In this document: piece by piece, positions 1 through 64,000 of the stretch | Position numbering within the stretch: the first letter of the stretch is position 1 | Layout of the letters: every line of letters starts with the position of its first letter | NCBI RefSeq assembly: GCF_014196965.1 | Contig: NZ_JACIEQ010000001.1 | Span: 992,001 to 1,056,000, forward strand | Reading direction: 5' to 3' | DNA from: Actibacterium naphthalenivorans | GTDB taxonomy: Bacteria; Pseudomonadota; Alphaproteobacteria; Rhodobacterales; Rhodobacteraceae | Length of the DNA: 64,000 nt | Notes under the pieces: model-generated | Databases searched by the model: none | Told to the model about the DNA's origin: nothing | What the model saw: the letters and a program-made list of their open reading frames with translations, nothing else | Made by a program: the position numbers and the translations under genes

Positions 1-2
1 CC

Positions 3-977
3 GCCGCGCCCGCCCCCGCCGCGGCCCCCGCCCCCGCCGCGGCCCCCGCCCCCGCCGCGGCCCCGTCATCCGGCAAGGACGTCGAAGATGCGCCCTCGGC
101 CAAAAAGCTGATGGCGGAAAAAGGCGTGTCCGCCGCCCAGGTCAGCGGCACCGGCCGCGATGGCCGGATCATGAAGGAAGACGTGCAAAAGGCGATCGCC
201 GCTGGCACCCAGGCCGCCGCTGCCGCCCCCGCCGCCGCCACCGCCACCCCGCGCGCGCCTGTCGCCGCCGATGATGCGGCACGCGAGGAACGGGTGAAAA
301 TGACCCGCCTGCGCCAGACCATCGCCCGGCGCCTGAAAGACAGCCAGAACACCGCCGCCATGCTGACCACCTATAACGAGGTGGACATGAGCGCGACGAT
401 GGCCCTGCGCAAGGAATACAAGGATCTGTTCGAGAAGAAGCACGGTGTGCGCCTCGGCTTCATGTCCTTCTTCACCAAGGCCTGCTGCCATGCGCTGAAA
501 GAAGTGCCCGAGGTCAACGCCGAGATCGACGGCACCGATATCGTCTACAAGAACTTCGTTCACATGGGCATTGCCGCAGGCACGCCCACAGGTCTCGTGG
601 TGCCCGTGATCCGCGACGCCGACGCGATGTCCTTTGCCGAAATCGAAAAGGCGATCGCCGAAAAAGGCGCCCGCGCCCGTGACGGCAAACTGTCGATGGC
701 CGAAATGCAGGGCGGCACCTTCACCATTTCCAACGGCGGCGTCTACGGCTCGCTCCTGTCCTCGCCCATCCTGAACCCGCCGCAGTCCGGCATCCTCGGC
801 ATGCACAAGATCCAGGACCGTCCGGTCGTGGTCGGCGGCGAGATCGTGATCCGCCCGATGATGTACCTGGCGCTGTCCTATGACCACCGCATCGTCGATG
901 GCAAAGGCGCCGTCACCTTCCTGGTGCGGGTCAAGGAAGCCCTCGAAGATCCGCGCCGTTTGCTGATGGATCTGTGA
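3..977 (+). CDS. odhB: 2-oxoglutarate dehydrogenase E2, dihydrolipoyl succinyltransferase (5' partial)
   Basis: This is the C-terminal part of the E2 core of the 2-oxoglutarate dehydrogenase complex, which transfers the succinyl group from lipoamide to CoA in the TCA cycle. The reading frame is open from base 3, so the lipoyl domain lies before the window. Visible in order are an Ala/Pro-rich flexible linker, an E3-binding domain (about bases 75-195, with [11 protein letters not shown]), a second Ala/Pro linker, and the CoA-acyltransferase catalytic domain. The catalytic HRIVDG motif lies near bases 885-902. The linker is encoded by an 18-bp tandem repeat. The lpd gene 580 bp downstream supports OdhB rather than another acyltransferase. 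PdhC is the main alternative, but the [19 protein letters not shown] region is typical of OdhB. Confidence 0.93.
4..63 (+). repeat. 18-bp tandem repeat coding the Ala/Pro linker of OdhB
   Basis: Roughly three copies of an 18-bp GC-only unit (GCCGCGGCCCCCGCCCCC) run from the left edge. They encode repeated Ala-Ala-Ala-Pro-Ala-Pro. Flexible Ala/Pro linkers are usual in E2 proteins. The number of units can change by slippage without breaking the frame. The array probably continues before the window. Confidence 0.8.
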
Positions 978-1027
978 TAGATCGGCCCCCCTGCCACGGC
1001 AGGGGTGCACCACCCCCGGAGTCGCCC

Positions 1028-1417
1028 ATGACCCCTGAACTCACCGCCCTCACCCTCGCCGCACTGCTGCAGGTGCTCCAGTTCTTCGCCTATGCGGTGG
1101 CCGCCAACGCACAGGTCGGCCCCAAAACCGCCATGGGCCCGCGCGACACCCCCATGCACGTCACCGGGCTGGCTGGCCGGCTCCATCGCGCGCTGAGCAA
1201 TCATTTCGAAGGGCTGACCCTCTTCACCATCGCGGTCGTGGTCACCACCCTGTCGGATCAGGCCAGCCCCTTCACCGCCACCTGCGGCTGGGTCTATCTC
1301 GCCGCGCGCGTGGCCTATGTGCCGGCTTACGCCCTCGGCCTTTCCCCCTGGCGGACGCTGATCTGGGCCTTGGGCTTTGTCGCCACCGTCGCCATGCTGC
1401 TTGCAGCGGTGCTGTGA
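1028..1417 (+). CDS. MAPEG family membrane protein
   Basis: A 129-residue protein with four hydrophobic segments (about 3-25, 60-78, 84-101, 108-128), which resembles the MAPEG superfamily (membrane-associated proteins in eicosanoid and glutathione metabolism). The segment with GLAGRLHRALSNHFEGL is the typical MAPEG signature carrying the conserved Arg, Asn and Glu. The start at 1028 is chosen because the open frame from 974 would overlap the end of odhB. The gene sits between odhB and lpd in the same direction, so it is probably co-transcribed with the dehydrogenase complex genes. Its substrate is unknown. Confidence 0.8.
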   Translation: MTPELTALTLAALLQVLQFFAYAVAANAQVGPKTAMGPRDTPMHVTGLAGRLHRALSNHFEGLTLFTIAVVVTTLSDQASPFTATCGWVYLAARVAYVPAYALGLSPWRTLIWALGFVATVAMLLAAVL

Positions 1418-1430
1418 TGTTTCTTCTTCG

Positions 1431-1486
1431 CCGAAATATCCTCGGGGGTGAATTGGTCGAAGACCAAGAGGGGGCAGACAGCCCCC
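1431..1486 (-). repeat. Rhodobacteraceae dispersed intergenic repeat, copy A
   Basis: Read on the minus strand, this contains GGGGGCTGTCTGCCCCC (1486-1470), a short spacer, then ACCCCCGAGGATATTTCGG (1449-1431). The same two blocks occur in the same order at 6985-7022. The first block can fold (GGGGGC/GCCCCC around TGTCT). Elements of this kind sit between genes throughout Rhodobacteraceae genomes; their function is not established. Confidence 0.7.
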
Positions 1487-1560
1487 ACCCCCCGGCCGAA
1501 ATTCCTGTGCCCGCGTACCCCGCCCGGCGCAGATGCCAAAATAACCGAAGGAAATGACCC

Positions 1561-2949
1561 ATGGCAGACTATGATGTGATCGTGATCGGCGGCGGCCCCG
1601 GCGGCTATGTCTGCGCCATCCGCTGCGCCCAGCTGGGCCTGAAAACCGCCTGTGTCGAAGGCCGCGAAACCCTCGGCGGCACCTGCCTGAACGTGGGCTG
1701 CATCCCCTCCAAGGCCCTGCTGCACGCCACCCACAGCCTGCACGAAGCCGAGCATAACTTCGCCACCATGGGCCTGAAGGGCAAATCGCCCTCCGTCGAC
1801 TGGAAACAGATGCTCTCCTACAAGGATGATGTCATCGGGCAGAACACCAAGGGCATCGAATTCCTGTTCAAGAAGAACAAGGTCGACTGGCTGAAAGGCT
1901 GGGGCTCCATCCCCGCCGCCGGCCAGGTCAAGGTCGGCGAAGAACTGCACAACGCGAAAAACATCGTCATCGCCACCGGGTCCGAGGCATCTTCGCTGCC
2001 GGGGATCGAGGTCGACGAGAAAATCGTCGTCACCTCCACCGGCGCGCTCGAACTGCCGAAGATCCCGAAATCCATGGTGGTGATCGGCGCCGGTGTGATC
2101 GGGCTGGAAATGGGCTCGGTCTATGCCCGGCTGGGCAGCGAGGTCACGGTCGTCGAATACCTCGATCACATCACCCCCGGTATGGATGCCGAGATCAGCC
2201 GCAGCCTTCAGAAGCTTCTGAAGAAGCAGGGGCTGAACTTCGTCCTCGGCGCCGCCGTTCAGGGGGTCGAGCCCCTGAAAACCAAGGCGAAGGTAGGCTA
2301 CAAGCTGCGCAAGGACGACAGCGAGGCCACGCTCGACGCCGACGTGGTGCTGGTCGCCACCGGCCGCAAGCCCTTCACCGACGGGCTGGGGCTTCAGGCG
2401 CTTGGCGTCGAGCTTCTGCCGCGCGGCCAGATCAAGACCGATGGCCACTGGGCCACCAACCTGCCCGGCGTCTATGCTATCGGTGACGCCATTGAAGGCC
2501 CGATGCTGGCCCACAAGGCCGAGGATGAAGGCATGGCCGTGGCCGAGGTCATCGCCGGGAAATCCGGGCATGTAAATTACGGGGTCATCCCCGGCGTGAT
2601 CTACACCCACCCCGAGGTCGCCAGCGTCGGCAAGACCGAGGAACAGCTCAAAGAGGAAGGCCGCGCCTACAAGGCCGGGAAATTCTCTTTCATGGGCAAT
2701 GCCCGCGCCAAGGCGGTGTTCGCCGGCGACGGATTCGTGAAAATCCTGGCCGACAAGGAAACCGACCGCATTCTGGGCGCGCATATCATCGGCCCGGCGG
2801 CGGGCGATCTGATCCACGAGATCTGCGTGGCGATGGAATTCGGCGCCTCGGCTCAGGATCTGGCCCTGACCTGCCACGCCCACCCGACCTATTCGGAAGC
2901 GGTGCGCGAGGCCGCCCTGGCCTGCGGCGACGGCGCGATCCACGCTTAA
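1561..2949 (+). CDS. lpd: Dihydrolipoyl dehydrogenase (E3)
   Basis: A 462-residue FAD-dependent E3 component that reoxidises dihydrolipoamide and passes electrons to NAD+. It has an N-terminal FAD-binding motif (GGGPGG, about 10-15), the redox-active disulfide Cys42/Cys47 in the motif [13 protein letters not shown], a central NAD-binding motif ([12 protein letters not shown]), and a C-terminal dimerisation domain with the catalytic HAHPT near residue 441. Full family length. A second, more divergent member of this fold lies at 41100-42515. The odhB-MAPEG-lpd order indicates this copy serves 2-oxoglutarate dehydrogenase. Confidence 0.96.
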
Positions 2950-3027
2950 GCAAAACCGGGCCGGCGGCGGCGGTTGCCCCGATTGGCCCGGTCCTCTTGC
3001 GGCCGCCGGCGATCCCGCCGCGCAAGA

Positions 3028-3678
3028 TCAGGCCGCGAGCAGACGCAACCCCTGCGTGACATCAGTGCGCACCGCCAGACGCAGCCCCGGTTCGTCGCCC
3101 GCCTTCAGGGCGGCCACGATCATCCGGTGATGCTGCGGCGGTTCGGTCCGCCCCAACCGGCCATAAAGCGCCCGCATGGTCGGCCCGAGCTGCAGCCAGA
3201 CCGTCTCGGCCATGGCCAGCATCGCGGGGGCCTGCGCCCGCAGATACAAGGTACGGTGAAACTCCAGATTGGTGCGGATATACCCGACCGCATCGTTCCT
3301 GCTGACCACTTCGGCAATGGCGGCATTGATGGTCTGCAACCGGTCGATCAATGCCAGATGCGCACGCGGCAGCGCCCGCGACGCAAGCTCCGGTTCCAGC
3401 AGCGCCCGCAGCGCGGCAAGCTCTTCGATCCGCTCGTTCGACAGTTCGGGCGTGGTCATCCGCCCCGAGGATGACATCGTCAGCGCCCCCTCCGCCGCCA
3501 GCCGCCGCATCGCTTCGCGCACCGGCGTCATGGACACGCCGAACTGTTTGCCCACCCCGCGTAGCGTCATCGAGGCGCCGGGCGTCAACTCGCCATGCAT
3601 GATGCGCGTGCGCAGCGTGCGATAAAGGCGGTCATGGGTGGCGCTTCCGGCATCGCCCGGCCGATTCTGTAGCAGCAT
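3028..3678 (-). CDS. GntR-family (FCD-type) transcriptional regulator
   Basis: A 216-residue regulator. An N-terminal winged helix-turn-helix (about 15-75) carries the typical segment GVGKQFGVSMTPVREAMRRL. A C-terminal all-helical FCD ligand domain contains ELAALRALLEPELA and later NLEFHRTLYL, whose His and Asp/Glu residues usually bind a metal. The open frame extends upstream to 3753 but would then run 44 bp into the neighbouring gene. The ATG at 3678 starts just before the DNA-binding domain and is preferred, although its ribosome binding site is poor. A perfect palindrome lies just upstream (3687-3696). The ligand cannot be inferred from the neighbours. Confidence 0.85.
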   Translation of the reverse strand: MLLQNRPGDAGSATHDRLYRTLRTRIMHGELTPGASMTLRGVGKQFGVSMTPVREAMRRLAAEGALTMSSSGRMTTPELSNERIEELAALRALLEPELASRALPRAHLALIDRLQTINAAIAEVVSRNDAVGYIRTNLEFHRTLYLRAQAPAMLAMAETVWLQLGPTMRALYGRLGRTEPPQHHRMIVAALKAGDEPGLRLAVRTDVTQGLRLLAA

Positions 3679-3686
3679 CCTTCGAG

Positions 3687-3696
3687 TGTGATCACA
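3687..3696. promoter_or_regulatory. Palindrome TGTGATCACA before the GntR gene, candidate operator
   Basis: A perfect 10-bp palindrome lies 8 bases upstream of the chosen start of the GntR-family gene, inside the 3' end of the YgjP-like gene. FCD-type GntR regulators commonly bind short palindromes and repress themselves. The assignment is inference from position and symmetry only. Confidence 0.35.
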
Positions 3697-3709
3697 AACC
3701 GTGACACCG

Positions 3710-4417
3710 TCAATCGGCAAAGCGAACCCGCTGCAACGTCGATCCGTTGGCACGCAGCCAGCCCCGATGCGCGCGATACGTGGGGCAAAGCTGTTCCACC
3801 AGCGCCCAGAACGCCGCCGAATGGTTCATCTCTCGCAGATGCCCCACCTCATGCGCGGCCACGTAATCCAGCACCTCGGGCGGGGCCATGATCAGGCGCC
3901 AGGAATACATCAGATCCCCGTTGGACGAGCACGATCCCCAGCGCGACCGCGTGTCGCGCAGGGTCAACCGGCCATAGCCGCAACCCAGGGCGGCCGCGTG
4001 CCGATCCGACGCCAGCGCCAGCCGGTCGCGCGCCGCGTGTTTCAGAAAGGCCGCGACCCTTTGGCCCACCCGGGCCGGATCGGCCGGCACCAGCAGCCGC
4101 CCGCCCTCTAGCCTGGGGCTGCGGACCGGCGCGGCGGTGATCGCCACCGGCACCCCTTCGAAGGGAACCGTTTCCCCGATTCGCACCACCGCAACGCCGG
4201 GATGCGATGTCAGGTGCCCGCGAATCCAGCTCTCCTTGTCGCGCAGAAAGGCCAGCCCTTCGTCCAGCGGGGCGCTTTTGGGCAGGGTCAGCGTCACGCG
4301 TCCGTCCAGTTGCGACACACGCAGCGAATAGCGGCGCGCGCGCGCCGACCGGCGCAGCGCGACCTCGATCGGCGGCTCGCCCGGCAATTCGGCGGAGGTG
4401 ACTTCGGCGCGTTTCAT
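3710..4417 (-). CDS. YgjP-like (DUF45, M48-related) metallopeptidase domain protein
   Basis: A 235-residue protein of the YgjP/DUF45 family, zinc metallopeptidase-like proteins related to SprT and WSS1. The zinc motif HEVGH (about residue 187) is followed by LREMNH, giving HExxH plus a third His ligand. Upstream is the family segment DTRSRWGSCSSNGDLMYSWRLI. The start at 4417 (MKRAEV) is chosen over the open frame start at 4459 because conserved sequence begins there. In vivo substrates are unknown. Minus-strand gene directly upstream of the GntR regulator. Confidence 0.85.
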   Translation of the reverse strand: MKRAEVTSAELPGEPPIEVALRRSARARRYSLRVSQLDGRVTLTLPKSAPLDEGLAFLRDKESWIRGHLTSHPGVAVVRIGETVPFEGVPVAITAAPVRSPRLEGGRLLVPADPARVGQRVAAFLKHAARDRLALASDRHAAALGCGYGRLTLRDTRSRWGSCSSNGDLMYSWRLIMAPPEVLDYVAAHEVGHLREMNHSAAFWALVEQLCPTYRAHRGWLRANGSTLQRVRFAD

Positions 4418-4565
4418 CGCCGCCAGATTAGCAACGCCGCCCGGCCTGTGCAGCCTCAAATGCGCGGCTTTCGCGGATTGTGTTCAAAACGGCTTTGACA
4501 CCCTGGGGGACTTGTGGCAGTTGGCTGCGACTCTGAACAGACATTATCGATTGAAGGGGACCTCT

Positions 4566-4898
4566 ATGCCCAAGGAAGAATGGGGCGTTAAGCGCGTTTG
4601 CACGAACTGCTCGACCCGGTTTTACGACCTTCAGCGGAACCCGATGACCTGTCCGTCCTGCGGACACAGCTTTTCGCTGGAAAGCCTGGCCAGCGGCAAG
4701 GGCCGCACGCTTGTCGCCGACAAATCCGATGCCAAGTCCGAACCCGAAGTGGTTGCCGATCTGGATACGGATGACGACGTGCTGGACGATGACGACACCG
4801 AGGTCGATCTGGGTGACGATGTTCTGGAAGACGATGAAGACGACAACGTCTCGCTGGACGATATCGCCGATGTCGCAACGGATGACGACGAGACCTGA
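4566..4898 (+). CDS. FYDLN acid domain protein (TIGR02300 family)
   Basis: A 110-residue alphaproteobacterial protein. The N terminus has a four-cysteine zinc ribbon (Cys12, Cys15, Cys29, Cys32) containing the family motif RFYDLQRNP (consensus FYDLN). The C-terminal half is a strongly acidic Asp-rich tail (DTDDDVLDDDDTEVDLGDDV), probably disordered. The function is not established. The ATG at 4566 is preceded by GAAGGGGAC, a good ribosome binding site, so the longer open frame from 4398 is rejected. tRNA-Ala follows 90 bp downstream. Confidence 0.9.
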   Translation: MPKEEWGVKRVCTNCSTRFYDLQRNPMTCPSCGHSFSLESLASGKGRTLVADKSDAKSEPEVVADLDTDDDVLDDDDTEVDLGDDVLEDDEDDNVSLDDIADVATDDDET

Positions 4899-4987
4899 AG
4901 AGCAGAGGGCGGTGGTTTTTTCGCTTGATCTCCACCGCCTGCTTCCATAGATACACGCGGGCAGGCGGCATAGCCTGCCACACGGTC

Positions 4988-5063
<76 letters not shown>

Positions 5064-5121
5064 AATCACCCCTCATCCTGTCCGCCACATATCGCGCCGG
5101 CTGCGCTTCGGTGATCAGCGT

Positions 5122-5940
5122 TTACAATATCTTCCGCGCCGGGTTCTCGATCGGCAGGTATTCGACACCGGCCCGTTTGACCGGCTGCGGGTAGAGCTTC
5201 ATCAACTCCAGCACCTCCAGCGGCATTCCGACCGTCACCGGAAGCCCCAGGCTCTGCGCCTCGCTGGCCATCAGCGCATAGTCATGCGTCCAGTAGCCGC
5301 CGGCCAGTTTCTCGGCCAATGCCTCGGCCACGGCCAGATCCAGCCGGGGGGTCAGAATCTCGATCGCGCCGCGCTTGACCTGCGCGATGGCCTTTTCGCT
5401 GACATCCGCAAGCACCAGCGTCACGTCAGACACCGCCTCGATCGGCTTGGAATCGCGCGCCTTGACGATGCTGGCACCGGGCACACCCACGATCTGCGGG
5501 TCGATCGGCCCGAGCATGGAAAACTCTCCCAGCACGATTTCATCCGCCGCCAGCGCGATCAGCGTACCGCCCGACATAGCGTATATCGGCACATGTACCG
5601 TTACCTTCGCCGGATGCGCCTCGATCGCGCGGGCGATCTGCAGCGCGGCGATTACCAGCCCGCCGGGCGTGTGCAAGATCAGGTCGATCGGCATGTCCCT
5701 GGGGGTTTCCTTGATCGCGGCGATGATGGTCTGGGCATCCTCCAGATCGATATGACGCGCCACGCTCATCCCGAACAGGCTGCGCTTTTCCTGCCGGTGG
5801 ATCATGGTGATGACGCGCGTGGCACGCTTGCGTTCGATCCGGCGGATCGCCTGCGCCCGGCGTGCGGCGAAAATCTGGCCCGTGACCAGCGGCTGCAGGG
5901 CGAAGACGAGAAAGAGAAGAAAGAAGATGCCTGTATCCAT
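5122..5940 (-). CDS. SppA-related Clp-fold serine protease (SDH family)
   Basis: A 272-residue membrane-anchored protein of the SDH_sah/PF01972 family, related to signal peptide peptidase SppA and ClpP. An N-terminal transmembrane helix (about 4-22) is followed by the Clp-fold domain. The segment HTPGG (90-94) and the predicted nucleophile in YAMSGGTL (Ser123) match the family's active-site region. The start at 5940 begins at the transmembrane helix; the open frame reaches 6030 but adds low-complexity sequence. Likely active on the cytoplasmic or inner-membrane side; substrates are unknown. Convergent with tRNA-Ala. Confidence 0.82.
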   Translation of the reverse strand: MDTGIFFLLFLVFALQPLVTGQIFAARRAQAIRRIERKRATRVITMIHRQEKRSLFGMSVARHIDLEDAQTIIAAIKETPRDMPIDLILHTPGGLVIAALQIARAIEAHPAKVTVHVPIYAMSGGTLIALAADEIVLGEFSMLGPIDPQIVGVPGASIVKARDSKPIEAVSDVTLVLADVSEKAIAQVKRGAIEILTPRLDLAVAEALAEKLAGGYWTHDYALMASEAQSLGLPVTVGMPLEVLELMKLYPQPVKRAGVEYLPIENPARKIL

Positions 5941-6145
5941 GTGCCGTCCGATTCCCTGCTGCCGCGTGCCGTGTGTAGCATATGCGGCGCGCCCGCCGGT
6001 CACCGAATTTGCCGCAGCCGCGCAGGCCATCTTGTGAATTGAAAATATCGGCCGAATCCGGCACCATCACCACAGGCAGCAACCTTGCCGGGGCGACATT
6101 GACGCCAACGTCAGGCCCCCGTCACGGGATACGAGGCGGTAGCAG

Positions 6146-6445
6146 ATGCAGAAACTTTTCTACGCGGCGCTGATCGCCGCATTCACGGCCCCCGTGGCCC
6201 AGGCCGGCGCGATCGAAAGCGCCTGTCTGTCATCGGGGCGCAAGGGCGTGTCGCGCGCCATGTGCGGCTGCATCCAGGATGCCGCCGACCTGACCCTGAA
6301 TCGCGGCGACCAGAGGCTGGCCGCGACATTCTTCCGCGATCCGCACAAGGCACAGGAAATCCGCCAGTCGGACAACCGCGGGCATGAGGCGTTCTGGCTG
6401 CGCTACAAGGCCTTCGGCACGGCGGCCGAGACCTTCTGCCGCTAG
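6146..6445 (+). CDS. Small secreted hypothetical protein
   Basis: A 99-residue protein with a clear Sec signal peptide (about 1-20, ending APVAQA-GA). The mature part has four cysteines (two in ACLSS...MCGC) and ends in FCR. I do not recognise a characterised family. Similar short secreted proteins are common in Rhodobacteraceae and are sometimes mislabelled as arginine transporters. The gene ends convergently against the phosphatase gene, and the two stop codons overlap within CTAG at 6442-6445. Confidence 0.75.
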   Translation: MQKLFYAALIAAFTAPVAQAGAIESACLSSGRKGVSRAMCGCIQDAADLTLNRGDQRLAATFFRDPHKAQEIRQSDNRGHEAFWLRYKAFGTAAETFCR

Positions 6446-6909
6446 CCGGGCACCCGGGTCTTGTGCAACTCGGCCACAAGGCCGTGGCTGGCAGCCTCGA
6501 TCAGATCAAGCACAAGGTCGAACCCGCCTTCGTAATAGGGATCGGGCACTTCGGCGCGCGGGCTGTTGGCATAGGTCAGAAACAGCTCCACCGGGGTTTC
6601 GCTTTCGACCGGGCGCATCCGCTCGAGCGCGGCGACATTGGCGCGGTCCATGGCGAGAATCAGGTCGAACCGGGCGAAATCGCGCGGTGTGACCTGCTGT
6701 GCGCGCAGCGGGCTGAGGTCATAGCCCCGCGCCGCCGCTTCGGCCGTGGCGCGGGCATCGGGCGGATCGCCGATATGCCAGCCGCCGGTGCCGGCGCTTT
6801 CCACCGCGACGTCCAGCCCCGCCTGCGCGGCAAGCTGGGCGAAGACCCCATGCGCGGTGGGCGAGCGGCAGATGTTTCCCAGGCAGACAAACAGGATGCG
6901 TGTGGTCAT
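6442..6909 (-). CDS. Low-molecular-weight protein-tyrosine phosphatase
   Basis: A 155-residue cytosolic phosphatase. The P-loop CLGNICRS carries the nucleophile Cys9 and Arg15 (C-x5-R-S), and the general acid is Asp123 in DPYY. Length is typical of the family (about 150-160). Members dephosphorylate tyrosine kinases or small aryl phosphates. No kinase or capsule gene is adjacent, so the partner is unknown. Monocistronic by context: the next minus-strand gene upstream begins at 7558, with a dispersed repeat in between. Confidence 0.93.
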   Translation of the reverse strand: MTTRILFVCLGNICRSPTAHGVFAQLAAQAGLDVAVESAGTGGWHIGDPPDARATAEAAARGYDLSPLRAQQVTPRDFARFDLILAMDRANVAALERMRPVESETPVELFLTYANSPRAEVPDPYYEGGFDLVLDLIEAASHGLVAELHKTRVPG

Positions 6910-6984
6910 TTCGTTCTCCTCCTTGCGCGATACTAGCGCAAGGGGGTGGCCGCGACCAAGATCGGCGTTTCGGCCGAGGACGCC

Positions 6985-7022
6985 GGGGGCTGTCTGCCCC
7001 CGGACCCCCGAGGATATTTCGG
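6985..7022 (+). repeat. Rhodobacteraceae dispersed intergenic repeat, copy B
   Basis: GGGGGCTGTCTGCCCCC (6985-7001) is followed directly by ACCCCCGAGGATATTTCGG (7004-7022) and AAAGATGAAA. Both blocks match copy A at 1431-1486 in reverse orientation. It lies in the gap between the phosphatase and the copper chaperone gene and could act as a terminator or RNA-processing site. Confidence 0.7.
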
Positions 7023-7072
7023 AAAGATGAAAGGGGCGCGGCGGGCCGGGTTCGGCGCGCCGCGCCGGGGTA

Positions 7073-7558
7073 TCAGTTGGTCATTTTCGTGGTGCCGTGA
7101 TTCATCTGGCCGTGCATCGGCTTGCGCTGAAGATCGACGGGGATGTCCACGGTGATGTCGCCGGCCTTTTCAAAGCTGAGCGTGACCTGGATCACGTCGC
7201 CCTGCTGCAGCGGGCGGGTGAGCCCGAGGAACATCACATGATCACCGCCACGCGCGAGGGCGTGGCTGCCGCCGGCGGGGATGGGAAAGCCTTCTTCGAC
7301 CTCGACCATCTGCATCACGCCCTGCGCGTCGGAGATATGGGTGTGCAGTTCCACCCGTTCGGCCACGTCGGAAGTGGCACCCACAAGCCGGTCATCGCTG
7401 TCGGCCCTGTTTTTCAGCACCATGAAGGCGGCGCCCGATTGCGACAGCATTGTCGAGGCGCGGGCGTAGGGATCTTCGATCATGATGCCGTCTGCGAGGG
7501 CAGGCAGGGCGAAAGAGATGGCGGCAAGCGCCGCGAAAGCGGATTTCTTCAGGGACAT
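7073..7558 (-). CDS. Periplasmic copper chaperone, PCu(A)C family
   Basis: A 161-residue secreted protein with a signal peptide (about 1-22, cleaved after ALA). The PCu(A)C copper site is visible as His72/His74, Met82/Met84, His107 and Met109, matching the family's H-x10-M-x21-H-x-M arrangement. Members carry Cu(I) to the CuA or CuB site of cytochrome oxidase. A His/Met-rich C terminus (HGQMNHGTTKMTN) may add copper binding. The small upstream gene (7605-7952), 46 bp away on the same strand, may be co-transcribed. Confidence 0.92.
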   Translation of the reverse strand: MSLKKSAFAALAAISFALPALADGIMIEDPYARASTMLSQSGAAFMVLKNRADSDDRLVGATSDVAERVELHTHISDAQGVMQMVEVEEGFPIPAGGSHALARGGDHVMFLGLTRPLQQGDVIQVTLSFEKAGDITVDIPVDLQRKPMHGQMNHGTTKMTN

Positions 7559-7604
7559 GACGTCCTCCCGGTATTGGATTGTCTGTTTGCTGGTCTGTCT
7601 TGCG

Positions 7605-7952
7605 TCAGGCCGGCACCGGGGGCCCGCGCGCCATCGCAGACAGACGGGCCCGCCCCGGAAGGGTCAGGGCCGCGGGCAGGGACAGGTATTCGCCATCGGC
7701 CAGCCGGCGCAGCGGCAGCACCGGGGGCGAGGTCGTGACCGAGATGAAGGCGGCGACGCCATCGGGGCAGATATGCGGCGGGCCCACCGGGTTGCCATCG
7801 GCATCGACGGTGATGGTCTGCAGCCCGAGGCCCGAGCAGATGACCATCTCGCCCGCGGCCGGGGCCTGGCCGCGCGCCGCCGCGAGGGTGAACGAGGTCA
7901 GGCTGAGCATTAGCGCCAGCAGCGTGGCAAGGAGGGGGCGCAGCAGGGTCAT
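7605..7952 (-). CDS. Secreted or membrane-anchored hypothetical protein beside the copper chaperone
   Basis: A 115-residue protein with a hydrophobic N terminus (about 4-24) that is probably a signal sequence or anchor. The core EMVICSGLG...HICPDG has two cysteines that could bind metal or form a disulfide. The layout resembles DUF2946-type proteins found next to copper genes, but I cannot confirm the family. The start at 7952 is chosen at the hydrophobic segment; the longer frame to 8054 would run against rpmB. Same strand as, and 46 bp upstream of, the PCu(A)C gene. Confidence 0.65.
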   Translation of the reverse strand: MTLLRPLLATLLALMLSLTSFTLAAARGQAPAAGEMVICSGLGLQTITVDADGNPVGPPHICPDGVAAFISVTTSPPVLPLRRLADGEYLSLPAALTLPGRARLSAMARGPPVPA

Positions 7953-8054
7953 CGGGCAGGGTATAGAGGTGCGGAACCGGCGGCGGAACGCGCCAAAAGG
8001 AAGCGGCCCCGCCGGTTGCCGACGGGGCCGCTGCACATCACAGCCGAAAGACAA

Positions 8055-8342
8055 TCAGGCGGTTGCCTGAGTCTTTTCGACGTCTTTCTTGATTTTCAGA
8101 GCTTTCTCGGAAAGCTCGGCATCCTTGGCCTTGGCCAGGAACGCATCGAGGCCGCCGCGGTGATCCACCGTGCGCAGCGCAGATGCCGACACGCGCAGTT
8201 TGAACGAACGTCCCAGCGCGTCGGAGATCAGCGTCACGTCATTCAGGTTCGGCAGAAACCGGCGGCGGGTTCTGTTCTTGGCGTGGCTGACATTGTTGCC
8301 AGTCATCGGGCCTTTTCCGGTCAGTTCGCAGACGCGCGACAT
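8055..8342 (-). CDS. rpmB: 50S ribosomal protein L28
   Basis: A 95-residue ribosomal protein beginning [20 protein letters not shown], the standard alphaproteobacterial L28 start, followed by [10 protein letters not shown] and the basic core. Only one cysteine is present, so this is the zinc-free form. The open frame extends to 8384, but the conserved N terminus fixes the start at 8342, with AGGAAGAG just upstream. Confidence 0.97.
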
Positions 8343-8479
8343 GGGTCTCTTCCTTGTCTCGTATAAACACTTAGGGCGCCGCATGAGCAGCGCCTCGAAT
8401 TCCGTTCGGGTGCTTTAAGGGCAAAACCGGGGCGGCGTCAAGTGATTCATCTCAGGCTGTGCGCCGGTTCCGGGCGGCA

Positions 8480-9457
8480 TCATCCGTTCAGCGCCGCCAG
8501 CATCTGGGTCGCGGCGCCGGAAACGCTGATCTCTCCACGCGCGACGGCGGCGCCGAGCCTGTCCATCTGCGCCCGCGCGTCCGGGTCTTTCTCGAGCCGG
8601 GCGAGCAGACCCAGGCGCACCTCTTCGCCGAACCAGTGGCGGGCCTGCTCGGCGCGGCGGGCATCGAAATGACCGTTTTCGCGCCGCCACGCCGCAAGCG
8701 CCTGCATTTCGCCCCAGGCGTTTTGCAGCCCCTCCTCCTCCAGCGCCGACACTGTCATTGCCTTGGGAAAGCCTTCGGGATCCTGCGGGCGTTTGCGCAG
8801 CAGGCGCAAGGCACCGGCGTAATCGGCGCAGGTGCGCATGGCGGCGGGTTTCAGATCACCATCGGCCTTGTTGACCAGAATGATATCGGCCATCTCCATG
8901 ATACCGCGCTTGACGCCCTGCAATTCATCCCCGCCGGCCGGGGCCAGCAGCAGGATAAAGAGATCGGCCATTTCGGCGACCATGGTCTCAGACTGGCCCA
9001 CGCCCACGGTTTCGATCAGCACGATATCGAACCCCGCCGCCTCGCACAGGGCCACCGCATCGCGGGTGCGCCGCGCCACGCCGCCGAGCGCGGTCTGGCT
9101 GGGCGAGGGGCGGATGAAGGCGTTCGGCTCGCGCGTCAGCCGCTCCATCCGCGTCTTGTCGCCCAGGATCGAACCGCCGGAGCGGGCGGAACTGGGATCG
9201 ACCGCCAGCACCGCCACGCGCAGCCCCTGCCCCGTCAGCATCATGCCGAAGCTTTCGATGAAGGTGGATTTGCCGACGCCGGGCGTACCCGACAGCCCGA
9301 TGCGCAGCGCCTGCCGCCCGCTGCCGGCCAGCCGGTCGAGCAGCGCCACGGCCCGGGCGCGGTGATCGTCGCGGCCGCTTTCGACCAGCGTGATCGCGCG
9401 GGCCAGCGCCCGGCGTTCGCCCGCGCGGATGCGGTCTGCAAGTTCGGCGATATCCAT
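8480..9457 (-). CDS. meaB: Methylmalonyl-CoA mutase-associated GTPase MeaB
   Basis: A 325-residue G3E-type P-loop GTPase that loads and protects adenosylcobalamin in methylmalonyl-CoA mutase or related mutases. The Walker A motif GTPGVGKS is at 57-64, the switch region includes VLAVDPSSARSGGSILGDKTRM, DIVLIETVGVGQSE is the G3 region, and NKAD is the G4 motif. Full family length. The reading frame stays open far upstream (to 12082) but only because it runs antisense to hrpB; MDIAELADRI at 9457 is the real start. The mutase gene is not in this window. Confidence 0.94.
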   Translation of the reverse strand: MDIAELADRIRAGERRALARAITLVESGRDDHRARAVALLDRLAGSGRQALRIGLSGTPGVGKSTFIESFGMMLTGQGLRVAVLAVDPSSARSGGSILGDKTRMERLTREPNAFIRPSPSQTALGGVARRTRDAVALCEAAGFDIVLIETVGVGQSETMVAEMADLFILLLAPAGGDELQGVKRGIMEMADIILVNKADGDLKPAAMRTCADYAGALRLLRKRPQDPEGFPKAMTVSALEEEGLQNAWGEMQALAAWRRENGHFDARRAEQARHWFGEEVRLGLLARLEKDPDARAQMDRLGAAVARGEISVSGAATQMLAALNG

Positions 9458-9688
9458 TGCGGCCTCCGGCTGATCTGAAGGCCTGTTTGCCCTTGCCGGG
9501 CCCGCCCTGTCCAGAGCAGAGGCAGGATTTTCCGGCGATGCCGCCGGTTTACGAGCAGCGGGCGGGCCACGGGCCGCCATGGCTGGGATGGGGTGCGGGC
9601 ATCGCGCGACTTGCGCATCCGCGGCCTGACCTTCCGCCCTGTTCCGCCGGCACTGGCCCCGCTCCGGCAAATCACCGATAACGGCGGG

Positions 9689-12145
9689 ATGAACCGCTTC
9701 GCCCTGCCGATCGACGATGCCCTGCCCGACCTGCTGCGTGCCCTGCGCGATGCGGGCCGCGCGGTGCTGCAGGCGCCCCCCGGCGCGGGCAAGACGACGC
9801 GGGTGCCGCTGGCGATGCTGGAGGCGGGGCTGTGCGAAGGCCGCATCCTGATGCTCGAGCCGCGCCGTCTGGCCGCGCGGGCCGCGGCCGAGCGGATGGC
9901 CGAAACGCTGGGCGAAACCGTCGGCCAGACCGTGGGCTACCGGATGCGCGGCGAGGCGAAGGTCGGCAAGACGACGCGGATCGAGGTGGTGACCGAGGGT
10001 ATCCTGACCCGGATGCTGCAATCGGACCCCGCGCTTTCGGGCATCGATGCGGTGGTTTTCGACGAATTCCACGAACGCTCGCTGAACGCTGATCTGGGGC
10101 TTGCCCTGACGTGGGAAGTGCGCGACGCGCTGCGCGACGATCTGCTGGTGCTGGTGATGTCGGCCACGCTGGACGCGGCGCCGGTGGCCGCACTGCTGAA
10201 CGACGCGCCGGTGATCACCTCGCAGGGGCGCAGCTTTCCGGTGGAAACCCGTTGGCTGGAGCGGCCCCTGCCCAAGAGCCAGCGCTATGAGCCTGCCGTC
10301 GCCGCGCTGGTGGAACAGGCGGTGGCGGAAACATCCGGCGGCGTTCTGGTCTTCCTGCCCGGCGAGGGCGAGATCCGGCGGGTCGAGGGATTGCTGAAAG
10401 GCCACCTGCCCGCGGATTGCGCGATTCGCCCGCTGTTCGGCGCGATGGAGTTCAAGGCCCAGCGGGCGGCGATCGCCCCGGCACAAACCGGGCGCAAGGT
10501 GGTGCTGGCCACGTCGATCGCCGAAACCTCGCTGACCATTCAGGACATTCGCGTGGTCGTCGATGGCGGCCGCGCGCGGCGGGCGCGGTTCGATCCGTCG
10601 TCGGGCATGTCGCGGCTGGTGACCGAACGGGTCACCCGGGCCGAGGCCGAACAACGCCGGGGCCGCGCCGGCCGGGTGGCCGAAGGCACCTGTTACAGGC
10701 TCTGGACCAAAGGCGAAGAAGGCGGGATGCAACCCTTCCCACCCGCCGAGATCGAGGCCGCAGACCTGACGGGGTTGGCGCTGGAGCTGGCGGTGTGGGG
10801 CGCGCAGCGGGCCGAGGAACTGGCCTTCCTGACGCCGCCCAACCCCGGCGCGCTGGCCGAGGCACGGGGGCTGCTGACCGCCCTGGGCGCGCTGGATGCA
10901 CAAGGGCGGATCACCGCGCACGGCCGTGCGCTGGCCGCCCTGCCGCTGCATCCCCGCCTGGGCCATATGCTGCTCATGGCTGGCAGGACGGCCGCACCGC
11001 TGGCCGCACTGCTGGCCGAACGCGACCCGCTGCGCGGCGCGCCGGTGGATCTGTCTCTGCGGCTGGAGGCCGTGACCGATCCGCGTGGCTTCGCCGAACG
11101 CCGCCCCTTCGCGCCCAACCGCGCCGTGGTCGAGCGCATCCGCGCCGAGACGAAACGGCTGGCCCGCGCCGCGCCCGATGCCCCCGCGATGAGCGTGGCG
11201 GAAATGGCGGCACTCGCCTACCCCGACCGGATCGGGCTGCGCCGCAAGGGCGACGCGCCCCGCTTCGTGCTGTCGGGCGGTAAGGGCGCGGTGATCGACC
11301 AAGACGATCCGATGGCCGGCGCCCGCCTGATCGTGGCGCTCGATCTGGACGGCGACGCGCGCGAGGCACGGATCCGGCTGGCCGCGCCGCTTGCCGAGGC
11401 AGAGCTGCGCGGACTCTACGCCGATCAGATCAGATGGGCAGATGTCTGTGAATGGTCGCGCCGCGAGCGCCGCGTGATGACCCGCCAGCGCGAGATGTTC
11501 GGCGCGCTGATCCTGGATGACCGGATCTGGAAGAACGCGTCCGAAGACGCGATCGCCCGCGCCATGCTGGACGGCGTACGCGAACTGGGGCTGCCCTGGT
11601 CCGACGCCGCGCGGCGGTTTCAGGCAAGGGTGGAACTGCTGCACGACGCGGGTGCCGACCTGCCTGATTTCTCCGACACCGGGCTGATGGACCGGCTGGA
11701 GAGTTGGTTGCTGCCGCATCTGGGCGGCGTCAAAACCGCCGATGCGCTGAAACGGTTCGACGTCACCCCCGCCCTGCGCGCCGCGCTGACCTGGAACCAG
11801 CAACAGCTGGTCGACCGCCTGGCGCCCGCCCATTTCGAAACGCCGATGGGGCGGCGAGTGCCGATCGACTATTCCGGCACGGCACCGGAAATTTCGGTGC
11901 GGCTGCAAGAGATGTTCGGGGTAACCGTGCACCCGGTGATCGGGCCCAACCACCTGCCACTGCGGATCACGCTGCTGTCGCCCGGACAAAAGCCGGTACA
12001 GACCACGATGGACCTGCCGGGGTTCTGGGCAAGCTCCTATGCCGATGTGCGCAAGGACATGCGCGGGCGGTACCCTCGCCATCCGTGGCCCGAAGATCCG
12101 ACCGTCGCCGCGCCGACGCTGCGGGCGAAACGGCGCGGAGGGTGA
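9689..12145 (+). CDS. hrpB: ATP-dependent helicase HrpB
   Basis: An 818-residue DEAH/RHA-type helicase. Visible motifs are Walker A (QAPPGAGKTT, Lys35), the DEFH box (VVFDEFHERS, about residue 125), SAT (VMSATLD), and motif VI (QRRGRAGRVAEG). The HrpB-specific C-terminal domain follows, with PIDYSGTAPEISVRLQEMFG and the terminal HPWPEDP. Length matches the family (about 820). The start at 9689 replaces an upstream frame at 9593. The cellular role of HrpB is poorly defined. Divergent from meaB; convergent with argF across a long inverted repeat. Confidence 0.94.
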   Translation: MNRFALPIDDALPDLLRALRDAGRAVLQAPPGAGKTTRVPLAMLEAGLCEGRILMLEPRRLAARAAAERMAETLGETVGQTVGYRMRGEAKVGKTTRIEVVTEGILTRMLQSDPALSGIDAVVFDEFHERSLNADLGLALTWEVRDALRDDLLVLVMSATLDAAPVAALLNDAPVITSQGRSFPVETRWLERPLPKSQRYEPAVAALVEQAVAETSGGVLVFLPGEGEIRRVEGLLKGHLPADCAIRPLFGAMEFKAQRAAIAPAQTGRKVVLATSIAETSLTIQDIRVVVDGGRARRARFDPSSGMSRLVTERVTRAEAEQRRGRAGRVAEGTCYRLWTKGEEGGMQPFPPAEIEAADLTGLALELAVWGAQRAEELAFLTPPNPGALAEARGLLTALGALDAQGRITAHGRALAALPLHPRLGHMLLMAGRTAAPLAALLAERDPLRGAPVDLSLRLEAVTDPRGFAERRPFAPNRAVVERIRAETKRLARAAPDAPAMSVAEMAALAYPDRIGLRRKGDAPRFVLSGGKGAVIDQDDPMAGARLIVALDLDGDAREARIRLAAPLAEAELRGLYADQIRWADVCEWSRRERRVMTRQREMFGALILDDRIWKNASEDAIARAMLDGVRELGLPWSDAARRFQARVELLHDAGADLPDFSDTGLMDRLESWLLPHLGGVKTADALKRFDVTPALRAALTWNQQQLVDRLAPAHFETPMGRRVPIDYSGTAPEISVRLQEMFGVTVHPVIGPNHLPLRITLLSPGQKPVQTTMDLPGFWASSYADVRKDMRGRYPRHPWPEDPTVAAPTLRAKRRGG

Positions 12146-12149
12146 TCTT

Positions 12150-12248
12150 CTTCATCTTTCGACAAGTATCCCCGCCGGAGGCAAGAAAGTTCTGGCGCGG
12201 CGAAAAGATTCCATGCCTCCGGCGGGGATATTTTCAGGAAAGATGAAG
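12150..12248. terminator. Convergent pair of dispersed repeats forming a long inverted repeat between hrpB and argF
   Basis: The arm at 12150-12183 and the arm at 12214-12248 are near-perfect inverted copies. The reverse complement of the first starts TGCCTCCGGCGGGGATA and ends AAAGATGAAG, as does the second; only about six central positions differ. The 30-bp spacer contains no gene. The structure fills the gap between the convergent hrpB (ends 12145) and argF (ends 12253), so it probably acts as a bidirectional terminator. The GGGGATATTT core relates it to copies A and B. Confidence 0.7.
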
Positions 12249-12252
12249 GCAG

Positions 12253-13179
12253 CTACAGCCCCAGACAGTAGCGCAGCACCGCCTTCTGCGCGTGCAGGCG
12301 GTTTTCCGCCTCGTCGAAGATCACCGAATGCGGCCCGTCCATTACCGCGCCCGTCGCCTCTTCGTCGCGATGGGCGGGCAGGCAGTGCATGAACAGCGCG
12401 TCGGGTTTGGCGTGGGACATCAGCGTCTCGTTCACCTGATAGGGGCGCAGCTGGTTGTGGCGGCGTTCGCGCGCCGATTGCGGGTCGTGCATCGACACCC
12501 AGGTATCGGTGACGACCAGATCCGCGCCTTCGACCGCGCGGCGCGGATCACGCTCGATCTCCGCTTTCACGCCCTTGGCGCGGGCTTCCTCAAGGAACGC
12601 GGCCTCGGGGTCCAGCGTCGGCGGGCCGGTGAAGGTGAAATCGAAACCGAACTGCCCCGCCGCCTGGATGAACGAAGCGCAGACATTGTTGCCATCGCCG
12701 GTCCAGACCACTTTCCGGCCCGCGATCGGGCCGCGATGCTCTTCGAACGTCAGGATATCGGCCATGATCTGGCAGGGGTGGGTGCGGTTGGTCAGCCCGT
12801 TGATCACTGGCACGGTGGCATATTCCGCCATCTCCAGCAGCGTTGCCTCTTCGAAGGTGCGGATCATGATCAGATCGACATAGCGCGACAGTACGCGGGC
12901 GGTATCCGCGATGGTTTCGCCATGGCCCAACTGCATGTCGCTGCCCGAGAGCACCATCGTCTGGCCGCCCATCTGGCGCACGCCCACGTCGAAGGACACG
13001 CGCGTGCGGGTCGAGGGTTTTTCGAAGATCAGCGCGACCATCCGACCCTCCAGCGGCAGACCGGCATCCGGCGCGCCCTTGGGCCGGCCGGCGCGGGCCT
13101 GTTTCATCGCGCGGGCCTGATCGATCATCGCCCTCAGGTCGGCGGGGTCGGTAGTATTGATATCCAGAAAATGCGTCAT
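12253..13179 (-). CDS. argF: Ornithine carbamoyltransferase
   Basis: A 308-residue enzyme forming citrulline from ornithine and carbamoyl phosphate in arginine synthesis. The carbamoyl-phosphate motif STRT is at 56-59, within [13 protein letters not shown]. The ornithine-loop motif HCLPAHR begins at 265. The HPCQ motif is present in [10 protein letters not shown]. Full length. It begins one base after the argD stop region (argD ends at 13181), so argD-argF form an operon. Three arginine genes in the window (argD, argF, argB) are at two separate loci. Confidence 0.96.
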
Positions 13180-13180
13180 C

Positions 13181-14404
13181 TTACTGTCCCTTGGGGGCTT
13201 CCCCCTTCAAATTTGTCTCTGGCCGCAGTGCGGCGCCAAGCGTCTGCGCGGCCCGGTCCAGCCGTTCGATGGCCTCGGCGATATCCGCGTCGGGGATATT
13301 CAGCGCGGGCAGGATGCGGATCACATTGTCGGCCGCGGCCACGGTCAGCACGTGCTGGGCATAGCCTGCCTTGACCATATCGCCGTTCGGCACCTTGCAT
13401 TTCAGCCCCAGCATCAAGCCCGAACCGCGCACCGCCTCGAACACGTCGGAATGCGCGGCCACCAGCCCTTCCAGCCTTTGCCGCAGCAGCCCCGCCTTGC
13501 GGTTCACCTCGTCGAGGAACGCGGGCGCGGCCACGGCGTTCATCACCGCCAGCCCCACCGCGCAGGCCAGCGGGTTACCGCCATAGGTCGAGCCGTGGGT
13601 GCCCGCCGTCATGCCGCTGGCCGCCTCTTCGGTTGCCAGCACCGCACCCAGCGGAAAGCCGCCGCCGATGCCCTTGGCCACCATCATGATGTCGGGCGCG
13701 ATGCCGGCCCATTCATGGGCGAACAGCCTGCCGGTGCGGCCCATGCCGCATTGCACCTCGTCCAGGATCATCAGCACGCCGGTTTCGTCGCACAGGTCGC
13801 GCAGGCCCTTCAGGCACTGATCGGGCACCGGGCGGATACCGCCCTCGCCCTGCACCGGTTCCAGCAGCACGGCGCCGACCTCGGGGTCTTTCATCGCCGC
13901 GAAGAGCGCCTCGTGATCGCCGAATTCAAGATGCACGAAACCGGGCAGCAGCGGGCCAAAGCCCTTGGTCATCTTTTCGGAGCCGGCCGCGGCGATGCCC
14001 GCCGAAGACCGGCCGTGGAACGCGCCCGAAAAGGTGATGATCTTCACCCGTTCGGGCTGGCCCTTGTCGTACCAGTATTTGCGCGCCATCTTCACCGCCA
14101 GCTCGCAGGCCTCGGTGCCCGAGTTGGTGAAGAACGCGGTGTCGGCGAAGCTGTGTTCCACCAGCGCATCGGCCAGCGCCTGCTGCTCGGGGATCTGATA
14201 AAGGTTCGACAGGTGCCACAGCTTGCCCGCCTGTTCGGTCAGCGCGGCGATCAGCGCCGGGTTGGCATGGCCCAGCGCATTCACCGCGATGCCGGCGCCA
14301 AGGTCGAGGTATCGCGACCCGTCCGCCTCTGTCAGCCAGGAGCCTTCGCCCTTGACGAAGCTGAGCGGCGCGCGGTTGTAGGTCGGCAGAACGGACGGGA
14401 TCAT
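13181..14404 (-). CDS. argD: Acetylornithine aminotransferase
   Basis: A 407-residue class III PLP-dependent aminotransferase that converts N-acetylglutamate semialdehyde to N-acetylornithine. The PLP lysine is Lys244 in MVAKGIGGG, with [11 protein letters not shown] before it and the phosphate-binding NSGTEA near residue 94. Length fits the family. The ATG at 14404 ([11 protein letters not shown]) is the conserved start; the open frame reaches 14449. First gene of an argD-argF operon. It diverges from gcrA across a 474-bp gap. Confidence 0.94.
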
Positions 14405-14878
14405 GGTACGTGTCCTTGCAAATGGAAGCCCGATAGGTGCCAAAGGCACGCGGGCAAGTCAACGATTGTGGGAAGGATGCGTGCCGGGCACGCGGGATCA
14501 GGCGTCAGGCGCGGCGGCGTCGACGTCGGACAGCGGGGATATGGGTCCGTGTGATCATGCCATGGCGATAATCCCAAACGCTGCGCCTGTCCAGCCCCGG
14601 AGGGGCCGCGGCGGGCATGAAAACCCCGCGCATCTGCACCCGCGAAACGCCCGGGCGAAGGAAATTTTGCCCGTGATCGCCGGTGCGGGGCGCAAAAGCC
14701 GGGGGGCGGCCACCGCAACTGGTTGAAATTTCGCCGCCGCCCCCCAGATATGCGTGTCTGCGCCGGGCTTGTATCCCGGTGCCCACCCCGAATAGAATGG
14801 GGTCTGAAGAATTTTCAAAGGTGACCGGCCTGGAATGGGCCCATGGGTCTGCCGGACACCGCCAGCCAAGGAAATGAC
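14405..14878. other. Intergenic region between argD and gcrA
   Basis: This 474-bp gap holds the divergent promoters of argD and gcrA. I see no convincing gene in it. It contains GC-rich sequence and a candidate sigma-70-type promoter for gcrA near 14769-14798. An imperfect GGGC...GCCC hairpin lies near 14653-14672. Confidence 0.5.
14769..14798 (+). promoter_or_regulatory. Candidate housekeeping promoter of gcrA
   Basis: TTGTAT (14769-14774) and TAGAAT (14793-14798) are separated by 18 bases. These are fair matches to -35 and -10 hexamers, about 80 bp upstream of the gcrA start. Inference from sequence only. Confidence 0.35.
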
Positions 14879-15469
14879 ATGTCCTGGACCGAAGAGCGCG
14901 TTGAGACGCTGAAGAAAATGTGGGGCGAAGGCCAGTCCGCCAGCCAGATCGCGAAAGAGCTGGGTGGCGTCACCCGCAATGCGGTCATCGGCAAGGTGCA
15001 TCGCCTGGGCCTTTCCAACCGCACCGGCGGCGGCGGATCGGCCAAGGCCGCCCCGAAGGAAAAGCTCGCCAAACCCGCCGCCACCGCCGCGCCGAAGCCC
15101 GAGCCTCAGGTGAAAACCGAAGCCGAGGCCGAAGAGAAGGCACCCGCCGCGCCGGTTTCCGTCGTTCCCGCCGCCGCCGCCCCGGCGCGGCGCCAGATCA
15201 TTCCGGCCGGGCAGCCGCTGCCGCCGCAGCCTTCGGCCAATGAGATCAGCCCCGAGGCGCTGGCCTCGGTTCGCGAGGTCGAGAAGAAGGCCAAGAAGCT
15301 GACCCTGATGGATCTGACGGAGCGGACGTGCAAATGGCCGATCGGCGATCCGGCGACCGAGGATTTCTGGTTCTGCGGCCTGTCGGTTCAGCAGGGCAAA
15401 CCTTATTGCGAGGCCCATGTCGGCGTCGCGTTTCAGCCAATGAGCTCGCGCCGCGACCGCAAGCGCTGA
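14879..15469 (+). CDS. gcrA: GcrA cell cycle regulator
   Basis: A 196-residue alphaproteobacterial regulator that works with sigma-70 RNA polymerase at methylated GANTC promoters in Caulobacter. The N-terminal DNA-binding segment begins MSWTEERVETLKKMWGEG and continues QIAKELGGVTRNAVIGK, as in the family. A variable Ala/Pro/Glu-rich linker (about 50-120) leads to the C-terminal sigma-binding domain with the cysteine/tryptophan pattern TCKWPIGDP...FWFCG. The start at 14879 follows AAGGAAATGAC. A strong terminator lies just downstream. Confidence 0.95.
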   Translation: MSWTEERVETLKKMWGEGQSASQIAKELGGVTRNAVIGKVHRLGLSNRTGGGGSAKAAPKEKLAKPAATAAPKPEPQVKTEAEAEEKAPAAPVSVVPAAAAPARRQIIPAGQPLPPQPSANEISPEALASVREVEKKAKKLTLMDLTERTCKWPIGDPATEDFWFCGLSVQQGKPYCEAHVGVAFQPMSSRRDRKR

Positions 15470-15495
15470 ACGCAAGCCAGCCACATGTAGAAACG

Positions 15496-15528
15496 AGGCG
15501 CCCCCGGGAAACCGCGGGCGCCTTTTTT
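15496..15528 (+). terminator. Rho-independent terminator of gcrA
   Basis: AGGCGCCCCCGG and CCGCGGGCGCCT form a 12-bp stem with one mismatch around a GAAA loop, followed by TTTTTT. It is 26 bp after the gcrA stop and lies between gcrA and the convergent AsmA-like gene. Confidence 0.88.
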
Positions 15529-15550
15529 CACCCCGCCACGGGCAGGCCGT

Positions 15551-17521
15551 TCAATCGCCCTTCAGAAGGTTCCGCAGACCCCGTGCCGCCTCGTCGCCCA
15601 GCTTTTTCTTCAGCGCGTCTTCAAGGCTGCCGTCGGTGGCCGGGTCCACGCCCAGCTCTTTGCCGATATCCTCGCGCAGCTCTTTGAGCCGCTCCTCTTT
15701 CTCCCCCTCGGCGATGGCCGCCAGATCGATCGAAAGTCGCGGGCCGGACCACGGGCCCCTGATGTGCAGCGGCAGGCTCAGCCCCCCGGCCCCGTCGGCG
15801 CCCGGCAGGGCCACCGGCACGATCCGATAGTCCAGCGTCTGCGCGCCGAGGTTCACCACGCCCTTGCCCGAGGCGGTCAGAAGCGGGGCAAGCAAGGTCA
15901 GGTCGGAATTGCCAAGCACACCGTCCTTGATACTGAACTGCCCGGTGATACTGTCAAAGATCGTCCGCGCATCCGCGCCAGCGCCAGCGCCGGGCACCGT
16001 CCGGCTGCGCAGGATCTGCGCCAGATCGAGCCCCAGAAACGCGCCCTGCCCGAAGGCAAGCGCGCCGCTGCCCGACAGGCTTTGCATGATCGCGGCGGGC
16101 GATGCGCCGCTGCCAAGAAACGTCAGCTGCATGTCGGCGCTGGTGCGCAGCCTGCGAAAATCGGCCACCTCGCCCAGCAGGGGTTGCATCGCCATGCCCG
16201 CCAGCGTCAGGTCGCCGCCGACCGACACCCCGCCGCGCCCGTTCAGCACGAGGTTGCCGGTGACCAGCCCGTCATAGGCCCGCACCTCGCGCAGGTCGAC
16301 GGTCAGCCGCCTGTCGTTCAGCGTGGCAAGGAGGCGGCTGTGGCCCAGCCGGACGCGGCCCAGATCAATGCTGTCGGCCGCCAGGGCAAGCTCGGCGTCC
16401 AGCGCCGACAGGGCACTGACGTCGATCGGATCGGTGGACCAGCCGCCCGCACGTGCCCCGCCCCCGCCGCCCGACTTGCCGCCCCGCCCGGCGGGGCCGG
16501 CCGTGAGGAAGGCGCCAAGATCCAGCGCGCCGGCAGTGAACTGGCCGTTCAGCCGGGGTTTGCCGTCAAGGAACAGATCGGCCTCGCCGGTGATCCGGTT
16601 ACTGTCCTGCGTCAGTGCCACCTGGCGCAGATGTAGCGAGCCTTCGGGCGCATAGGTCACCTGCCCCGTCAGCCGCAGAATCTTGCCCACACCCGCCGGC
16701 AGCTCCGGTGCGGGCTGCCCTGCGGCCCGAAACAGCGCCGGAAGGTCGGCAAGATCGGCGTCGAGCGTGCCGCTGGCGGCCAGCGGCGCCTGCCCGCCAT
16801 GCCCGTCAAAGGCGATGCGCGCACCGCCCGCGCGCAGCTCGGCCGTCAGCGCGGTGTCGTCACCGGCCAGAAACGGCGCGGCGGCCGCGGCGGTGGCGTT
16901 CAACGACACCGGTTGCCCGTTGACACGGGCCTCGAGGCTCAGCGTGGCGGGCCCCTGCACCGCGGGAAGCGAAAGGGTGGCCTCCACCGCCTCGGCGCTC
17001 TGGGTCCGGCCGGTGCCGTGGTCGATGAAGCTCAGCGCGCCGTCCGTGATCGTGGCCTGACCGATGGTCAGCGCCCGTCGTCCGGCCTGCGCCCCCTGTG
17101 TGCCGTCCGGCCCGGCCGCCGTGGCATTGGCCTGCGTGTCGAACACCCAGTTCGCCCGCCCGTCCGCCGCGCGTTCCAGGGTGATGCGGGGCGCGCGGAT
17201 GCCAAGCTCCTTGATCTCGACATCGCCACGCAGCAGCGCACCAAGATCCAGCCCCACCGAAAGCCCTTCGGCCTGCAGCAGCGGCGCCCCGCTCGCCCAA
17301 TCGGCGTTGGAGACAGTCACCGGCCCCGTCGAGACCCCGATATTGGGATAGAGCGAGGGCCGCAGCCGCCCGCCGAGCGTGACCTCGCGCCCGGTGGCGG
17401 CGCGAAGCTGATCACCTGCCAGCGCGCCGATCCGCTCGGCCGGCAGCAGAAACACCGCCGCGACAAGCACCACCACCAAAAGCACGAGCGAAAGAATGAT
17501 CCGGAAAAGCCAGCGCATCAT
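15551..17521 (-). CDS. AsmA family protein
   Basis: A 656-residue inner-membrane-anchored protein of the AsmA/TamB-like group, implicated in outer-membrane and lipid homeostasis. There is one N-terminal transmembrane helix (about 5-25, LFRIILSLVLLVVVLVAAVF), then the AsmA N-terminal region (LRPSLYPNIGVSTGPVTVSNA), a long beta-rich periplasmic body, and the C-terminal AsmA_2-type segment near LAGMAMQPLLGEVADFRRL. The tail ends in charged helices. The frame extends to 17587; the ATG at 17521 (or 17518) begins at the membrane helix. Convergent with gcrA. Confidence 0.87.
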   Translation of the reverse strand: MMRWLFRIILSLVLLVVVLVAAVFLLPAERIGALAGDQLRAATGREVTLGGRLRPSLYPNIGVSTGPVTVSNADWASGAPLLQAEGLSVGLDLGALLRGDVEIKELGIRAPRITLERAADGRANWVFDTQANATAAGPDGTQGAQAGRRALTIGQATITDGALSFIDHGTGRTQSAEAVEATLSLPAVQGPATLSLEARVNGQPVSLNATAAAAAPFLAGDDTALTAELRAGGARIAFDGHGGQAPLAASGTLDADLADLPALFRAAGQPAPELPAGVGKILRLTGQVTYAPEGSLHLRQVALTQDSNRITGEADLFLDGKPRLNGQFTAGALDLGAFLTAGPAGRGGKSGGGGGARAGGWSTDPIDVSALSALDAELALAADSIDLGRVRLGHSRLLATLNDRRLTVDLREVRAYDGLVTGNLVLNGRGGVSVGGDLTLAGMAMQPLLGEVADFRRLRTSADMQLTFLGSGASPAAIMQSLSGSGALAFGQGAFLGLDLAQILRSRTVPGAGAGADARTIFDSITGQFSIKDGVLGNSDLTLLAPLLTASGKGVVNLGAQTLDYRIVPVALPGADGAGGLSLPLHIRGPWSGPRLSIDLAAIAEGEKEERLKELREDIGKELGVDPATDGSLEDALKKKLGDEAARGLRNLLKGD

Positions 17522-17730
17522 GCACCCCCGCGTTGTTGCCCGACAAATAGGAGGCCGCGCCGCCCGGGGCAAGCGCCGCGCCGCCAACCCGCCAGAACCG
17601 GCAAGGATTCTCCGCCCCGCGCCGGAGCCCCGGCATCGGAGCCGCCCCTAGGCCGGCGCAGGCCCGATCCGCAGCAAGCCCCGAGGAATAGCCCTTCAAG
17701 GGCGCGGCCTTCGGGTATATATGCGCGGGC

Positions 17731-19104
17731 ATGAGCACCAACCCGCCGAACCTTCGCCCCGACCTTGCCCCCGCGCCGCGCCTGGCCGATACGCGCCGCC
17801 CCGGCCAGCCGACCGTCGGCATGGTCAGCCTGGGCTGCCCCAAGGCGCTGGTCGATTCCGAACGCATCCTGACGAGGCTGCGCGCCGAAGGCTATGCCAT
17901 CTCGCCCGATTACAGCGGCGCGGATGCGGTGATCGTCAACACCTGCGGCTTTCTCGATTCGGCCAAGGCGGAATCGCTCGAGGCGATCGGCGAGGCGCTG
18001 GCCGAGAACGGCCGGGTCATCGTCACCGGCTGTCTGGGGGCAGAGCCCGACTATATCACCGGCGCACACCCGTCGGTTCTGGCCGTGACCGGCCCGCATC
18101 AATATGAACAGGTGCTGGACGCGGTACATGGCGCGGTGCCGCCATCGCCCGATCCGTTCATCGACCTGCTGCCCGCCAGCGGCGTCAGCCTGACACCGCG
18201 CCACTACAGCTATCTGAAGATCTCCGAGGGCTGCAATCACAAGTGCAAGTTCTGCATCATCCCCGACATGCGGGGCCGTCTGGCCAGCCGCCCGGCCCAT
18301 GCCGTGCTGCGCGAGGCGGAAAAGCTGGTGCAGGCGGGTGTGCGCGAATTGCTGGTGATCAGCCAGGACACGTCGGCCTATGGCGTGGACATCAAACATT
18401 CCACCGAGCGTGACCACCGCGCCCATATCACCGATCTGGCGCGCGATCTGGGCAGCCTGGGCGCCTGGGTGCGACTGCACTACGTCTATCCCTACCCGCA
18501 TGTGCGTGACCTGATCCCGCTGATGGCGGAAGGGCTGATCCTGCCCTATCTGGACATTCCGTTTCAGCATGCCCACCCCGACACACTGAAACGCATGGCG
18601 CGGCCCGCCGCGGCAGCGAAAACGCTGGATGAAATCGCCGCATGGCGCGAGGTTTGCCCCGAGATCACCCTGCGCTCGACCTTCATCGTCGGGTATCCGG
18701 GCGAGACCGAAGCGGAATTCCAGACCCTGCTGGACTGGATGGACGAGGCCCAACTGGATCGCGTCGGGTGTTTCCAGTACGAGAATGTCGCCGGCGCCCG
18801 GTCGAACGCCCTGCCCGATCACGTCGCGCCCGAGGTCAAGCAAGAGCGCTGGGACCGGTTCATGGAAAAGGCACAGGCGATTTCCGAGGCCAGGCTGGCC
18901 GCCAAGGTCGGCCGGGTGCTGCAGGTGATCGTGGATGAGGTGGACGACGAGGCCGCCACCTGCCGCACCATGGCCGACGCGCCCGAGATCGACGGCAACC
19001 TCTTCATCGACGAAGGGTTCGAAGAGTTGAAACCGGGCGATATCGTCAGTGTCGAGGTAGACGAGGCGGGCGAGTATGACTTGTGGGGACGCCTGAGCAG
19101 CTAG
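17731..19104 (+). CDS. rimO: Ribosomal protein S12 methylthiotransferase RimO
   Basis: A 457-residue radical-SAM enzyme that adds a methylthio group to an aspartate of ribosomal protein S12. The N-terminal MTTase domain has [15 protein letters not shown] and NTCGF. The radical-SAM cluster is Cys168, Cys172 and Cys175 in CNHKCKFC, followed by [14 protein letters not shown]-terminal TRAM domain ends in DLWGRLSS. The first about 28 residues are a Pro-rich extension. It is the last backbone gene before the decayed stretch and accessory island. Confidence 0.96.
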
Positions 19105-19423
19105 GTCGGATGGCCAGGCTGCCCGGCAAGACGAGCCACGGCCCGCACACCAAAGCAAGCCCGTACAGGCGCGACGCCCGGATGTGCGCGCAGCGACTCG
19201 TTCAAAGAGAACCGTCGCCCCCCTAAAGACCTTGGAAAGCGCCTGCTTTCCGATATGGCAGAAGAACGAAGTTGTTCGGTGCGCGTGCCACCTGACTGGA
19301 CGACAACGCCCGTGAAATCAGTTGAGAACCAGGTGTCGAATGCCATGCGCAAATGACTCTGGCGAGCGGAACAACCTTAAAATCTTGGGTAGCCTCTCAG
19401 GCTTTGCCAAGCAATACCAACCC

Positions 19424-19438
19424 AAATGTCAGACATTT
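19424..19438. repeat. 15-bp palindrome AAATGTCAGACATTT
   Basis: Seven-base arms (AAATGTC/GACATTT) flank a single central A. It lies just beyond the truncated end of the tniQ-like remnant. It could be a transposon-end or operator remnant; no function can be assigned. Confidence 0.5.
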
Positions 19439-19480
19439 CTGACCCACGCAAATATCGCTTTGTATAGTAACAGCGAAGTC

Positions 19481-19758
19481 CACCGAAAGACGCCGGTACT
19501 GCTTCGGGTCTGCCAGACCCGGTAGCGCCCGATCCCGATCTTTTCCCGGTTCCAGCACTCCAGCTTCGCGAGCCCGCGCCCTGCAACACCGGCAAGGCCA
19601 GACAGCTGCTCCGGATATCCGGAGCAAAGAAAAGGCCACCTCGACCCCAAATCCGAACACAGACCCGGTGGAACGATCCCGTTTCTCGCCGCGATCCGCG
19701 AAATGATGCTCGCAGGGGTCTCCCCGTCAAAGGGGGTAACGGTCAGGCCGAGTTTCAC
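19481..19758 (-). pseudogene. Truncated TniQ-like protein
   Basis: The N-terminal about 93 residues resemble TniQ proteins of Tn5053/Tn7-like transposons as found in Rhodobacteraceae. The key segments are LTVTPFDGETPASIISRIAARNG, read in two parts as TPFDGETPAS and ISRIAARNG, then a Cys/Trp region and STGVFRWTS. The zinc-finger part that should follow is missing: the frame runs into unrelated sequence near 19480 and stops at 19429. The start is GTG at 19758. No tniA or tniB is present. The family call is from memory of the family pattern, so it is moderate. Confidence 0.5.
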
Positions 19759-20122
19759 ATTCTATCCCAGACGCGCAGTTGGCCGCAGCGTACAAGGAAT
19801 GCGTGGCAATCCGTGTCCACAATGGCCCTCACACCTTCGCTTTCGGGGGGACGCCGGCGTCCTCAAAGGCGCGCACCACGTGGATGTTGTCGCCTGCCTG
19901 CTTCCGGAAGCGGCCGGCACACCACCGACCAAGGCGCAGGTTGAACAGGCCGCACGATGCGAGACGGCGCGCGCGTCTGCCGCCGAGCACAAGCAGGAGC
20001 CTGCAGGCGTTTCATCCACGTCCGGCAAATCCTTTGCCGTCCTGGCCGTGCTCCTCAGGGTGCTCAGCCTGATCGGTCTGGGTGTGGCCCTGTCGTGACC
20101 ATCAAATGAAAGGATCTGAGAC

Positions 20123-20440
20123 ATGACCCAATTTTCGGACAACCCTGTGCAGGACCAGGGGCCCGGGCGCTAACACGAAATGTCGCAGCAGCCCAACCAC
20201 GCCCCCCGCGACCCGGGGTCCGGTCGGCTCGAGGGGCGCGTGGCGCTGATCACTGGGGCGACTCAGGCATCGGGCGCGCGACTGCTGTCCTGTTCACCCG
20301 CGAAGGCGCCCGGGCCGCGATCCTGCACCTTACTTAGCGAGGACGCGGATGCACAGGCCACCCTGCAGGAGGTCATGGAGAAGGGGCGGACGGCATGATC
20401 CTGCGCGGCGACGTGGCTGAGGGACCGCCTCGGGCTGGGT
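20123..20440 (+). pseudogene. Frameshifted short-chain dehydrogenase (YghA/general-stress type), 5' remnant
   Basis: Pieces of an SDR of the YghA/general stress protein 39 type lie in different frames. MTQFSDNPVQDQ (20123) ends at a stop at 20171. GSGRLEGRVALITG follows in the frame starting at 20180. The nucleotide-binding motif GDSGIGRATAVLFTREGAR is in a shifted frame ending at an in-frame TAG. SEDADAQATLQEV returns to the earlier frame, then LRGDVAE is shifted again. At least three frameshifts and two stops are present, and the catalytic YxxxK half is missing. A good ribosome binding site (AAAGGATCTGAG) precedes the first ATG, so the gene was once functional. Confidence 0.82.
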
Positions 20441-20502
20441 GGTCGCGCCAATCAGAGCTACCGGGCATGGCTCACCGGGCAATGATCGCTCGAGCGATAT
20501 GT

Positions 20503-21117
20503 TCAATACCCGGCGATGGCGCCGGCCAGGTCCCGCCGTCGCCAGATCCCGCGCACCTGTGAGGTGATCACGCTGTTGGGCCGGAACATGCGGATATGAC
20601 CATCCCAGTACACGTCGAACCGCTTGTAGCCACCTGTCAGGGATTGCGCGTGGTTCGATACCGCAACGGCCGTCACGGTGACCGCCGTCAGGGCTTCCAT
20701 CGTCTCGTCGATGGCCTTCGTCGCGACGCTGCGGCCCACGAGGTCACGGAAGCTACCCAGGTCAAGCGCCTCGCCGCCTGCCAGCGGGCCCTTGATCGTC
20801 CGCTCGAGCGGGCGGTCGGCCTGGTCCAGGGGCATCTCGCTCCGGTCGGTGATGACATAGCGCTCCTGCCGGTTCTCGAAGGACAGATCGATGACCACCG
20901 CCGCCAGATATACCGGCTCGGACCCCATGTTGGTGACGATGCAGCGGGCGTTCTCGTCCGTCGCGGCCCCCAGATCGAGATGCAGAATGCACTGCCTCTG
21001 CCGCAGGAACCCCATCAGGATCAGGTGCAGGTAGACGACCCAGACAAGCAGCATCAGTGCATTGAGTACCAGGTTCAGAAGATCCATATACTGCTGTATC
21101 CAGCTCAGGAGTGCCAT
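20503..21117 (-). CDS. Membrane-anchored hypothetical protein, last gene of the glycan operon
   Basis: A 204-residue protein that I do not recognise. One transmembrane helix lies at about 13-36 (LLNLVLNALMLLVWVVYLHL). The remainder looks like a soluble beta-rich domain with LHLDLGA, ARCIVTNMGSEPVYLAAVVI and WDGHIRMFRPNSVITSQVRGIW. The frame is open to 21351, but the region upstream overlaps the methyltransferase gene. The ATG at 21117 leaves a 10-base gap to that gene, so it is probably translated from the same mRNA. It could tether or present the cluster product, but that is a guess. Confidence 0.65.
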   Translation of the reverse strand: MALLSWIQQYMDLLNLVLNALMLLVWVVYLHLILMGFLRQRQCILHLDLGAATDENARCIVTNMGSEPVYLAAVVIDLSFENRQERYVITDRSEMPLDQADRPLERTIKGPLAGGEALDLGSFRDLVGRSVATKAIDETMEALTAVTVTAVAVSNHAQSLTGGYKRFDVYWDGHIRMFRPNSVITSQVRGIWRRRDLAGAIAGY

Positions 21118-21127
21118 GCCGACCCCG

Positions 21128-21865
21128 TCAGCGTCCGCCGCATGGGGGTGGATCGACCGCCTCTGGCCGGGGACCGCGACGGCAGAGATAGACCTCGGGC
21201 TCGGGATGCGCCTCGATTTGAAACCCCGCACTGCGCAGCATCGCCTCGCTCGCCGCTTGGTTCGGAACGAACCAGTTGGTCGGGTCCTGCGCGTAGCGAT
21301 GTTCGATGAAATGCAGCCTGGGCCAGTCGTTGCGGTCGAACGGTGTTTCATCCTCGAAGGCGTAGTCCGGGGCAGGTTTGGCCACGGCGTCGCTGCCCCG
21401 CTGCATCGACTGGAACAGCATGATGTCGCCCGCAGCGTGTTCCCACAACAGATCGAGCGCCAGCAGCGGGTGTCGGAGGTGGTAGAAGACGCCCATGAAG
21501 ATCACCATGTCAAAGCGTTCACCAAGCTCCGCGACGTCGTAGACGGACATCTGGCGCAGGTCGATCTCGACCCCTTCTGTCCTTGCCGCCAGCTCTGCCT
21601 GCGCCAAGTAGCGCGGGTCGCTGTCGATCCCGACCACGCGCGCTGCGCCGCGCCGGGCCATCTCGATCGCATAGAACCCGGCATTGCAGCCGATGTCGAG
21701 CACCGTGCGGCCTGTCAGGTCATCGGGCACGATATGGCGGAAACCCTGCCATTTGAACGAAGGGTAGTCCCCGAGCGGATGGTCCGGCGCGGTTTCGATC
21801 CCGCCCAGACGGAGATTGTGGAACCAGGGTTGCAGGTCCCTGATGCGGGTGCCCAGATCCGTCAT
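21128..21865 (-). CDS. SAM-dependent methyltransferase, TIGR04290-like
   Basis: A 245-residue class I methyltransferase. Motif I is VLDIGCNAG (55-63), followed by the acidic residue of motif II in VVGIDSDPRY. The N-terminal signature RDLQPWFHNLRLGG and the segment FMGVFYHLRHPLLALD resemble the TIGR04290 (Rta_06860) family as I recall it. That family is found with glycosyltransferase and epimerase genes of unknown product. The start overlaps the stop of the upstream epimerase gene by four bases (ATGA), so translation is coupled. It probably methylates a sugar or aglycone made by this cluster. Confidence 0.82.
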   Translation of the reverse strand: MTDLGTRIRDLQPWFHNLRLGGIETAPDHPLGDYPSFKWQGFRHIVPDDLTGRTVLDIGCNAGFYAIEMARRGAARVVGIDSDPRYLAQAELAARTEGVEIDLRQMSVYDVAELGERFDMVIFMGVFYHLRHPLLALDLLWEHAAGDIMLFQSMQRGSDAVAKPAPDYAFEDETPFDRNDWPRLHFIEHRYAQDPTNWFVPNQAASEAMLRSAGFQIEAHPEPEVYLCRRGPRPEAVDPPPCGGR

Positions 21866-22860
21866 TCCGCCGCTCTTGCCACGTCGTCTCCGGCGACGCT
21901 GCGATGCTCGGGGATTGCGAACCATGCCGCTGTGCTGGCAAGGCCCTCATGGAACGGCACCCTGGGCTCCCAGCCCAGAAGGTCGCGCGCCAGGCCGATG
22001 TCGGGCTGGCGACGTCTGGGATCGTCCGAGGGCAGCGGATGGAACACGATCTCCGATGACGAGGGGATGGCCCGCAGAATCAGCCGCGCCAGGTCGAGGA
22101 CCGAGATCTCGGCCGGATTTCCAAGATTGACGGGACCTGCCGGGGTCGCCTCCACCGCCGCCAGGGCGATCAGCCCGCGCACCAGATCACTCACGTAGCA
22201 GAAACTGCGCGTCTGGCTGCCGTCGCCATAGACGGTGAGGTCCCTGCCCTCCAGCGCCTGGACCAGGAAATTCGATACGATCCGCCCGTCATCGGACCGC
22301 ATCCTGGGGCCATAGGTATTGAATATCCGCGCGACGCGGACATCCACACCGAGGTCCCGCCGGTGGTCATAGCACAGCGACTCCGCCGCCCGCTTGCCCT
22401 CGTCATAGCAGGCACGGATGCCGATCGGGTTGACGTGACCCCAGTAATCCTCGCGCTGCGGGTGCAGTTCGGGGTCGCCGTAAACCTCGCTGGTGGAGGC
22501 TTGGAGGTACCGCGCGCCCGACTGCGCGGCCAGGGCAAGCAGGTTGCGCGTGCCCACCACGTTGGTCATCATCGTGCGGACCGGATCGGCCTGGTAATGC
22601 GGCGGCGAGGCCGGAGAGGCGAGATTGAAGATCCAGTCGACAGGCTCCTCCGGCAGCGGATCGGTGGCGACGTCGGCCTCGACCAGCCGAAAGTTGTGGT
22701 CGTTCTCCAGTGGCGCAACGTTGCTGCGCCGACCGGTATGGAAGTTGTCGACGCAGACAACACGTATGCCACGCGCCAGCAGGGCGTCGCAGAGATGCGA
22801 GCCGACGAACCCGGCCCCGCCCGCGACAAGGGCCGTAAGGGGAATGCGGACCAAGGTCAT
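21862..22860 (-). CDS. NAD-dependent sugar epimerase/dehydratase, UDP-glucuronate decarboxylase-like
   Basis: A 332-residue extended SDR. The NAD motif GGAGFVGSH is at 14-22, the catalytic pair is Tyr152/Lys156 in CYDEGKRAAE, and the Ser/Thr lies in ASTSEVYGDP. The YDEGKR form and HTGRRSN are typical of UDP-glucuronic acid decarboxylase (UXS), which makes UDP-xylose; a related epimerase is the alternative. It overlaps both neighbours by four bases (ATGA). A UDP-pentose donor would suit the glycosyltransferases encoded just upstream. Confidence 0.85.
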   Translation of the reverse strand: MTLVRIPLTALVAGGAGFVGSHLCDALLARGIRVVCVDNFHTGRRSNVAPLENDHNFRLVEADVATDPLPEEPVDWIFNLASPASPPHYQADPVRTMMTNVVGTRNLLALAAQSGARYLQASTSEVYGDPELHPQREDYWGHVNPIGIRACYDEGKRAAESLCYDHRRDLGVDVRVARIFNTYGPRMRSDDGRIVSNFLVQALEGRDLTVYGDGSQTRSFCYVSDLVRGLIALAAVEATPAGPVNLGNPAEISVLDLARLILRAIPSSSEIVFHPLPSDDPRRRQPDIGLARDLLGWEPRVPFHEGLASTAAWFAIPEHRSVAGDDVARAAE

Positions 22861-23939
22861 GCCGGCACCCCCGACGTGGCGGGCAGTGCCCCGAGTTGCG
22901 ACGCGAGATAGCGCGCCCGCGCCTGACCGGTATGATCGGCCAGAACACTGTCCCGGGCGGCTTTCGCCAGCGCCTTCCTTCTGCTTTCGGACATCGACAG
23001 CGCCGTCACGACCGTCTCGGTCCGATCCGCCAGAAGGATCGCCTTTTCGGGTACCAGCACCTCCTCGATCCCCGGCCAGGGGTCCGAGATGATCGCGGTG
23101 CCACAGGCCGCGGCCTCGAACAGCCGCACCGAGGGCGAATGGCCGATCTTGCGCATGGCCGAGCGCGTGAGGTTCAGCGTGAACCGCTGCGCGTTGTAGA
23201 AGGCGGCGTGATCCGGTGGCGCGACATGTTCCAGCCGCTCGACGTTGAACGGCCAGTCCACATCATCGGGAAACTGCGACCCGGCGACCACGAAACGGCA
23301 TTCCGGCAGACGCCGTGCGGGTTCGATCAGAAGCTCTTCCAGACCCGGCTGCCGGTCAGGGCTGTATGTGCCCAGATACCCGAGGTCCCACTTCTCTTCG
23401 ACGTCCTCCGGGCGGTAACGTTCGGGATCGACCGAACAGTAGAGCGGCGCCACCTTACGTGCGCCCAGATCTCGCAGCCGGTCCAGCGCAGCGCCGCCGG
23501 CGAAGGACAGGTAGAGATCGATCAGCGGCAGCTGCCGGCGCCTGATGTATTCTGCACCGTCGGACTCCAGAGCCGCCAGCGTCACCGGCGTGTCGATATC
23601 GTAGTAGACCAGCCGGCCACGCACCGATTCCGCCAGCCGGTCGAGCAGCGCCACGGAATCCGGCACGTACGACCCGATTATGACCGCATCGGCCCGCGCG
23701 ATCCGGTCCTGCCAGCGGTCCAGGTCGTCGAGGCCGTCATAGAGCGCGAAGTCGCAGAAATCCGGTTCGGGCAGGTCGCGGTTCGAGGCATACCACGGCA
23801 CGTCCCGCTCCAGGAACAGAACCCTGTGGCCTCCTGCCGCAAGCCCGCGCAGAAGGGCGCGGTAGGTGGTTGCGTGTCCGTTCCCCCAGGACGAAGACAG
23901 GGACAGGCCGAAGATCACGATGTCGAGCGGTGCACTCAT
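22857..23939 (-). CDS. CgeB-like glycosyltransferase (copy 1)
   Basis: A 360-residue protein with a GT-B-like layout as in the CgeB/Glyco_trans_1_2 group. The N terminus IFGLSLSSSWGNGHATTYRALLRGL is split here as SSSWGNGHATTYRALL, sharing the W-x-x-G-x-A-T-x-x-R pattern with the next two genes. The C-terminal sugar-nucleotide region includes PSVRLFEAAACGTAIISDPWPGIEE, in which FEAAACGT is the typical motif. There is no signal peptide, so it is cytosolic. It overlaps its neighbours by four bases on both sides. CgeB itself modifies the Bacillus spore crust; the acceptor here is unknown. Confidence 0.8.
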   Translation of the reverse strand: MSAPLDIVIFGLSLSSSWGNGHATTYRALLRGLAAGGHRVLFLERDVPWYASNRDLPEPDFCDFALYDGLDDLDRWQDRIARADAVIIGSYVPDSVALLDRLAESVRGRLVYYDIDTPVTLAALESDGAEYIRRRQLPLIDLYLSFAGGAALDRLRDLGARKVAPLYCSVDPERYRPEDVEEKWDLGYLGTYSPDRQPGLEELLIEPARRLPECRFVVAGSQFPDDVDWPFNVERLEHVAPPDHAAFYNAQRFTLNLTRSAMRKIGHSPSVRLFEAAACGTAIISDPWPGIEEVLVPEKAILLADRTETVVTALSMSESRRKALAKAARDSVLADHTGQARARYLASQLGALPATSGVPA

Positions 23940-25024
23940 GGCTGAAGCTCCCTTTGCGCGAGTCTGGCGAAGAGGGCGGTGACCTCCTCCGCACGGTTTC
24001 CGTAGGCATGCGCGGAGAGGACCCGCTGCCGTGCGGCCTCTCCGATCCGTTGCGCGTCCTCGGCCGTGAGGTCGCGCAGGATGTCCGTGACGTCGGCTCC
24101 GTCGCGGGCGACCAGCACCTCGCGGCCGGGGGCGAGGAACAGCTCGATCCCTTCCCAGGCGTCGGTGATCAGGCAGGCCCCCGCGCCCGCGGCCTCAAAG
24201 ATCCGCGTCGCCGGGGAAAAGCCGGTTTCGGCCATGCTGTCGCGCGCGATGTTCAGCACGGCGCGGGGCGTCACGTTGAAGGCGTTGTGATCGTCCGTGC
24301 CGACGTGGCCTATGGCGTGGACGTTCGGCGGCAGCTCGGATCCGTTCCACCCCGATCCGCCAAGTATGAAGTGCCGGTCCGGCCTCGCCCGCGCAGGCGA
24401 AAGGAAGAACTCCGCCACGCGCGCTTCCCGGTCCGGCAGGCGATTGCCAAGAAACCCCAGCTCGGCGGCGAAGCGCGGGTCGGGCGGCACAGGGAAGTGT
24501 GTCGCGGGGTCGAGCGCGTTGTAGATCGGGACGCAATCCCTTGCGCCAAGCGCGCGGTAGGCATCGATCACCGGCTGCCCGCCGCCGTAGGTCAGAACGG
24601 TTTCGAAGTCCGGCAGATCCCGGCGCAGCGGATGCGACGGATCGGCCCGCATGGCGGCCAGCGTGGCCGGGGCGTCGACATCCCACCACACCCGCAGCGC
24701 ATCAGGCGCGGCCCGGTCCAGCACCGCGCGGCGCAACGCGTCATCCTCGTATCCGATGCCCGAGGCGACAACGACCACATCGGTCCGCGCGGCCCCCTCC
24801 GCCGCCCGGCGCAGCCCCTGGGGCGTGCCCTCCCAGATGACGACGCGGCTCCAGTCCGGCGGATCCATGTCTCGGTGCTTCTGCCGGTCCCACACGTCGG
24901 GTTCGTAAAAGGTCGTTTCGCAGCCATGCGCGGCCAGAGCACGGATGATGCCCCGGTAGTATGTCGCGGCGCCGTTCCAATAGGACGACAGCAGGCTTGA
25001 TCCGTAGAAGGCGATTGTGGTCAT
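23936..25024 (-). CDS. CgeB-like glycosyltransferase (copy 2)
   Basis: A 362-residue paralogue of its two neighbours. The N terminus has SSYWNGAATYYRGIIRAL, the middle WWDVDAPATLAAM, and the C terminus FSPATRIFEAAGAGACLITDAW. The middle motif corresponds to YYDIDTPVTLAAL in copy 1, which shows common descent. The frame is open to 25255, but the conserved start is ATG at 25024, which shares one base with the stop of copy 3 (TGATG). Cytosolic, substrate unknown. Confidence 0.8.
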   Translation of the reverse strand: MTTIAFYGSSLLSSYWNGAATYYRGIIRALAAHGCETTFYEPDVWDRQKHRDMDPPDWSRVVIWEGTPQGLRRAAEGAARTDVVVVASGIGYEDDALRRAVLDRAAPDALRVWWDVDAPATLAAMRADPSHPLRRDLPDFETVLTYGGGQPVIDAYRALGARDCVPIYNALDPATHFPVPPDPRFAAELGFLGNRLPDREARVAEFFLSPARARPDRHFILGGSGWNGSELPPNVHAIGHVGTDDHNAFNVTPRAVLNIARDSMAETGFSPATRIFEAAGAGACLITDAWEGIELFLAPGREVLVARDGADVTDILRDLTAEDAQRIGEAARQRVLSAHAYGNRAEEVTALFARLAQRELQP

Positions 25025-26130
25025 CAGGCAGTCTCCCTGGTGCGGGTTCCGATCGTGTCGAGGATTGCCAGAAGTTCTGCCGCGCGGTGGCGGCAGGTAT
25101 GGCGGGCGCGGATCGTTTCCAGTCCGCAGGCGGCAAGGTTTTGCGCCAGGGCGCGGTCGGCAAGGATGTCCCGCAAGCGGCACTTCATGTCCTCTCCGTT
25201 CGCGGCGATCAGATAGTCCGTCCCGGGACGGAACAGCCCCTCTGAGTCTTCCCACGGGGCACAGACCAGCGGGATGCCGCAGGCCATCGCCTCGAAGGGG
25301 CGGATGGTGGGAATGCCGGACAGCGCCTCTACGTAGGGTCGGCGGGGTATGTGGACCGTCACGCGGTGACGGGCGAAGGCCTCGGGAACGTCCGCGTTCG
25401 CGATGGATCCCGCATAGTCGATGCCCGCCGCAGACAGGGCCCGCCGCGCGTCCTCCGGATATCTCACCCCGTGCACGGTCGCCGACAGGTTCAGTTCGGC
25501 CACCGGACGCACGAGTAATTCGTGCAGCTCCGCCGAGCGTTCGCCGTCGCCCCAGTTTCCGACCCAGATCAGGTCGCGCTCCGGCGCGATCTCGGGAAGC
25601 GGGCGGAACACGGTGTCGTCCGCGGCCTCGTGCCAGGTAAAGACGCGGCTTCCCCAGCCTTCGGCCAAGTAGCGTTGGCGCAAGGTCTCGCCGAAAGCCA
25701 GCACGCCGTCATAGGCCGACAGGTCGAGCGTGCGAAGCTCCTCTCCCGCCGACACGGCGCGATGATGCGTGTCGTGGAACAAAAGGCGGAACGGCGCCCC
25801 ACGGGCCCGCATTCGTCCCAGATCCGCCACGACCTGCGGGTCGGTCCATTCGTGAACGACAACGACATCGCTCTTCTCCAGCACCTCCGCCACTTCGTCC
25901 AGACCGCCGTAACTTTCGCTGCGCAGATCGGGAAAGGTGGCGTGAAAGGCGCGTAGGGCGGCCTCGCCCCGGTCGGCGATCAGGTTACTGCGTGACCAGC
26001 CATCGGCAGGTTCGAGGGCAAGGCATTCGTGCCCCGCAGCCTGAAGCGCCCGCATCACACCGCGCAGGAAATGCGCGTTGCCGTGGTTCCAGTCTGAAAC
26101 CAGCGAGTGAGTGAAGAACGTGAATTTCAT
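25024..26130 (-). CDS. CgeB-like glycosyltransferase (copy 3)
   Basis: A 368-residue member of the tandem trio, the most divergent at its N terminus (SLVSDWNHGNAHFLRGVMRA). The middle has FRLLFHDTHHRAV in place of the DxDxPxTLAAL motif. The C-terminal donor-binding region GIPTIRPFEAMACGIPLVCAPW keeps the FEAMACG motif. It overlaps the GT4 gene start region by four bases (ATGA). The different middle motif suggests a different sugar donor from copies 1 and 2. No membrane segments. Confidence 0.8.
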   Translation of the reverse strand: MKFTFFTHSLVSDWNHGNAHFLRGVMRALQAAGHECLALEPADGWSRSNLIADRGEAALRAFHATFPDLRSESYGGLDEVAEVLEKSDVVVVHEWTDPQVVADLGRMRARGAPFRLLFHDTHHRAVSAGEELRTLDLSAYDGVLAFGETLRQRYLAEGWGSRVFTWHEAADDTVFRPLPEIAPERDLIWVGNWGDGERSAELHELLVRPVAELNLSATVHGVRYPEDARRALSAAGIDYAGSIANADVPEAFARHRVTVHIPRRPYVEALSGIPTIRPFEAMACGIPLVCAPWEDSEGLFRPGTDYLIAANGEDMKCRLRDILADRALAQNLAACGLETIRARHTCRHRAAELLAILDTIGTRTRETA

Positions 26131-27209
26131 GATGTCACCTGCGCGTCCGCGATGATGCCCGCGTAGAGCGCGGTCGTCTTTTGCACCTGTTCGTCCATCG
26201 AATAGCGCAGCGCCCGGTCCTGGGCCGCCCGGCCAAGGGCCAGCCGTGTCGCGGGATCATCCAGCAGGTTCGTCATCGCCCGCGCCAGTTCGGCCGGGTC
26301 GTGCGGGTTGAAAAAGCGCGCGGCCTCGCCCCAGATCTCGCGGTAGACGGGGATGTCCGCTAGGAGCAAGGGACGCCCCGCCCGCGCGGCCTCGAGCGCG
26401 GCGAGACCGAAGGGTTCGTACAAGGAGGGCGAGACGAACAGGCTGCTCCGGGCGATGCGTTGCAATGTGGCGTCATGGGGCTGCGCAGTCGGCGCCGGGG
26501 CGCAGTTCGGCTCAAAGCGCTGGCCGTTCGGCCCCTCGGCATCGCCGATCATTGTCACCGTCGCACCGCTCAGCAACGCCGCACGGTGCAACACCGCCCC
26601 GTTCTTGGCCCGGTCCCACCAGCGCGCCACCGCGATGACGCTTCCGTCTCCTTCGTCCGGGGCGATCAGCGGCGACCGTCCAGCATTCGGAACGGCGACG
26701 ATCCCATGCAGGTCGTACACCCGCTCCGTCAGGGCGGCATGGGCGGCCGAGGGCGCGGCGATCCGGTCCAGGTTGCGCAATCCCGCTCGGGTCATGTCCA
26801 CCTGCCAGGACAGGCGGTCGGGCACGCAACCGTTTTCCATGACCTGGAACCACGTGGCGAGGCAGGAATGCGTCACCCCGAGCCTCGGCGGTCCGCCGCG
26901 CAATCCCGCAGCCAGGGCGGGCTGGTTAAAATGCATCAGGTCCGTCCGCCTCTTGTGCGCCACCGACATGAGCCAGCTCGCAACCTTCGCCAGATCCTGT
27001 GGTCCTGTGGCCATCCAGTCGAGCGGGGCGTCGCTCCAGTCGAGCGTGCCGATCGACCGCGCCTCAGCGCGTTGCGCAGCGTCGGGTTCGGGTCCGAACC
27101 CGGCAAAGGCGATGCCGTATCCCTCGGTTGCCAGGGCGGCGGCCAGGTCCACCGCATAGCGCCAGACCCCGCCGACGGCGTCGACGGTCACGAGAATGTT
27201 CAGGCTCAT
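26127..27209 (-). CDS. Glycosyltransferase family 4 protein
   Basis: A 360-residue GT-B glycosyltransferase. The N terminus MSLNILVTVDAVGGVWRYA is the usual GT4 acceptor-domain start with a glycine-rich loop. The C-terminal donor domain has SLFVSPSLYEPFGLAALEAA, where E-x7-E (E in YEPFG and in ALEAA) is the GT4 signature. A longer frame to 27623 is rejected because the ATG at 27209 overlaps the previous gene stop by four bases. Cytosolic. It may start or extend the glycan on which the CgeB-like enzymes act. Confidence 0.85.
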   Translation of the reverse strand: MSLNILVTVDAVGGVWRYAVDLAAALATEGYGIAFAGFGPEPDAAQRAEARSIGTLDWSDAPLDWMATGPQDLAKVASWLMSVAHKRRTDLMHFNQPALAAGLRGGPPRLGVTHSCLATWFQVMENGCVPDRLSWQVDMTRAGLRNLDRIAAPSAAHAALTERVYDLHGIVAVPNAGRSPLIAPDEGDGSVIAVARWWDRAKNGAVLHRAALLSGATVTMIGDAEGPNGQRFEPNCAPAPTAQPHDATLQRIARSSLFVSPSLYEPFGLAALEAARAGRPLLLADIPVYREIWGEAARFFNPHDPAELARAMTNLLDDPATRLALGRAAQDRALRYSMDEQVQKTTALYAGIIADAQVTS

Positions 27210-29191
27210 GCGAGGATCCTTTCGGGTTCCGGGTGGACGCGGTGTTCGGCCAGCCAGCCCGCCAGTCGCGCGATGCCTTGGCGCCAGTCGGTCCGCGCCC
27301 GCCAGCCTGTCGCCGCTGTCAGAGCGGCGGTGTCGGCGACAAACCAGGGCTGATCGCCCTGCCGCCAGTCCCGGTAGACGACCTCGGGTGTCACGCCGGT
27401 GACGCGGGTGATCTCTGCCAGGGCCTGTCGCAAGCTGATCGCATTGGCGGGACCGCCGCCGAGGTTGAACGCCCGGCCCGACAGCGCATCGATGCGGTCG
27501 TGCACCATGCGATAGGCAGCCACGGCGTCCGAGACTTCGCAGACGTCGCGGACCTGTCGGCCGGAACCGTAGATCGTCAGGGGATCGCCGCGCAGCGCCG
27601 AGATCAGGAAATGCGCGAGCCATCCCTGGTCTTCAGTACCGAACTGGCGCGGACCGTAGATGCAGGACATCCGCAGCACCGCGGCCTTCAGCCCGTAGCT
27701 ATGCGCGTAATCCATCACGTACTGGTCCGCCACGCCCTTGGAACAGCCATAGGGGGTGCAGAAATCGAGCGGACGACATTCGGTCACGCCCCGGCCTTGC
27801 GCGGCATCGGCGGGCACCACGCACTCCGCCGTTTCATGCAGGTCGATGTCGGCGAGGGCCCCGTAAACCTTGTTCGTCGAGGCGAAGACCAAAGGTATCT
27901 CGCGTCCCGAGGCGCGCACGGCCTCCAGCACATTCAGGGTCCCGCGCGCGTTCACCTCGAAATCCTCGACCGGGGTGTCGAGGCTGGTGGTCACGGCGGT
28001 CTGCGCCGCCAGATGGAAAACCGCTGCGGCGTCCCGGACAGCGCTGTTCAATGCCTGCGTATCGCGCAGGTCGAACGGCGCGGGATGGACCCGGGCCCCG
28101 AAATGGGCGCTGAGCCAGCCGAGGTTCTCCTCCACACCCGGTCGCGAGAGGTTGTCGAGCACCAGGACCTCCTGTCCGTCCGCAAGGAGACTTTCGCTGA
28201 GATTGGACCCGATGAAACCCGCGCCGCCGGTCACCACCACGGGCCGTTTGCCACCGGCCAGTGCCGGAAAGGACAGCCGGGTGACCTCGCGCAGCCGCGC
28301 GACCCCGCCCTCGGCCAGCATGCGTGCCAGCAGCTTGGGCTGTCCGTCGGCGGTGATCGCGCCCAGATGATAGTGCCGGGGATCGAACCACAGGCCTTCC
28401 TGCACCGCCACGTCGGGCTGGAGATCCTGCCAGCCGTACCAGAAGATCCGCGCGGCGGGCGCGTCGAGCGCCTGCATGAAACGCCGTACCTGCTCCATCT
28501 CGTCGCGACGCCAGGTCGAATAGCCGGTCTCCGTGATCCAGATCTCCGCGTCCCGGTTATGCCTGTCGAGGATTGCGCGCATTTCTCCCAGATGCATGTC
28601 CCAGCCGGTCCAGGATCCCTCTTCGCTGTCCCAGGTTCCTGGAAAGCCGTGAAATCCGACCGCGTGCATGTAGGACAGGATCCCGCGCTGGCCCATCAGG
28701 TCCAGCCAATAGGGATCGAACGGACAGGGCCCGCCCAGCACCGGTTTCCAGCCGCGTTCCCGGATCCAGTAGGCAGCCATGTCGATCATTTCGCAGAACA
28801 GCTCGAACCCCGGGTCCTCGCGCCAGTCGTAATCCAGCAGGTTGTTGGGCTCGTTCCACAACTCCAGGTGCTCGAAATGCGCGCCATAGCGGCTCATCAC
28901 GGTGTCGCAGAAATCCGGCAGGTCCTTCAGAACCTTCGGCGCGCCCGACGTGCGCCCCGTGCGCGACAGCGACGGTGGCGTGTAGTGGACACAGGGCACC
29001 AGCTCGAGGTTGCGCGACAGGCGCGGGATCAGCCAGTCGTACCATTCGGGCCCGCCAGGCGCGTGGTAATCGGCCCAGGACAGATGCGTGCGCAGCCACG
29101 AGGCACCGGTTTCCTCCAGCATCGGCAGCACCGCCTCCACCCTCTCCCGGTCGCCCGGGCGAAACCATTCGACGAAGCCGAAGCGGCTCAT
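27206..29191 (-). CDS. Fusion of a GH-A-type glycoside hydrolase domain and an NAD-dependent sugar epimerase
   Basis: A 661-residue two-domain protein. Residues 1-300 look like a TIM-barrel glycosidase of clan GH-A (GH39/GH5-like). The acid/base candidate is Glu114 in ELWNEPNN and the nucleophile candidate is Glu221 in IWITETGYS. Residues 315-650 are an extended SDR with GGAGFIGSN (322-329), Tyr481/Lys485 in TPYGCSKG and FNLGGGPANAISLRQ, most like CDP-paratose 2-epimerase-type enzymes. No signal peptide, so both activities would be cytosolic. Both ends overlap neighbours by four bases. The frame is continuous with no sign of an assembly join. The substrate is unknown. Confidence 0.86.
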   Translation of the reverse strand: MSRFGFVEWFRPGDRERVEAVLPMLEETGASWLRTHLSWADYHAPGGPEWYDWLIPRLSRNLELVPCVHYTPPSLSRTGRTSGAPKVLKDLPDFCDTVMSRYGAHFEHLELWNEPNNLLDYDWREDPGFELFCEMIDMAAYWIRERGWKPVLGGPCPFDPYWLDLMGQRGILSYMHAVGFHGFPGTWDSEEGSWTGWDMHLGEMRAILDRHNRDAEIWITETGYSTWRRDEMEQVRRFMQALDAPAARIFWYGWQDLQPDVAVQEGLWFDPRHYHLGAITADGQPKLLARMLAEGGVARLREVTRLSFPALAGGKRPVVVTGGAGFIGSNLSESLLADGQEVLVLDNLSRPGVEENLGWLSAHFGARVHPAPFDLRDTQALNSAVRDAAAVFHLAAQTAVTTSLDTPVEDFEVNARGTLNVLEAVRASGREIPLVFASTNKVYGALADIDLHETAECVVPADAAQGRGVTECRPLDFCTPYGCSKGVADQYVMDYAHSYGLKAAVLRMSCIYGPRQFGTEDQGWLAHFLISALRGDPLTIYGSGRQVRDVCEVSDAVAAYRMVHDRIDALSGRAFNLGGGPANAISLRQALAEITRVTGVTPEVVYRDWRQGDQPWFVADTAALTAATGWRARTDWRQGIARLAGWLAEHRVHPEPERILA

Positions 29192-30303
29192 GATACCAGT
29201 CCCCTGACTTCGAGTTCGTTGCGCATCTGGCCACCGCGATCCATCGCAGGGGACTGCCGCACCCAGTCCACGAAGGGCCCGAGGGACTCTTCCAGACGGA
29301 ACTCCGGCGCAAAGCCCAGCATTTCACGGGCGCGCCCGATGTCGGCAAAGCAGTTGCGGATATCGCCCGCGCGGAACCGGCCGAGGATCTCGGGCTGCAG
29401 ATCAGGCCGCTCCATCGCCTCGGCCAGCAGGCTCGCGATCTCTTCGATCGAGTAGGCATTGCCTGAGCCGATGTTGAAGACCTCTCCCGCGACCTCGGAT
29501 TCCAGCGCCAGCCGGAAGGCACGGGCCACGTCGTGGACATGCACGAAGTCGCGCTTTTGTTGCCCGTCCTCGAAAATCGTCGGCCGCTCACCGTTGGCCA
29601 GCCGCGCGGCGAAATTGGCCAGTACACCGGTATAGGGGTTGGACAGCGCCTGCCCTGCGCCAAAGACGTTGAACAGCCGCAGCGCCACTGTCGGCACCTC
29701 GTAGGCCGCACCGAAGATAAGCGCCGCCTGCTCCTGCTGGAATTTCGTCAGGGCGTAGATCGAGGCGAGGTCGGGTCGTTTCGTCTCATCCGTCGCAACA
29801 GCGGCCAGGGCCTCGCCGCCCGGACCGCGTGGTTCCCACAGGCCTTCGTGCAGATTGACCTGCCGCCGCCGCGCTCCGTCGAACAGCTCCCCACTGGGCA
29901 GCACGTAGTAGCCCTCGCCATAGATGCTCATGGAGGACGCGACGACCAGGCGCTGGACCGGATGCGCCGCGATGGCTTCCAGCAGCACGGCGGTGCCAAC
30001 ATCATTGGCGCCGACATAGCGGACGATCTCGTACATGGACTGGCCGACGCCGACCTCGGCGGCCAGGTGGATCACCGCGTCGCATCCCCTTAGCGCCTCT
30101 GCCAGCTTCGGCTGATCACGCATGTCGCCGCGAATGACCGCTGCCTCGGGCGGGACATCCGCCACCGGGTCGGCCCCGGCCTCGCCGTGGACCTGCTCGA
30201 TCATCGCGTCATACAGTCTGACGGCATGGCCTTCGCGGATCAGCTCCGCGGCGACGTGGCGGCCGATGAAGCCGCAGCCTCCGGTGATCAGGACAGTGCT
30301 CAT
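29188..30303 (-). CDS. NAD-dependent sugar epimerase, first gene of the glycan operon
   Basis: A 371-residue extended SDR. The NAD motif GGCGFIGRH begins at 8, and the catalytic pair is Tyr183/Lys187 in IYALTKFQQE. It carries an insertion with YVLPSGELFDGARRR as in dTDP-L-rhamnose 4-epimerase-like or UDP-glucose 4-epimerase-like enzymes. The exact substrate cannot be told. The ATG at 30303 is preceded by GGAAGGAGA, a strong ribosome binding site, unlike the coupled genes that follow. It is the promoter-proximal gene of a nine-gene minus-strand operon reaching 20503. Confidence 0.86.
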   Translation of the reverse strand: MSTVLITGGCGFIGRHVAAELIREGHAVRLYDAMIEQVHGEAGADPVADVPPEAAVIRGDMRDQPKLAEALRGCDAVIHLAAEVGVGQSMYEIVRYVGANDVGTAVLLEAIAAHPVQRLVVASSMSIYGEGYYVLPSGELFDGARRRQVNLHEGLWEPRGPGGEALAAVATDETKRPDLASIYALTKFQQEQAALIFGAAYEVPTVALRLFNVFGAGQALSNPYTGVLANFAARLANGERPTIFEDGQQKRDFVHVHDVARAFRLALESEVAGEVFNIGSGNAYSIEEIASLLAEAMERPDLQPEILGRFRAGDIRNCFADIGRAREMLGFAPEFRLEESLGPFVDWVRQSPAMDRGGQMRNELEVRGLVS

Positions 30304-30337
30304 GGTGGGTCTCCTTCCGGGCATCAACGAGGGTCTG

Positions 30338-30362
30338 AACAGGAGGTGGCGCAGAATGTTCC
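30338..30362 (-). promoter_or_regulatory. EcfG-type (general stress) promoter of the glycan operon
   Basis: On the minus strand GGAAC (30362-30358) is followed after exactly 17 bases by GTT (30340-30338); the base before GTT is T. This matches the EcfG promoter pattern GGAAC-N16/17-(C)GTT known from other Alphaproteobacteria. It ends 34 bp before the start codon at 30303. The first bases after GGAAC are ATT, as in two other sites in this window. Confidence 0.7.
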
Positions 30363-30498
30363 CGCACAATCCGTGACATAGCCGTAGCGCGACCCGGCCG
30401 GAGCTTCTTGTGCAGAGACTTCAATGACTTCCGCTGTGGGAAACGAAGTGGTTCGGGACATGCCCCCGGTCTTCGACCGAATGTCGGCGCCTTGGCTT

Positions 30499-30523
30499 GG
30501 AACATTTCGGGGATGATCCTGTT
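30499..30523 (+). promoter_or_regulatory. EcfG-type (general stress) promoter of the divergent dehydrogenase operon
   Basis: GGAAC (30499-30503), 17 bases, then GTT (30521-30523), again with ATT right after GGAAC and T before GTT. It ends 39 bp before the start at 30563. With the minus-strand site it forms a divergent pair in one 259-bp gap. Confidence 0.7.
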
Positions 30524-30562
30524 CGTCCGCTTCGTAAGCCAGAAATTCGGAAGGTAGGAACC

Positions 30563-31546
30563 ATGGACGGAGCCAGTTTGCAGACACGGATGGTCGCAGC
30601 GCAGATCACACGGGCTGGAGAGGCGGAACTGAAGAACCTTCCGCTGCCCGAGCCGGGGCCGGGCGAGGTCCGGATCAAGATCGAAGGCTGCGGTGTCTGC
30701 GCCTCCAACCTGGGGCCATGGGCGGGACCGGAGTGGATGGACTTCCCGCTGCCGCCCGGCGACCTGGGGCACGAAGCCTGGGGTCATGTCGAAGCGACCG
30801 GCACCGGCGTGCCGCCTGAGCGGCTTGGAGAGCGGGTTGCGGTCTTCGGCACGCGCGGCTTCGCCAGCCACGAAACCGTGCGGGAGGATGCCGCCCTGCC
30901 GGTGCCCCCCGAACTGGGCGAGCGGCCGATCCCGGCGGAACCGCTCGGCTGCGCCGTATCGATCTTCCGTGCCGCCCGCATCGACACCGGAGATACCGTC
31001 GCGATCATCGGGATAGGTTTCTTGGGCGCCGTGCTCATCCGCCTGGCCAGCCGCGCGGGCGCCAGGGTCATCGCGATCTCCCGCCGCGAGGAAAGCCTGG
31101 AACTCGCCCGGAAGATGGGCGCCGGCGACACCGTCGGGATGGATGACCACCACGCGATCCTCGGCCGACTGGATGAACTGACGGGCGGCGCCGGCTGCGA
31201 CATTGCCATCGAATGCACGGGATACCAGTGGCCGCTCGACCTCGCGGCCGAGACGCTGCGCGAAGAGGGGCGGCTGGTCATCGCGGGCTATCATCAGGAC
31301 GGGCCGCGCCAGGTGAACATGCAGCTGTGGAACTGGAAGGCCTTCGACATCGTCAACGCCCACGTCCGCGACCGGGCCACCAACCTCGCCGCGATGCGGG
31401 AGGCGATGGAACTGGTGAAGGAAGGCGTACTGGCCCCCGAACCTCTGTTGACGCACCACCACCCGCTCGACAACCTGGCCGAGGCGTTGAACGAAACCCG
31501 CGACAAGCCGAAGGGCTTCGTCAAGGCCGTCGTGGTGATGCCATGA
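30563..31546 (+). CDS. Zinc-type alcohol dehydrogenase family protein (MDR)
   Basis: A 327-residue medium-chain dehydrogenase. The GroES-like N-terminal domain has the catalytic-zinc ligands Cys46 in CGVCASN and His70/Glu71 in GHEAWG. The four-cysteine structural-zinc loop is absent. A Rossmann domain has AIIGIGFLGAVLI. It probably oxidises a sugar or polyol hydroxyl with NAD(P). The ATG at 30563 follows AAGGTAGGAA, so the upstream frame from 30497 is rejected. It overlaps the next gene by four bases (ATGA). Confidence 0.84.
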   Translation: MDGASLQTRMVAAQITRAGEAELKNLPLPEPGPGEVRIKIEGCGVCASNLGPWAGPEWMDFPLPPGDLGHEAWGHVEATGTGVPPERLGERVAVFGTRGFASHETVREDAALPVPPELGERPIPAEPLGCAVSIFRAARIDTGDTVAIIGIGFLGAVLIRLASRAGARVIAISRREESLELARKMGAGDTVGMDDHHAILGRLDELTGGAGCDIAIECTGYQWPLDLAAETLREEGRLVIAGYHQDGPRQVNMQLWNWKAFDIVNAHVRDRATNLAAMREAMELVKEGVLAPEPLLTHHHPLDNLAEALNETRDKPKGFVKAVVVMP

Positions 31547-32595
31547 GGGACGATGTGGTTCGTTCCCGCCCCCGGCTCGGATTCCTCGGTCTCGGCTGGA
31601 TCGGCCGCAACCGGATGGAGGCCATGGCCGCCACCGACATGGGCGAGATCGTCGCCTATGCCGATCTTGATCCGCAAGCGGTGGCCGAGAGCGACACGTT
31701 GGCGGCCACCGCCACGCGCACGGATTCGCTTGAGGAAATTCTTGCCCTGCAGCCGGACGGAGTGGTCATCGCGACCCCCTCGGCGCTGCATGCGCAACAG
31801 GCGATCCAGGCGCTGGAAGCGGGCGCCTCCGTGTTCTGCCAGAAGCCGCTTGGCCGGAATGCCGGAGAAACGGCCGCCGTCGTCGCCGCCGCAAGGGCGG
31901 CGGACCGGTTGCTAGCCACCGACATGTCCTATCGCCACACGGCGGCGGTGCGTGCCATCGCGGCGGAAATCGCCTCGGGCGGGATGGGAGAGATCTGCGC
32001 GGTGGATCTGACCTTCCACAACGCCTACGGCCCCGACAAACCCTGGTTCCGCAACCGGGCGCTGTCGGGGGGCGGATGCCTGATCGATTTGGGCGTGCAT
32101 CTGGTGGATCTCGCGCTCTGGCTTCTCGACTGGCCCCAGGTCGAATGCACGGCGGCAGCTTTGAAGGCAGCCGGTCGGCCGCTGGATCCTGCAGGCGAGG
32201 CGGTCGAGGATCTCGCCTTCGCCACGTTGGACACCGCGACGGGGGTGCCTATCCGGCTGGCCTGTTCGTGGAACCTTCCTGCGGGCTGCGACTGCGTGCT
32301 GCGCCTGGATTTCTTCGGAACGAAGGGCGGCGTCTCGATCGTGAACAGGGGCGGGTCCTTCTTCAACTTCGAGGCCTGGCGCCACGACGGCTGCGAGACG
32401 CGGCTTCTGTCCGCCCCGCCCGACGACTGGGGCGGACGCGCGGCTGTGGACTGGCTCTCCCGCCTGGCGCACGGAGAGGGGTTCGACGCAGAGTGCGCGC
32501 AGCTTGTGACCGTCGCGCGAACCCTGGACGCGATCTACGCCCGCGCCGGTTTTCCTGAACCCGAGAGTCCGAGTGTCACCAAAGAAATGAAATGA
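31543..32595 (+). CDS. Gfo/Idh/MocA family oxidoreductase
   Basis: A 350-residue NAD(P)-dependent sugar oxidoreductase. The N-terminal Rossmann motif is GFLGLGWIG (13-21). The family's EKP catalytic motif appears as QKPLGRN with Lys101. The second domain has GGGCLIDLGVHLVDLALWLL, with the conserved Asp and His of the family active site. Members act on inositols, sugars and nucleotide sugars. The start ATG overlaps the dehydrogenase stop (ATGA), so the two oxidoreductases are coupled and may act one after the other. Confidence 0.86.
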   Translation: MRDDVVRSRPRLGFLGLGWIGRNRMEAMAATDMGEIVAYADLDPQAVAESDTLAATATRTDSLEEILALQPDGVVIATPSALHAQQAIQALEAGASVFCQKPLGRNAGETAAVVAAARAADRLLATDMSYRHTAAVRAIAAEIASGGMGEICAVDLTFHNAYGPDKPWFRNRALSGGGCLIDLGVHLVDLALWLLDWPQVECTAAALKAAGRPLDPAGEAVEDLAFATLDTATGVPIRLACSWNLPAGCDCVLRLDFFGTKGGVSIVNRGGSFFNFEAWRHDGCETRLLSAPPDDWGGRAAVDWLSRLAHGEGFDAECAQLVTVARTLDAIYARAGFPEPESPSVTKEMK

Positions 32596-32596
32596 C

Positions 32597-32869
32597 ATGA
32601 GCGAAGCAGAAATCACGACGGATCATGATGTCATCCGCAAATGGACGGAATCGCGCGGCGGCCATCCCACCCGTGTCGCCGGGACGGGTGACGGCGGCGT
32701 GCTGCGGATCGATTTCCACCCGCCCGACGACGGTCTCAAGACCATCGAATGGGGCGAATTCTTCACCGTCTTCGAGGACCGCAAGCTGGCCTTTCTGCAT
32801 CTGAATAAGACCGAAGGCGGTCAGCCTAGCCGGTTCAACAAATTCGTGGACCGTGACACGGGCGCGTGA
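32597..32869 (+). CDS. Conserved small protein of unknown function
   Basis: A 90-residue soluble protein starting one base after the Gfo/Idh gene. It has the pattern DHDVIRKWTESRGGHPTRV, then LRIDF, IEWGEFFTVFEDRKLAFL. I recall a family of short proteins with this layout in Alphaproteobacteria and other groups, often mislabelled as glucan branching enzyme; no function is established. As the last gene of a stress-type operon it may be a general stress protein rather than part of the glycan pathway. Confidence 0.75.
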   Translation: MSEAEITTDHDVIRKWTESRGGHPTRVAGTGDGGVLRIDFHPPDDGLKTIEWGEFFTVFEDRKLAFLHLNKTEGGQPSRFNKFVDRDTGA

Positions 32870-32918
32870 TCTTCCCGGCCTTGGCGACGCTGCCCAAGAC
32901 CAGTGCTTCGTGCCGGCG

Positions 32919-32945
32919 GCGACAGGGGGCCAAGTCCCCCCGTCG
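32919..32945. terminator. Possible hairpin between convergent genes
   Basis: GACAGGGGG and CCCCCCGTC can pair around a CCAAGT loop in the gap between the 90-residue protein gene (+) and the response regulator gene (-). There is no T tract, so it is only a weak terminator candidate. Confidence 0.35.
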
Positions 32946-32994
32946 TCCGGAGAAATGTTCAGGGGCGAAAAGTGATGGCTATGTCGGGGAGAGG

Positions 32995-33579
32995 TCAGTT
33001 GAGCAAATCGCGGCCGCCATCAGAAACGATCCGGCGCAGGCGGTCCATCAGCCACCGGACTTTGACGTCCCCGCCCGACATGTCACCACCCGACTTGAGA
33101 TACGCGATCGCGTCCTCGAGGAGCCGCTCCACGAGGCGGTCGGCGACCACAGGGTCATTGTATATCAATCGCGCGGCAAGACGTAACTTCGGCAGGATCA
33201 CCAACAGATCGTCTTCCGAGCCGCCACTAAAATTGGACATCGTGATGATGGCGGCATCGGACAGGTTCACTACCGGCTTTCGGACGATCGGAACCCGCCA
33301 GAAGCGCCTGGGAAGGTTCACCTCGGCCGGGAGGCCGCTGTAGAACACGATCGGCACGTTCCGCGACATGAGCAAATCCGCGAGCGGAAAGACCTTCTGT
33401 CCGCTAAGATCGATGTCCAGCACGGCGGCATCGGCCTTGTCGGCGAAATCGAACCCGCGCTGCAGAGAAGGCACCGGTCCGAGAACATGGCCACCTGTGC
33501 CGCGCACAAAGTGACTGATGTCCTGAGCCTGCAAATAATCATCCTCGACCACGAGAACGCGACGGACATTCTGCTGCAT
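32995..33579 (-). CDS. Response regulator with C-terminal extension
   Basis: A 194-residue protein. Residues 5-120 are a CheY-like receiver with the acidic pair in VVEDD, the phospho-acceptor Asp55 in VLDIDLSG, a Ser in FYSG, and the conserved Lys in VRKPV. Residues 130-194 are a helical extension that I do not recognise; it has no obvious DNA-binding or sigma-like domain, so it is not a PhyR. It is preceded by an EcfG-type promoter and diverges from the hybrid kinase gene. It is probably a partner or modulator in that signalling path. Confidence 0.85.
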   Translation of the reverse strand: MQQNVRRVLVVEDDYLQAQDISHFVRGTGGHVLGPVPSLQRGFDFADKADAAVLDIDLSGQKVFPLADLLMSRNVPIVFYSGLPAEVNLPRRFWRVPIVRKPVVNLSDAAIITMSNFSGGSEDDLLVILPKLRLAARLIYNDPVVADRLVERLLEDAIAYLKSGGDMSGGDVKVRWLMDRLRRIVSDGGRDLLN

Positions 33580-33611
33580 GACCCTTATCCATTGTTTCGC
33601 TTCGGGAACAA

Positions 33612-33637
33612 AACGTTTCTGAACCAGTGATGGTTCC
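33612..33637 (-). promoter_or_regulatory. EcfG-type promoter of the response regulator gene
   Basis: Minus-strand GGAAC (33637-33633), 17 bases, then CGTT (33615-33612). This is a full match to the EcfG consensus. It ends 32 bp before the start codon at 33579. Confidence 0.75.
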
Positions 33638-33648
33638 GCACGTCACCG

Positions 33649-33673
33649 GGAACATTTGCGGAGCGCGACTGTT
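33649..33673 (+). promoter_or_regulatory. EcfG-type promoter of the hybrid kinase gene
   Basis: GGAAC (33649-33653), 17 bases, then GTT (33671-33673), with T before GTT. It is back to back with the response regulator promoter (11 bp between the two GGAAC boxes). The downstream start chosen here is at 33888, giving a leader of about 200 bases. Confidence 0.6.
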
Positions 33674-33887
33674 GGGGTTTCAGCACTGATTGCGCCAGGG
33701 TTTCAAGGCCACGATGAAATGGCCGGCCAGTGCAATCAGGACGAAAGCGGCCCTGGCCAGTAGGCAACGCACGATCACATGGAATACGCGAAGGCTGGAG
33801 AGAATGGCCGATCGGCGTTACAGATTGACGAACGGTGGCCCTGCCAGTCTGCATTCGGCAGCGGTGCGGGGCCGCCATGGAGAATAC

Positions 33888-36800
33888 ATGAGCGCCCCGG
33901 AAAACCCGCCGCCCACCTCAGCTGCCATCAGCAGCAATATCCCAATCTGCGCCATTGGAGCCTCGGCCGGAGGCGTCAAAGCTCTTCGACACCTTTTCAG
34001 CCAATTGCCCGAGGATCTCGGGCTGGCCTACGTCATTATCGTCCATCTGTCCCCGGAGCATCCGAGCGTTCTTGCCCAGATCATTGGCGGGTGCACGGGA
34101 ATGCCGGTGCACCAGGTCAACGACACGCCAGAACTCTGCGCAAACCACGTCTACGTCATCGCCCCGGACGAGGAACTGGTGATCGAAGGTGACAACGTTC
34201 ATGCCCGCGATTTCACGGAACCGCGCGGCCGGCGTGCGCCGGTCGACGTGTTCTTCCGGTCTGTCGCCTCGGCCCGTGGCGACGGCATGGCGGTGATCCT
34301 GAGCGGCGCAGGCGATGACGGATCCTCCGGCGTCCGGGCCATACAGGAGGCCGGCGGCGTCGTCTTCGCGCAGGAACCGTCGGAGGCCGAATTCAGCGCG
34401 ATGCCGCAGAACGCGATCGCGACAGGAGTTGTCAGTTTCATCGCGCCCCTCAGCACCCTCGCCGAGCGGATCTCGGAGGTTGCCAGAAGCAAAGAAGCGG
34501 TGCGATCCTTGGACCAGGACAGCGCATCCAACGACCTGCGCAGGATCGTTGCCTTCCTTCGTGCCCGGACCGGGCATGACTTCTCAAGTTACAAGCGGGC
34601 CACCGTGATGCGGCGCGTCCTGCGCCGGATGCAGGTGTGCCGGATCACCGATCTCAGGGAATACGGCGAATACGTGAGGACCGCACCCGAAGAGGCGCAG
34701 GAGCTTTTCGGCGACCTGCTGATCTCGGTCACGCAGTTCTTCCGGGATGAGGACCATTTCAAGTGCTTGACGACGAAGGTACTTTCCCCGCTGGTCGAGG
34801 ACGCCGGCAGCCTGCAGCAGGATGTGCGCGTCTGGTCAGTGGGCTGCGCGACAGGGGAAGAAGCCTACAGCCTCGCGATCATCCTGCTGGAGGAGGCCGA
34901 AAAGCTCAAGGTCTGCCCGCAGATCCAGATCTTCGCCAGCGACCTCGATGAAGGTGCCCTAGGGACCGCGCGCGAAGGCCGGTATCCCAAGTCGATCGCG
35001 GCTGACGTCTCGGAGGAGCGGCTGAGCCGGTTCTTCGTGGACGAGCGCACGCACTACCGGGTGCGCAAGGAGGTGCGGGGCATCGTGCTGTTCGCCTCTC
35101 ACAGCGTCCTGAAGGATCCGCCGTTCATGCGGCTGGACCTTATCGTCTGCCGTAACCTGCTGATTTACCTGGAACGCGCCCTGCAGGAACAGCTGCTGAA
35201 CCTGTTCCACTACGGGCTGAAATCGAATGGATGCCTGTTCCTGGGATCGGCTGAATCGGCGGATCCGGCGACGAGATTCTTTGCCATCATCGACCGGGAA
35301 GCGCGCATCTTCCGGGCGAAAGCCACGGGACGGCGGCAGATGCCCGCGCTGCCGCACGTATCCACCGAAGACGTATACCGGCCAGGCGGACGCCCGGTGG
35401 ACGCCGCGCAGTCGCGGCAGCCGGTCCCGGCGGAAACACATGCCCGCGCGCTCGAAACAAACGCACCGCCAAGCGTGCTGGTCGACGAAAGCGGTCAGAT
35501 CCTGCACTTGTCGCCCAATGTCGGACGGTTCATCCTGCACCCTGCCGGCTCTTTCTCGAGCAAGCTTTCAGATGTCGTGCGCCCCGAACTGCGGCTTGAC
35601 CTCAAGGTCGGACTGGACCGGGCGTTCCTGGGCAAGTCGGGCCTTTTGACACATCCTGTTCCCATAGACATCGACGGAGACCGCCGGCGCGTCGCGATGC
35701 AGATCTCGCGTGTGCCGTCGACGGATTCCCGTCCCGCCCGCGGACTCGTCCTGTTCCTGGACGCGGGCCCCGCGCTTTCGGACGACACCACCGCGGAAGA
35801 GAGGTTGGCCTCGGACAGCGACGACATGCGAGGCCTGATAAGTGAGCTGGAGGCGGCGCAGGAGGCCCTGGTCGTCAGCCGGGCCGAACATGAAACGGCG
35901 ATCGAGGATTTGCGGGCGGCGAACGAGGAACTGCAATCCATCAACGAGGAATATCGCTCCACGTCGGAAGAACTGGAGACGTCGAAGGAAGAGCTTCAGT
36001 CGATGAACGAGGAGCTTCAGACGGTGAATGCCGAGCTGAAGAGCAAGCTCGATAACATCTCGACCGCGCACAGCGACCTGCGCAACCTCACCATGGCGAC
36101 CGAGATCGGCACGCTGTTTCTCGACTCCAAGCTCCGGATCCGGATGTTCACCCCGCCGACGGCAGATCTTTTCAACATCACCGACATGGACGTCGGACGG
36201 AACATCACCGACTTCACGCACCGCCTGCGCCATGACGGAATCGAGGACGAGGCGCGGCGCGTGCTGCGCGACCTGACCATGGTCGAGGCCGAAGTGCAGA
36301 GCCAGGACGGCCGGTGGTTCATGATGCGGCTCAGGCCCTACCGGACGGTGGAGGACCGGATCGAGGGCGTCGTCCTCAGTTTCATCGACGTGACGTCACG
36401 GCGGGAAACCGAACGGCGGCTTCAGTCGAGTCAGCAGGAGTACCAGGATCTCTTCAACTCGATTGACGAGGCGTTCAGCGTTCTCGAAGTTCTCTTCGAC
36501 GGGACGGACACCGTCACGGACTGCCGGTTCCTCGAGGTCAACGAGGCCTTTCACCGGCAGACCGGGCTGGATGCGCCGGTCGGCAAGACGGCGAGAGAGA
36601 TCGTTCCCGATCTGGAGCAGGACTGGTACGAAACTCTCGGCCGCATCTCGATGACTCGCGAAGCGGAGCGTTTTGAAGCCCCGGCGCGGGCGCTTGGCCG
36701 GTACTTCGAGGCTTATATCTTCCCCGTCGGTACGGTTAACGAACGGAAACTGGGTATCCTGTTCCGCGATATCAGCGACCGGAAGCGCGCGGAAACCCAT

Positions 36801-37385
36801 CAGGAAATGCTGAAACACGAGCTCAGCCACCGGGTGAAAAACACGCTGGCCGTGGTTCAGGCCCTTGCCCGGCAACCCTCCACCGAGGGACGAACGGTCG
36901 AGGATTACAGGGATCAGCTTGTCGGCCGGATCCGCGCCCTGGCCCATGCCCACGATCAGTTGCTCGAGACGGACTGGAAGGTCGCGGACCTGGGCAGGCT
37001 GGCAGAGGCGACGCTTTCGGTCTACGGGCGCCCGGGCGACGGCCGGCTGGATCTTGACGGGCCATCAGTCGCGCTGTCGCCCCGACAGGCCTTGTCCCTG
37101 GCGCTGGTTCTGCACGAACTCGGCACCAACGCCGCCAAGTACGGCGCCCTTTCAAACGAAGAAGGCAGGCTGCAAGTCACCTGGAAAATCGGCGGAGCGG
37201 ACAACGACAGGCGGGCGTTCCTGATCTGGCGGGAAAGGGACGGCCCCAGGGTGGCGGCGAGCGCGTCGTCGGGATTCGGAATGAAGCTGATCGAACAGGC
37301 GGGAAGCTACGAACTTGACGGCACGGTGGAACATAACCTTGCGCCGGACGGTTTGACCATGAGACTAGAATTTCCATTGGCATGA
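33888..37385 (+). CDS. CheB-CheR-PAS-HWE histidine kinase fusion
   Basis: A 1165-residue soluble signalling protein. Domains in order: CheB methylesterase (about 15-195; IGASAGG with the Ser near 26); CheR methyltransferase (about 205-460; GCATGEEAYS near 319 and CRNLLIYL near 421); coiled coil (about 655-730, repeated EELQSxNEE); PAS (about 735-840); second PAS (about 850-965); HWE/HisKA2 kinase with the phospho-acceptor His in HELSHRVKNTL (about 980), HELGTNAAKYGAL (about 1077) and the W-x-E in IWRERDGP. HWE/HisKA2 kinases feed the general stress response in Alphaproteobacteria. The start at 33888 follows GGAG; the frame is open from 33690. Confidence 0.88.
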   Translation: MSAPENPPPTSAAISSNIPICAIGASAGGVKALRHLFSQLPEDLGLAYVIIVHLSPEHPSVLAQIIGGCTGMPVHQVNDTPELCANHVYVIAPDEELVIEGDNVHARDFTEPRGRRAPVDVFFRSVASARGDGMAVILSGAGDDGSSGVRAIQEAGGVVFAQEPSEAEFSAMPQNAIATGVVSFIAPLSTLAERISEVARSKEAVRSLDQDSASNDLRRIVAFLRARTGHDFSSYKRATVMRRVLRRMQVCRITDLREYGEYVRTAPEEAQELFGDLLISVTQFFRDEDHFKCLTTKVLSPLVEDAGSLQQDVRVWSVGCATGEEAYSLAIILLEEAEKLKVCPQIQIFASDLDEGALGTAREGRYPKSIAADVSEERLSRFFVDERTHYRVRKEVRGIVLFASHSVLKDPPFMRLDLIVCRNLLIYLERALQEQLLNLFHYGLKSNGCLFLGSAESADPATRFFAIIDREARIFRAKATGRRQMPALPHVSTEDVYRPGGRPVDAAQSRQPVPAETHARALETNAPPSVLVDESGQILHLSPNVGRFILHPAGSFSSKLSDVVRPELRLDLKVGLDRAFLGKSGLLTHPVPIDIDGDRRRVAMQISRVPSTDSRPARGLVLFLDAGPALSDDTTAEERLASDSDDMRGLISELEAAQEALVVSRAEHETAIEDLRAANEELQSINEEYRSTSEELETSKEELQSMNEELQTVNAELKSKLDNISTAHSDLRNLTMATEIGTLFLDSKLRIRMFTPPTADLFNITDMDVGRNITDFTHRLRHDGIEDEARRVLRDLTMVEAEVQSQDGRWFMMRLRPYRTVEDRIEGVVLSFIDVTSRRETERRLQSSQQEYQDLFNSIDEAFSVLEVLFDGTDTVTDCRFLEVNEAFHRQTGLDAPVGKTAREIVPDLEQDWYETLGRISMTREAERFEAPARALGRYFEAYIFPVGTVNERKLGILFRDISDRKRAETHQEMLKHELSHRVKNTLAVVQALARQPSTEGRTVEDYRDQLVGRIRALAHAHDQLLETDWKVADLGRLAEATLSVYGRPGDGRLDLDGPSVALSPRQALSLALVLHELGTNAAKYGALSNEEGRLQVTWKIGGADNDRRAFLIWRERDGPRVAASASSGFGMKLIEQAGSYELDGTVEHNLAPDGLTMRLEFPLA

Positions 37386-37400
37386 AAGGAAGATGCCGCA

Positions 37401-37772
37401 GTGCCGATCACTCCTGACGCACTCAGAGGGCGTCGAATTCTGATCGTGGAGGATGAGATCCTCCTTGCCATCGACCTGCAGAACCTGCTCGAGGAAAAGG
37501 GTCTAGAGGTGGTCGGTATCGTTCCGAGCGTCCAGAAAGCCCTCCAGGCGGTCGCGGATCTCAGGCCTGATGTTGCCACGCTGGATCTCAACCTGCGCGG
37601 GCAGTCCTCACAACCCGTGGCGGATGCCCTTCACCAGAGCGGCATCCCTTTCGTCGTGACAAGCGGATACACGACCATGATGTGCGATTTCAGCTATCAG
37701 AACGTGCCATTCGTCAAGAAACCGATCGACGAAAACGAGCTGATGGAGGCGCTGCGCTCGATGCTGGCTTGA
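37401..37772 (+). CDS. Single-domain response regulator
   Basis: A 123-residue stand-alone receiver. It has the acidic pair in LIVEDE, the phospho-acceptor Asp62 in TLDLNLRG, Thr/Ser in VVTSGY and Lys in VKKPID. The start is GTG at 37401, 15 bp after the kinase stop, with GGAAG upstream. It is in one operon with the HWE kinase and so probably its direct phospho-acceptor. Single-domain regulators of this kind act upstream of PhyR in general-stress pathways of some Alphaproteobacteria. Confidence 0.88.
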   Translation: MPITPDALRGRRILIVEDEILLAIDLQNLLEEKGLEVVGIVPSVQKALQAVADLRPDVATLDLNLRGQSSQPVADALHQSGIPFVVTSGYTTMMCDFSYQNVPFVKKPIDENELMEALRSMLA

Positions 37773-38015
37773 TCGCTCCACCGACCACCACAGGCTGTAC
37801 ATCAGCCGCCTGTTTCGGAATATTCTGCCTCTGCGGTACTTGTGGTCTTGAAGCGACGTTTTTCCCGAGTCCCGATTTTTCGGGATGGTCGGTTCCAGTC
37901 GCGTCGCGGGCCGAGGAGCACCAATGCTGGCGTCTGGCATCATGACCGGATGGGCGGCACTTGCCGCCTTGTTCGCCATGACCGTTGCACCGACGCCTTC
38001 GCCTAGCAACTGTGT

Positions 38016-38978
38016 CTACGGGACGGGTTGGGACCGCCATGGGGTTCCGGCTTTGAGGATGGCGTTTGCGATGGTGACGAGCCTGCGGGCGATGGCGATG
38101 ATGACAAGTTTGTGTGGTTTGCCACGTGTCTTGAGGCGCTGTGCGACTGGCTTCAGAACCGGGTTGTGACAGGCGGCAGCGAGTGCGGCCTGGAACAGCA
38201 CATGGCGCAGCGCCCGCCGTCCTCCGGCGATCGTGCGCTTGCCGCGCATCGTTCCGCTGTCGTGAGGCACTGGCGCGAGGCCGGTCATGGCGGCGGCCTC
38301 GCCGGCGGTCATCCGGCCGAGCTCCGGCATTTCCGCAATCAACATGGCCGCAGAGACCGGACCGATGCCGGGGATGGATCGCAGGAGCCTTGCCTTAGCA
38401 GCAGAAGTCTCCTCCTGCGCGATGGCGCATTCGATCCGGCGTTCAAGGTCACCAACCTGGGTATCCAGCATGGCCTTGAGATCCTCGTCCATGCCCTCGA
38501 CCCCGGCGGGGACGTCTTGCTTTTTGCGCGCGGCGATCTGCGCCAACAGCCGCTTGCGCATGTCGACGATCTGGGCCCTCCGTGTCGTCAAGGCTCTGAG
38601 AATACGCAGGTTCTCGCTCGGCAGCATTCGCCCTGCTTCTGGTCGGGACAGCATGAACCGGGCGATGAGTTCGGCATCGATCCGGTCTGTCTTCGCCCTT
38701 GTCCCCCGGGAAAGGGCAAAGGCCTTGATCTGTGCCGGGGGCAGTTGCGTTGCCTCGATCCCTTCCGCGACGAGCCTGGCCCAGAGTACCCATTCCTGAC
38801 CCCCTGTCGCCTCGAAGCCGGTCTTGACCGCACCGGGCATCTCCCGGATCGCCGCGATCAGCTGGTCGTGACCCTCGACCGAGTTCGCCAACCGGAACCT
38901 TTGCTCGCCGGGAACGCAAAACCCGTCCAGCCAGTCGCGGGACACATCTATCCCGACCACAGTCGTTGCTGCTATCAT
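38016..38978 (-). mobile_element. IS110-family transposase (DEDD recombinase)
   Basis: A 320-residue transposase that appears intact. The RuvC-like DEDD site is complete: Asp11 in GIDVSRD, Glu56 in FEATGG, and Asp98 and Asp101 in KTDRIDAEL. The C-terminal domain has SIPGIGPVSAAML and the predicted nucleophile Ser241 in PHDSGTMRGKR. The start at 38978 follows GGAAGAGAGAG. IS110-group elements have no terminal inverted repeats and use a bridge RNA from the non-coding end; the structured 190 bp upstream fits that role. It lies between the kinase operon and tRNA-Arg. Confidence 0.93.
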
Positions 38979-39170
38979 GTCACTCTCTCTTCCTTATGCT
39001 TCGCGGTCCCGCACAGCGGGCCGCCGTCAACTGTTCGAGACGGTGAGGAGAGGCGGGATCAGCCTGCTAGAAAACGTGGTCAGGCCACAAGATGTTCAGC
39101 GCTGAATCCCACCCCGTCGCCGGTCCTGGCCGGGATCGGTGACGGGGCATTTATAGCAGGGCCGAGACAC
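38979..39170 (-). ncRNA. Candidate bridge RNA region of the IS110 element
   Basis: This non-coding segment directly upstream of the transposase has several hairpins. CCCCGTCGCCG/CGGTGACGGGG (39112-39147) is an 11-bp stem with one wobble pair. TTCAGCGCTGAA (39095-39106) is a perfect palindrome, and GTGG/CCAC and CCCGC/GCGGG stems lie nearby. IS110-group elements such as IS621 encode their bridge RNA in this position. The limits and the element end are not determined. Confidence 0.4.
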
Positions 39171-39179
39171 ATAAGGTGT

Positions 39180-39490
39180 TCAGTCCCGGCCTCGATCCGC
39201 TCGACCAGGGCCATCGCATCATAGCCGCGGTCGGCCACGACATGGGCCGTGCGCGTGAAACTGTCAATCAGCTCAGGCGCGGCGGCTTTGTCACTGGCCT
39301 GGCCGGGGCGGAGTGTCAGCCGGATCGGCAGGCCCACCTCATCCACGACCGCGTTGATCTTGGTACTCAGTCCGCCACGAGAGCGACCGATGGCGTGATC
39401 CGCGCCGCCTTTTTTCTGCCGGCTGCGTGTTGGTGGGCCCGGATGATGGAGGAGGCGATGAAGGCCATGGTTTCCGGCGACTTCGCCGCC
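39180..39490 (-). mobile_element. IS5-family (IS427 group) transposase fragment
   Basis: Two overlapping frames match an IS5-type transposase. SSIIRAHQHAAG lies in one frame, then DHAIGRSRGGLSTKINAVVDE and VVADRGYDA in another (split here as DHAIGRSRGG and LSTKINAVVDEVG). They meet at AAAAAAGG near 39410, the slippery sequence used for programmed frameshifting in this group. The N terminus is missing beyond about 39490, and the C terminus is lost after RIEAG at about 39185, where the IS110-associated sequence begins. It is a dead remnant. Confidence 0.8.
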
Positions 39491-39541
39491 AAGGCAACTG
39501 ACATGAAAGTCAGCTTTGCCTGAAATCCCACACTGGTAAAT

Positions 39542-39618
39542 TGGCGCGCTGGGGAGGATTCGAACCCCCGACCCCTTGATTCGTAGTCAAGTACTCTATC
39601 CAACTGAGCTACCAGCGC
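39542..39618 (-). tRNA. tRNA-Arg(ACG)
   Basis: A 77-base gene including CCA. The acceptor stem GCGCTGG/CCAGCGC is perfect, and the anticodon arm CTTGA-CTACGAA-TCAAG gives anticodon ACG. The T arm has GGGTTCGAATCC. Its 3' end faces the insertion elements and the accessory island, a usual position for integration. Confidence 0.96.
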
Positions 39619-39672
39619 GTGGAGGCGTGATTTAGCGGCGCTCCGCGGGGTTTGCAAGAGCGAAATCAGAAA

Positions 39673-41079
39673 TCATTCCGCTGCCGCCTCATGTATCGCC
39701 ACACCCTTGGGCAGGTGGATCACAAACACCGTCCCTTCCCCGTCGGACCGTTCGAGGGCCAGCCGCCCGCCGTGCCCGCGGATCAGTTCGGCGGAAATCG
39801 CAAGGCCGAGCCCGGTGCCGCCCTTGCGCGTGCCGCCCTGGAACGGCTGAAACAGATGGTCCCGCGCCTTGGGCGGCAGGCCGGGGCCGGTGTCGGCGAC
39901 CTGGATCGTCCATTCATGCAGATCCTCGTCGGCACGGATGTTGATCTCGCCGGTGCGGCCGCTGGCCACGATGGCCTGCCGCGCGTTGCGGATCAGGTTG
40001 GACAAGACCCGGAACAACTGTTCGCCATCCGCCCGCAGCACCAGCCCCGCCGGCACATCCTCGCTGAAGCTGATGTCGTGGTCGCCGGCCGCCAGCCGCT
40101 CGCTGTCGACCACATCGTTGACGATGGCGGCCAGAAAGATGCGGTTCAGCGCCGGAGGCGGCTCTTCGGCCTTGCCGAAGGCCAGCGTCGTTTCGCACAG
40201 GTTCACGGCGCGCGAGATCGAGCCGACGATCTTGGGCGCGGCGCGCTTGACGGCCGGGTCCTGGCTGTTTTCCATCCTGTCCGCGAAAAGCTGGGCGGTG
40301 GTCAGGATATTCCGCAGATCGTGGCTGATCTTGGCCACCGCCCCGCCAAGCTGGGCCAACCGCTCTTTCTGGCGCAGGGCCGAGGTCAGCTGGTGCTCCA
40401 TCGATTGCAGGGCAATCTCGGCCTCGCGCAGTTCCGACACCTGCGAGCTGGGCTCGATGATCCGCCGGTTGTCCTCCGGCGCGCCGGCGTAGCTCTGGAT
40501 CGCGTCCACCAACCTGCGGATTGGCATCACCAGAATGCGGCGCACCGCGAAGAACAGCAGCGAGGCCGTGATCACCGAAATCACCGCCGAGAGGGCAAGA
40601 ATGCGCAACCCGTAGTCGATCATCGCCATGCGCAGCGGCCCCGAGGCCATGGTGACCTCGATCAGCAGCCCGGCATCCTGCACCGGCTGGCCGATCACGC
40701 GGATCACCCTGTCCTGCGGGTCCAGCAGGCGCAGCACAGCATCGCGCATCAGATCGAGCGAACTGTCGGCGCGCAGATCAAAGCTTTCCGCGATTTCGCC
40801 CGGCATGGGCGAAGACAGCACGAGTTGCCGCGCCTGGTCGCGGCGCAGCACCACGTTGAAGACCCCGGCGTTGCGCAAAAGCTCCTGCTCCAGCGCGTCG
40901 TCGATCATGTCTTCCCCCGCCAGCAGCGCCAGCGAGGCGATCTGCGCCCGTTCAAGATGCGACAAAAGGTAATCTTCGCGGAACCGGGCGATCGAGGGCA
41001 CAAAGATCAGCACTTCGGCCAGCATGACGAAAGCCACCGTCAGCATCAGGAACCGGCCGGAAAGTGATTTCAGGAACAT
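39673..41079 (-). CDS. Membrane sensor histidine kinase
   Basis: A 468-residue kinase. Transmembrane helices at about 11-30 and 158-178 flank a periplasmic sensor region, followed by a HAMP-like linker. The phospho-acceptor is His253 in AKISHDLRNIL, the N box is NLIRNARQA, the G boxes are DTGPGLP and GGTGLGLAIS. No response regulator is adjacent; the next gene upstream is a disulfide oxidoreductase 20 bp away, probably in the same transcript. The signal is unknown. Confidence 0.9.
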   Translation of the reverse strand: MFLKSLSGRFLMLTVAFVMLAEVLIFVPSIARFREDYLLSHLERAQIASLALLAGEDMIDDALEQELLRNAGVFNVVLRRDQARQLVLSSPMPGEIAESFDLRADSSLDLMRDAVLRLLDPQDRVIRVIGQPVQDAGLLIEVTMASGPLRMAMIDYGLRILALSAVISVITASLLFFAVRRILVMPIRRLVDAIQSYAGAPEDNRRIIEPSSQVSELREAEIALQSMEHQLTSALRQKERLAQLGGAVAKISHDLRNILTTAQLFADRMENSQDPAVKRAAPKIVGSISRAVNLCETTLAFGKAEEPPPALNRIFLAAIVNDVVDSERLAAGDHDISFSEDVPAGLVLRADGEQLFRVLSNLIRNARQAIVASGRTGEINIRADEDLHEWTIQVADTGPGLPPKARDHLFQPFQGGTRKGGTGLGLAISAELIRGHGGRLALERSDGEGTVFVIHLPKGVAIHEAAAE

Positions 41080-41099
41080 GCGCAGCCTCTGACGGCGGA

Positions 41100-42515
41100 T
41101 CAGGGCAGAACCTTCTGGACGAGGCCCACCGCCCGCTTGACCCAGGGATTATCAAACAACTTCGGAGAAAAATAGGCACCCGCGGCCCGCTTGTTAACCT
41201 CCCCCAGGGTCGGATAAGGGGCCACCATGTTGGTAACGGCACTCATTTTCAGCCCGTTGGCGATGGCCAGCGCCCAGATCCCGATCAGCTCGCCCGCCTC
41301 CGCCCCCACGATCGAGGCCCCCACCGGGCGCCCCTTCACCACCATCACCTTGATCAGGCCGGTGGTCTTGCCGGTGGCAATGGCACGGTCATTGCCGCTG
41401 TAATCGAACCGCACCACGCTGAGCTTCTCGCCATGCGCCGCGCGTGCCTCTGCCTCGGTCAGGCCGACCTGCGCCAGTTCCGGGTCGGTATAGGTCACGC
41501 GGGGAATGTGATCGGTGCGCGCCTTCGACGGCAGCCCCAGAAGGATCGACCGGATGACCACACCGGCGTGATACCCCGCCACATGGGTGAACTGCATCCC
41601 CCCCGCCACATCGCCGATCGCATAGATGCGCCGGTTGGTGCTGCGCAGATCCGGCCCGACCTTGACACCCGCCTTCGTCACCTCGACCCCCGCCGCCGCA
41701 AGGTTCAGCCGATCGGTATTGGCCTTGCGCCCCACCGCCATCAGCAGATGCGTGCCGGTGTAAACCGCGCCACCCCCGGTTTCGACGGATATGTTCCCCG
41801 CCCCGCCCGAAATCTTCGCGGCCTGCTGGCCCTCGACAATCTCCGCCCCCTCGGCCCGCAGCTGTTCCAGCACCACCGCCGCCAGTTCCGGGTCGTCCTT
41901 GCCCAGCGCCTTCGCGCCTTCGATCACCGTCACCGCGCAGCCCAGCCGCAGATGCGCCTGCGCCATCTCCATGCCGATGGGCCCGCCGCCGATGATGATC
42001 AGATGCTCCGGCTTCTCGCGCAGATCGAAAATGGTTTCATTGGTGAAACAGGGCACATCCTCGATGCCGGGGATCGGCGGCACGAAGGGCGACGAGCCCG
42101 TGGCGATCACGAAGCGTCGCGCCGAAATCAGCGTGTCCCCCGCCTGAAGCTCGCGGCCCGAGGTGAAAGCCCCGTAGGCGCGGATCACCGTCACCCCCAG
42201 CCCCTCGAACCGCTCTACACTGTCATGCGGGGCGATGGTGGCGATCACGCGGGCCACATGATCCTTCGCGGCGGCGTAATCCACCTGCGGCGCGGCTGCG
42301 GTGACGCCGAAGGCCACATCGCGCACCGCCTGCGCCCGCGCCCCCGCCGCCAGCAGCGCCTTGGACGGCACGCAGCCATAGTTCAGGCAATCGCCGCCCA
42401 TCTTGTGCCCCTCGACAAGCACCACCCGCGCGCCCATCTGCACCGCCCCCGCCGCCAGAGACAGCCCGGCGGACCCGGCACCGATGACGCATAGATCGGT
42501 TTCGATCCGTTCCAT
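41100..42515 (-). CDS. FAD-dependent pyridine nucleotide-disulfide oxidoreductase
   Basis: A 471-residue protein of the dihydrolipoyl dehydrogenase/mercuric reductase-like family. The FAD motif is GAGSAG (12-17). The redox disulfide is Cys43/Cys48 in GGDCLNYGCVPSK. The NAD motif is GGGPIGMEMAQ. The usual C-terminal HxxHPT motif of E3 enzymes is replaced by VAPYPTLGE, so it is unlikely to be a lipoamide dehydrogenase. It is followed by a sensor kinase and preceded one base away by a VTT-domain gene (42517), suggesting one operon. The substrate is unknown. Confidence 0.88.
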   Translation of the reverse strand: MERIETDLCVIGAGSAGLSLAAGAVQMGARVVLVEGHKMGGDCLNYGCVPSKALLAAGARAQAVRDVAFGVTAAAPQVDYAAAKDHVARVIATIAPHDSVERFEGLGVTVIRAYGAFTSGRELQAGDTLISARRFVIATGSSPFVPPIPGIEDVPCFTNETIFDLREKPEHLIIIGGGPIGMEMAQAHLRLGCAVTVIEGAKALGKDDPELAAVVLEQLRAEGAEIVEGQQAAKISGGAGNISVETGGGAVYTGTHLLMAVGRKANTDRLNLAAAGVEVTKAGVKVGPDLRSTNRRIYAIGDVAGGMQFTHVAGYHAGVVIRSILLGLPSKARTDHIPRVTYTDPELAQVGLTEAEARAAHGEKLSVVRFDYSGNDRAIATGKTTGLIKVMVVKGRPVGASIVGAEAGELIGIWALAIANGLKMSAVTNMVAPYPTLGEVNKRAAGAYFSPKLFDNPWVKRAVGLVQKVLP

Positions 42516-42516
42516 C

Positions 42517-43263
42517 TTACAACCCTCCCATTCGGCGCAGCGCTTTCACCAGCATCGGCAGCGCCGCCAACATGCACAGGCCCAGAATCGGGCCCAGGAT
42601 ATGCGGCTCGAATATGATGCCCAGATCCGGGGTCTCGCCCCGCGCGAACACCTCTCCCAGCCCGGCGCCGACCCAGGTGAAGACCACGCCGCCCGGTATG
42701 ATGCCGAAAAAGGTCGTGACAACGAACCGGGCAACCGACACCCCCACCAGCGCCGGGATGATATTGGCCACGAAAAACGGAACCGCCGGCACAAGCCGGA
42801 TCAGGAACAGCACCGAAAGCTCGTTTTCGCGGATCGCCGCCTTCAACTGCCTGATCAGCCCGCCGCTGGCCTCCATCTTCGCGGCCAGCCTTTCGCCCAT
42901 GCCCCAGCGCGCGGCCATGAAAATGCCGGTGGCCCCGATCGTGGCCGCCGTGACGTTGAACAGGACGCCGGGGACCAGCCCGAACAGGAACCCGCCGGTC
43001 AGCGTGGCGATCGTCGCCCCCGGAAGCGAGAACGCCACGATCACCACGTAAAACGCCATGAAACCCAGCGCCGTCCACAGGTAATGCGCATCGCGAAAGG
43101 CCATCAGCGCCTCATGGTTTTCGGCCAGCGCCTGAAACGACAGATAGTCACGCAGCGTGAACGCCCCGATCACCGCCACCACGACGACCGCGATCAGCGG
43201 CAGGCGGCGCAGGGTCGCGGATTTTCGGGGCTGGGTCGCATCGCTCATCGGGGGCTTGTCCAT
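42517..43263 (-). CDS. TVP38/TMEM64 family membrane protein (VTT domain)
   Basis: A 248-residue membrane protein with about five or six hydrophobic helices. The VTT/SNARE-associated core appears as FSLPGATIATLTGGFLFG and LFLIRLVPAVPFFVANII, with the conserved G-x-x-x-F/Y and R-x-x-P patterns. The start MDKPPMSD at 43263 follows GAGGACATCAG; an upstream ATG at 43290 is possible. Related DedA/VTT proteins are implicated in lipid flipping. This gene with the disulfide oxidoreductase is a pairing I recognise from other bacteria, but the joint role is unknown. Confidence 0.87.
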   Translation of the reverse strand: MDKPPMSDATQPRKSATLRRLPLIAVVVVAVIGAFTLRDYLSFQALAENHEALMAFRDAHYLWTALGFMAFYVVIVAFSLPGATIATLTGGFLFGLVPGVLFNVTAATIGATGIFMAARWGMGERLAAKMEASGGLIRQLKAAIRENELSVLFLIRLVPAVPFFVANIIPALVGVSVARFVVTTFFGIIPGGVVFTWVGAGLGEVFARGETPDLGIIFEPHILGPILGLCMLAALPMLVKALRRMGGL

Positions 43264-43438
43264 CTGATGTCCTCGGCTTTGCCCTAACATGCGGCGGCAC
43301 CGCCCCGTGCGACAGCCCTTTCACGGTGCCTTGATCACGGGTGATCCAATGTTGCAGGATCGGGGCGTATTTCCCGGCCTTTGTAACATGCGGGCGCAGG
43401 CCGCCCGGAAATGTTGCACAAAACCCGCATACTGCGAA

Positions 43439-43467
43439 TTGACTTACGCGCGCGCAGCCCCTAAAGG
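43439..43467 (+). promoter_or_regulatory. Candidate promoter of the rpmH operon
   Basis: TTGACT (43439-43444) and TAAAGG (43462-43467) are 17 bases apart, 70 bp upstream of rpmH. The -35 is near consensus and the -10 is weak. Inference only. Confidence 0.4.
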
Positions 43468-43536
43468 ACGGGCTTCGAACGTAAACGGCCTTCGAATCCA
43501 TACGGGGTTTGGGCCTGTCCTGACGGAGCCAAAGCG

Positions 43537-43671
43537 ATGAAACGCACTTTTCAACCGAGCAACCTTGTTCGCAGCCGCCGCCACGGCTTCCGTGCGCGCA
43601 TGGCCACCAAGGCCGGCCGCAAGATCCTGAACGCACGCCGTGCGAAGGGCCGGAAGTCGCTCAGCGCCTGA
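43537..43671 (+). CDS. rpmH: 50S ribosomal protein L34
   Basis: A 44-residue protein, [18 protein letters not shown] through RKSLSA, the universal L34 sequence pattern with Arg/Lys-rich composition. It begins the rpmH-rnpA-yidD group, with 23 bp to rnpA. The AAGCG just before the ATG is a weak ribosome binding site. Confidence 0.98.
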
Positions 43672-43694
43672 GACCTGCCGGAAGGCATTTCGAC

Positions 43695-44117
43695 ATGACA
43701 CCGCCGGAGGCAGACGTGGCAGGCACCAGGCCGGACGCCACGACAAGGCCCCCGGCGGTTTCCGTTTGTCTGACGACCCTGACCAAACGCGCCGATTTCC
43801 TGCGCGCGGCACGGGCGAAACGGCAGGCCAGCAAAGGGTTCGTCCTTCAGGCCCGCAAACGTGCCCCCGGAGAGGGCGAAAGCGGCGCGATCCGCATCGG
43901 CTATACCTGTTCCAAAAAGGTCGGCAACGCGGTGGCGCGCAACCGCGCCAAGCGCCGCCTGCGCGCCATCGCCCGCGCCGTTCTGCCCACGGACGGGCAG
44001 CCCGGCTGGGACTATGTGCTGATCGGCCGCGCTGAAACCACGGCCAGCCATCCCTATCTGGACATGGAACGCGACCTGAAACGCGCGTTGCAGAAAATCC
44101 ACGGGAACCCCACATGA
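43695..44117 (+). CDS. rnpA: Ribonuclease P protein component
   Basis: A 140-residue basic protein that assists the RNase P RNA in tRNA 5' processing. The RNR motif is visible in [14 protein letters not shown], with [12 protein letters not shown] before it and GWDYVLIGR after. The N terminus (about 1-25) is a Pro-rich extension beyond the core. The last four bases overlap yidD (ATGA). Confidence 0.95.
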
Positions 44118-44353
44118 CCCCGCTTGCCTGGCTCCTGTCGCTTCCGGTGCGCGCCTACCGGCTGATTCTCAGCCCCTGGGTCGGCAAGAGCTGCCGCTAT
44201 CAGCCGACCTGCTCGGCCTATGCGCTGGAGGCGCTGGAAAAGCACGGCGCGATCCGGGGCGGCTGGCTGGTGCTGCGCCGCATCGGGCGGTGCCACCCGT
44301 TCGGCGGCGATGGCTATGACCCGGTGCCGGAGCAGGACGCAGACAAGGGCTGA
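44114..44353 (+). CDS. yidD: Membrane protein insertion efficiency factor YidD
   Basis: A 79-residue protein with an N-terminal amphipathic/hydrophobic segment and the family core [20 protein letters not shown], containing the two conserved cysteines, followed by [24 protein letters not shown]. It helps YidC and Sec insert membrane proteins. The start overlaps the rnpA stop. Confidence 0.96.
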
Positions 44354-44412
44354 AGCGCGGCGCGCCACCGGCCCCCTTGCCCGAAATCCGCAACTCCACT
44401 AAAGCCGGATTC

Positions 44413-45282
44413 ATGCTCGACGATCTTGATGACATCCACCCGCTGTTCCACGGCGCGCCCTCGACGACGGAGTTCAAGAAGCTCCGCAAACGCATCGTGC
44501 GCTATACGCGCGAGGCGATCGAGCAATATGGCATGATCGAACGCGGCGCGCGCTGGCTGGTATGCCTGTCAGGCGGCAAGGACAGCTATACATTGCTGGC
44601 CGCCCTGCATGAGCTGCAGTGGCGCGGACTGTTGCCGGTCGATCTGCTGGCCTGCAACCTCGATCAGGGCCAGCCGGGGTTTCCGGCCACCGTGCTGCCG
44701 GAGTTTCTGGAAAAGATGCAGGTGCCGCACCGGATCGAGTATCAGGACACCTATTCGGTCGTGATGGACAAGGTGCCCCAAGGCCGCACCTTCTGCGCCC
44801 TGTGTTCGCGGCTGAGGCGCGGAAACCTCTACCGTATCGCCCGCGAAGAAGGGTGTTCGGCGGTGGTGCTGGGCCATCACCGCGACGATATTCTCGAAAC
44901 CTTCTTCATGAATCTCTTTCACGGCGGGCGGCTGGCCACCATGCCGCCCAAGCTGGTGAACGAAGAGGGCGACCTGTTCGTCTATCGCCCGCTCGCCCAT
45001 GTGGCCGAGGCTGATTGCGAACGCTTCGCCACGGCGATGAACTATCCCATCATCCCCTGCGATCTGTGCGGCAGCCAGGACGGATTGCAGCGCCAGCAGG
45101 TCAAGGCGATCCTGGACGGGTGGGAGGCCAACAGCCCCGGCCGCCGCCAGGTGATGTTCCGTGCGCTGATGAACGCCCGCCCCTCGCACCTGCTGGACCC
45201 GAAACTGTTCGACTTCGCCGGGCTGGTGCGGGGAAGCGCCGAAGTTGATGAAAATTCTCATCAGATTCCCCGGCTCGATTAA
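44413..45282 (+). CDS. ttcA: tRNA 2-thiocytidine synthetase TtcA
   Basis: A 289-residue PP-loop ATPase that thiolates cytidine 32 of certain tRNAs. The PP-loop SGGKDS is at 53-58. The [4Fe-4S] cysteines are Cys128/Cys131 in CALC and Cys219 (or Cys216) in IPCDLCGSQ. The helix [11 protein letters not shown] is conserved. The ATG at 44413 is preferred to a TTG at 44377. It lies between yidD and the EAL-domain gene. Confidence 0.94.
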
Positions 45283-45361
45283 TCTCCCGAACAGAGACCG
45301 GCCCTAGCCTGAGCGGCAAGTGGTGATCCAAAAGGTCACGCCGCAAGAGGACGCTTCGCCG

Positions 45362-46891
45362 ATGTCTCGGTTTTCTGGTTTCGTGCCGCACCGCGCCCGC
45401 GCTGCCGGGGCCGCGCTGTTTGGCCCGCCGCAAAGCATGGCTTTTCTGCCCGCGATCACGCTGGCGGCCTATTGGATCGGCGGCGAACAGGCGCTTCTGG
45501 TGGCGGCTCTGATGTTTCCCCTGCTCTATTCGCTCTTCGGCGCGCCCGCGGCGCGGGGCGAGCCTGCGGCGGGCCAAGGGGCTGCACGTGAAACCGTGGT
45601 CGCGCTGCTGGACAAGACGCTGAAAAACCCATCTGACCGCGGCCTGACCACCGCCTGCCTGGTGGTCGCGGTCGAGGGGCTGGATGGATTGGGCGAACGC
45701 TTCGGCACACCGGCGGCGGAGCTTGCCATGGGGCGGGTCGCCGACCGGCTGGCCGGGGCGCTGCGCGGCTCCGATATCGTGGCCCGCCTGGGCGAGGGAC
45801 GTTTTGCCATTGCCCTCGGCCCGGTCCGCCGCGCCGATCTGGAAACGCTGCTGCAGATCGCCGGGCGGCTTCAGGATGTGGTGCGCGAGCCGATCAGCAT
45901 CGATGCGACCGCGGCGCATCTGTCCAGTTCGGTCGGGTTCTGCCTTGCCAGCCGCAGCCCCGCCGCCGATGGCGCCGCGATGCTGGCCGCCGCCGAAACC
46001 GCGATGCGCACCGCACGACAAAGCGGGCCGGGCGCCATCCGCGCGTTTTCCGCCGAAATGCAGGTGGCGGCAGACCTGCGCCACGACCTGGCCGATGAGG
46101 TATCCGCCGCCCTGGAGAGCGGCCAGATCGTCGCATGGTTCCAGCCGCAGATTTCGACCGATACCGGCGCGGTCACCGGGTTCGAGGCGCTGGCGCGCTG
46201 GCCGCAGCGCGAGCGTGGCCCGATTCCCCCATCGGATTTTCTTGGCGCCATCGCCCGTGCCGGCCTGTCGGAACGGCTGAGCGAAGAGATGCTGTTCAAC
46301 GCCCTTTCCGCGGTGCGCTCCTGGGACAAGGCCGGCGTGCATGTGCCGGCGGTGGGGGTGAACTTCTCGGGCGAAGAGCTGCGCAACCCGCGGCTGGTCG
46401 ACAAGATCCGGTGGGAGCTGGACCGGTTCGGCCTGACCGCGGAACGGCTGACGATCGAGGTGCTGGAAAGCGTCGTCTCGGATGCCGGGGACGATATGAT
46501 ATCGCGCAATATTTCCGCCCTGTCGGCACTGGGATGCGGGATTGATCTGGATGATTTCGGCACCGGCCACGCCTCTATCGCCTCGGTGCGGCGCTTCGCC
46601 GTGGGCCGGCTGAAGATCGACCGCTCCTTCGTGACCCGCGTCGACCAGGACCGTGAACAGCAGGATATGGTCGCGGCCATCCTGACCATGGCCGAGGGGC
46701 TGGGCCTGGACACGCTGGCCGAGGGCGTCGAAACCGTGGGTGAACATGCGATGCTGGCCCAGCTTGGTTGCCGCCATGTGCAGGGCTTCGGCATTGCCCG
46801 TCCGATTCCCTTCGAAGACACCATTGCCTGGATGCTGAAACATCAGGAAAAGCTGGAACAGGCCGCCAGCCTTGGGCGGCAGGCGGGCTAA
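45362..46891 (+). CDS. EAL-domain c-di-GMP phosphodiesterase with degenerate GGDEF domain
   Basis: A 509-residue protein. Two hydrophobic helices (about 22-37 and 41-58) are followed by a GGDEF-like domain (about 75-225) in which the signature is reduced to GEGRF, so cyclase activity is unlikely. The EAL domain (about 245-500) keeps FEALARW, the Asn in GVNFSGEEL, the Glu in EVLESV, DDFGTGHAS, KIDRSF and EGVET, so c-di-GMP hydrolysis is plausible. GTG at 45320 is an alternative start. It is unusual to find it between ttcA and yidC. Confidence 0.9.
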   Translation: MSRFSGFVPHRARAAGAALFGPPQSMAFLPAITLAAYWIGGEQALLVAALMFPLLYSLFGAPAARGEPAAGQGAARETVVALLDKTLKNPSDRGLTTACLVVAVEGLDGLGERFGTPAAELAMGRVADRLAGALRGSDIVARLGEGRFAIALGPVRRADLETLLQIAGRLQDVVREPISIDATAAHLSSSVGFCLASRSPAADGAAMLAAAETAMRTARQSGPGAIRAFSAEMQVAADLRHDLADEVSAALESGQIVAWFQPQISTDTGAVTGFEALARWPQRERGPIPPSDFLGAIARAGLSERLSEEMLFNALSAVRSWDKAGVHVPAVGVNFSGEELRNPRLVDKIRWELDRFGLTAERLTIEVLESVVSDAGDDMISRNISALSALGCGIDLDDFGTGHASIASVRRFAVGRLKIDRSFVTRVDQDREQQDMVAAILTMAEGLGLDTLAEGVETVGEHAMLAQLGCRHVQGFGIARPIPFEDTIAWMLKHQEKLEQAASLGRQAG

Positions 46892-46980
46892 GCCCGGGTG
46901 CGGTGGGAAAACCGCTTGACCTTCGGGGCGGCGTTCTGTTGAACCTCCATCACCTTTCCAAGGACAGATGGCGGCCAAGA

Positions 46981-48786
46981 ATGGACGATCAGAACAAAAA
47001 CCTCATCCTCGCAACCGCGCTCAGCTTTCTGGTGATCGTGGGCTGGTTCCTTCTGTTCCCGCCGGAACAGCAAAGCCCGGCGCCCGCCGATCAGGTAACC
47101 GCCACCGCGCCGGGCATCGCGCCCGTGCCGCCGGCCTCTGTCTCCGGCACCCCCACCCCGGTGCCCGCCGCCACGGCTCCCGCCGCCGCCGATGCCCCTC
47201 GCGTCACGATCGACACCGCGCGCCTGTCGGGCTCGATCTCGCTTCTGGGCGGGCGGATCGACACGCTGTCGCTCAGCGATTACCACGAAACCCTCGACAA
47301 GACCTCGCCGAAGGTCGCATTGCTCTCGCCGGTCGGCACCGCCCGCCCCTATTACGCGCTCTACGGCTGGGCCCCCGCCGGAGATCTGGACAGCGCCGCC
47401 GTGCCCGGCCCGCAAACGCGCTGGACGCTCGCGCAGGGCGACACGCTGACACCCGACAGCCCGATCACCCTGCGCTGGGACAATGGTGCCGGCCTCACCT
47501 TCACCCGCGTGATCGCCGTGGATGACAATTTCATGTTCAGCATCACCCAGAGCGTGGAAAACAACACCGGCGCCCCCATTCGCCTGGCGCCCTATGGCAT
47601 CGTCGCCCGCCATGGTGAGCCGGAGACGAAGAAATTCTTCATCCTGCACGAGGGCGTCGTGCGCCAGAACGATACTTCGTTGGAAGAGATCGGATACGGC
47701 AAGATGCCCGACATGGATTTCGTCGAGCGTGAAGGCGCCCGCGCCGAGGTGACCGAGGTGCAGGAAAACGGCTGGGTCGGCTTCACCGACAAATACTGGA
47801 TGACCACGCTGATCCCGGCGCCCGGCCAGCCCTTCACCTCTGTCGCGAAATACGTGGCCCAGGCCGATATCTATCAGGTCGAATCGCGCCTGCCGGTGAT
47901 GACCGTCGCGCCGGGCGCGACCGCACAGGCCGACACGATGCTCTTTGCCGGCGCCAAGGAATGGGAAGAAATCCGCCACTATCAGAATGACACGGGCATC
48001 TTCCGTTTCGTCGATTCGATCGACTGGGGCTGGTTCTTCTTCCTCACCAAGCCGATTTTCGCGGTTCTGCATTTCCTGAACGGGTTCATCGGCAACATGG
48101 GCTGGTCGATCATCGCGCTGACCTTCCTGCTGAAGGCGCTGCTGTTCCCGCTGGCGTATAAATCCTACGTCTCGATGGCGAAGATGAAAGAGCTTCAGCC
48201 CGAGATGGAGAAGCTGAAGGAACGCGCCGGCGACGATCGCCAGAAGCTGCAGCAAGAGATGATGGCGCTCTACAAGAAGGAAAAGGTGAACCCCGCGTCG
48301 GGCTGCCTGCCGATCCTTTTGCAGATCCCGATCTTCTTCTCGCTCTACAAGGTGATCTTCGTCACGATCGAGCTGCGTCACGCCCCCTGGCTCGGCTGGA
48401 TCCGCGACCTTTCCGCGCCCGATCCGACCTCGATCTTCAACCTGTTCGGCCTGCTGCCCTATGCGGCGCCGGATGCGAATTCCATTCTGGCCATCGCGTC
48501 GATCGGCATTCTGCCCATCCTTCTGGGCCTGTCGATGTGGCTGCAGCAAAAGCTGAACCCGGCCCCGACCGACCCGGCGCAGGCGATGATTTTCGGCTGG
48601 ATGCCCTGGATCTTCATGTTCATGCTGGGCCGGTTCGCCAGCGGGCTGGTGCTTTACTGGATCGCGAACAACACGATCACCTTCACCCAGCAATACCTGA
48701 TCATGCGCAGCCAGGGCTACAAGCCTGACGTGTTCGGCAACATCAAGTCGACCTTCCGCAAGAAACCCAAACCGGACGCCAAGTGA
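46981..48786 (+). CDS. yidC: Membrane protein insertase YidC
   Basis: A 601-residue insertase. An N-terminal signal-anchor helix (about 8-24) is followed by a Pro/Ala linker and the periplasmic P1 domain (about 60-340). The C-terminal 60KD_IMP domain has the conserved helices, including NMGWSIIALTFLLKALLFPL with the hydrophilic-groove Arg replaced by Lys, and NPASGCLPILLQIPIFFSLY. The next gene starts in the stop codon (TGATG). Confidence 0.96.
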   Translation: MDDQNKNLILATALSFLVIVGWFLLFPPEQQSPAPADQVTATAPGIAPVPPASVSGTPTPVPAATAPAAADAPRVTIDTARLSGSISLLGGRIDTLSLSDYHETLDKTSPKVALLSPVGTARPYYALYGWAPAGDLDSAAVPGPQTRWTLAQGDTLTPDSPITLRWDNGAGLTFTRVIAVDDNFMFSITQSVENNTGAPIRLAPYGIVARHGEPETKKFFILHEGVVRQNDTSLEEIGYGKMPDMDFVEREGARAEVTEVQENGWVGFTDKYWMTTLIPAPGQPFTSVAKYVAQADIYQVESRLPVMTVAPGATAQADTMLFAGAKEWEEIRHYQNDTGIFRFVDSIDWGWFFFLTKPIFAVLHFLNGFIGNMGWSIIALTFLLKALLFPLAYKSYVSMAKMKELQPEMEKLKERAGDDRQKLQQEMMALYKKEKVNPASGCLPILLQIPIFFSLYKVIFVTIELRHAPWLGWIRDLSAPDPTSIFNLFGLLPYAAPDANSILAIASIGILPILLGLSMWLQQKLNPAPTDPAQAMIFGWMPWIFMFMLGRFASGLVLYWIANNTITFTQQYLIMRSQGYKPDVFGNIKSTFRKKPKPDAK

Positions 48787-49520
48787 TGGCGCGGCTGGCG
48801 CATATCCGGCGCCATCCGGTCAAGGGTATCGGCCAGGAAGAGATCGCGGCCACCACGCTCTGCCCGGCGCGCCCCCTGCCGCTGGACAGGGCATGGGCGG
48901 TGCTGACGGGCGATACCGGCGATACCGGCCAATGGCAGCCGCGCCGCAACTTTGCGCAATGCGCCGCCGCGCCCCGGCTGATGGCGGTGTCTGCGCGCAT
49001 GTCGGGCGCGCGGATCACGTTCAGCCACCCCGAGCGGCCCGAGATCACCATCGACCCCGACAATGACGGGGCGCAGCTGGTCGCGTGGATCGCCCCGCTC
49101 TGCCCTGCGGACCGGCCCGCGCCGACGCGGCTGGTGCGTGCGCCCGAGCAGGGGATGACGGATGCGCCCTTCGCCTCGGTCTCGCTGATGAGCCTGGCGT
49201 CGCTGCGGGCGTTTTCGCAGGAGATCGGCCAGCCGCTCGATCCACGCCGGTTTCGTGGCAACCTGTGGCTTGACGGGCCCGCCCCCTGGGCGGAGTTCGA
49301 CTGGATCGGCCGGACCCTGCGCATCGGCACCGCCGAGCTTGAGGTGGTCGAGCGGATCGAGCGCTGCCGCGCCACCGAGGCCAGCCCCGTAACCGGCCTG
49401 CGCGATGCCCCCACCCTGCGGGTGCTGCAGGATGCCTGGGGCCACCGCGATTTCGGCGTTAACGCAAGGGTTGTGACAGGCGGGCGAATTGCCGTGAACG
49501 ACCCGGTAGAGGTATTGTGA
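48786..49520 (+). CDS. MOSC domain protein
   Basis: A 244-residue protein with an N-terminal MOSC_N beta-barrel (LAHIRRHPVKGIGQEEI) and a C-terminal MOSC domain containing SLMSLASLRAF, FRGNLWLDG and the conserved Cys194 in ERCRATEA, the ligand or sulfur carrier of MOSC proteins. Related proteins bind molybdenum cofactor (YiiM/mARC-like). It shares a base with the yidC stop and with the engB start, so it is tightly coupled. The substrate is unknown. Confidence 0.88.
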   Translation: MARLAHIRRHPVKGIGQEEIAATTLCPARPLPLDRAWAVLTGDTGDTGQWQPRRNFAQCAAAPRLMAVSARMSGARITFSHPERPEITIDPDNDGAQLVAWIAPLCPADRPAPTRLVRAPEQGMTDAPFASVSLMSLASLRAFSQEIGQPLDPRRFRGNLWLDGPAPWAEFDWIGRTLRIGTAELEVVERIERCRATEASPVTGLRDAPTLRVLQDAWGHRDFGVNARVVTGGRIAVNDPVEVL

Positions 49521-50170
49521 TGCAGCTTCCCTTCCCCGTCGCCGACGCCCCCGATGCCGCCACCGCCGAACGTGGCCGCCTGCTGTTCGCCGGAGAGACC
49601 GAGTTTCTGAAAGGCGTCGTCGCGATGGACGGGCTGCCGCCCGCCGACCGGCTCGAGGTTTGCTTCGCCGGGCGTTCCAACGTCGGAAAGTCCAGCCTGA
49701 TCAACGCGCTGACCGGGCGCAAGGCGCTGGCGCGCGCGTCCAACACGCCCGGGCGGACCCAGGAAATCAACTTCTTCACACTGGGCGACAGCCACTATCT
49801 GGTCGATCTGCCCGGCTATGGCTATGCCGAGGCGCCGCTGCCCGTCGTCCAGAAATGGCAACGCCTGCTGAAAGCCTATCTTTCCGGCCGCCAGACCCTG
49901 CGCCGCGCCTTCGTTCTGATCGACGCGCGCCACGGGGTAAAGGCGGTGGACGAAGAGATTCTGACCCTGCTCGACCAATCGGCCGTGACCTTTCAGGCGG
50001 TGCTGACCAAGGCCGACAAGGTAAAGCCCAAAGACCTTGAGAACGTGCTGAACCAGGTGCGCGGTGCCCTGTCGAAACACCCCGCCTCCTTCCCCGAGAT
50101 CGTCGTGACGAGCTCTGAAAAGGGCGACGGGATCGAAACGCTGCGCGCCATCATCGCCACGCTGGAGTAA
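49520..50170 (+). CDS. engB: Ribosome biogenesis GTPase EngB (YihA/YsxC)
   Basis: A 216-residue essential GTPase needed for 50S assembly. G1 is GRSNVGKSS (51-59), the G2 region is [13 protein letters not shown]3 is DLPGYG, G4 is TKAD, and G5 is VVTSSEKG. The ATG at 49520 overlaps the MOSC stop. Full family length. Confidence 0.96.
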
Positions 50171-50243
50171 CCCGCGCGGCGCCCGCGGGGCCTTGCCGCG
50201 CGGGCGGTGCCGGTTTACCAACGGGCAGCCAAGGACCCGACCC

Positions 50244-51113
50244 ATGAAGAAGCAGACCGCCATGAACCGCGATTGGATCGCCACCGCCCGGACGCTTTCC
50301 GAAGCGCTTCCCTATCTGCAGCGCTACGATGAGGCCGTCGTCGTCATCAAGTTCGGCGGCCACGCCATGGGCGATGACGTGGCGATGGAAAGCTTTGCGC
50401 GCGACATCGTGCTGATGCAGCAGGTCGGGGTCTATCCCGTGATCGTGCATGGCGGCGGCCCGATGATCAACGAGATGCTGGCCAAGCTGGACATCAAGTC
50501 TGACTTCGTGAAGGGCAAGCGCGTCACCGATGAGGCCACTGTGAAAGTGGTCGAAATGGTGCTCTCCGGCCTTGTGAACAAGCGCATCGTGCAGGCGATC
50601 AACCGCCAGGGGGGCAAGGCCGTGGGCCTGTCGGGCAAGGATGCCAACATGATGATCTGCGATCAGACCGATCCCGATCTGGGCTTTGTCGGCACCCCGT
50701 CCGAGATGAACCCCGCCGTGCTGCGCCAGCTTTTCACGGCAGAGATGATCCCGGTTGTCGCGCCGCTTGGCGCCGGGCGCAACGGCGAGACCTACAACGT
50801 CAACGGCGACACCGCCGCCGGGGCCATCGCCGCCGCACTGAAGGCCGACCGGCTGTTGCTGCTGACCGACGTGGCCGGCGTCAAGGATGCCAGCGGCGAG
50901 GTGGTGACCGAGCTGACGCCCGACCAGATTCGCGCCTTGACCACGGAAGGCGTGATTGCCGGCGGCATGATCCCGAAAACCGAAACCGCGCTGGCCGCGA
51001 TCGAGGGCGGCGTGCGCGCGGTTGTGATCCTGGACGGGCGCGCGCCCAACGCCTGCCTGCTGGAGCTGTTCACCGAACACGGCGCGGGCTCTCTGATCCG
51101 GCAGCCGCGCTAG
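50244..51113 (+). CDS. argB: Acetylglutamate kinase
   Basis: A 289-residue amino-acid kinase making N-acetylglutamyl phosphate in arginine synthesis. It has [12 protein letters not shown] (GGNAM in many homologues), [29 protein letters not shown] and [15 protein letters not shown], all family signatures. The ATG at 50244 is chosen over an open frame from 50193. The N-terminal helix points to the arginine-sensitive hexameric class, by family knowledge. Confidence 0.96.
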
Positions 51114-51117
51114 GCAG

Positions 51118-51771
51118 GTGCCGGGTTTCGCCGCCCTTCGCACACGGGTCCGGGCCGAGGCTCTGGACATTTTCGGCGCCTTCCATCCCGGCCCGGCTGA
51201 TGCCGCGCCCGCAGGCTGCGCGACACTGGTTCTGTTGGGGCCGGATGAGCCGGGCTTCTGGCCCCGCGTCAGCGCCGCGCCGGAATTTGGCGACGGCGCC
51301 CCCGACCCGCTCGACCGTTGGTCCACACGCGTCATCGGCGCCTTGGCGGATGAACTGGGCGCGACCGCGCTGTTTCCCTTCGGCGGGCCGCCGTTCCAGC
51401 CTTTCATCCGCTGGGCAGAACGGTCGGGCCGGGCCTGGCCTTCGCCGGTTTCGCTGTTGGTGCATGATGTGGCGGGGCTGTTCGTATCCTACCGCGGCGC
51501 GCTGGCCCTGCCGCGACGCCTGGCGCTGCCCCCGCCGCCGCCCCGCCCCTGTGACACATGTGCCGGGCAACCCTGCCGCAGCGCTTGCCCCGCTGGCGCC
51601 CTGACCGATCAGGGCTATGATCTGAACGCCTGCCATGCCTTTCTGGACGGCCCCGCCGGGCAGGATTGCATGGCCCGGGGCTGCGCGGTCCGGCGGGCCT
51701 GTCCTGTCAGCGAAACCTATGGCAGGATGCCCGAACAATCGGCTTTCCACATGGCAGCTTTTCACACATGA
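51118..51771 (+). CDS. 4Fe-4S ferredoxin-type protein
   Basis: A 217-residue protein. The N-terminal 140 residues have no recognised motif. The C-terminal part has two cysteine clusters: Cys145, Cys148, Cys153, Cys157 (CDTCAGQPCRSACP) and Cys172, Cys184, Cys189, Cys195 (ending RRACP), like the ferredoxin domain of epoxyqueuosine-reductase-like proteins but without the catalytic domain. The GTG start at 51118 has a weak ribosome binding site four bases after the argB stop. It overlaps the next gene by four bases. The function is unknown. Confidence 0.75.
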   Translation: MPGFAALRTRVRAEALDIFGAFHPGPADAAPAGCATLVLLGPDEPGFWPRVSAAPEFGDGAPDPLDRWSTRVIGALADELGATALFPFGGPPFQPFIRWAERSGRAWPSPVSLLVHDVAGLFVSYRGALALPRRLALPPPPPRPCDTCAGQPCRSACPAGALTDQGYDLNACHAFLDGPAGQDCMARGCAVRRACPVSETYGRMPEQSAFHMAAFHT

Positions 51772-52280
51772 CCCTGCGCCTGATCCTTGTCCGCCACGCA
51801 AAATCCAGCTGGGATGACCCGTTGCAGGATGATCACGACCGTGTGCTGAACAAGCGCGGCCAGCGCGCCGCGCCGGCCATCGCCTCCTGGCTGAACCAGC
51901 ATGGCCATGTCCCGGCCGAGGTGGTCAGCTCGACCGCACGCCGCACGCTGGAGACATGGGATCGGATGGCCCCCCTGTTTCCCGACACCACGCTGATGCG
52001 GCGCGAGCCCGCGCTTTACCACGCCGCGCCCGAACAGATGCTCGAGGTGCTGCGCCATTGCGCCGCCAGCCCGGTTCTGATGCTGGGCCACAACCCCGGC
52101 ATCGGTGAATTTGCCGCGCGCCTGCTGGCCGCTCCGCCCGATCACAGGGATTTCACCCGTTACCCGACCTGCGCCACGCTTGTCGCGGAATTCGAGGGGC
52201 GAGACTGGGCCGACATCGACTTTGGCGCCGGCAGCGCGGTGGATTTCATCGTTCCGCGCGAGTTGCAGGAAGCGGAATAG
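51768..52280 (+). CDS. Histidine phosphatase family protein (SixA-like)
   Basis: A 170-residue cytosolic phosphatase of the phosphoglycerate mutase-like superfamily. The catalytic motif is LVRHAKSSW (His10), followed by NKRGQRAA and the second catalytic His in MLGHNPGIGEF. The size and RHAKSSW form match SixA-type phosphohistidine phosphatases. The start overlaps the ferredoxin-type gene by ATGA. Convergent with the ferritin-like gene. Confidence 0.9.
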   Translation: MTLRLILVRHAKSSWDDPLQDDHDRVLNKRGQRAAPAIASWLNQHGHVPAEVVSSTARRTLETWDRMAPLFPDTTLMRREPALYHAAPEQMLEVLRHCAASPVLMLGHNPGIGEFAARLLAAPPDHRDFTRYPTCATLVAEFEGRDWADIDFGAGSAVDFIVPRELQEAE

Positions 52281-52290
52281 GCCTCCCCGA

Positions 52291-52758
52291 TCAGGCCGCC
52301 GGCAGCACCTCTTCGCCCCGCAGCCAGCCTTCGAGGATGGCCACATGCTCCGCCTCTTCCTCGACGAACTCGCGGGCCAGCGCGCGAATCTCGGGGTCTG
52401 TGGTGGTGTCACGGATATGCTTGTAGAAATCGTGGCTGCGCTTTTCGCTGCGCAGCGCGTTTTCCAGCGCATCAACCTTGGCCAGCATCGGGTCAGCGGC
52501 CCAGATCTCGGCGGCCTCGGGGCTTTCACCCTCGGGCCATTTGAAATCATAGGTCTGCCAATCGGGCAAGTCGCGGAATCCACCCCGGTTCTTGGCATCT
52601 TCCAGATGAAGCCGCGCGAATTTCGCCAGGGTACGGAACAGTCTGGCGCAGTCCTTGTTGTCGAAACTCTCCATCACCTCGGCCAGCTCGTCGCACCGCT
52701 GGGCCGCGTCAAACTCCAGCCGGATCGCATAGACCAGGAATTCCTCGACGTTCTTCAT
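52291..52758 (-). CDS. Ferritin-like diiron protein
   Basis: A 155-residue four-helix protein resembling the ferritin-like part of rubrerythrin. Metal ligands are likely Glu15 in RLEFDAAQR, Glu/His in RLHLEDAK, Glu in EKRSHDFYKHI, and the ExxH in EEEAEHVAILE. There is no rubredoxin domain. It lies 15 bp downstream of a [2Fe-2S] ferredoxin gene in the same direction, so the ferredoxin may be its electron donor (inference). Confidence 0.8.
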   Translation of the reverse strand: MKNVEEFLVYAIRLEFDAAQRCDELAEVMESFDNKDCARLFRTLAKFARLHLEDAKNRGGFRDLPDWQTYDFKWPEGESPEAAEIWAADPMLAKVDALENALRSEKRSHDFYKHIRDTTTDPEIRALAREFVEEEAEHVAILEGWLRGEEVLPAA

Positions 52759-52773
52759 GCCACCCTCCCCGGC

Positions 52774-53142
52774 TCAGGCACCGCCCGGCTCGCCGGTAAA
52801 GGTGATCCGGATGTCTTCGTGCCGGGCGATATACTGGCAGGCCAGCCGGTAGTGCGGCGGCAGGTCGTTCACCTCGGCCTCGGTGATCTCTTTCTGGGTG
52901 ACCTTCTTCAACTCCTTCAGACGCGCCTTTTCCTTTTCGGTCAGGGCCACGGCCATCTTCGGCTTGTCCTCCAGATAGGTCACCTCGATCAGGCAGGAAC
53001 CGCAGTTGCCATCACGGCATTCGAAGGGGATGGGAATGCCGTGCTCTTCGGCAAGGCCGAGAATCGTGTCCGTGTTGCCGGCGACGGCGTAGACGGTCTT
53101 GTCTCTCTTCATGATGGGCGAAGAAAACGTGATAGTTGCCAT
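52774..53142 (-). CDS. [2Fe-2S] plant-type ferredoxin
   Basis: A 122-residue electron carrier. The cluster ligands are Cys42, Cys47 and Cys50 in CRDGNCGSC and Cys102 in RLACQYIA. A charged insertion (about 67-90, Lys/Glu-rich) lies before the last Cys. The ATG at 53142 starts MATITFSSP, with AGG upstream; the frame extends to 53337 but the added sequence is not conserved in type. A 12-bp inverted repeat lies about 190 bp upstream. Confidence 0.9.
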   Translation of the reverse strand: MATITFSSPIMKRDKTVYAVAGNTDTILGLAEEHGIPIPFECRDGNCGSCLIEVTYLEDKPKMAVALTEKEKARLKELKKVTQKEITEAEVNDLPPHYRLACQYIARHEDIRITFTGEPGGA

Positions 53143-53328
53143 TGGAAACCTGCCTTTCAGATCGCGGCCCGGGGCGCGGCGATCTTGCGCGCGCCTCGGG
53201 CCTTGCATGTCAAGACCGGCGCGGGAAGCGGCCGGCACCCAACCCACAAGCAAAAAGCGGGCCAGCCATGCGAAAGGCAGCAGGTTCAGTGTTTTGCGAA
53301 GTGTCGCCACGCGGCGCGGGCAGAGTTT

Positions 53329-53366
53329 TGTCGGCAATTCGACAAGAGATACGTGAATTGCCGACA
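53329..53366. repeat. 12-bp perfect inverted repeat between aapP and the ferredoxin gene
   Basis: TGTCGGCAATTC (53329-53340) and GAATTGCCGACA (53355-53366) are exact inverted copies with a 14-base spacer. It begins 22 bp after the aapP stop. It could terminate the aap transcript (there is no T tract in that direction) or be an operator for the ferredoxin gene. Confidence 0.6.
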
Positions 53367-53388
53367 GAAATCGTAAGAGGCCCCGGTC

Positions 53389-54180
53389 TCAGTGCCCCAG
53401 AATCTGGCTGAGGAACAGCTTGGTCCGATCGGATTTGGGGTTGTTGAAGAACTCTTCGGGTTCGTTCTGTTCCACGATCTGGCCCTGATCCATAAAGATC
53501 ACCCGGTTCGCCACCTGACGGGCAAAGCCCATCTCATGGGTCACGCAGAGCATGGTCATGCCCTCTTCGGCAAGCTCGATCATGGTATCGAGAACCTCCT
53601 TGATCATCTCGGGATCAAGCGCCGAGGTCGGCTCGTCGAACAGCATGATCCGCGGACGCATGCACAGGCTGCGGGCGATCGCCACGCGCTGTTGCTGACC
53701 ACCCGAAAGCTGGCCGGGATATTTCAGCGCCTGCTCGGGGATCTTCACCTTTTCAAGGAAATGCATCGCCGTTTCCTCGGCTTCCTTCTTCGGCACCTTG
53801 CGCACCCAGATCGGCGCCAGTGTGCAGTTTTCCAGAATCGTCAGATGCGGGAACAGGTTGAAATGCTGGAACACCATCCCGACCTCGGATCGGATCTTGT
53901 CGATATTCTTCAGATCCGAGGTCAGTTCGGTACCGTCGATGATGATCTTGCCGGCCTGATGTTCCTCCAGCCGGTTGATACAGCGGATCAGCGTGGATTT
54001 ACCGGAACCGGACGGGCCGGCGATGACGATCCGCTCGCCCCGGTTGACGGTCAGGTTGATGTCGCGCAGCACGTGGAACGTGCCGTACCATTTGTTCATT
54101 TCGATAATCTGGATGGCAACCTCATCCGAGATCGTCATCTTGCTGCGATCGACTTCGCGGCTGACTGCAAGTTCAGACAT
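53389..54180 (-). CDS. aapP: General L-amino acid ABC transporter, ATP-binding protein
   Basis: A 263-residue ABC ATPase. Walker A is GPSGSGKST (55-63), the signature is LSGGQQQR, Walker B is [12 protein letters not shown], with [12 protein letters not shown] after it, the typical polar amino-acid importer subclass. Last gene of aapJQMP. The N-terminal about 20 residues are an extension. Confidence 0.94.
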
Positions 54181-54192
54181 TACGTCACTCCT

Positions 54193-55494
54193 TTAGCGAT
54201 GGCCTGTCTGAAGCTTGCGCTCCAGATACATCGAGTAGCGGGACATGGAAAAACAGAAGATGAAGAAGACGAACGCGATGAAGCCGTAAAGCTCCCACAC
54301 GATGCCGTTCCAGTTCACATCTGCCCGAATGGCTTTCGACAGGCCCAGCGGATCAAGCAGGCCGATGATCGACACCAGCGTGGTATCCTTGAACACGCTG
54401 ATGAAGGTCGAGACGATGCCGGGGATCGAGATCTTCAGCGCCTGCGGCATGATGATCAGCCGCTGCGACTTCCAGTAGTCCAGCCCCAGCGCATCGGCGG
54501 CTTCGTACTGGCCGCTGGGAAGGGCGGCAAGCCCGCCCCGCACCACCTCGGCCATATAGGCCGATGCGAACAGCGTCACCATGATCATGACCCGCACGAT
54601 GATGTCGAAATCCGTGCCCGGCGGCAGGAAATAGTTCAGCAGAACCGACGCCACGAACAGCAGGGTGATCAGCGGCACGCCGCGAATGAACTCGATGAAG
54701 CCCACGCACAGGGTCTTGACGATCAGCAGATCGGATTGCCGCCCCAGCGCCAGCACAATGCCGATGGGCAGCGAAGCAGTGATGGCGACAAGCCCGATGG
54801 TGATCGACAGCAGGAAGCCGCCGAAACTGCGGCTCGGGATCGCCTCGATCCCCAGCGGGATGATCGATTGCAGCCCGGACGCCAGCGGGCTGGTGACGAA
54901 GATCCACCACAGCACCGGCAACACGCCTGCGGCGATGATTCCGGCCAGGCTTCCGACGGTTCTGGACAGAAGGTTATAGGCAATCACGCCCACGGCGATA
55001 CCGGCGATCACCATCAGTGGCACCCAGAACGTACCGCCCCACAACAGCCACGGCACGAGGAACGGGGCAACGGCCGAAAACCGCATCATCTGGCGCGGAA
55101 GGCCGCTGAACAGCACCGGCGCCAGCGCCACCAGCGCCAGCACGAAGGCCAGGATCGGGCGCCAGTAAAGCTCGGCCGGGTAGAAGCCGAAGATAAGCTG
55201 CAGATAGCGTTCCCGGATCACGGCCCAGCAGGCGCCATGCGCGTCGGGGCCATAGGTCGCCTTGATCACCTCGCGGCATTCGCCGAGCGAACCGGCGGTC
55301 CAGCTCGACTGGAAAATCCAGGGCAGGATCGACGCCAGAACATAGAACGCGAATCCCGCGGAGAGCAGCGTCAGGATGACATTCAGCGGGGTGGAAAACA
55401 GGTTCTCCCGGATCCAGCCCAGAACCCCCGACGATGTAACCGGCGGCGCCTTTTCGGGCAGCATCGTCTTACGGACATACGAGACATTTGCCAT
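54193..55494 (-). CDS. aapM: General L-amino acid ABC transporter, permease AapM
   Basis: A 433-residue permease with an N-terminal helix (about 37-58), further helices from about 105, and the conserved cytoplasmic EAA loop in GQYEAADALGLDYWKSQRLIIMPQALK (split: GQYEAADALG and QRLIIMPQAL). The long N-terminal part before the core is typical of AapM. It lies between aapQ (1 bp gap) and aapP. Confidence 0.93.
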   Translation of the reverse strand: MANVSYVRKTMLPEKAPPVTSSGVLGWIRENLFSTPLNVILTLLSAGFAFYVLASILPWIFQSSWTAGSLGECREVIKATYGPDAHGACWAVIRERYLQLIFGFYPAELYWRPILAFVLALVALAPVLFSGLPRQMMRFSAVAPFLVPWLLWGGTFWVPLMVIAGIAVGVIAYNLLSRTVGSLAGIIAAGVLPVLWWIFVTSPLASGLQSIIPLGIEAIPSRSFGGFLLSITIGLVAITASLPIGIVLALGRQSDLLIVKTLCVGFIEFIRGVPLITLLFVASVLLNYFLPPGTDFDIIVRVMIMVTLFASAYMAEVVRGGLAALPSGQYEAADALGLDYWKSQRLIIMPQALKISIPGIVSTFISVFKDTTLVSIIGLLDPLGLSKAIRADVNWNGIVWELYGFIAFVFFIFCFSMSRYSMYLERKLQTGHR

Positions 55495-55495
55495 A

Positions 55496-56752
55496 TTACC
55501 GCTCCACCAGCTTTACGCGTTTGTTGTACCAGTTCATCACCAGCGAAATGCTCAGCGAGATGATCAGATAGACGAGCATCAGCAGCAGCACGCATTCCAG
55601 CTCGCGCCCGGTCTGGTTCATGGTGATCCCGCCGAGCGTGCCGGTGATATCCATGTACCCCACCGCGATGGCGAGCGAGGAGTTCTTGGTCAGGTTCAGA
55701 TATTGCGAGATCAGCGGCGGGATGATCACCCGCAGCGCCTGCGGCAGCACCACAAGGCTCATGATCCGGTTCGGACGCAGGCCCAGGGCCTCTGCCGCCT
55801 CGGTCTGGCCGCCGGATACGGCCAGAATACCGGCGCGCACATTTTCCGCTATGAAAGCCGCGGTGTAGAACGACAGGGCCAGCCACAGCGCGATCAGCGA
55901 ATTGCGCATATGGATGCCGCCCTGAAAGTTGAAGCCCTTGAGCGCGGGGTAGCCAAGATGAAAGCCCAGCAGGATCAGGATTACCGCGAACGGCAGCACC
56001 ACGACGGCAAGGCGCAGATACCATGTTGTCGGGCGGTCGCCGGTAGCTTCCTGAATGCGGTCGGCGCGGGCCTTGATCCGGCCAGAGGCCCAGAAGCCCG
56101 CGATCAGCGCCACCACCAGCGCAATCAGTTCCAGACTGATGTTGAACGCCCCGAAGAACGACACATCGCCCAGCCCGCGGCTGAACAGTGGTTCGGGCAT
56201 ATAGATGCCCCGGTTGGTCACGGCCATCGAATCCCACAGCCACATCGACGCAGAGGGCGTTTCCCCCCGGAACGCGTTCGGGGGGGGAAGAGTCTCGATC
56301 AGGATCGCCATGAAGAACACGATCCACAGCAGGACGGGCACGTTCCGGAACAGCTCGACATACACTGTCATGATCCGCGACAGCATCCAGTTCTTGGAAA
56401 GCCGCATCACCCCGATGACAACGCCCATCACGGTGGCCAGCGCACAGCCCATCACCGCCACCAGCAGCGTGTTCAGAAGCCCGACGAAAGACGCCCGCAG
56501 ATGCGAATCGCGCGAGTTGTAGTCGATCAGGCGCTGGTTGATGTCATAGCTTGCCGGTTCGCTGAAAAAGCCGAAATCGATGGGCTTTCCCAAGGCTTCC
56601 AGGTTCTGGAGCGTGTTGCTGACCAGCCAGGCCACGACAAGCATGAACCCGAGAAGCGCGACGAACTGGATCGTCAAAGACCGGTACCGGGAGTCGTATA
56701 TCAGCATACTCAGCCGAAACGACTCCTTCGGAGCGTCGGATAATGTGGTCAT
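55496..56752 (-). CDS. aapQ: General L-amino acid ABC transporter, permease AapQ
   Basis: A 418-residue permease with the AapQ layout: an N-terminal helix (about 29-49), then the core helices with a large insertion (about 130-250), and the EAA loop GGQTEAAEALGLRPN. It pairs with AapM to form the membrane channel. It follows aapJ across a 122-bp gap with a stem-loop. Confidence 0.93.
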   Translation of the reverse strand: MTTLSDAPKESFRLSMLIYDSRYRSLTIQFVALLGFMLVVAWLVSNTLQNLEALGKPIDFGFFSEPASYDINQRLIDYNSRDSHLRASFVGLLNTLLVAVMGCALATVMGVVIGVMRLSKNWMLSRIMTVYVELFRNVPVLLWIVFFMAILIETLPPPNAFRGETPSASMWLWDSMAVTNRGIYMPEPLFSRGLGDVSFFGAFNISLELIALVVALIAGFWASGRIKARADRIQEATGDRPTTWYLRLAVVVLPFAVILILLGFHLGYPALKGFNFQGGIHMRNSLIALWLALSFYTAAFIAENVRAGILAVSGGQTEAAEALGLRPNRIMSLVVLPQALRVIIPPLISQYLNLTKNSSLAIAVGYMDITGTLGGITMNQTGRELECVLLLMLVYLIISLSISLVMNWYNKRVKLVER

Positions 56753-56840
56753 TCAGGCTTTCCCCGTTTCCCTGGTGATCCCCGACGCGTTCTTTGCGCG
56801 TTCCGGCCCCAGGTGATTTTTTTGGATACTGTAGATAGGA

Positions 56841-56867
56841 GAAGGGCGCGGAATGACCGCGCCCTTC
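56841..56867. promoter_or_regulatory. Stem-loop between aapJ and aapQ
   Basis: GAAGGGCGCGG and CCGCGCCCTTC make a perfect 11-bp stem around AATGA, 7 bases after the aapJ stop. In the direction of the operon it is followed by TCCTATC, not a T tract. Such intercistronic stems in binding-protein operons usually protect the upstream mRNA or partly terminate, giving more binding protein than permease. Confidence 0.65.
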
Positions 56868-56874
56868 GAATTTT

Positions 56875-57891
56875 TTACCGGAACGGCGGCGAGTACAGCA
56901 GGCCGCCATCGGTCCACTGCGCGTTCAGGCCGCGCGCCAGGCCGATCGGAGTGGCTTCGCCAAGGTTCTTCTCGAACACTTCGCCATAGTTGCCGACCGA
57001 CAGAATGATGCGCTTGGCCCATTCCGCGTCGAGGCCCAGCATCTCGCCCAGGTTGCCCTCGGTGCCCAGGATACGGTTGATCTCGGGGTTGTTGGTGCCG
57101 CTCGCCATCTCTTCGACATTGGCAGAGGTGATGCCCAGTTCTTCGGCCGAAACCATCGCGTTGAACGACCAGCGCACGATGTCAGCCCATTCGGAATCGC
57201 CGTGGCGCACAAGCGGGCCCAGCGGCTCTTTGGAAATGATCTCGGGCAGCAGAACATGATCGCCCGGCGCTTCGAACGTGGCGCGGGTGGCGGCCAGGCC
57301 GGATGCGTCGGTGGTGTAGACGTCACATGCGCCGGCCAGATACTGCTGCTGCGCTTCGGCGTTGGTTTCGATCGGAACCGGCTCGTAGCTGATGTTGTTG
57401 ACGCGGAAGAAATCGGCGAGGTTCAGCTCGGTGGTGGTGCCGGTCTGGATGCAGACGGTCGCGCCGTCCAGATCCTTGGCCGAAGACACGCCAAGCGCCT
57501 TGGGAACCATGAAGCCCTGACCGTCATAATAGTTCACGCCGACGAATTCGAACTTCAGGTCCACATCGCGCGAGAAGGTCCAGGTGGTGTTCCGCGACAG
57601 CATGTCGATCTCACCCGAGGCCAGCGCGGTAAAGCGGGTCTTGCCGGTCAGCGGCACGAATTCAATCGCGGAGGCATCGCCCAGCGTGGCGGCGGCGACC
57701 GCACGGCACAGGGCCACGTCGAAGCCGCCCCACACGCCGTTCGCGTCCGGCGCGGCAAAGCCGACAAGCCCGGTGTTCACGCCGCAGTTCAGCTTGCCGC
57801 GAGCCTTGACATCGTCCAGCGTCGCGGCGGCCGAAGCGCCGGCCGCCAGGCCGACAAATGCCAGCGCGCCAAAAAATACGGATTTATTCAT
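56875..57891 (-). CDS. aapJ: General L-amino acid ABC transporter, substrate-binding protein
   Basis: A 338-residue periplasmic binding protein. The signal peptide is about 1-22 (FGALAFVGLAAGASA). The mature protein starts TLDDVKARGKLNCGVNTGL, the usual AapJ start, and contains GFDVALCRAVAAA, RNTTWTFSRD and DQ-like solvent-exposed loops. The ATG at 57891 is followed directly by the signal sequence; the open frame to 58014 is rejected. First gene of aapJQMP. Confidence 0.95.
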   Translation of the reverse strand: MNKSVFFGALAFVGLAAGASAAATLDDVKARGKLNCGVNTGLVGFAAPDANGVWGGFDVALCRAVAAATLGDASAIEFVPLTGKTRFTALASGEIDMLSRNTTWTFSRDVDLKFEFVGVNYYDGQGFMVPKALGVSSAKDLDGATVCIQTGTTTELNLADFFRVNNISYEPVPIETNAEAQQQYLAGACDVYTTDASGLAATRATFEAPGDHVLLPEIISKEPLGPLVRHGDSEWADIVRWSFNAMVSAEELGITSANVEEMASGTNNPEINRILGTEGNLGEMLGLDAEWAKRIILSVGNYGEVFEKNLGEATPIGLARGLNAQWTDGGLLYSPPFR

Positions 57892-58118
57892 GTTTACCTC
57901 TTCCTGATGATCCATCCCTGCGGATGGCTTAGGCTTATTCAAACCCCTAAGGGCGAAGCGAAACCGCATAGGAATTCGCCTCTGGAGCGCCGCAAGTTTG
58001 GGCAAAATCAACATATGCCGTCAAGGGTACTGTAGGGGAAGCCCGGACAGCGACCCTCTATGGTCCGTTTTTTTACCGATTGATTAATCGCTGTGCAGTA
58101 CACCGCGCAATTGGCCGC

Positions 58119-58835
58119 CTATGCCGCAGCACGTGTCAAAGTGAAAAACCGGTGCGCCTGCATAAAGGCCGCGCGCTTGGATTCGGCCAGCGCGGCGGCT
58201 TCCTCGTCTACACCCCAATGTTCGGCCTGCCAGGCCTCATCAATCCGCGAGACGGGCCAGAGGTTTTCGGGCAGATCCCAGCCCCGGATCGCGGCCAGCC
58301 CGATGATCAGAGAGCCCGACAGCGCCACCAGATCATGCAGCGCCGTCAGCCCGAAAACGGATTGCCCGGCGACAAGCGCCGCGAACCGGCTCAGGCTTTC
58401 GGCCGGCTGGCTTTGATGGATAATCCCGGTGGTAACCAGAAGCGGGGTGCCAAGCTCTGCCTCGGCGCGCTGCAAGAGCGGGTCCCAGGCTTCGGCCTGC
58501 CGCGCAATCAGCCCTTCCGGCCCGTCGGCGCGATAGCACAGCAGATCGGTCTCGCCATAGGCGGCAATCAGGGCAGCGACCTCGTCGCGCTGGGGCGTCA
58601 CCTTGTCGATCGCGGAATTGGCCGATTGGGTCACCGGCATGGCGCGCGGGTCGATCTCATCGCCCTGCGCGTTCCATTCGGCGGCCACGGCGCGGGCCAT
58701 GGGGCGGGTCGGCAGGATCAGCGCGGCCTTGGCCGGGGTCATGATCGGGCGCCCGTCCAGCAGCACGGAAAACCCGCCCTCAGCCTCGGTCTCGGTGGCC
58801 TGCTTCCAGAACCGTTTCCGCTTCCACTCACTCAT
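58119..58835 (-). CDS. ATP12-family chaperone for F1-ATPase assembly
   Basis: A 238-residue protein of the ATP12 family. It has RFWKQATETEAEGGFSVLLD, read here as RFWKQATETE and GGFSVLLDGRPIMTPA, then EWNAQGDEIDPRAMP and the conserved ETDLLCYRA and WDPLLQ. ATP12 binds the F1 alpha subunit during assembly. It is three bases after the HAD phosphatase gene, so the two are probably co-transcribed. Confidence 0.93.
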   Translation of the reverse strand: MSEWKRKRFWKQATETEAEGGFSVLLDGRPIMTPAKAALILPTRPMARAVAAEWNAQGDEIDPRAMPVTQSANSAIDKVTPQRDEVAALIAAYGETDLLCYRADGPEGLIARQAEAWDPLLQRAEAELGTPLLVTTGIIHQSQPAESLSRFAALVAGQSVFGLTALHDLVALSGSLIIGLAAIRGWDLPENLWPVSRIDEAWQAEHWGVDEEAAALAESKRAAFMQAHRFFTLTRAAA

Positions 58836-58838
58836 CGC

Positions 58839-59504
58839 TTACCTCTTCCAGACCGTTTCAAGCGCGGCAGGCAGCGCGGAAAAGGCATCGATCACGATAT
58901 CCGCGCGCTCCAGCCGGTCAGCGCCGTGATAGCCCCATCCCACGCCGACGGTGCGCACCCCGGCCGCCTGGCCCATATCGATATCGAAGCTGGTATCGCC
59001 GATCATCACGGCATCTTCCGGCGCCACGCCGGTTTCGGCCAGCGCCGCCTGCACCATCGAAGGATGCGGCTTCGACGGGTGGTGGTCGGCCACCTGCTCG
59101 GTCACGAAGAACCGCCGCAGCCCGTGCGCCTCCAGCACATGATCCAGCCCGCGGCGGGATTTGCCCGTGGCCACGCCCATCAGCAGGTTTTCCTGCGCCG
59201 CCAGCCCCTCCAGCACCTCCAGCGCGCCGGGATAAAGCGGCGAGGGGAAATCCGCCGCGCGCAGGGAATGGAACGCCTCCTTGTAGGCCGTGACCAGACG
59301 ATCGGTCAGCGCGGGCTCAAGCTCGGGCACAAGCTGGGCGATGGCCACCGGCAGCGACAGGCCGACAATGCCCAGAACCGCCTCATCCGTCGGGCCCGGC
59401 AGGCTTTCGGCCAGAAACGCCGCCGCCATCGCGCCCTTGATATGGGCCTGACTGTCGATCAGCGTGCCGTCCACATCGAAGATAACCAGCCGCAAATCGC
59501 TCAT
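58839..59504 (-). CDS. HAD-family hydrolase (phosphoglycolate phosphatase-like)
   Basis: A 221-residue HAD phosphatase. Motif I is FDVDGTLID (Asp10, Asp12), motif II is GVATGKSRRG, the motif III Lys is in HPSKPHPS, motif IV is MIGDTSFDIDMG. A helical cap lies between motifs I and II. The substrate is not determined; phosphoglycolate or a related metabolite is plausible. It overlaps the pseudouridine synthase gene by four bases (ATGA). Confidence 0.9.
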   Translation of the reverse strand: MSDLRLVIFDVDGTLIDSQAHIKGAMAAAFLAESLPGPTDEAVLGIVGLSLPVAIAQLVPELEPALTDRLVTAYKEAFHSLRAADFPSPLYPGALEVLEGLAAQENLLMGVATGKSRRGLDHVLEAHGLRRFFVTEQVADHHPSKPHPSMVQAALAETGVAPEDAVMIGDTSFDIDMGQAAGVRTVGVGWGYHGADRLERADIVIDAFSALPAALETVWKR

Positions 59505-60544
59505 TCCTGATCCTCGAACGGGTCGGCGGGCACATCCCGTTCGTGCCAGTCGAACGTCTCCCACGTCTTTTTCATATGCGGCGGCAGCGGCGCCGTGATC
59601 TGCAGCCTCGCGCCCGTAACCGGGTGCTGAAGCGAGAGCGAGCGGGCGTGCAGGTGCAGCTTGCGGCTGATCTCTCCTCCCAGTTGCGCGCCCCAGCCGT
59701 CGCCGAGGTTTTCCTGCCCGGAACCGCCGTATTTGCCGTCGCCGATGATCGGATGGCCCAGTTCCGCCATATGCGCGCGCAGCTGATGGGTGCGCCCCGT
59801 TACCGGCACCAGCGCCACCCAGGACACGCGCTTGCCCAACGAGGTCAGCACCGCGTAATCGGTCGTGGCGCGCTTGGCGCCCTCCGTCCGGTCCACCTCG
59901 TTGGGGTGGATGCACAGCATCTTTTCGCCCTCGCCATGCGCGCCGTGGCCGGGCGCCTTGACCAGACCGAAGCGGATGGTGCCCATCGGCGGCGAAGGCT
60001 GGCCCGCAACGGCGGCCCAATAGATCTTGCGCGTCTCCCGCGCGCGGAACGCGGTGGTCAGCGCCGCCGCCACCGCCCGCGTGCGCGCCAGGATCAGCAC
60101 GCCCGATGTATCCTTGTCGAGCCGGTGCACAAGGCGCGGCTTTTCCTCAAGCCCGAAGCGCAGCGCCTCGGCCATCCCGTCCACATGGCGGGTCTGCTTC
60201 GAACCGCCCTGCGTGGGCAGGCCCGGCGGCTTGTTCAGCGCGATGATGTAATCGTCACGATAGAGCACGCAGCCCTGGATCATCTTCACGTCATCGTCCG
60301 AAATATTGGTCCGCGGCTGCGATACGATCTCGCCCGGTTCCGGCAGGGGCGGCACGCGCACCTGCTGCCCGGCACCGACGCGCGTGGCGGGCTTCACCCG
60401 CCCGCCATCGACCCGGATTTCGCCCTTGCGGCACATCTTTTCGATCCGCCCCTGTGCGATATGGGGAAAGCGGCGGCGGAACCAGCGGTCCAGCCGCTGA
60501 TCATCCTCGTCTGCCGTCACCTCGACTGTCTGAACACCGCTCAT
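59501..60544 (-). CDS. RluC/RluD-family pseudouridine synthase
   Basis: A 347-residue enzyme. An S4 RNA-binding domain (about 14-65) is followed by the RluA-type catalytic domain with HRLDKDTSG (140-148; catalytic Asp143) and the KIYWAAV and GRTHQLRAH motifs. Most like RluC, which modifies 23S rRNA helices, but the site cannot be told. It overlaps crcB upstream and the HAD gene downstream by ATGA, making a crcB-rlu-HAD-ATP12 operon. Confidence 0.92.
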   Translation of the reverse strand: MSGVQTVEVTADEDDQRLDRWFRRRFPHIAQGRIEKMCRKGEIRVDGGRVKPATRVGAGQQVRVPPLPEPGEIVSQPRTNISDDDVKMIQGCVLYRDDYIIALNKPPGLPTQGGSKQTRHVDGMAEALRFGLEEKPRLVHRLDKDTSGVLILARTRAVAAALTTAFRARETRKIYWAAVAGQPSPPMGTIRFGLVKAPGHGAHGEGEKMLCIHPNEVDRTEGAKRATTDYAVLTSLGKRVSWVALVPVTGRTHQLRAHMAELGHPIIGDGKYGGSGQENLGDGWGAQLGGEISRKLHLHARSLSLQHPVTGARLQITAPLPPHMKKTWETFDWHERDVPADPFEDQE

Positions 60545-60918
60545 GCAAATACCCCCCGCGCCGCCATCAGGCCCAGCGAAATCGCCAGAAGCGACAATAC
60601 GACCGACGCCCCGACATAACCCGCCGCAATGCCATGCGGCCCACGCTCGAACAATGTTATCGCATCCAGCGAAAAGGCCGAAAACGTGGTGAACCCGCCC
60701 AGCAGGCCGGTCATCAGAAACGGCGCGAACCGGGTGCCGCCCTTTTCGGCCAGAACCACCACCAGCGCGCCCATCAGGAACGAGCCGGCGATATTCACCG
60801 CCAGCGTCCCCCAGGGAAAGCCATGCCCCATCACCCGCGTCGCCGCGATGCCGGTAAGATAGCGGCAGGTCGCGCCGAGCGCGCCGCCGAGTGCAACTTG
60901 TGCCAATGTCCAAGTCAT
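60541..60918 (-). CDS. crcB: Fluoride efflux channel CrcB/Fluc
   Basis: A 125-residue four-helix membrane protein. It has GGALGATCRYL, GTLAVNIAGSFLMG and GLLGGFTTFSAFSLD, the Fluc signatures that include the channel Asn and Phe/Thr residues. It forms a dimeric fluoride channel. There are only 31 bp to the rarA stop, so there is no room for a fluoride riboswitch directly upstream. First gene of the crcB-rlu-HAD-ATP12 operon. Confidence 0.95.
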   Translation of the reverse strand: MTWTLAQVALGGALGATCRYLTGIAATRVMGHGFPWGTLAVNIAGSFLMGALVVVLAEKGGTRFAPFLMTGLLGGFTTFSAFSLDAITLFERGPHGIAAGYVGASVVLSLLAISLGLMAARGVFA

Positions 60919-60949
60919 GCCGCCTCTGTCATCCGGGCGGGCGGGCTTG

Positions 60950-62266
60950 TCAACCGCCCTGCCGCCGCGCGCGCAGCTTGGCGAAGTAGTCCACGCGCTT
61001 TTTCAGCTCACGCTCGTACCCGCGCTCGACCGGCAGGTAGTAAACACCGTGCTTCATGCCGTCGGGGAAATAGTTCTGCCCCGAAAACCCGTCTTCGGCG
61101 TCATGGTCATAGGCGTAGCCGTCGCCATAGCCCTGTTCCTTCATCAGCGAGGTCGGGGCGTTCAGGATATGCTTGGGCGGCGGTTCGCTTCCGGTTTTCC
61201 GGGCTGCGGCGCGGGCGTTCTTGTAGGCCTTGTAGCCCGCGTTCGATTTCGGCGCGAGCGACAGGTAGATCAACGCCTGCGCCAGCGCCAGCTCGCCCTC
61301 GGGGCTGCCCAGCCTTTCATAGGTTTCCCAGGCATGCAGGCAGATCGTCTGGGCCTGCGGATCGGCCAGCCCGATATCCTCGACCGCCATGCGGGTGATG
61401 CGCCGTGCCAGATAGCGCGGATCTTCGCCGCCCTCGAGCATCCGCGCGAACCAGTAGAGCGCGGCATCGGGATCGGACCCGCGCACCGATTTGTGCAGGG
61501 CCGAGATCAGATTGTAATGCTCGTCACCCGATTTGTCGTATTTCACGGCCCGTTTCATCAGCCGGGTGGCCAGCGCATCGGGATCGAGCGGCCCGGCCAC
61601 CTTCCACGCCATCACCTGTTCGATCAGATTCAACAGCGCACGCCCGTCACCATCAGCCATTTCCAGCAACGCCTCGCGCGCCGGGCCGGTCAGCGGCAGC
61701 GCCCGGCTCAGCTCCTGCTCGGCGCGTTGGGCCAAAAGCTCCAGATGCGCCAGATCCAGCCGCTGCAACACCAGAACCTGCGCGCGCGACAGCAGCGCGG
61801 CGTTCAGCTCGAAGCTCGGGTTTTCGGTGGTGGCCCCGACCAGAAGGATGGTGCCATCCTCCATATGCGGCAGGAACCCGTCTTGCTGCGCCTTGTTGAA
61901 ACGGTGGATCTCATCCACGAACAGCAGCGTGCCCTGCCCGTTGGCGCGCCGCATCTTCGCCGCCTCGAACACTTTGCGCAGCTCCGGCACGCCGGTGAAA
62001 ATCGCGCTGATCTGGATAAAGGTCAGATCGCTTTCATCGGCCAGCAGTCGCGCGATCGTTGTCTTGCCGACACCGGGCGGCCCCCAGAAGATCACCGACG
62101 ACAGGCTGCCCGAGGCCAGCATGACCCCCAGAGGCCCCTCGGGGCCAAGGATATGCTCCTGTCCGATAACCTCTGAAAGCCGCTTTGGCCGCAGCCTGTC
62201 GGCCAGCGGGCGCGGGGCGCTGTGCGCGGCGTCGGGCGCCGGGGTCTGGTCAAACAGGTCAGCCAT
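60950..62266 (-). CDS. rarA: Replication-associated recombination protein A (AAA ATPase)
   Basis: A 438-residue AAA+ ATPase (MgsA/RarA) acting at stalled replication forks. Walker A is WGPPGVGKTT (about 61-70), Walker B is LLFVDEIHRFNKAQQD, sensor 1 is LVGATTENPSF. The C-terminal tetramerisation region has SDPDAALYWFARML and the family ending NYFPDGM...YYLP. Full length. Confidence 0.95.
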   Translation of the reverse strand: MADLFDQTPAPDAAHSAPRPLADRLRPKRLSEVIGQEHILGPEGPLGVMLASGSLSSVIFWGPPGVGKTTIARLLADESDLTFIQISAIFTGVPELRKVFEAAKMRRANGQGTLLFVDEIHRFNKAQQDGFLPHMEDGTILLVGATTENPSFELNAALLSRAQVLVLQRLDLAHLELLAQRAEQELSRALPLTGPAREALLEMADGDGRALLNLIEQVMAWKVAGPLDPDALATRLMKRAVKYDKSGDEHYNLISALHKSVRGSDPDAALYWFARMLEGGEDPRYLARRITRMAVEDIGLADPQAQTICLHAWETYERLGSPEGELALAQALIYLSLAPKSNAGYKAYKNARAAARKTGSEPPPKHILNAPTSLMKEQGYGDGYAYDHDAEDGFSGQNYFPDGMKHGVYYLPVERGYERELKKRVDYFAKLRARRQGG

Positions 62267-62289
62267 TGGCAGAGCCTAATCCATGCGCC

Positions 62290-63672
62290 TCAGACGCGAA
62301 AGCGCAACACGCCGCGCTGACCGCCGCGCATGTATTCGATCAGCCAGGTGCGGCTGGTGGCGCGCGCGGCATCTTGCACGTCGCGGGTCTGGCGGACGGC
62401 CGTGTCATTGACCCGCAGCAGCACATCGCCCGGGCGCAGGCCAACCCGCCCGGCCACATCGCCCGGATCGGTGACAAGCACGCCCTCCGCCGCCATCGCA
62501 AGCCCGTATTCGGAGGCGACGGCGGGGTTGATGTTGACCACGCTCAGCCCGCCCAGCACACTTCGGGCGGGCACCGTCAGCGGCGCGCGCGGCGGCATCT
62601 CAGGCGCGGCGACAAGCGCCACACGGGCCCGTCGTTCGGCGCCATCGCTCAGGTAAACGATATCCAGCCCGCCGCCGATCCCCTCGGCGGTCATGCGAAA
62701 GATCATCTCCTGCGGGCTGTTCACCGGCTCGCCGCCCATCTCGATCACCACATCTCCAACGCTCAGCCCGGCCTTGCGGAACGGGCTGTCGGGGTGCAGT
62801 TCGGTCAGGACCACGCCGCCGGGGATGGTCATGCCCAGGGCTTCGGCCATCGCCCCGTCCACCGCCTGGCCAGACACGCCCGCCCAGGGCCGGGCAAACC
62901 GGGTTTCCCCCGCCGCCGCCGCGGCAACGAAACGCTGAACCAGATTGGCCGGAATCGCAAAGCCGATACCGTTCGACCCGCCGGAACGGGTCAGGATCGC
63001 GGTGTTGATCCCCACCAGCCGCCCCTGGCTGTCAACGAGCGCGCCGCCGGAATTGCCGGGGTTGATCGCCGCGTCGGTCTGGATGAAATAGCCGCGCCCG
63101 CTGCCCACCGAAATGCCCGAGCGCGCCAGCCCCGACACGATACCGCTGGAAACCGTCTGGCCGATGCCAAAGGGGTTGCCGATGGCCAGCACCAGGTCGC
63201 CCACCTCGACCGTATTGGAATCGCGCAGCGCCAGCGCGGGCAGGTTCTCTGCATCCTTCAGCTTCAGCACCGCGAGGTCGGATTCCTGATCCCCCAACAG
63301 AACCTCCGCGTCAAACTCGCGCCGGTCGTTCAGCACCACGCGAATCTCGGTGGCCTGGCCGACGACGTGATAGTTCGACACCACGATGCCATCCGCAGAC
63401 AGGATCACCCCCGACCCGAGCGAGTTTTGCACCCGTGGCACGGTGCGCCCCTGCCCGCGGAAAAACTCACCGAAAAACGGATCATCCGCAAAGGGGCTGA
63501 CCCGGGTGGCCACCACGCGTTTGGCATAGATGTTGACCACGGCAGGCGCGGCCTGTTTCACGATCGGCGCGAAGCTGAGCGTGATCTCGGCCGCCGATCG
63601 CGGCACGGTGGTTTCCGCCCGAAGCGGCAGGGCGGACAGAAGGACAATAAGGAAAGGCGCGAACCGGGTCAT
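62290..63672 (-). CDS. Periplasmic serine protease, DegP/HtrA family
   Basis: A 460-residue Do-family endopeptidase. The signal peptide is about 1-19 (ALPLRA). The catalytic triad is His102 in NYHVVG, Asp132 in SDLAVLKL and Ser208 in NPGNSGGAL. Two PDZ domains follow (about 240-330 and 365-450). The start at 63672 is chosen at the signal peptide; the frame begins at 63687. It degrades or refolds damaged periplasmic proteins. Confidence 0.94.
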   Translation of the reverse strand: MTRFAPFLIVLLSALPLRAETTVPRSAAEITLSFAPIVKQAAPAVVNIYAKRVVATRVSPFADDPFFGEFFRGQGRTVPRVQNSLGSGVILSADGIVVSNYHVVGQATEIRVVLNDRREFDAEVLLGDQESDLAVLKLKDAENLPALALRDSNTVEVGDLVLAIGNPFGIGQTVSSGIVSGLARSGISVGSGRGYFIQTDAAINPGNSGGALVDSQGRLVGINTAILTRSGGSNGIGFAIPANLVQRFVAAAAAGETRFARPWAGVSGQAVDGAMAEALGMTIPGGVVLTELHPDSPFRKAGLSVGDVVIEMGGEPVNSPQEMIFRMTAEGIGGGLDIVYLSDGAERRARVALVAAPEMPPRAPLTVPARSVLGGLSVVNINPAVASEYGLAMAAEGVLVTDPGDVAGRVGLRPGDVLLRVNDTAVRQTRDVQDAARATSRTWLIEYMRGGQRGVLRFRV

Positions 63673-63778
63673 CGAAGGCTCCTGCAAGGATGCCCCCCGG
63701 ATATGCGAAGCGCGGCGGCCAAGTTCAACCGAAGATCGTGGTGCCCGCCGCCCCGAAGGGCGGCAGGCGGCGCAGGGG

Positions 63779-64000
63779 TCAGTGCAGGTTGGATGCGAAG
63801 TTCATCGAAACAACCTGATTATCGACCTCGGCGATGTTCATCACCGGCCCCATCGCTGTCATGTCCACGCCGACGCGCCCGGCCCAGCGGGGCCAGTTCG
63901 CGTTCAGCAGGGTCAGGCACTGGGTCGCACCCAGGTTCCGGGCCGCCTTGGAGATCTCGAGCACGAGCTGCGCATGAACCCGCCGTCGGATCCCCGCCGG
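63779..64000 (-). CDS. Partial protein, possible acyl-homoserine-lactone synthase C terminus
   Basis: The frame is open to the right edge, so only the C-terminal 73 residues are seen, ending FASNLH. The segment VLEISKAARNLGATQCLTLLNANWPRW, given here as LEISKAARNLG and ATQCLTLLNANWPRW, followed by GVDMTAMGPVM, fits the C-terminal half of GNAT-fold autoinducer synthases seen in Rhodobacteraceae, where a helix, a strand and a G-P turn follow in that order. The N-terminal catalytic residues are outside the window, so the call is tentative. Confidence 0.45.
   Translation of the reverse strand, partial: PAGIRRRVHAQLVLEISKAARNLGATQCLTLLNANWPRWAGRVGVDMTAMGPVMNIAEVDNQVVSMNFASNLH

Follow-up and report, generated by a model that had tools for sequence, protein, structure and literature searches.

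Comparison with described systems

Mycobacterial clusters for intracellular methylmannose and methylglucose polysaccharides combine a methyltransferase and glycosyltransferases with a hydrolase, and their product is a methylated saccharide inside the cell. The locus described here lies in a 64-kb stretch of Actibacterium naphthalenivorans DNA (the window) and shares these three kinds of enzyme with them. In contrast, the window has a UDP-xylose supply and three CgeB-like transferases, and type I, one of two versions of the pathway, adds an inositol-phosphate synthase. The TIGR04290/TIGR04295 neighbourhood (“B12_rSAM_oligo” in NCBIfam) resembles our cluster in combining a TIGR04290 methyltransferase with SDRs and glycosyltransferases, but it also has a radical SAM gene, which the window lacks. 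Of 101 loci, 31 have such a gene, and its product exceeds the TIGR04295 cut-off in each of the three cases tested; the protein from locus L104 has no match in the 64-kb window. We take such a TIGR04290/TIGR04295 set to be the one that curators named “rhizo-twelve”. Neither this name nor the family names appear in the literature searched.

The general stress response shields Alphaproteobacteria from salt, heat, oxidation and drying, and much of its regulon is uncharacterised. In S. meliloti, according to passages of one regulon study, 150 of the 202 protein-coding genes induced by RpoE2 are without predicted function (PMC3616915). Selected passages from the main texts of that study and nine others do not name the cluster (PMC6180224, PMC12239276, PMC6599016, PMC3892343, PMC4167512, PMC7083833, PMC3188799, PMC8877191, PMC12542648). 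A preliminary description of the locus knew of no characterised product for this gene set, and none turned up in the literature that we searched.

Layout and conservation of the locus

Eight minus-strand genes (30303-21128) form a coupled operon, with reading frames, starts and overlaps read from the sequence. Six junctions are 4-base ATGA overlaps (21862-21865, 22857-22860, 23936-23939, 26127-26130, 27206-27209 and 29188-29191), and the remaining one is a 1-base overlap at 25024. The preliminary description had counted nine coupled genes; the coupling holds for these eight, whereas the ninth (20503-21117, minus strand) lies 10 bases downstream of the operon. On the plus strand, a zinc-dependent ADH-like oxidoreductase (30563-31546; PF00107/PF08240) shares an ATGA overlap with a Gfo/Idh/MocA oxidoreductase (31543-32595). 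The ADH frame was listed from 30497, and the ATG at 30563 was taken as its start, which leaves a gap of 259 bp (30304-30562) between this divergent pair and the operon. The reported gene content, overlaps, gap and GGAAC-N17-GTT motifs in both directions were all found again on re-reading the sequence. Pfam and NCBIfam agree, assigning three PF13524 (CgeB-type) domains, one GT4, three SDR domains, TIGR04290, a zinc ADH and a Gfo/Idh.

A search of other genomes for the same gene order, as the preliminary description had suggested, showed that it recurs across Alphaproteobacteria. Many carriers are soil, plant-associated or marine bacteria, and about ten sugar-building genes stay together. S. meliloti (on pSymB) and R. 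etli both carry the cluster and, by gene numbering, SMb20231 presumably lies near the S. meliloti copy. This gene, for a sugar-binding protein, is mentioned in the passages taken from PMC12542648. The pSymB homologues (NC_020560.1) include a TIGR04290 methyltransferase gene at 242461-243174, a glycosyltransferase gene at 245388-246455 and an inositol-phosphate synthase gene near 255.2-256.3 kb. For the window’s own lineage, Pseudooceanicola batsensis (L066) is the closest relative with a name among those found.

Two outer genes behave differently from this conserved set. The product of the ninth minus-strand gene is a lineage-specific protein of 204 residues that, as judged by eye, has a hydrophobic stretch at its N terminus. 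The search of the other loci gave a single match, a protein 28% identical that is encoded outside the operon in locus L061. Hence, on sequence comparison, it probably falls outside the conserved pathway, and its proposed membership as a terminal membrane protein does not extend to relatives. The 90-residue protein (32597-32869, plus strand) is a loosely associated neighbour: its position varies between loci, and a second copy is present in the window’s genome. Its gene has an upstream EcfG-type site in 21 of 32 loci; the window’s copy has none. With the first of these genes lacking conservation and the second a mobile neighbour, the description as a twelve-gene cluster is not supported.

In the flanks, 13 gene families recur in at least eight loci each. 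UDP-glucose dehydrogenase, the supplier of the substrate for UDP-xylose synthase (UXS), adjoins the cluster repeatedly, in 10 loci. Nineteen loci have a flanking gene for a DUF1003 protein that looks, by eye, like a membrane protein.

EcfG-type promoter sites

Each transcript is preceded by GGAAC-N17-GTT at promoter distance. The minus-strand site (30362-30338) lies 34 nt from GTT to the operon’s ATG at 30303, and the plus-strand site (30499-30523) lies 39 nt from GTT to the ATG at 30563. Six copies of the exact N17 pattern are present in the 64-kb window, a number reached in none of 100 shuffles (mean 1.19, sd 1.10). Genome-wide, there is no enrichment of GGAAC-N16-18-GTT (319 matches versus 340 for the reversed control) or of GGAAC-N16-17-CGTT (66 versus 81). 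The short motif alone therefore proves nothing, and the case is carried by position and conservation.

Conservation of both sites is apparent across the loci. An EcfG-type site lies upstream of the operon’s first gene in 70 of 92 loci, compared with a mean of 1.4 in shuffles and 7 for the reversed motif, and upstream of the ADH gene in 40 of 63, compared with 0.76 and 2; seven other cluster genes have 0-4 upstream matches in 60-101 loci. In 63 of the 72 site-bearing loci, a count that omits L146, L147 and L149, the nearest site is 25-60 nt upstream of the operon start. The exact site before the operon is missing from 22 of the 92 loci, including all of those from Devosiaceae (four), Azospirillaceae (four), Erythrobacteraceae (two) and Aurantimonadaceae (two).

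The window’s genome also encodes NepR (58 bits), a PhyR family protein (344 bits, cut-off 240) and an EcfG-like Sigma factor, identified as an ECF sigma frame that adjoins nepR and has PhyR_sigma2 similarity. The locus thus shares with the EcfG/RpoE2/SigT general stress regulon the promoter motif, its distance to the start and the NepR-PhyR-EcfG-like set. The C of CGTT is absent from 68 of the 72 nearest sites before the operon, unlike the nepR and phyR sites of the same genome. With footprints in dozens of relatives and the regulators in the genome, the proposal of EcfG-type promoters gains support, and we infer from these sequence comparisons that both transcripts would depend on EcfG.

A quite different function for the sites has to be considered. 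Both window sites are also perfect GAACA...TGTTC dyads, and could be operators for a dedicated regulator, each a copy of the palindrome GAACA-N15-TGTTC. Indeed, GAAC...GTTC dyads persist at both sites in L040 and L043 and at one site in L044. In contrast, L041 (in one direction), L042 and L046 have GGAAC-N17/18-GTT without the dyad, so that three of the seven gaps compared do not conserve it. The motifs given in the passages seen of two published studies, GGAAC-N17-20-GTT and GGAAC-N16-CGTT (PMC6599016, PMC3892343), match the sites, which are at promoter distance. We consider an operator in place of EcfG promoters highly improbable.

Enzymes of the operon

The order of the operon genes is conserved, and sequence comparison shows the families that they belong to. 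The SAM-dependent methyltransferase (21128-21865, minus strand), which is present in most homologous clusters, scores 387 bits against a curated TIGR04290 cut-off of 300. A methylated product is a reasonable inference from its presence. The adjacent enzyme (21862-22860, minus strand) matches solved UDP-glucuronate decarboxylases (UXS1 chains) with 384 bits, versus 141 for the next distinct protein. The match spans residues 10-314, with the active-site region NPIG.RACYDEGKR in common, and identifies a predicted UDP-xylose synthase. The suggestion of a pentose in the product is supported by this match. Bacterial UDP-apiose synthesis was rejected as the known pathway, since a solved plant-type UDP-apiose/xylose synthase gives only 73 bits. 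The bacterial UDP-apiose/UDP-xylose synthases start from UDP-glucuronate, as the window decarboxylase would; no conserved operon is reported around their genes (PMC5607165), and the window enzyme is itself nearest UXS.

Four glycosyltransferases follow on the minus strand. CgeB-like glycosyltransferases a (22857-23939; PF13524, 1.1e-36) and c (25024-26130; PF13524) are conserved in order. CgeB-like glycosyltransferase b (23936-25024; PF13524) is 57-71% identical to 18 homologues in alignment A1, and a profile search found no PDB chain for it at E 0.01. The fourth is a GT4 enzyme (26127-27209; PF13439/PF00534). The operon’s first gene (29188-30303, minus strand) encodes a GalE/MoeE5-like SDR epimerase.

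Sets of glycosyltransferases, methyltransferases and epimerases are also found in antibiotic-like clusters, and the product could be a secreted bioactive glycoside. We regard this as very unlikely: the window operon has no aglycone-building enzyme, resistance gene or export gene, and its wide conservation and EcfG-type promoters better fit a core stress function. The oxidoreductases raise another alternative. For Gfo/Idh, the nearest NCBIfam model is inositol 2-dehydrogenase, at 93 of 355 bits and below the cut-off, and its PDB matches include DgpA and other sugar dehydrogenases. Together with ADH and the hydrolase barrel encoded in the operon, it might degrade plant glycosides, much as glycoside 3-oxidation pathways do. 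The operon’s four glycosyltransferases, its UDP-xylose synthase and its methyltransferase are instead biosynthetic, and it has no sugar transporter; we regard degradation, too, as very unlikely.

The remaining gene (27206-29191, minus strand) encodes a fusion of an N-terminal (beta/alpha)8 glycoside-hydrolase-like barrel (residues 1-310) to a C-terminal CDP-tyvelose 2-epimerase-type SDR (316-650). The SDR domain is nearest to CDP-paratose/tyvelose 2-epimerases rather than to GalE or dehydratases, both in sequence (254 bits versus 129 for the next type) and in a structure comparison of the predicted model (Z 44.0, rmsd 1.6, 328 aligned; next Z 37.4). Its predicted activity is therefore C2-epimerase-like. 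By eye, no signal peptide is visible in the hydrolase, and its SDR partner is a cytoplasmic type of enzyme.

Clan GH-A enzymes have a (beta/alpha)8 barrel with one Glu after strand 4 and another at strand 7. The predicted barrel is of this type, with strands at residues 5-7, 32-38, 63-69, 108-112, 149-152, 177-182, 216-222 and 248-252 (pLDDT <50 at 115-119), and the candidate catalytic residues E114 and E221 are invariant in 29 sequences. The catalytic motifs with fixed neighbours, a regular expression stricter than the two glutamates alone (which do not vary in the alignments), are matched in 23/39 and 19/28 cases. Glycoside hydrolase family 39 gives 12.7 bits (E 0.055) against a Pfam cut-off of 26, and the best PDB chain in a profile search has E 0.031. 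A structure search was made with the whole fusion model, and the matches listed were taken up by the SDR.

Two versions of the pathway

The pathway occurs in two interchangeable versions. Type II, the window’s version, has the hydrolase barrel fused to the C2-epimerase-like SDR, and inositol-phosphate synthase is rare (2 of 39 genomes). Type I has an unfused SDR and a module of inositol-1-phosphate synthase, phosphatase and permuted hydrolase. In 56 of 56 cases the type I hydrolase is related to the fused type II barrel by circular permutation; comparison of the A4 and A5 profiles gave the strand 4-8 half, and blastp and half-profiles gave the other. One such permuted hydrolase is encoded at 7242-8156 of L161. 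A structure search with the permuted barrel returned generic full-length TIM-barrel matches from mixed families (best Z 13.7, rmsd 3.6, 241 aligned) and partial matches to GH10 and GH2 enzymes. No close family was among these matches, and one may still exist.

Inositol-phosphate synthase genes have an upstream EcfG-type site in 23 of 43 cases, compared with 0.5 in shuffles and 1 for the reversed motif; the 23 include two S. meliloti strains. The 14 unlinked synthase genes that were fetched are without exception part of the synthase-phosphatase-hydrolase module, and 12 of them have an EcfG-type site. Since this EcfG-linked module supplies inositol-1-phosphate synthase, the core acceptor of type I is probably inositol. 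No inositol-phosphate synthase was found in the window’s genome, and its best IolD match, at 176 bits, is below the cut-off of 715. We therefore claim inositol for type I only, and do not extend it to the window’s own product.

With all available loci, the methyltransferase tree has four type changes, versus 7-11 for other genes, as if the methyltransferase were swapped together with the type module. On the same 65 loci the counts are five versus 5-7. Because the difference vanished, we dropped this idea. Nine divergent loci were excluded from the gene-by-gene trees. The type tree omits L049, L056, L057, L111, L138, L146, L147 and L149-L152, and gives no synthase state to L095, L101, L115 and L129, whose genomes were not searched in full; the type table omits L146, L147 and L149.

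A proposed pathway

We lean towards a cytoplasmic pathway under general-stress (EcfG) control, whose product would be a small O-methylated oligoglycoside that contains a pentose and, in type I, is built on inositol, rather than an exported polysaccharide. EcfG RNA polymerase would initiate within the 259-bp gap in both directions. The decarboxylase would make UDP-xylose, and the GalE-like and C2-epimerase-like SDRs one or two more nucleotide sugars, from which the three CgeB-like transferases and the GT4 enzyme could assemble an oligosaccharide to be capped by the methyltransferase. ADH and Gfo/Idh may adjust a ring carbon through oxidation and reduction, and the fused hydrolase may trim or recycle the product or primer. 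In type I, the EcfG-linked module would provide inositol-1-phosphate synthase, phosphatase and the circularly permuted hydrolase. These substrates and products, like the role in stress, are predictions.

Where would the product reside? Pfam and NCBIfam identify no transporter, flippase, polymerase, exporter or priming transferase among the window’s cluster genes, and the cluster lacks the make-up of a Wzx/Wzy or ABC-exported polysaccharide locus. We suggest an intracellular location because export genes are absent from the cluster. Glycosyltransferases of this kind also act on surface glycans, and the product could instead be a surface glycan, or the head group of a glycolipid, induced by stress. 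Synthesis would then be cytoplasmic, with export or flipping by machinery whose genes lie elsewhere. Consistent with this, members of one ABC-transporter ATPase family flank the cluster in 13 loci, the window not among them, though such ATPases cross-match easily; EcfG-regulated glycosyltransferase and exopolysaccharide genes are described for S. melonis Fr1 in the passages seen of PMC6599016. The missing priming and export functions argue against a surface product, as does a hydrolase with no signal peptide apparent by eye and with a cytoplasmic-type nucleotide-sugar SDR as its partner. We consider a surface glycan rather unlikely, and favour the cytoplasmic oligoglycoside.

Biological significance

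Tentatively, and with less confidence than we place in the pathway itself, we propose that the cluster makes a widespread, unrecognised stress metabolite of Alphaproteobacteria. This possible metabolite would be an intracellular O-methylated, xylose-containing oligoglycoside made in two interchangeable EcfG-controlled versions: type I built on inositol, with dedicated synthase, phosphatase and permuted hydrolase, and type II without inositol synthesis, with a canonical barrel fused to the C2-epimerase. A multi-enzyme pathway with EcfG-type sites spans many alphaproteobacterial families, and S. meliloti and R. etli are tractable hosts for its study. The inositol module and the permuted hydrolase yield concrete chemical and structural predictions. 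If the reading of two versions is true, their repeated swapping would amount to a natural experiment on the choice of acceptor and on barrel permutation.

The cluster and its distribution

The cluster is real and conserved, and it bears EcfG-type sites, the general-stress-response promoter motif GGAAC-N16-20-(C)GTT. In the window, which spans bases 992001-1056000 of contig C1 in a 49-contig draft genome, judged from its relatives to be probably that of a Rhodobacteraceae-type alphaproteobacterium, eight coupled minus-strand genes form an operon (30303 to 21128) that encodes, in order, a GalE-like SDR, a hydrolase-SDR fusion, a GT4 transferase, three CgeB-like transferases, a UDP-xylose synthase and a TIGR04290 methyltransferase. 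They are joined by six ATGA overlaps and one overlap of a single base. Genes for an ADH and then a Gfo/Idh protein start at 30563 on the plus strand, and the 259-bp divergent gap has GGAAC-N17-GTT on both strands. Our reading of the sequence thus agrees with the preliminary description on gene content, overlaps and divergent sites. That description also included two proteins that we do not assign to the cluster: the product of 20503-21117 lies outside the conserved region, and the other, of 90 residues, is a mobile neighbour of which the genome has another copy, 67% identical. By eye, a CTTCTTCAATGACTTC-like element is seen at 30404-30439, between the two promoter sites; it is also seen in the gaps of the homologous loci L040, L041 and L044, and is repeated in L040.

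TIGR04290 scores above cut-off in 16 of 385 genomes of the class, counting the window's. Across the family, 9 of 295 genomes, again including the window's, have a match to the fusion protein, and two of these matches cover the SDR half only. A search for the same gene order across genomes had been proposed; when run with the second CgeB-like transferase (23936-25024) against named genomes, keeping the best 80 of at least 554 relatives, it found the order preserved in most of those kept. Exceptions are some rearranged loci (e.g. L139) and some stretches that are cut. Among the matches listed, the nearest named relative for this transferase is Pseudooceanicola batsensis (78% identical). Carriers include S. 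meliloti pSymB, R. etli p42b, an Azospirillum plasmid and a plasmid of the gammaproteobacterium Xanthomonas sacchari (L152). The L152 copy adjoins a sigma-54 dependent regulator; an EcfG-type site was looked for before its first gene and none was seen.

EcfG-type promoter sites

Across the genome, neither the short motif (319 occurrences versus 340 for a reversed control) nor the CGTT form (66 versus 81) shows enrichment. We therefore tested conservation of sites across loci. Where there is enough upstream sequence, a site precedes the first gene of the operon in 70 of 92 loci, as compared with a mean of 1.4 for shuffled sequence and 7 for the reversed motif, and precedes the ADH gene in 40 of 63. 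The gene for the 90-residue protein has a site in 21 of 32 loci, the window not among them. For the other genes in this count, which left out the fusion gene, the figures are 1/85 for the methyltransferase, 4/88 for the decarboxylase, 2/101, 0/100 and 3/96 for the three CgeB-like genes, 0/97 for GT4 and 0/60 for Gfo/Idh. By family, with smaller groups omitted and close relatives representing non-independent events, the first-gene site is found in Rhizobiaceae (20/20), Phyllobacteriaceae (17/18), Paracoccaceae (8/8), Roseobacteraceae (2/3), further genomes of the window's family (7/8), Sphingomonadaceae (3/4) and Sphingobiaceae (3/3), and is absent from Devosiaceae (0/4), Azospirillaceae (0/4), Erythrobacteraceae (0/2) and Aurantimonadaceae (0/2).

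The position of the sites is also conserved. Of 96 loci examined, 72 bear a site, and in 63 of these the nearest site is 25-60 nt upstream of the operon start. The base before GTT is the canonical C in only 4 of the 72 nearest sites and another base in 68; the missing C may mark a promoter subclass. In published work, the EcfG motif is given as GGAAC-N17-20-GTT for S. melonis (PMC6599016) and as GGAAC-N16-CGTT for R. etli (PMC3892343). Among seven divergent gaps compared, sites occur in both directions in the window, L040, L042, L043, L044 and L046, with a spacer of 17 except for 18 on one side of L042, and in one direction in L041. The window's genome has genes for NepR, PhyR and, beside nepR, an ECF sigma factor similar to PhyR_sigma2. 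The stretch separating nepR from phyR carries GGAAC...CGTT sites in divergent orientation.

Two versions of the cluster

The hydrolase-SDR fusion (27206-29191 in the window; type II) is found in 47 of 101 SDR-bearing loci; the SDR of the other 54 is not fused (type I). Inositol-phosphate synthase is encoded within the examined stretch in 0/47 fused versus 39/54 non-fused loci. Of 54 genomes searched in full for the synthase (PF01658), it is present in 2/39 with the fusion versus 13/15 without, the latter picked mostly for lacking a synthase near the cluster. The base rate is 35/385 in the class, and 7/16 among TIGR04290 genomes. The 14 unlinked synthase genes retrieved all belong to the same kind of module (synthase, histidine phosphatase, hydrolase); in ten cases the methyltransferase gene is also within or close to the module, and twelve of the 14 have an EcfG-type site. 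Such a site is present for 23 of 43 synthases in cluster loci.

Were the versions exchanged once or many times? In a 99-row tree of the second CgeB-like transferase, the minimum number of changes is 10 for the fusion and 9 for the synthase. The tree yields four independent pairs on well-supported branches and 10 on all branches. Across 200 random pairings the synthase is opposite to the fusion in 3.8 of four pairs on average and never changes in the same direction; a sign test with four pairs cannot reach 0.05. The versions thus seem to have been swapped repeatedly and not in a single event, although few of the swaps are well supported.

A circularly permuted hydrolase

The type I module hydrolase is annotated as a beta-xylosidase in both annotated records examined. 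It and the fused barrel are not simple orthologues: on sequence comparison, its residues 7-201 align to barrel residues 111-299 (E 9e-23), and its residues 197-294 to barrel residues 4-103 (E 4e-11). With half-profiles built from 28 fused barrels, the permuted order is found in 56/56 separate hydrolases, which include two fragments and represent 54 distinct sequences (the poorest i-Evalue for the N-half is 3e-12); the fused barrels show the canonical order in 28/28. The half-profiles match 121 of 12,599 reading frames from all loci, overlapping loci being counted more than once; 63 are permuted, 53 canonical and 5 have one half. Conversely, half-profiles from permuted proteins match 28/28 fused barrels.

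An invariant Met-Ile starts the 39 aligned permuted proteins, a few residues ahead of WNEPNN, and in nine of them at most seven codons separate the start Met from the previous stop, so a misannotated start does not account for the absent N-terminal part. The AlphaFold model of the permuted protein (pLDDT 87.2, pTM 0.88) has eight strands with the WNEPNN strand first. That of the fused protein (mean pLDDT 83.7) has eight strands in canonical order within the first 310 residues; residues 115-119, beside the candidate acid/base, are poorly defined. Natural permutation has a precedent in the GH13 enzyme MalS; among the papers listed by a literature search on natural permutation in hydrolases, we did not find the cluster's permuted hydrolase described.

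Proposed pathway

Beyond enzyme family membership, we infer the following steps. The decarboxylase, for which family evidence is strong, would convert UDP-glucuronate to UDP-xylose; a UDP-glucose dehydrogenase gene recurs next to the cluster in 10 loci. The first SDR is nearest to UDP-GlcNAc C4-epimerase, MoeE5 and GalE-type enzymes, and the fused SDR, by sequence and structure comparison, to CDP-tyvelose 2-epimerase. Four transferases would assemble a saccharide, which the methyltransferase would then cap. For ADH and Gfo/Idh, the closest models are those of cyclitol and sugar dehydrogenases, with scores well under cut-offs; the two enzymes would epimerise or oxidise a ring position. In type I, inositol supplied by the synthase and phosphatase would be the acceptor; in the window's genome, searches found the synthase absent and no IolD above cut-off. 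Since the cluster has no exporter, the product is probably retained inside the cell, and, given the EcfG-type promoters, it is probably a protectant. An ABC ATPase in 13 loci and a DUF1003 protein in 19 loci are, however, among the families that recur in the flanks, the window being listed for neither.

Neighbouring genes and signalling

The window contains another pair of divergent EcfG-type sites (33612-33637, minus; 33649-33673, plus), which separates the gene for a protein of 194 residues that has no Pfam match (32995-33579, minus) from one whose domain matches indicate a CheB-CheR-PAS-HWE histidine kinase (33690-37385, plus). A third gene follows (37401-37772, plus). Frames resembling all three recur near other cluster copies; they include L104 1234-1689, which encodes a receiver-domain protein, and L088 3015-3605, whose product is weakly similar to PhyR_sigma2. 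The recurring frames and the second site pair suggest a stress-signalling island beside the cluster.

An ECF sigma factor gene, possibly encoding an EcfG paralogue, is near the cluster in 12 loci: L145, where the product of 15139-15672 was scanned and has PhyR_sigma2 similarity, and L040, L044, L066, L074, L075, L080, L097, L114, L121, L128 and L133. In Mesorhizobium and Sinorhizobium, a 623-codon frame adjoins the synthase (L104 13535-15406, minus), and 13 further loci have frames like it. A Pfam scan of the L104 frame gave no match; on visual inspection it looks like a phosphoribosyltransferase linked to a kinase-like domain. A nucleotidyltransferase-metallophosphoesterase pair lies beside the cluster in L150 (2105-3644) and eight further loci, which belong to Rhizobium and to two Phyllobacteriaceae; seven of the nine have an EcfG-type site for the nucleotidyltransferase.

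Within the reach of our searches, the product of the cluster is undescribed. Two findings that were not expected go beyond the preliminary description: the cluster versions appear to have been swapped, in a way tied to inositol synthesis, and the type I hydrolase is a natural circular permutant.
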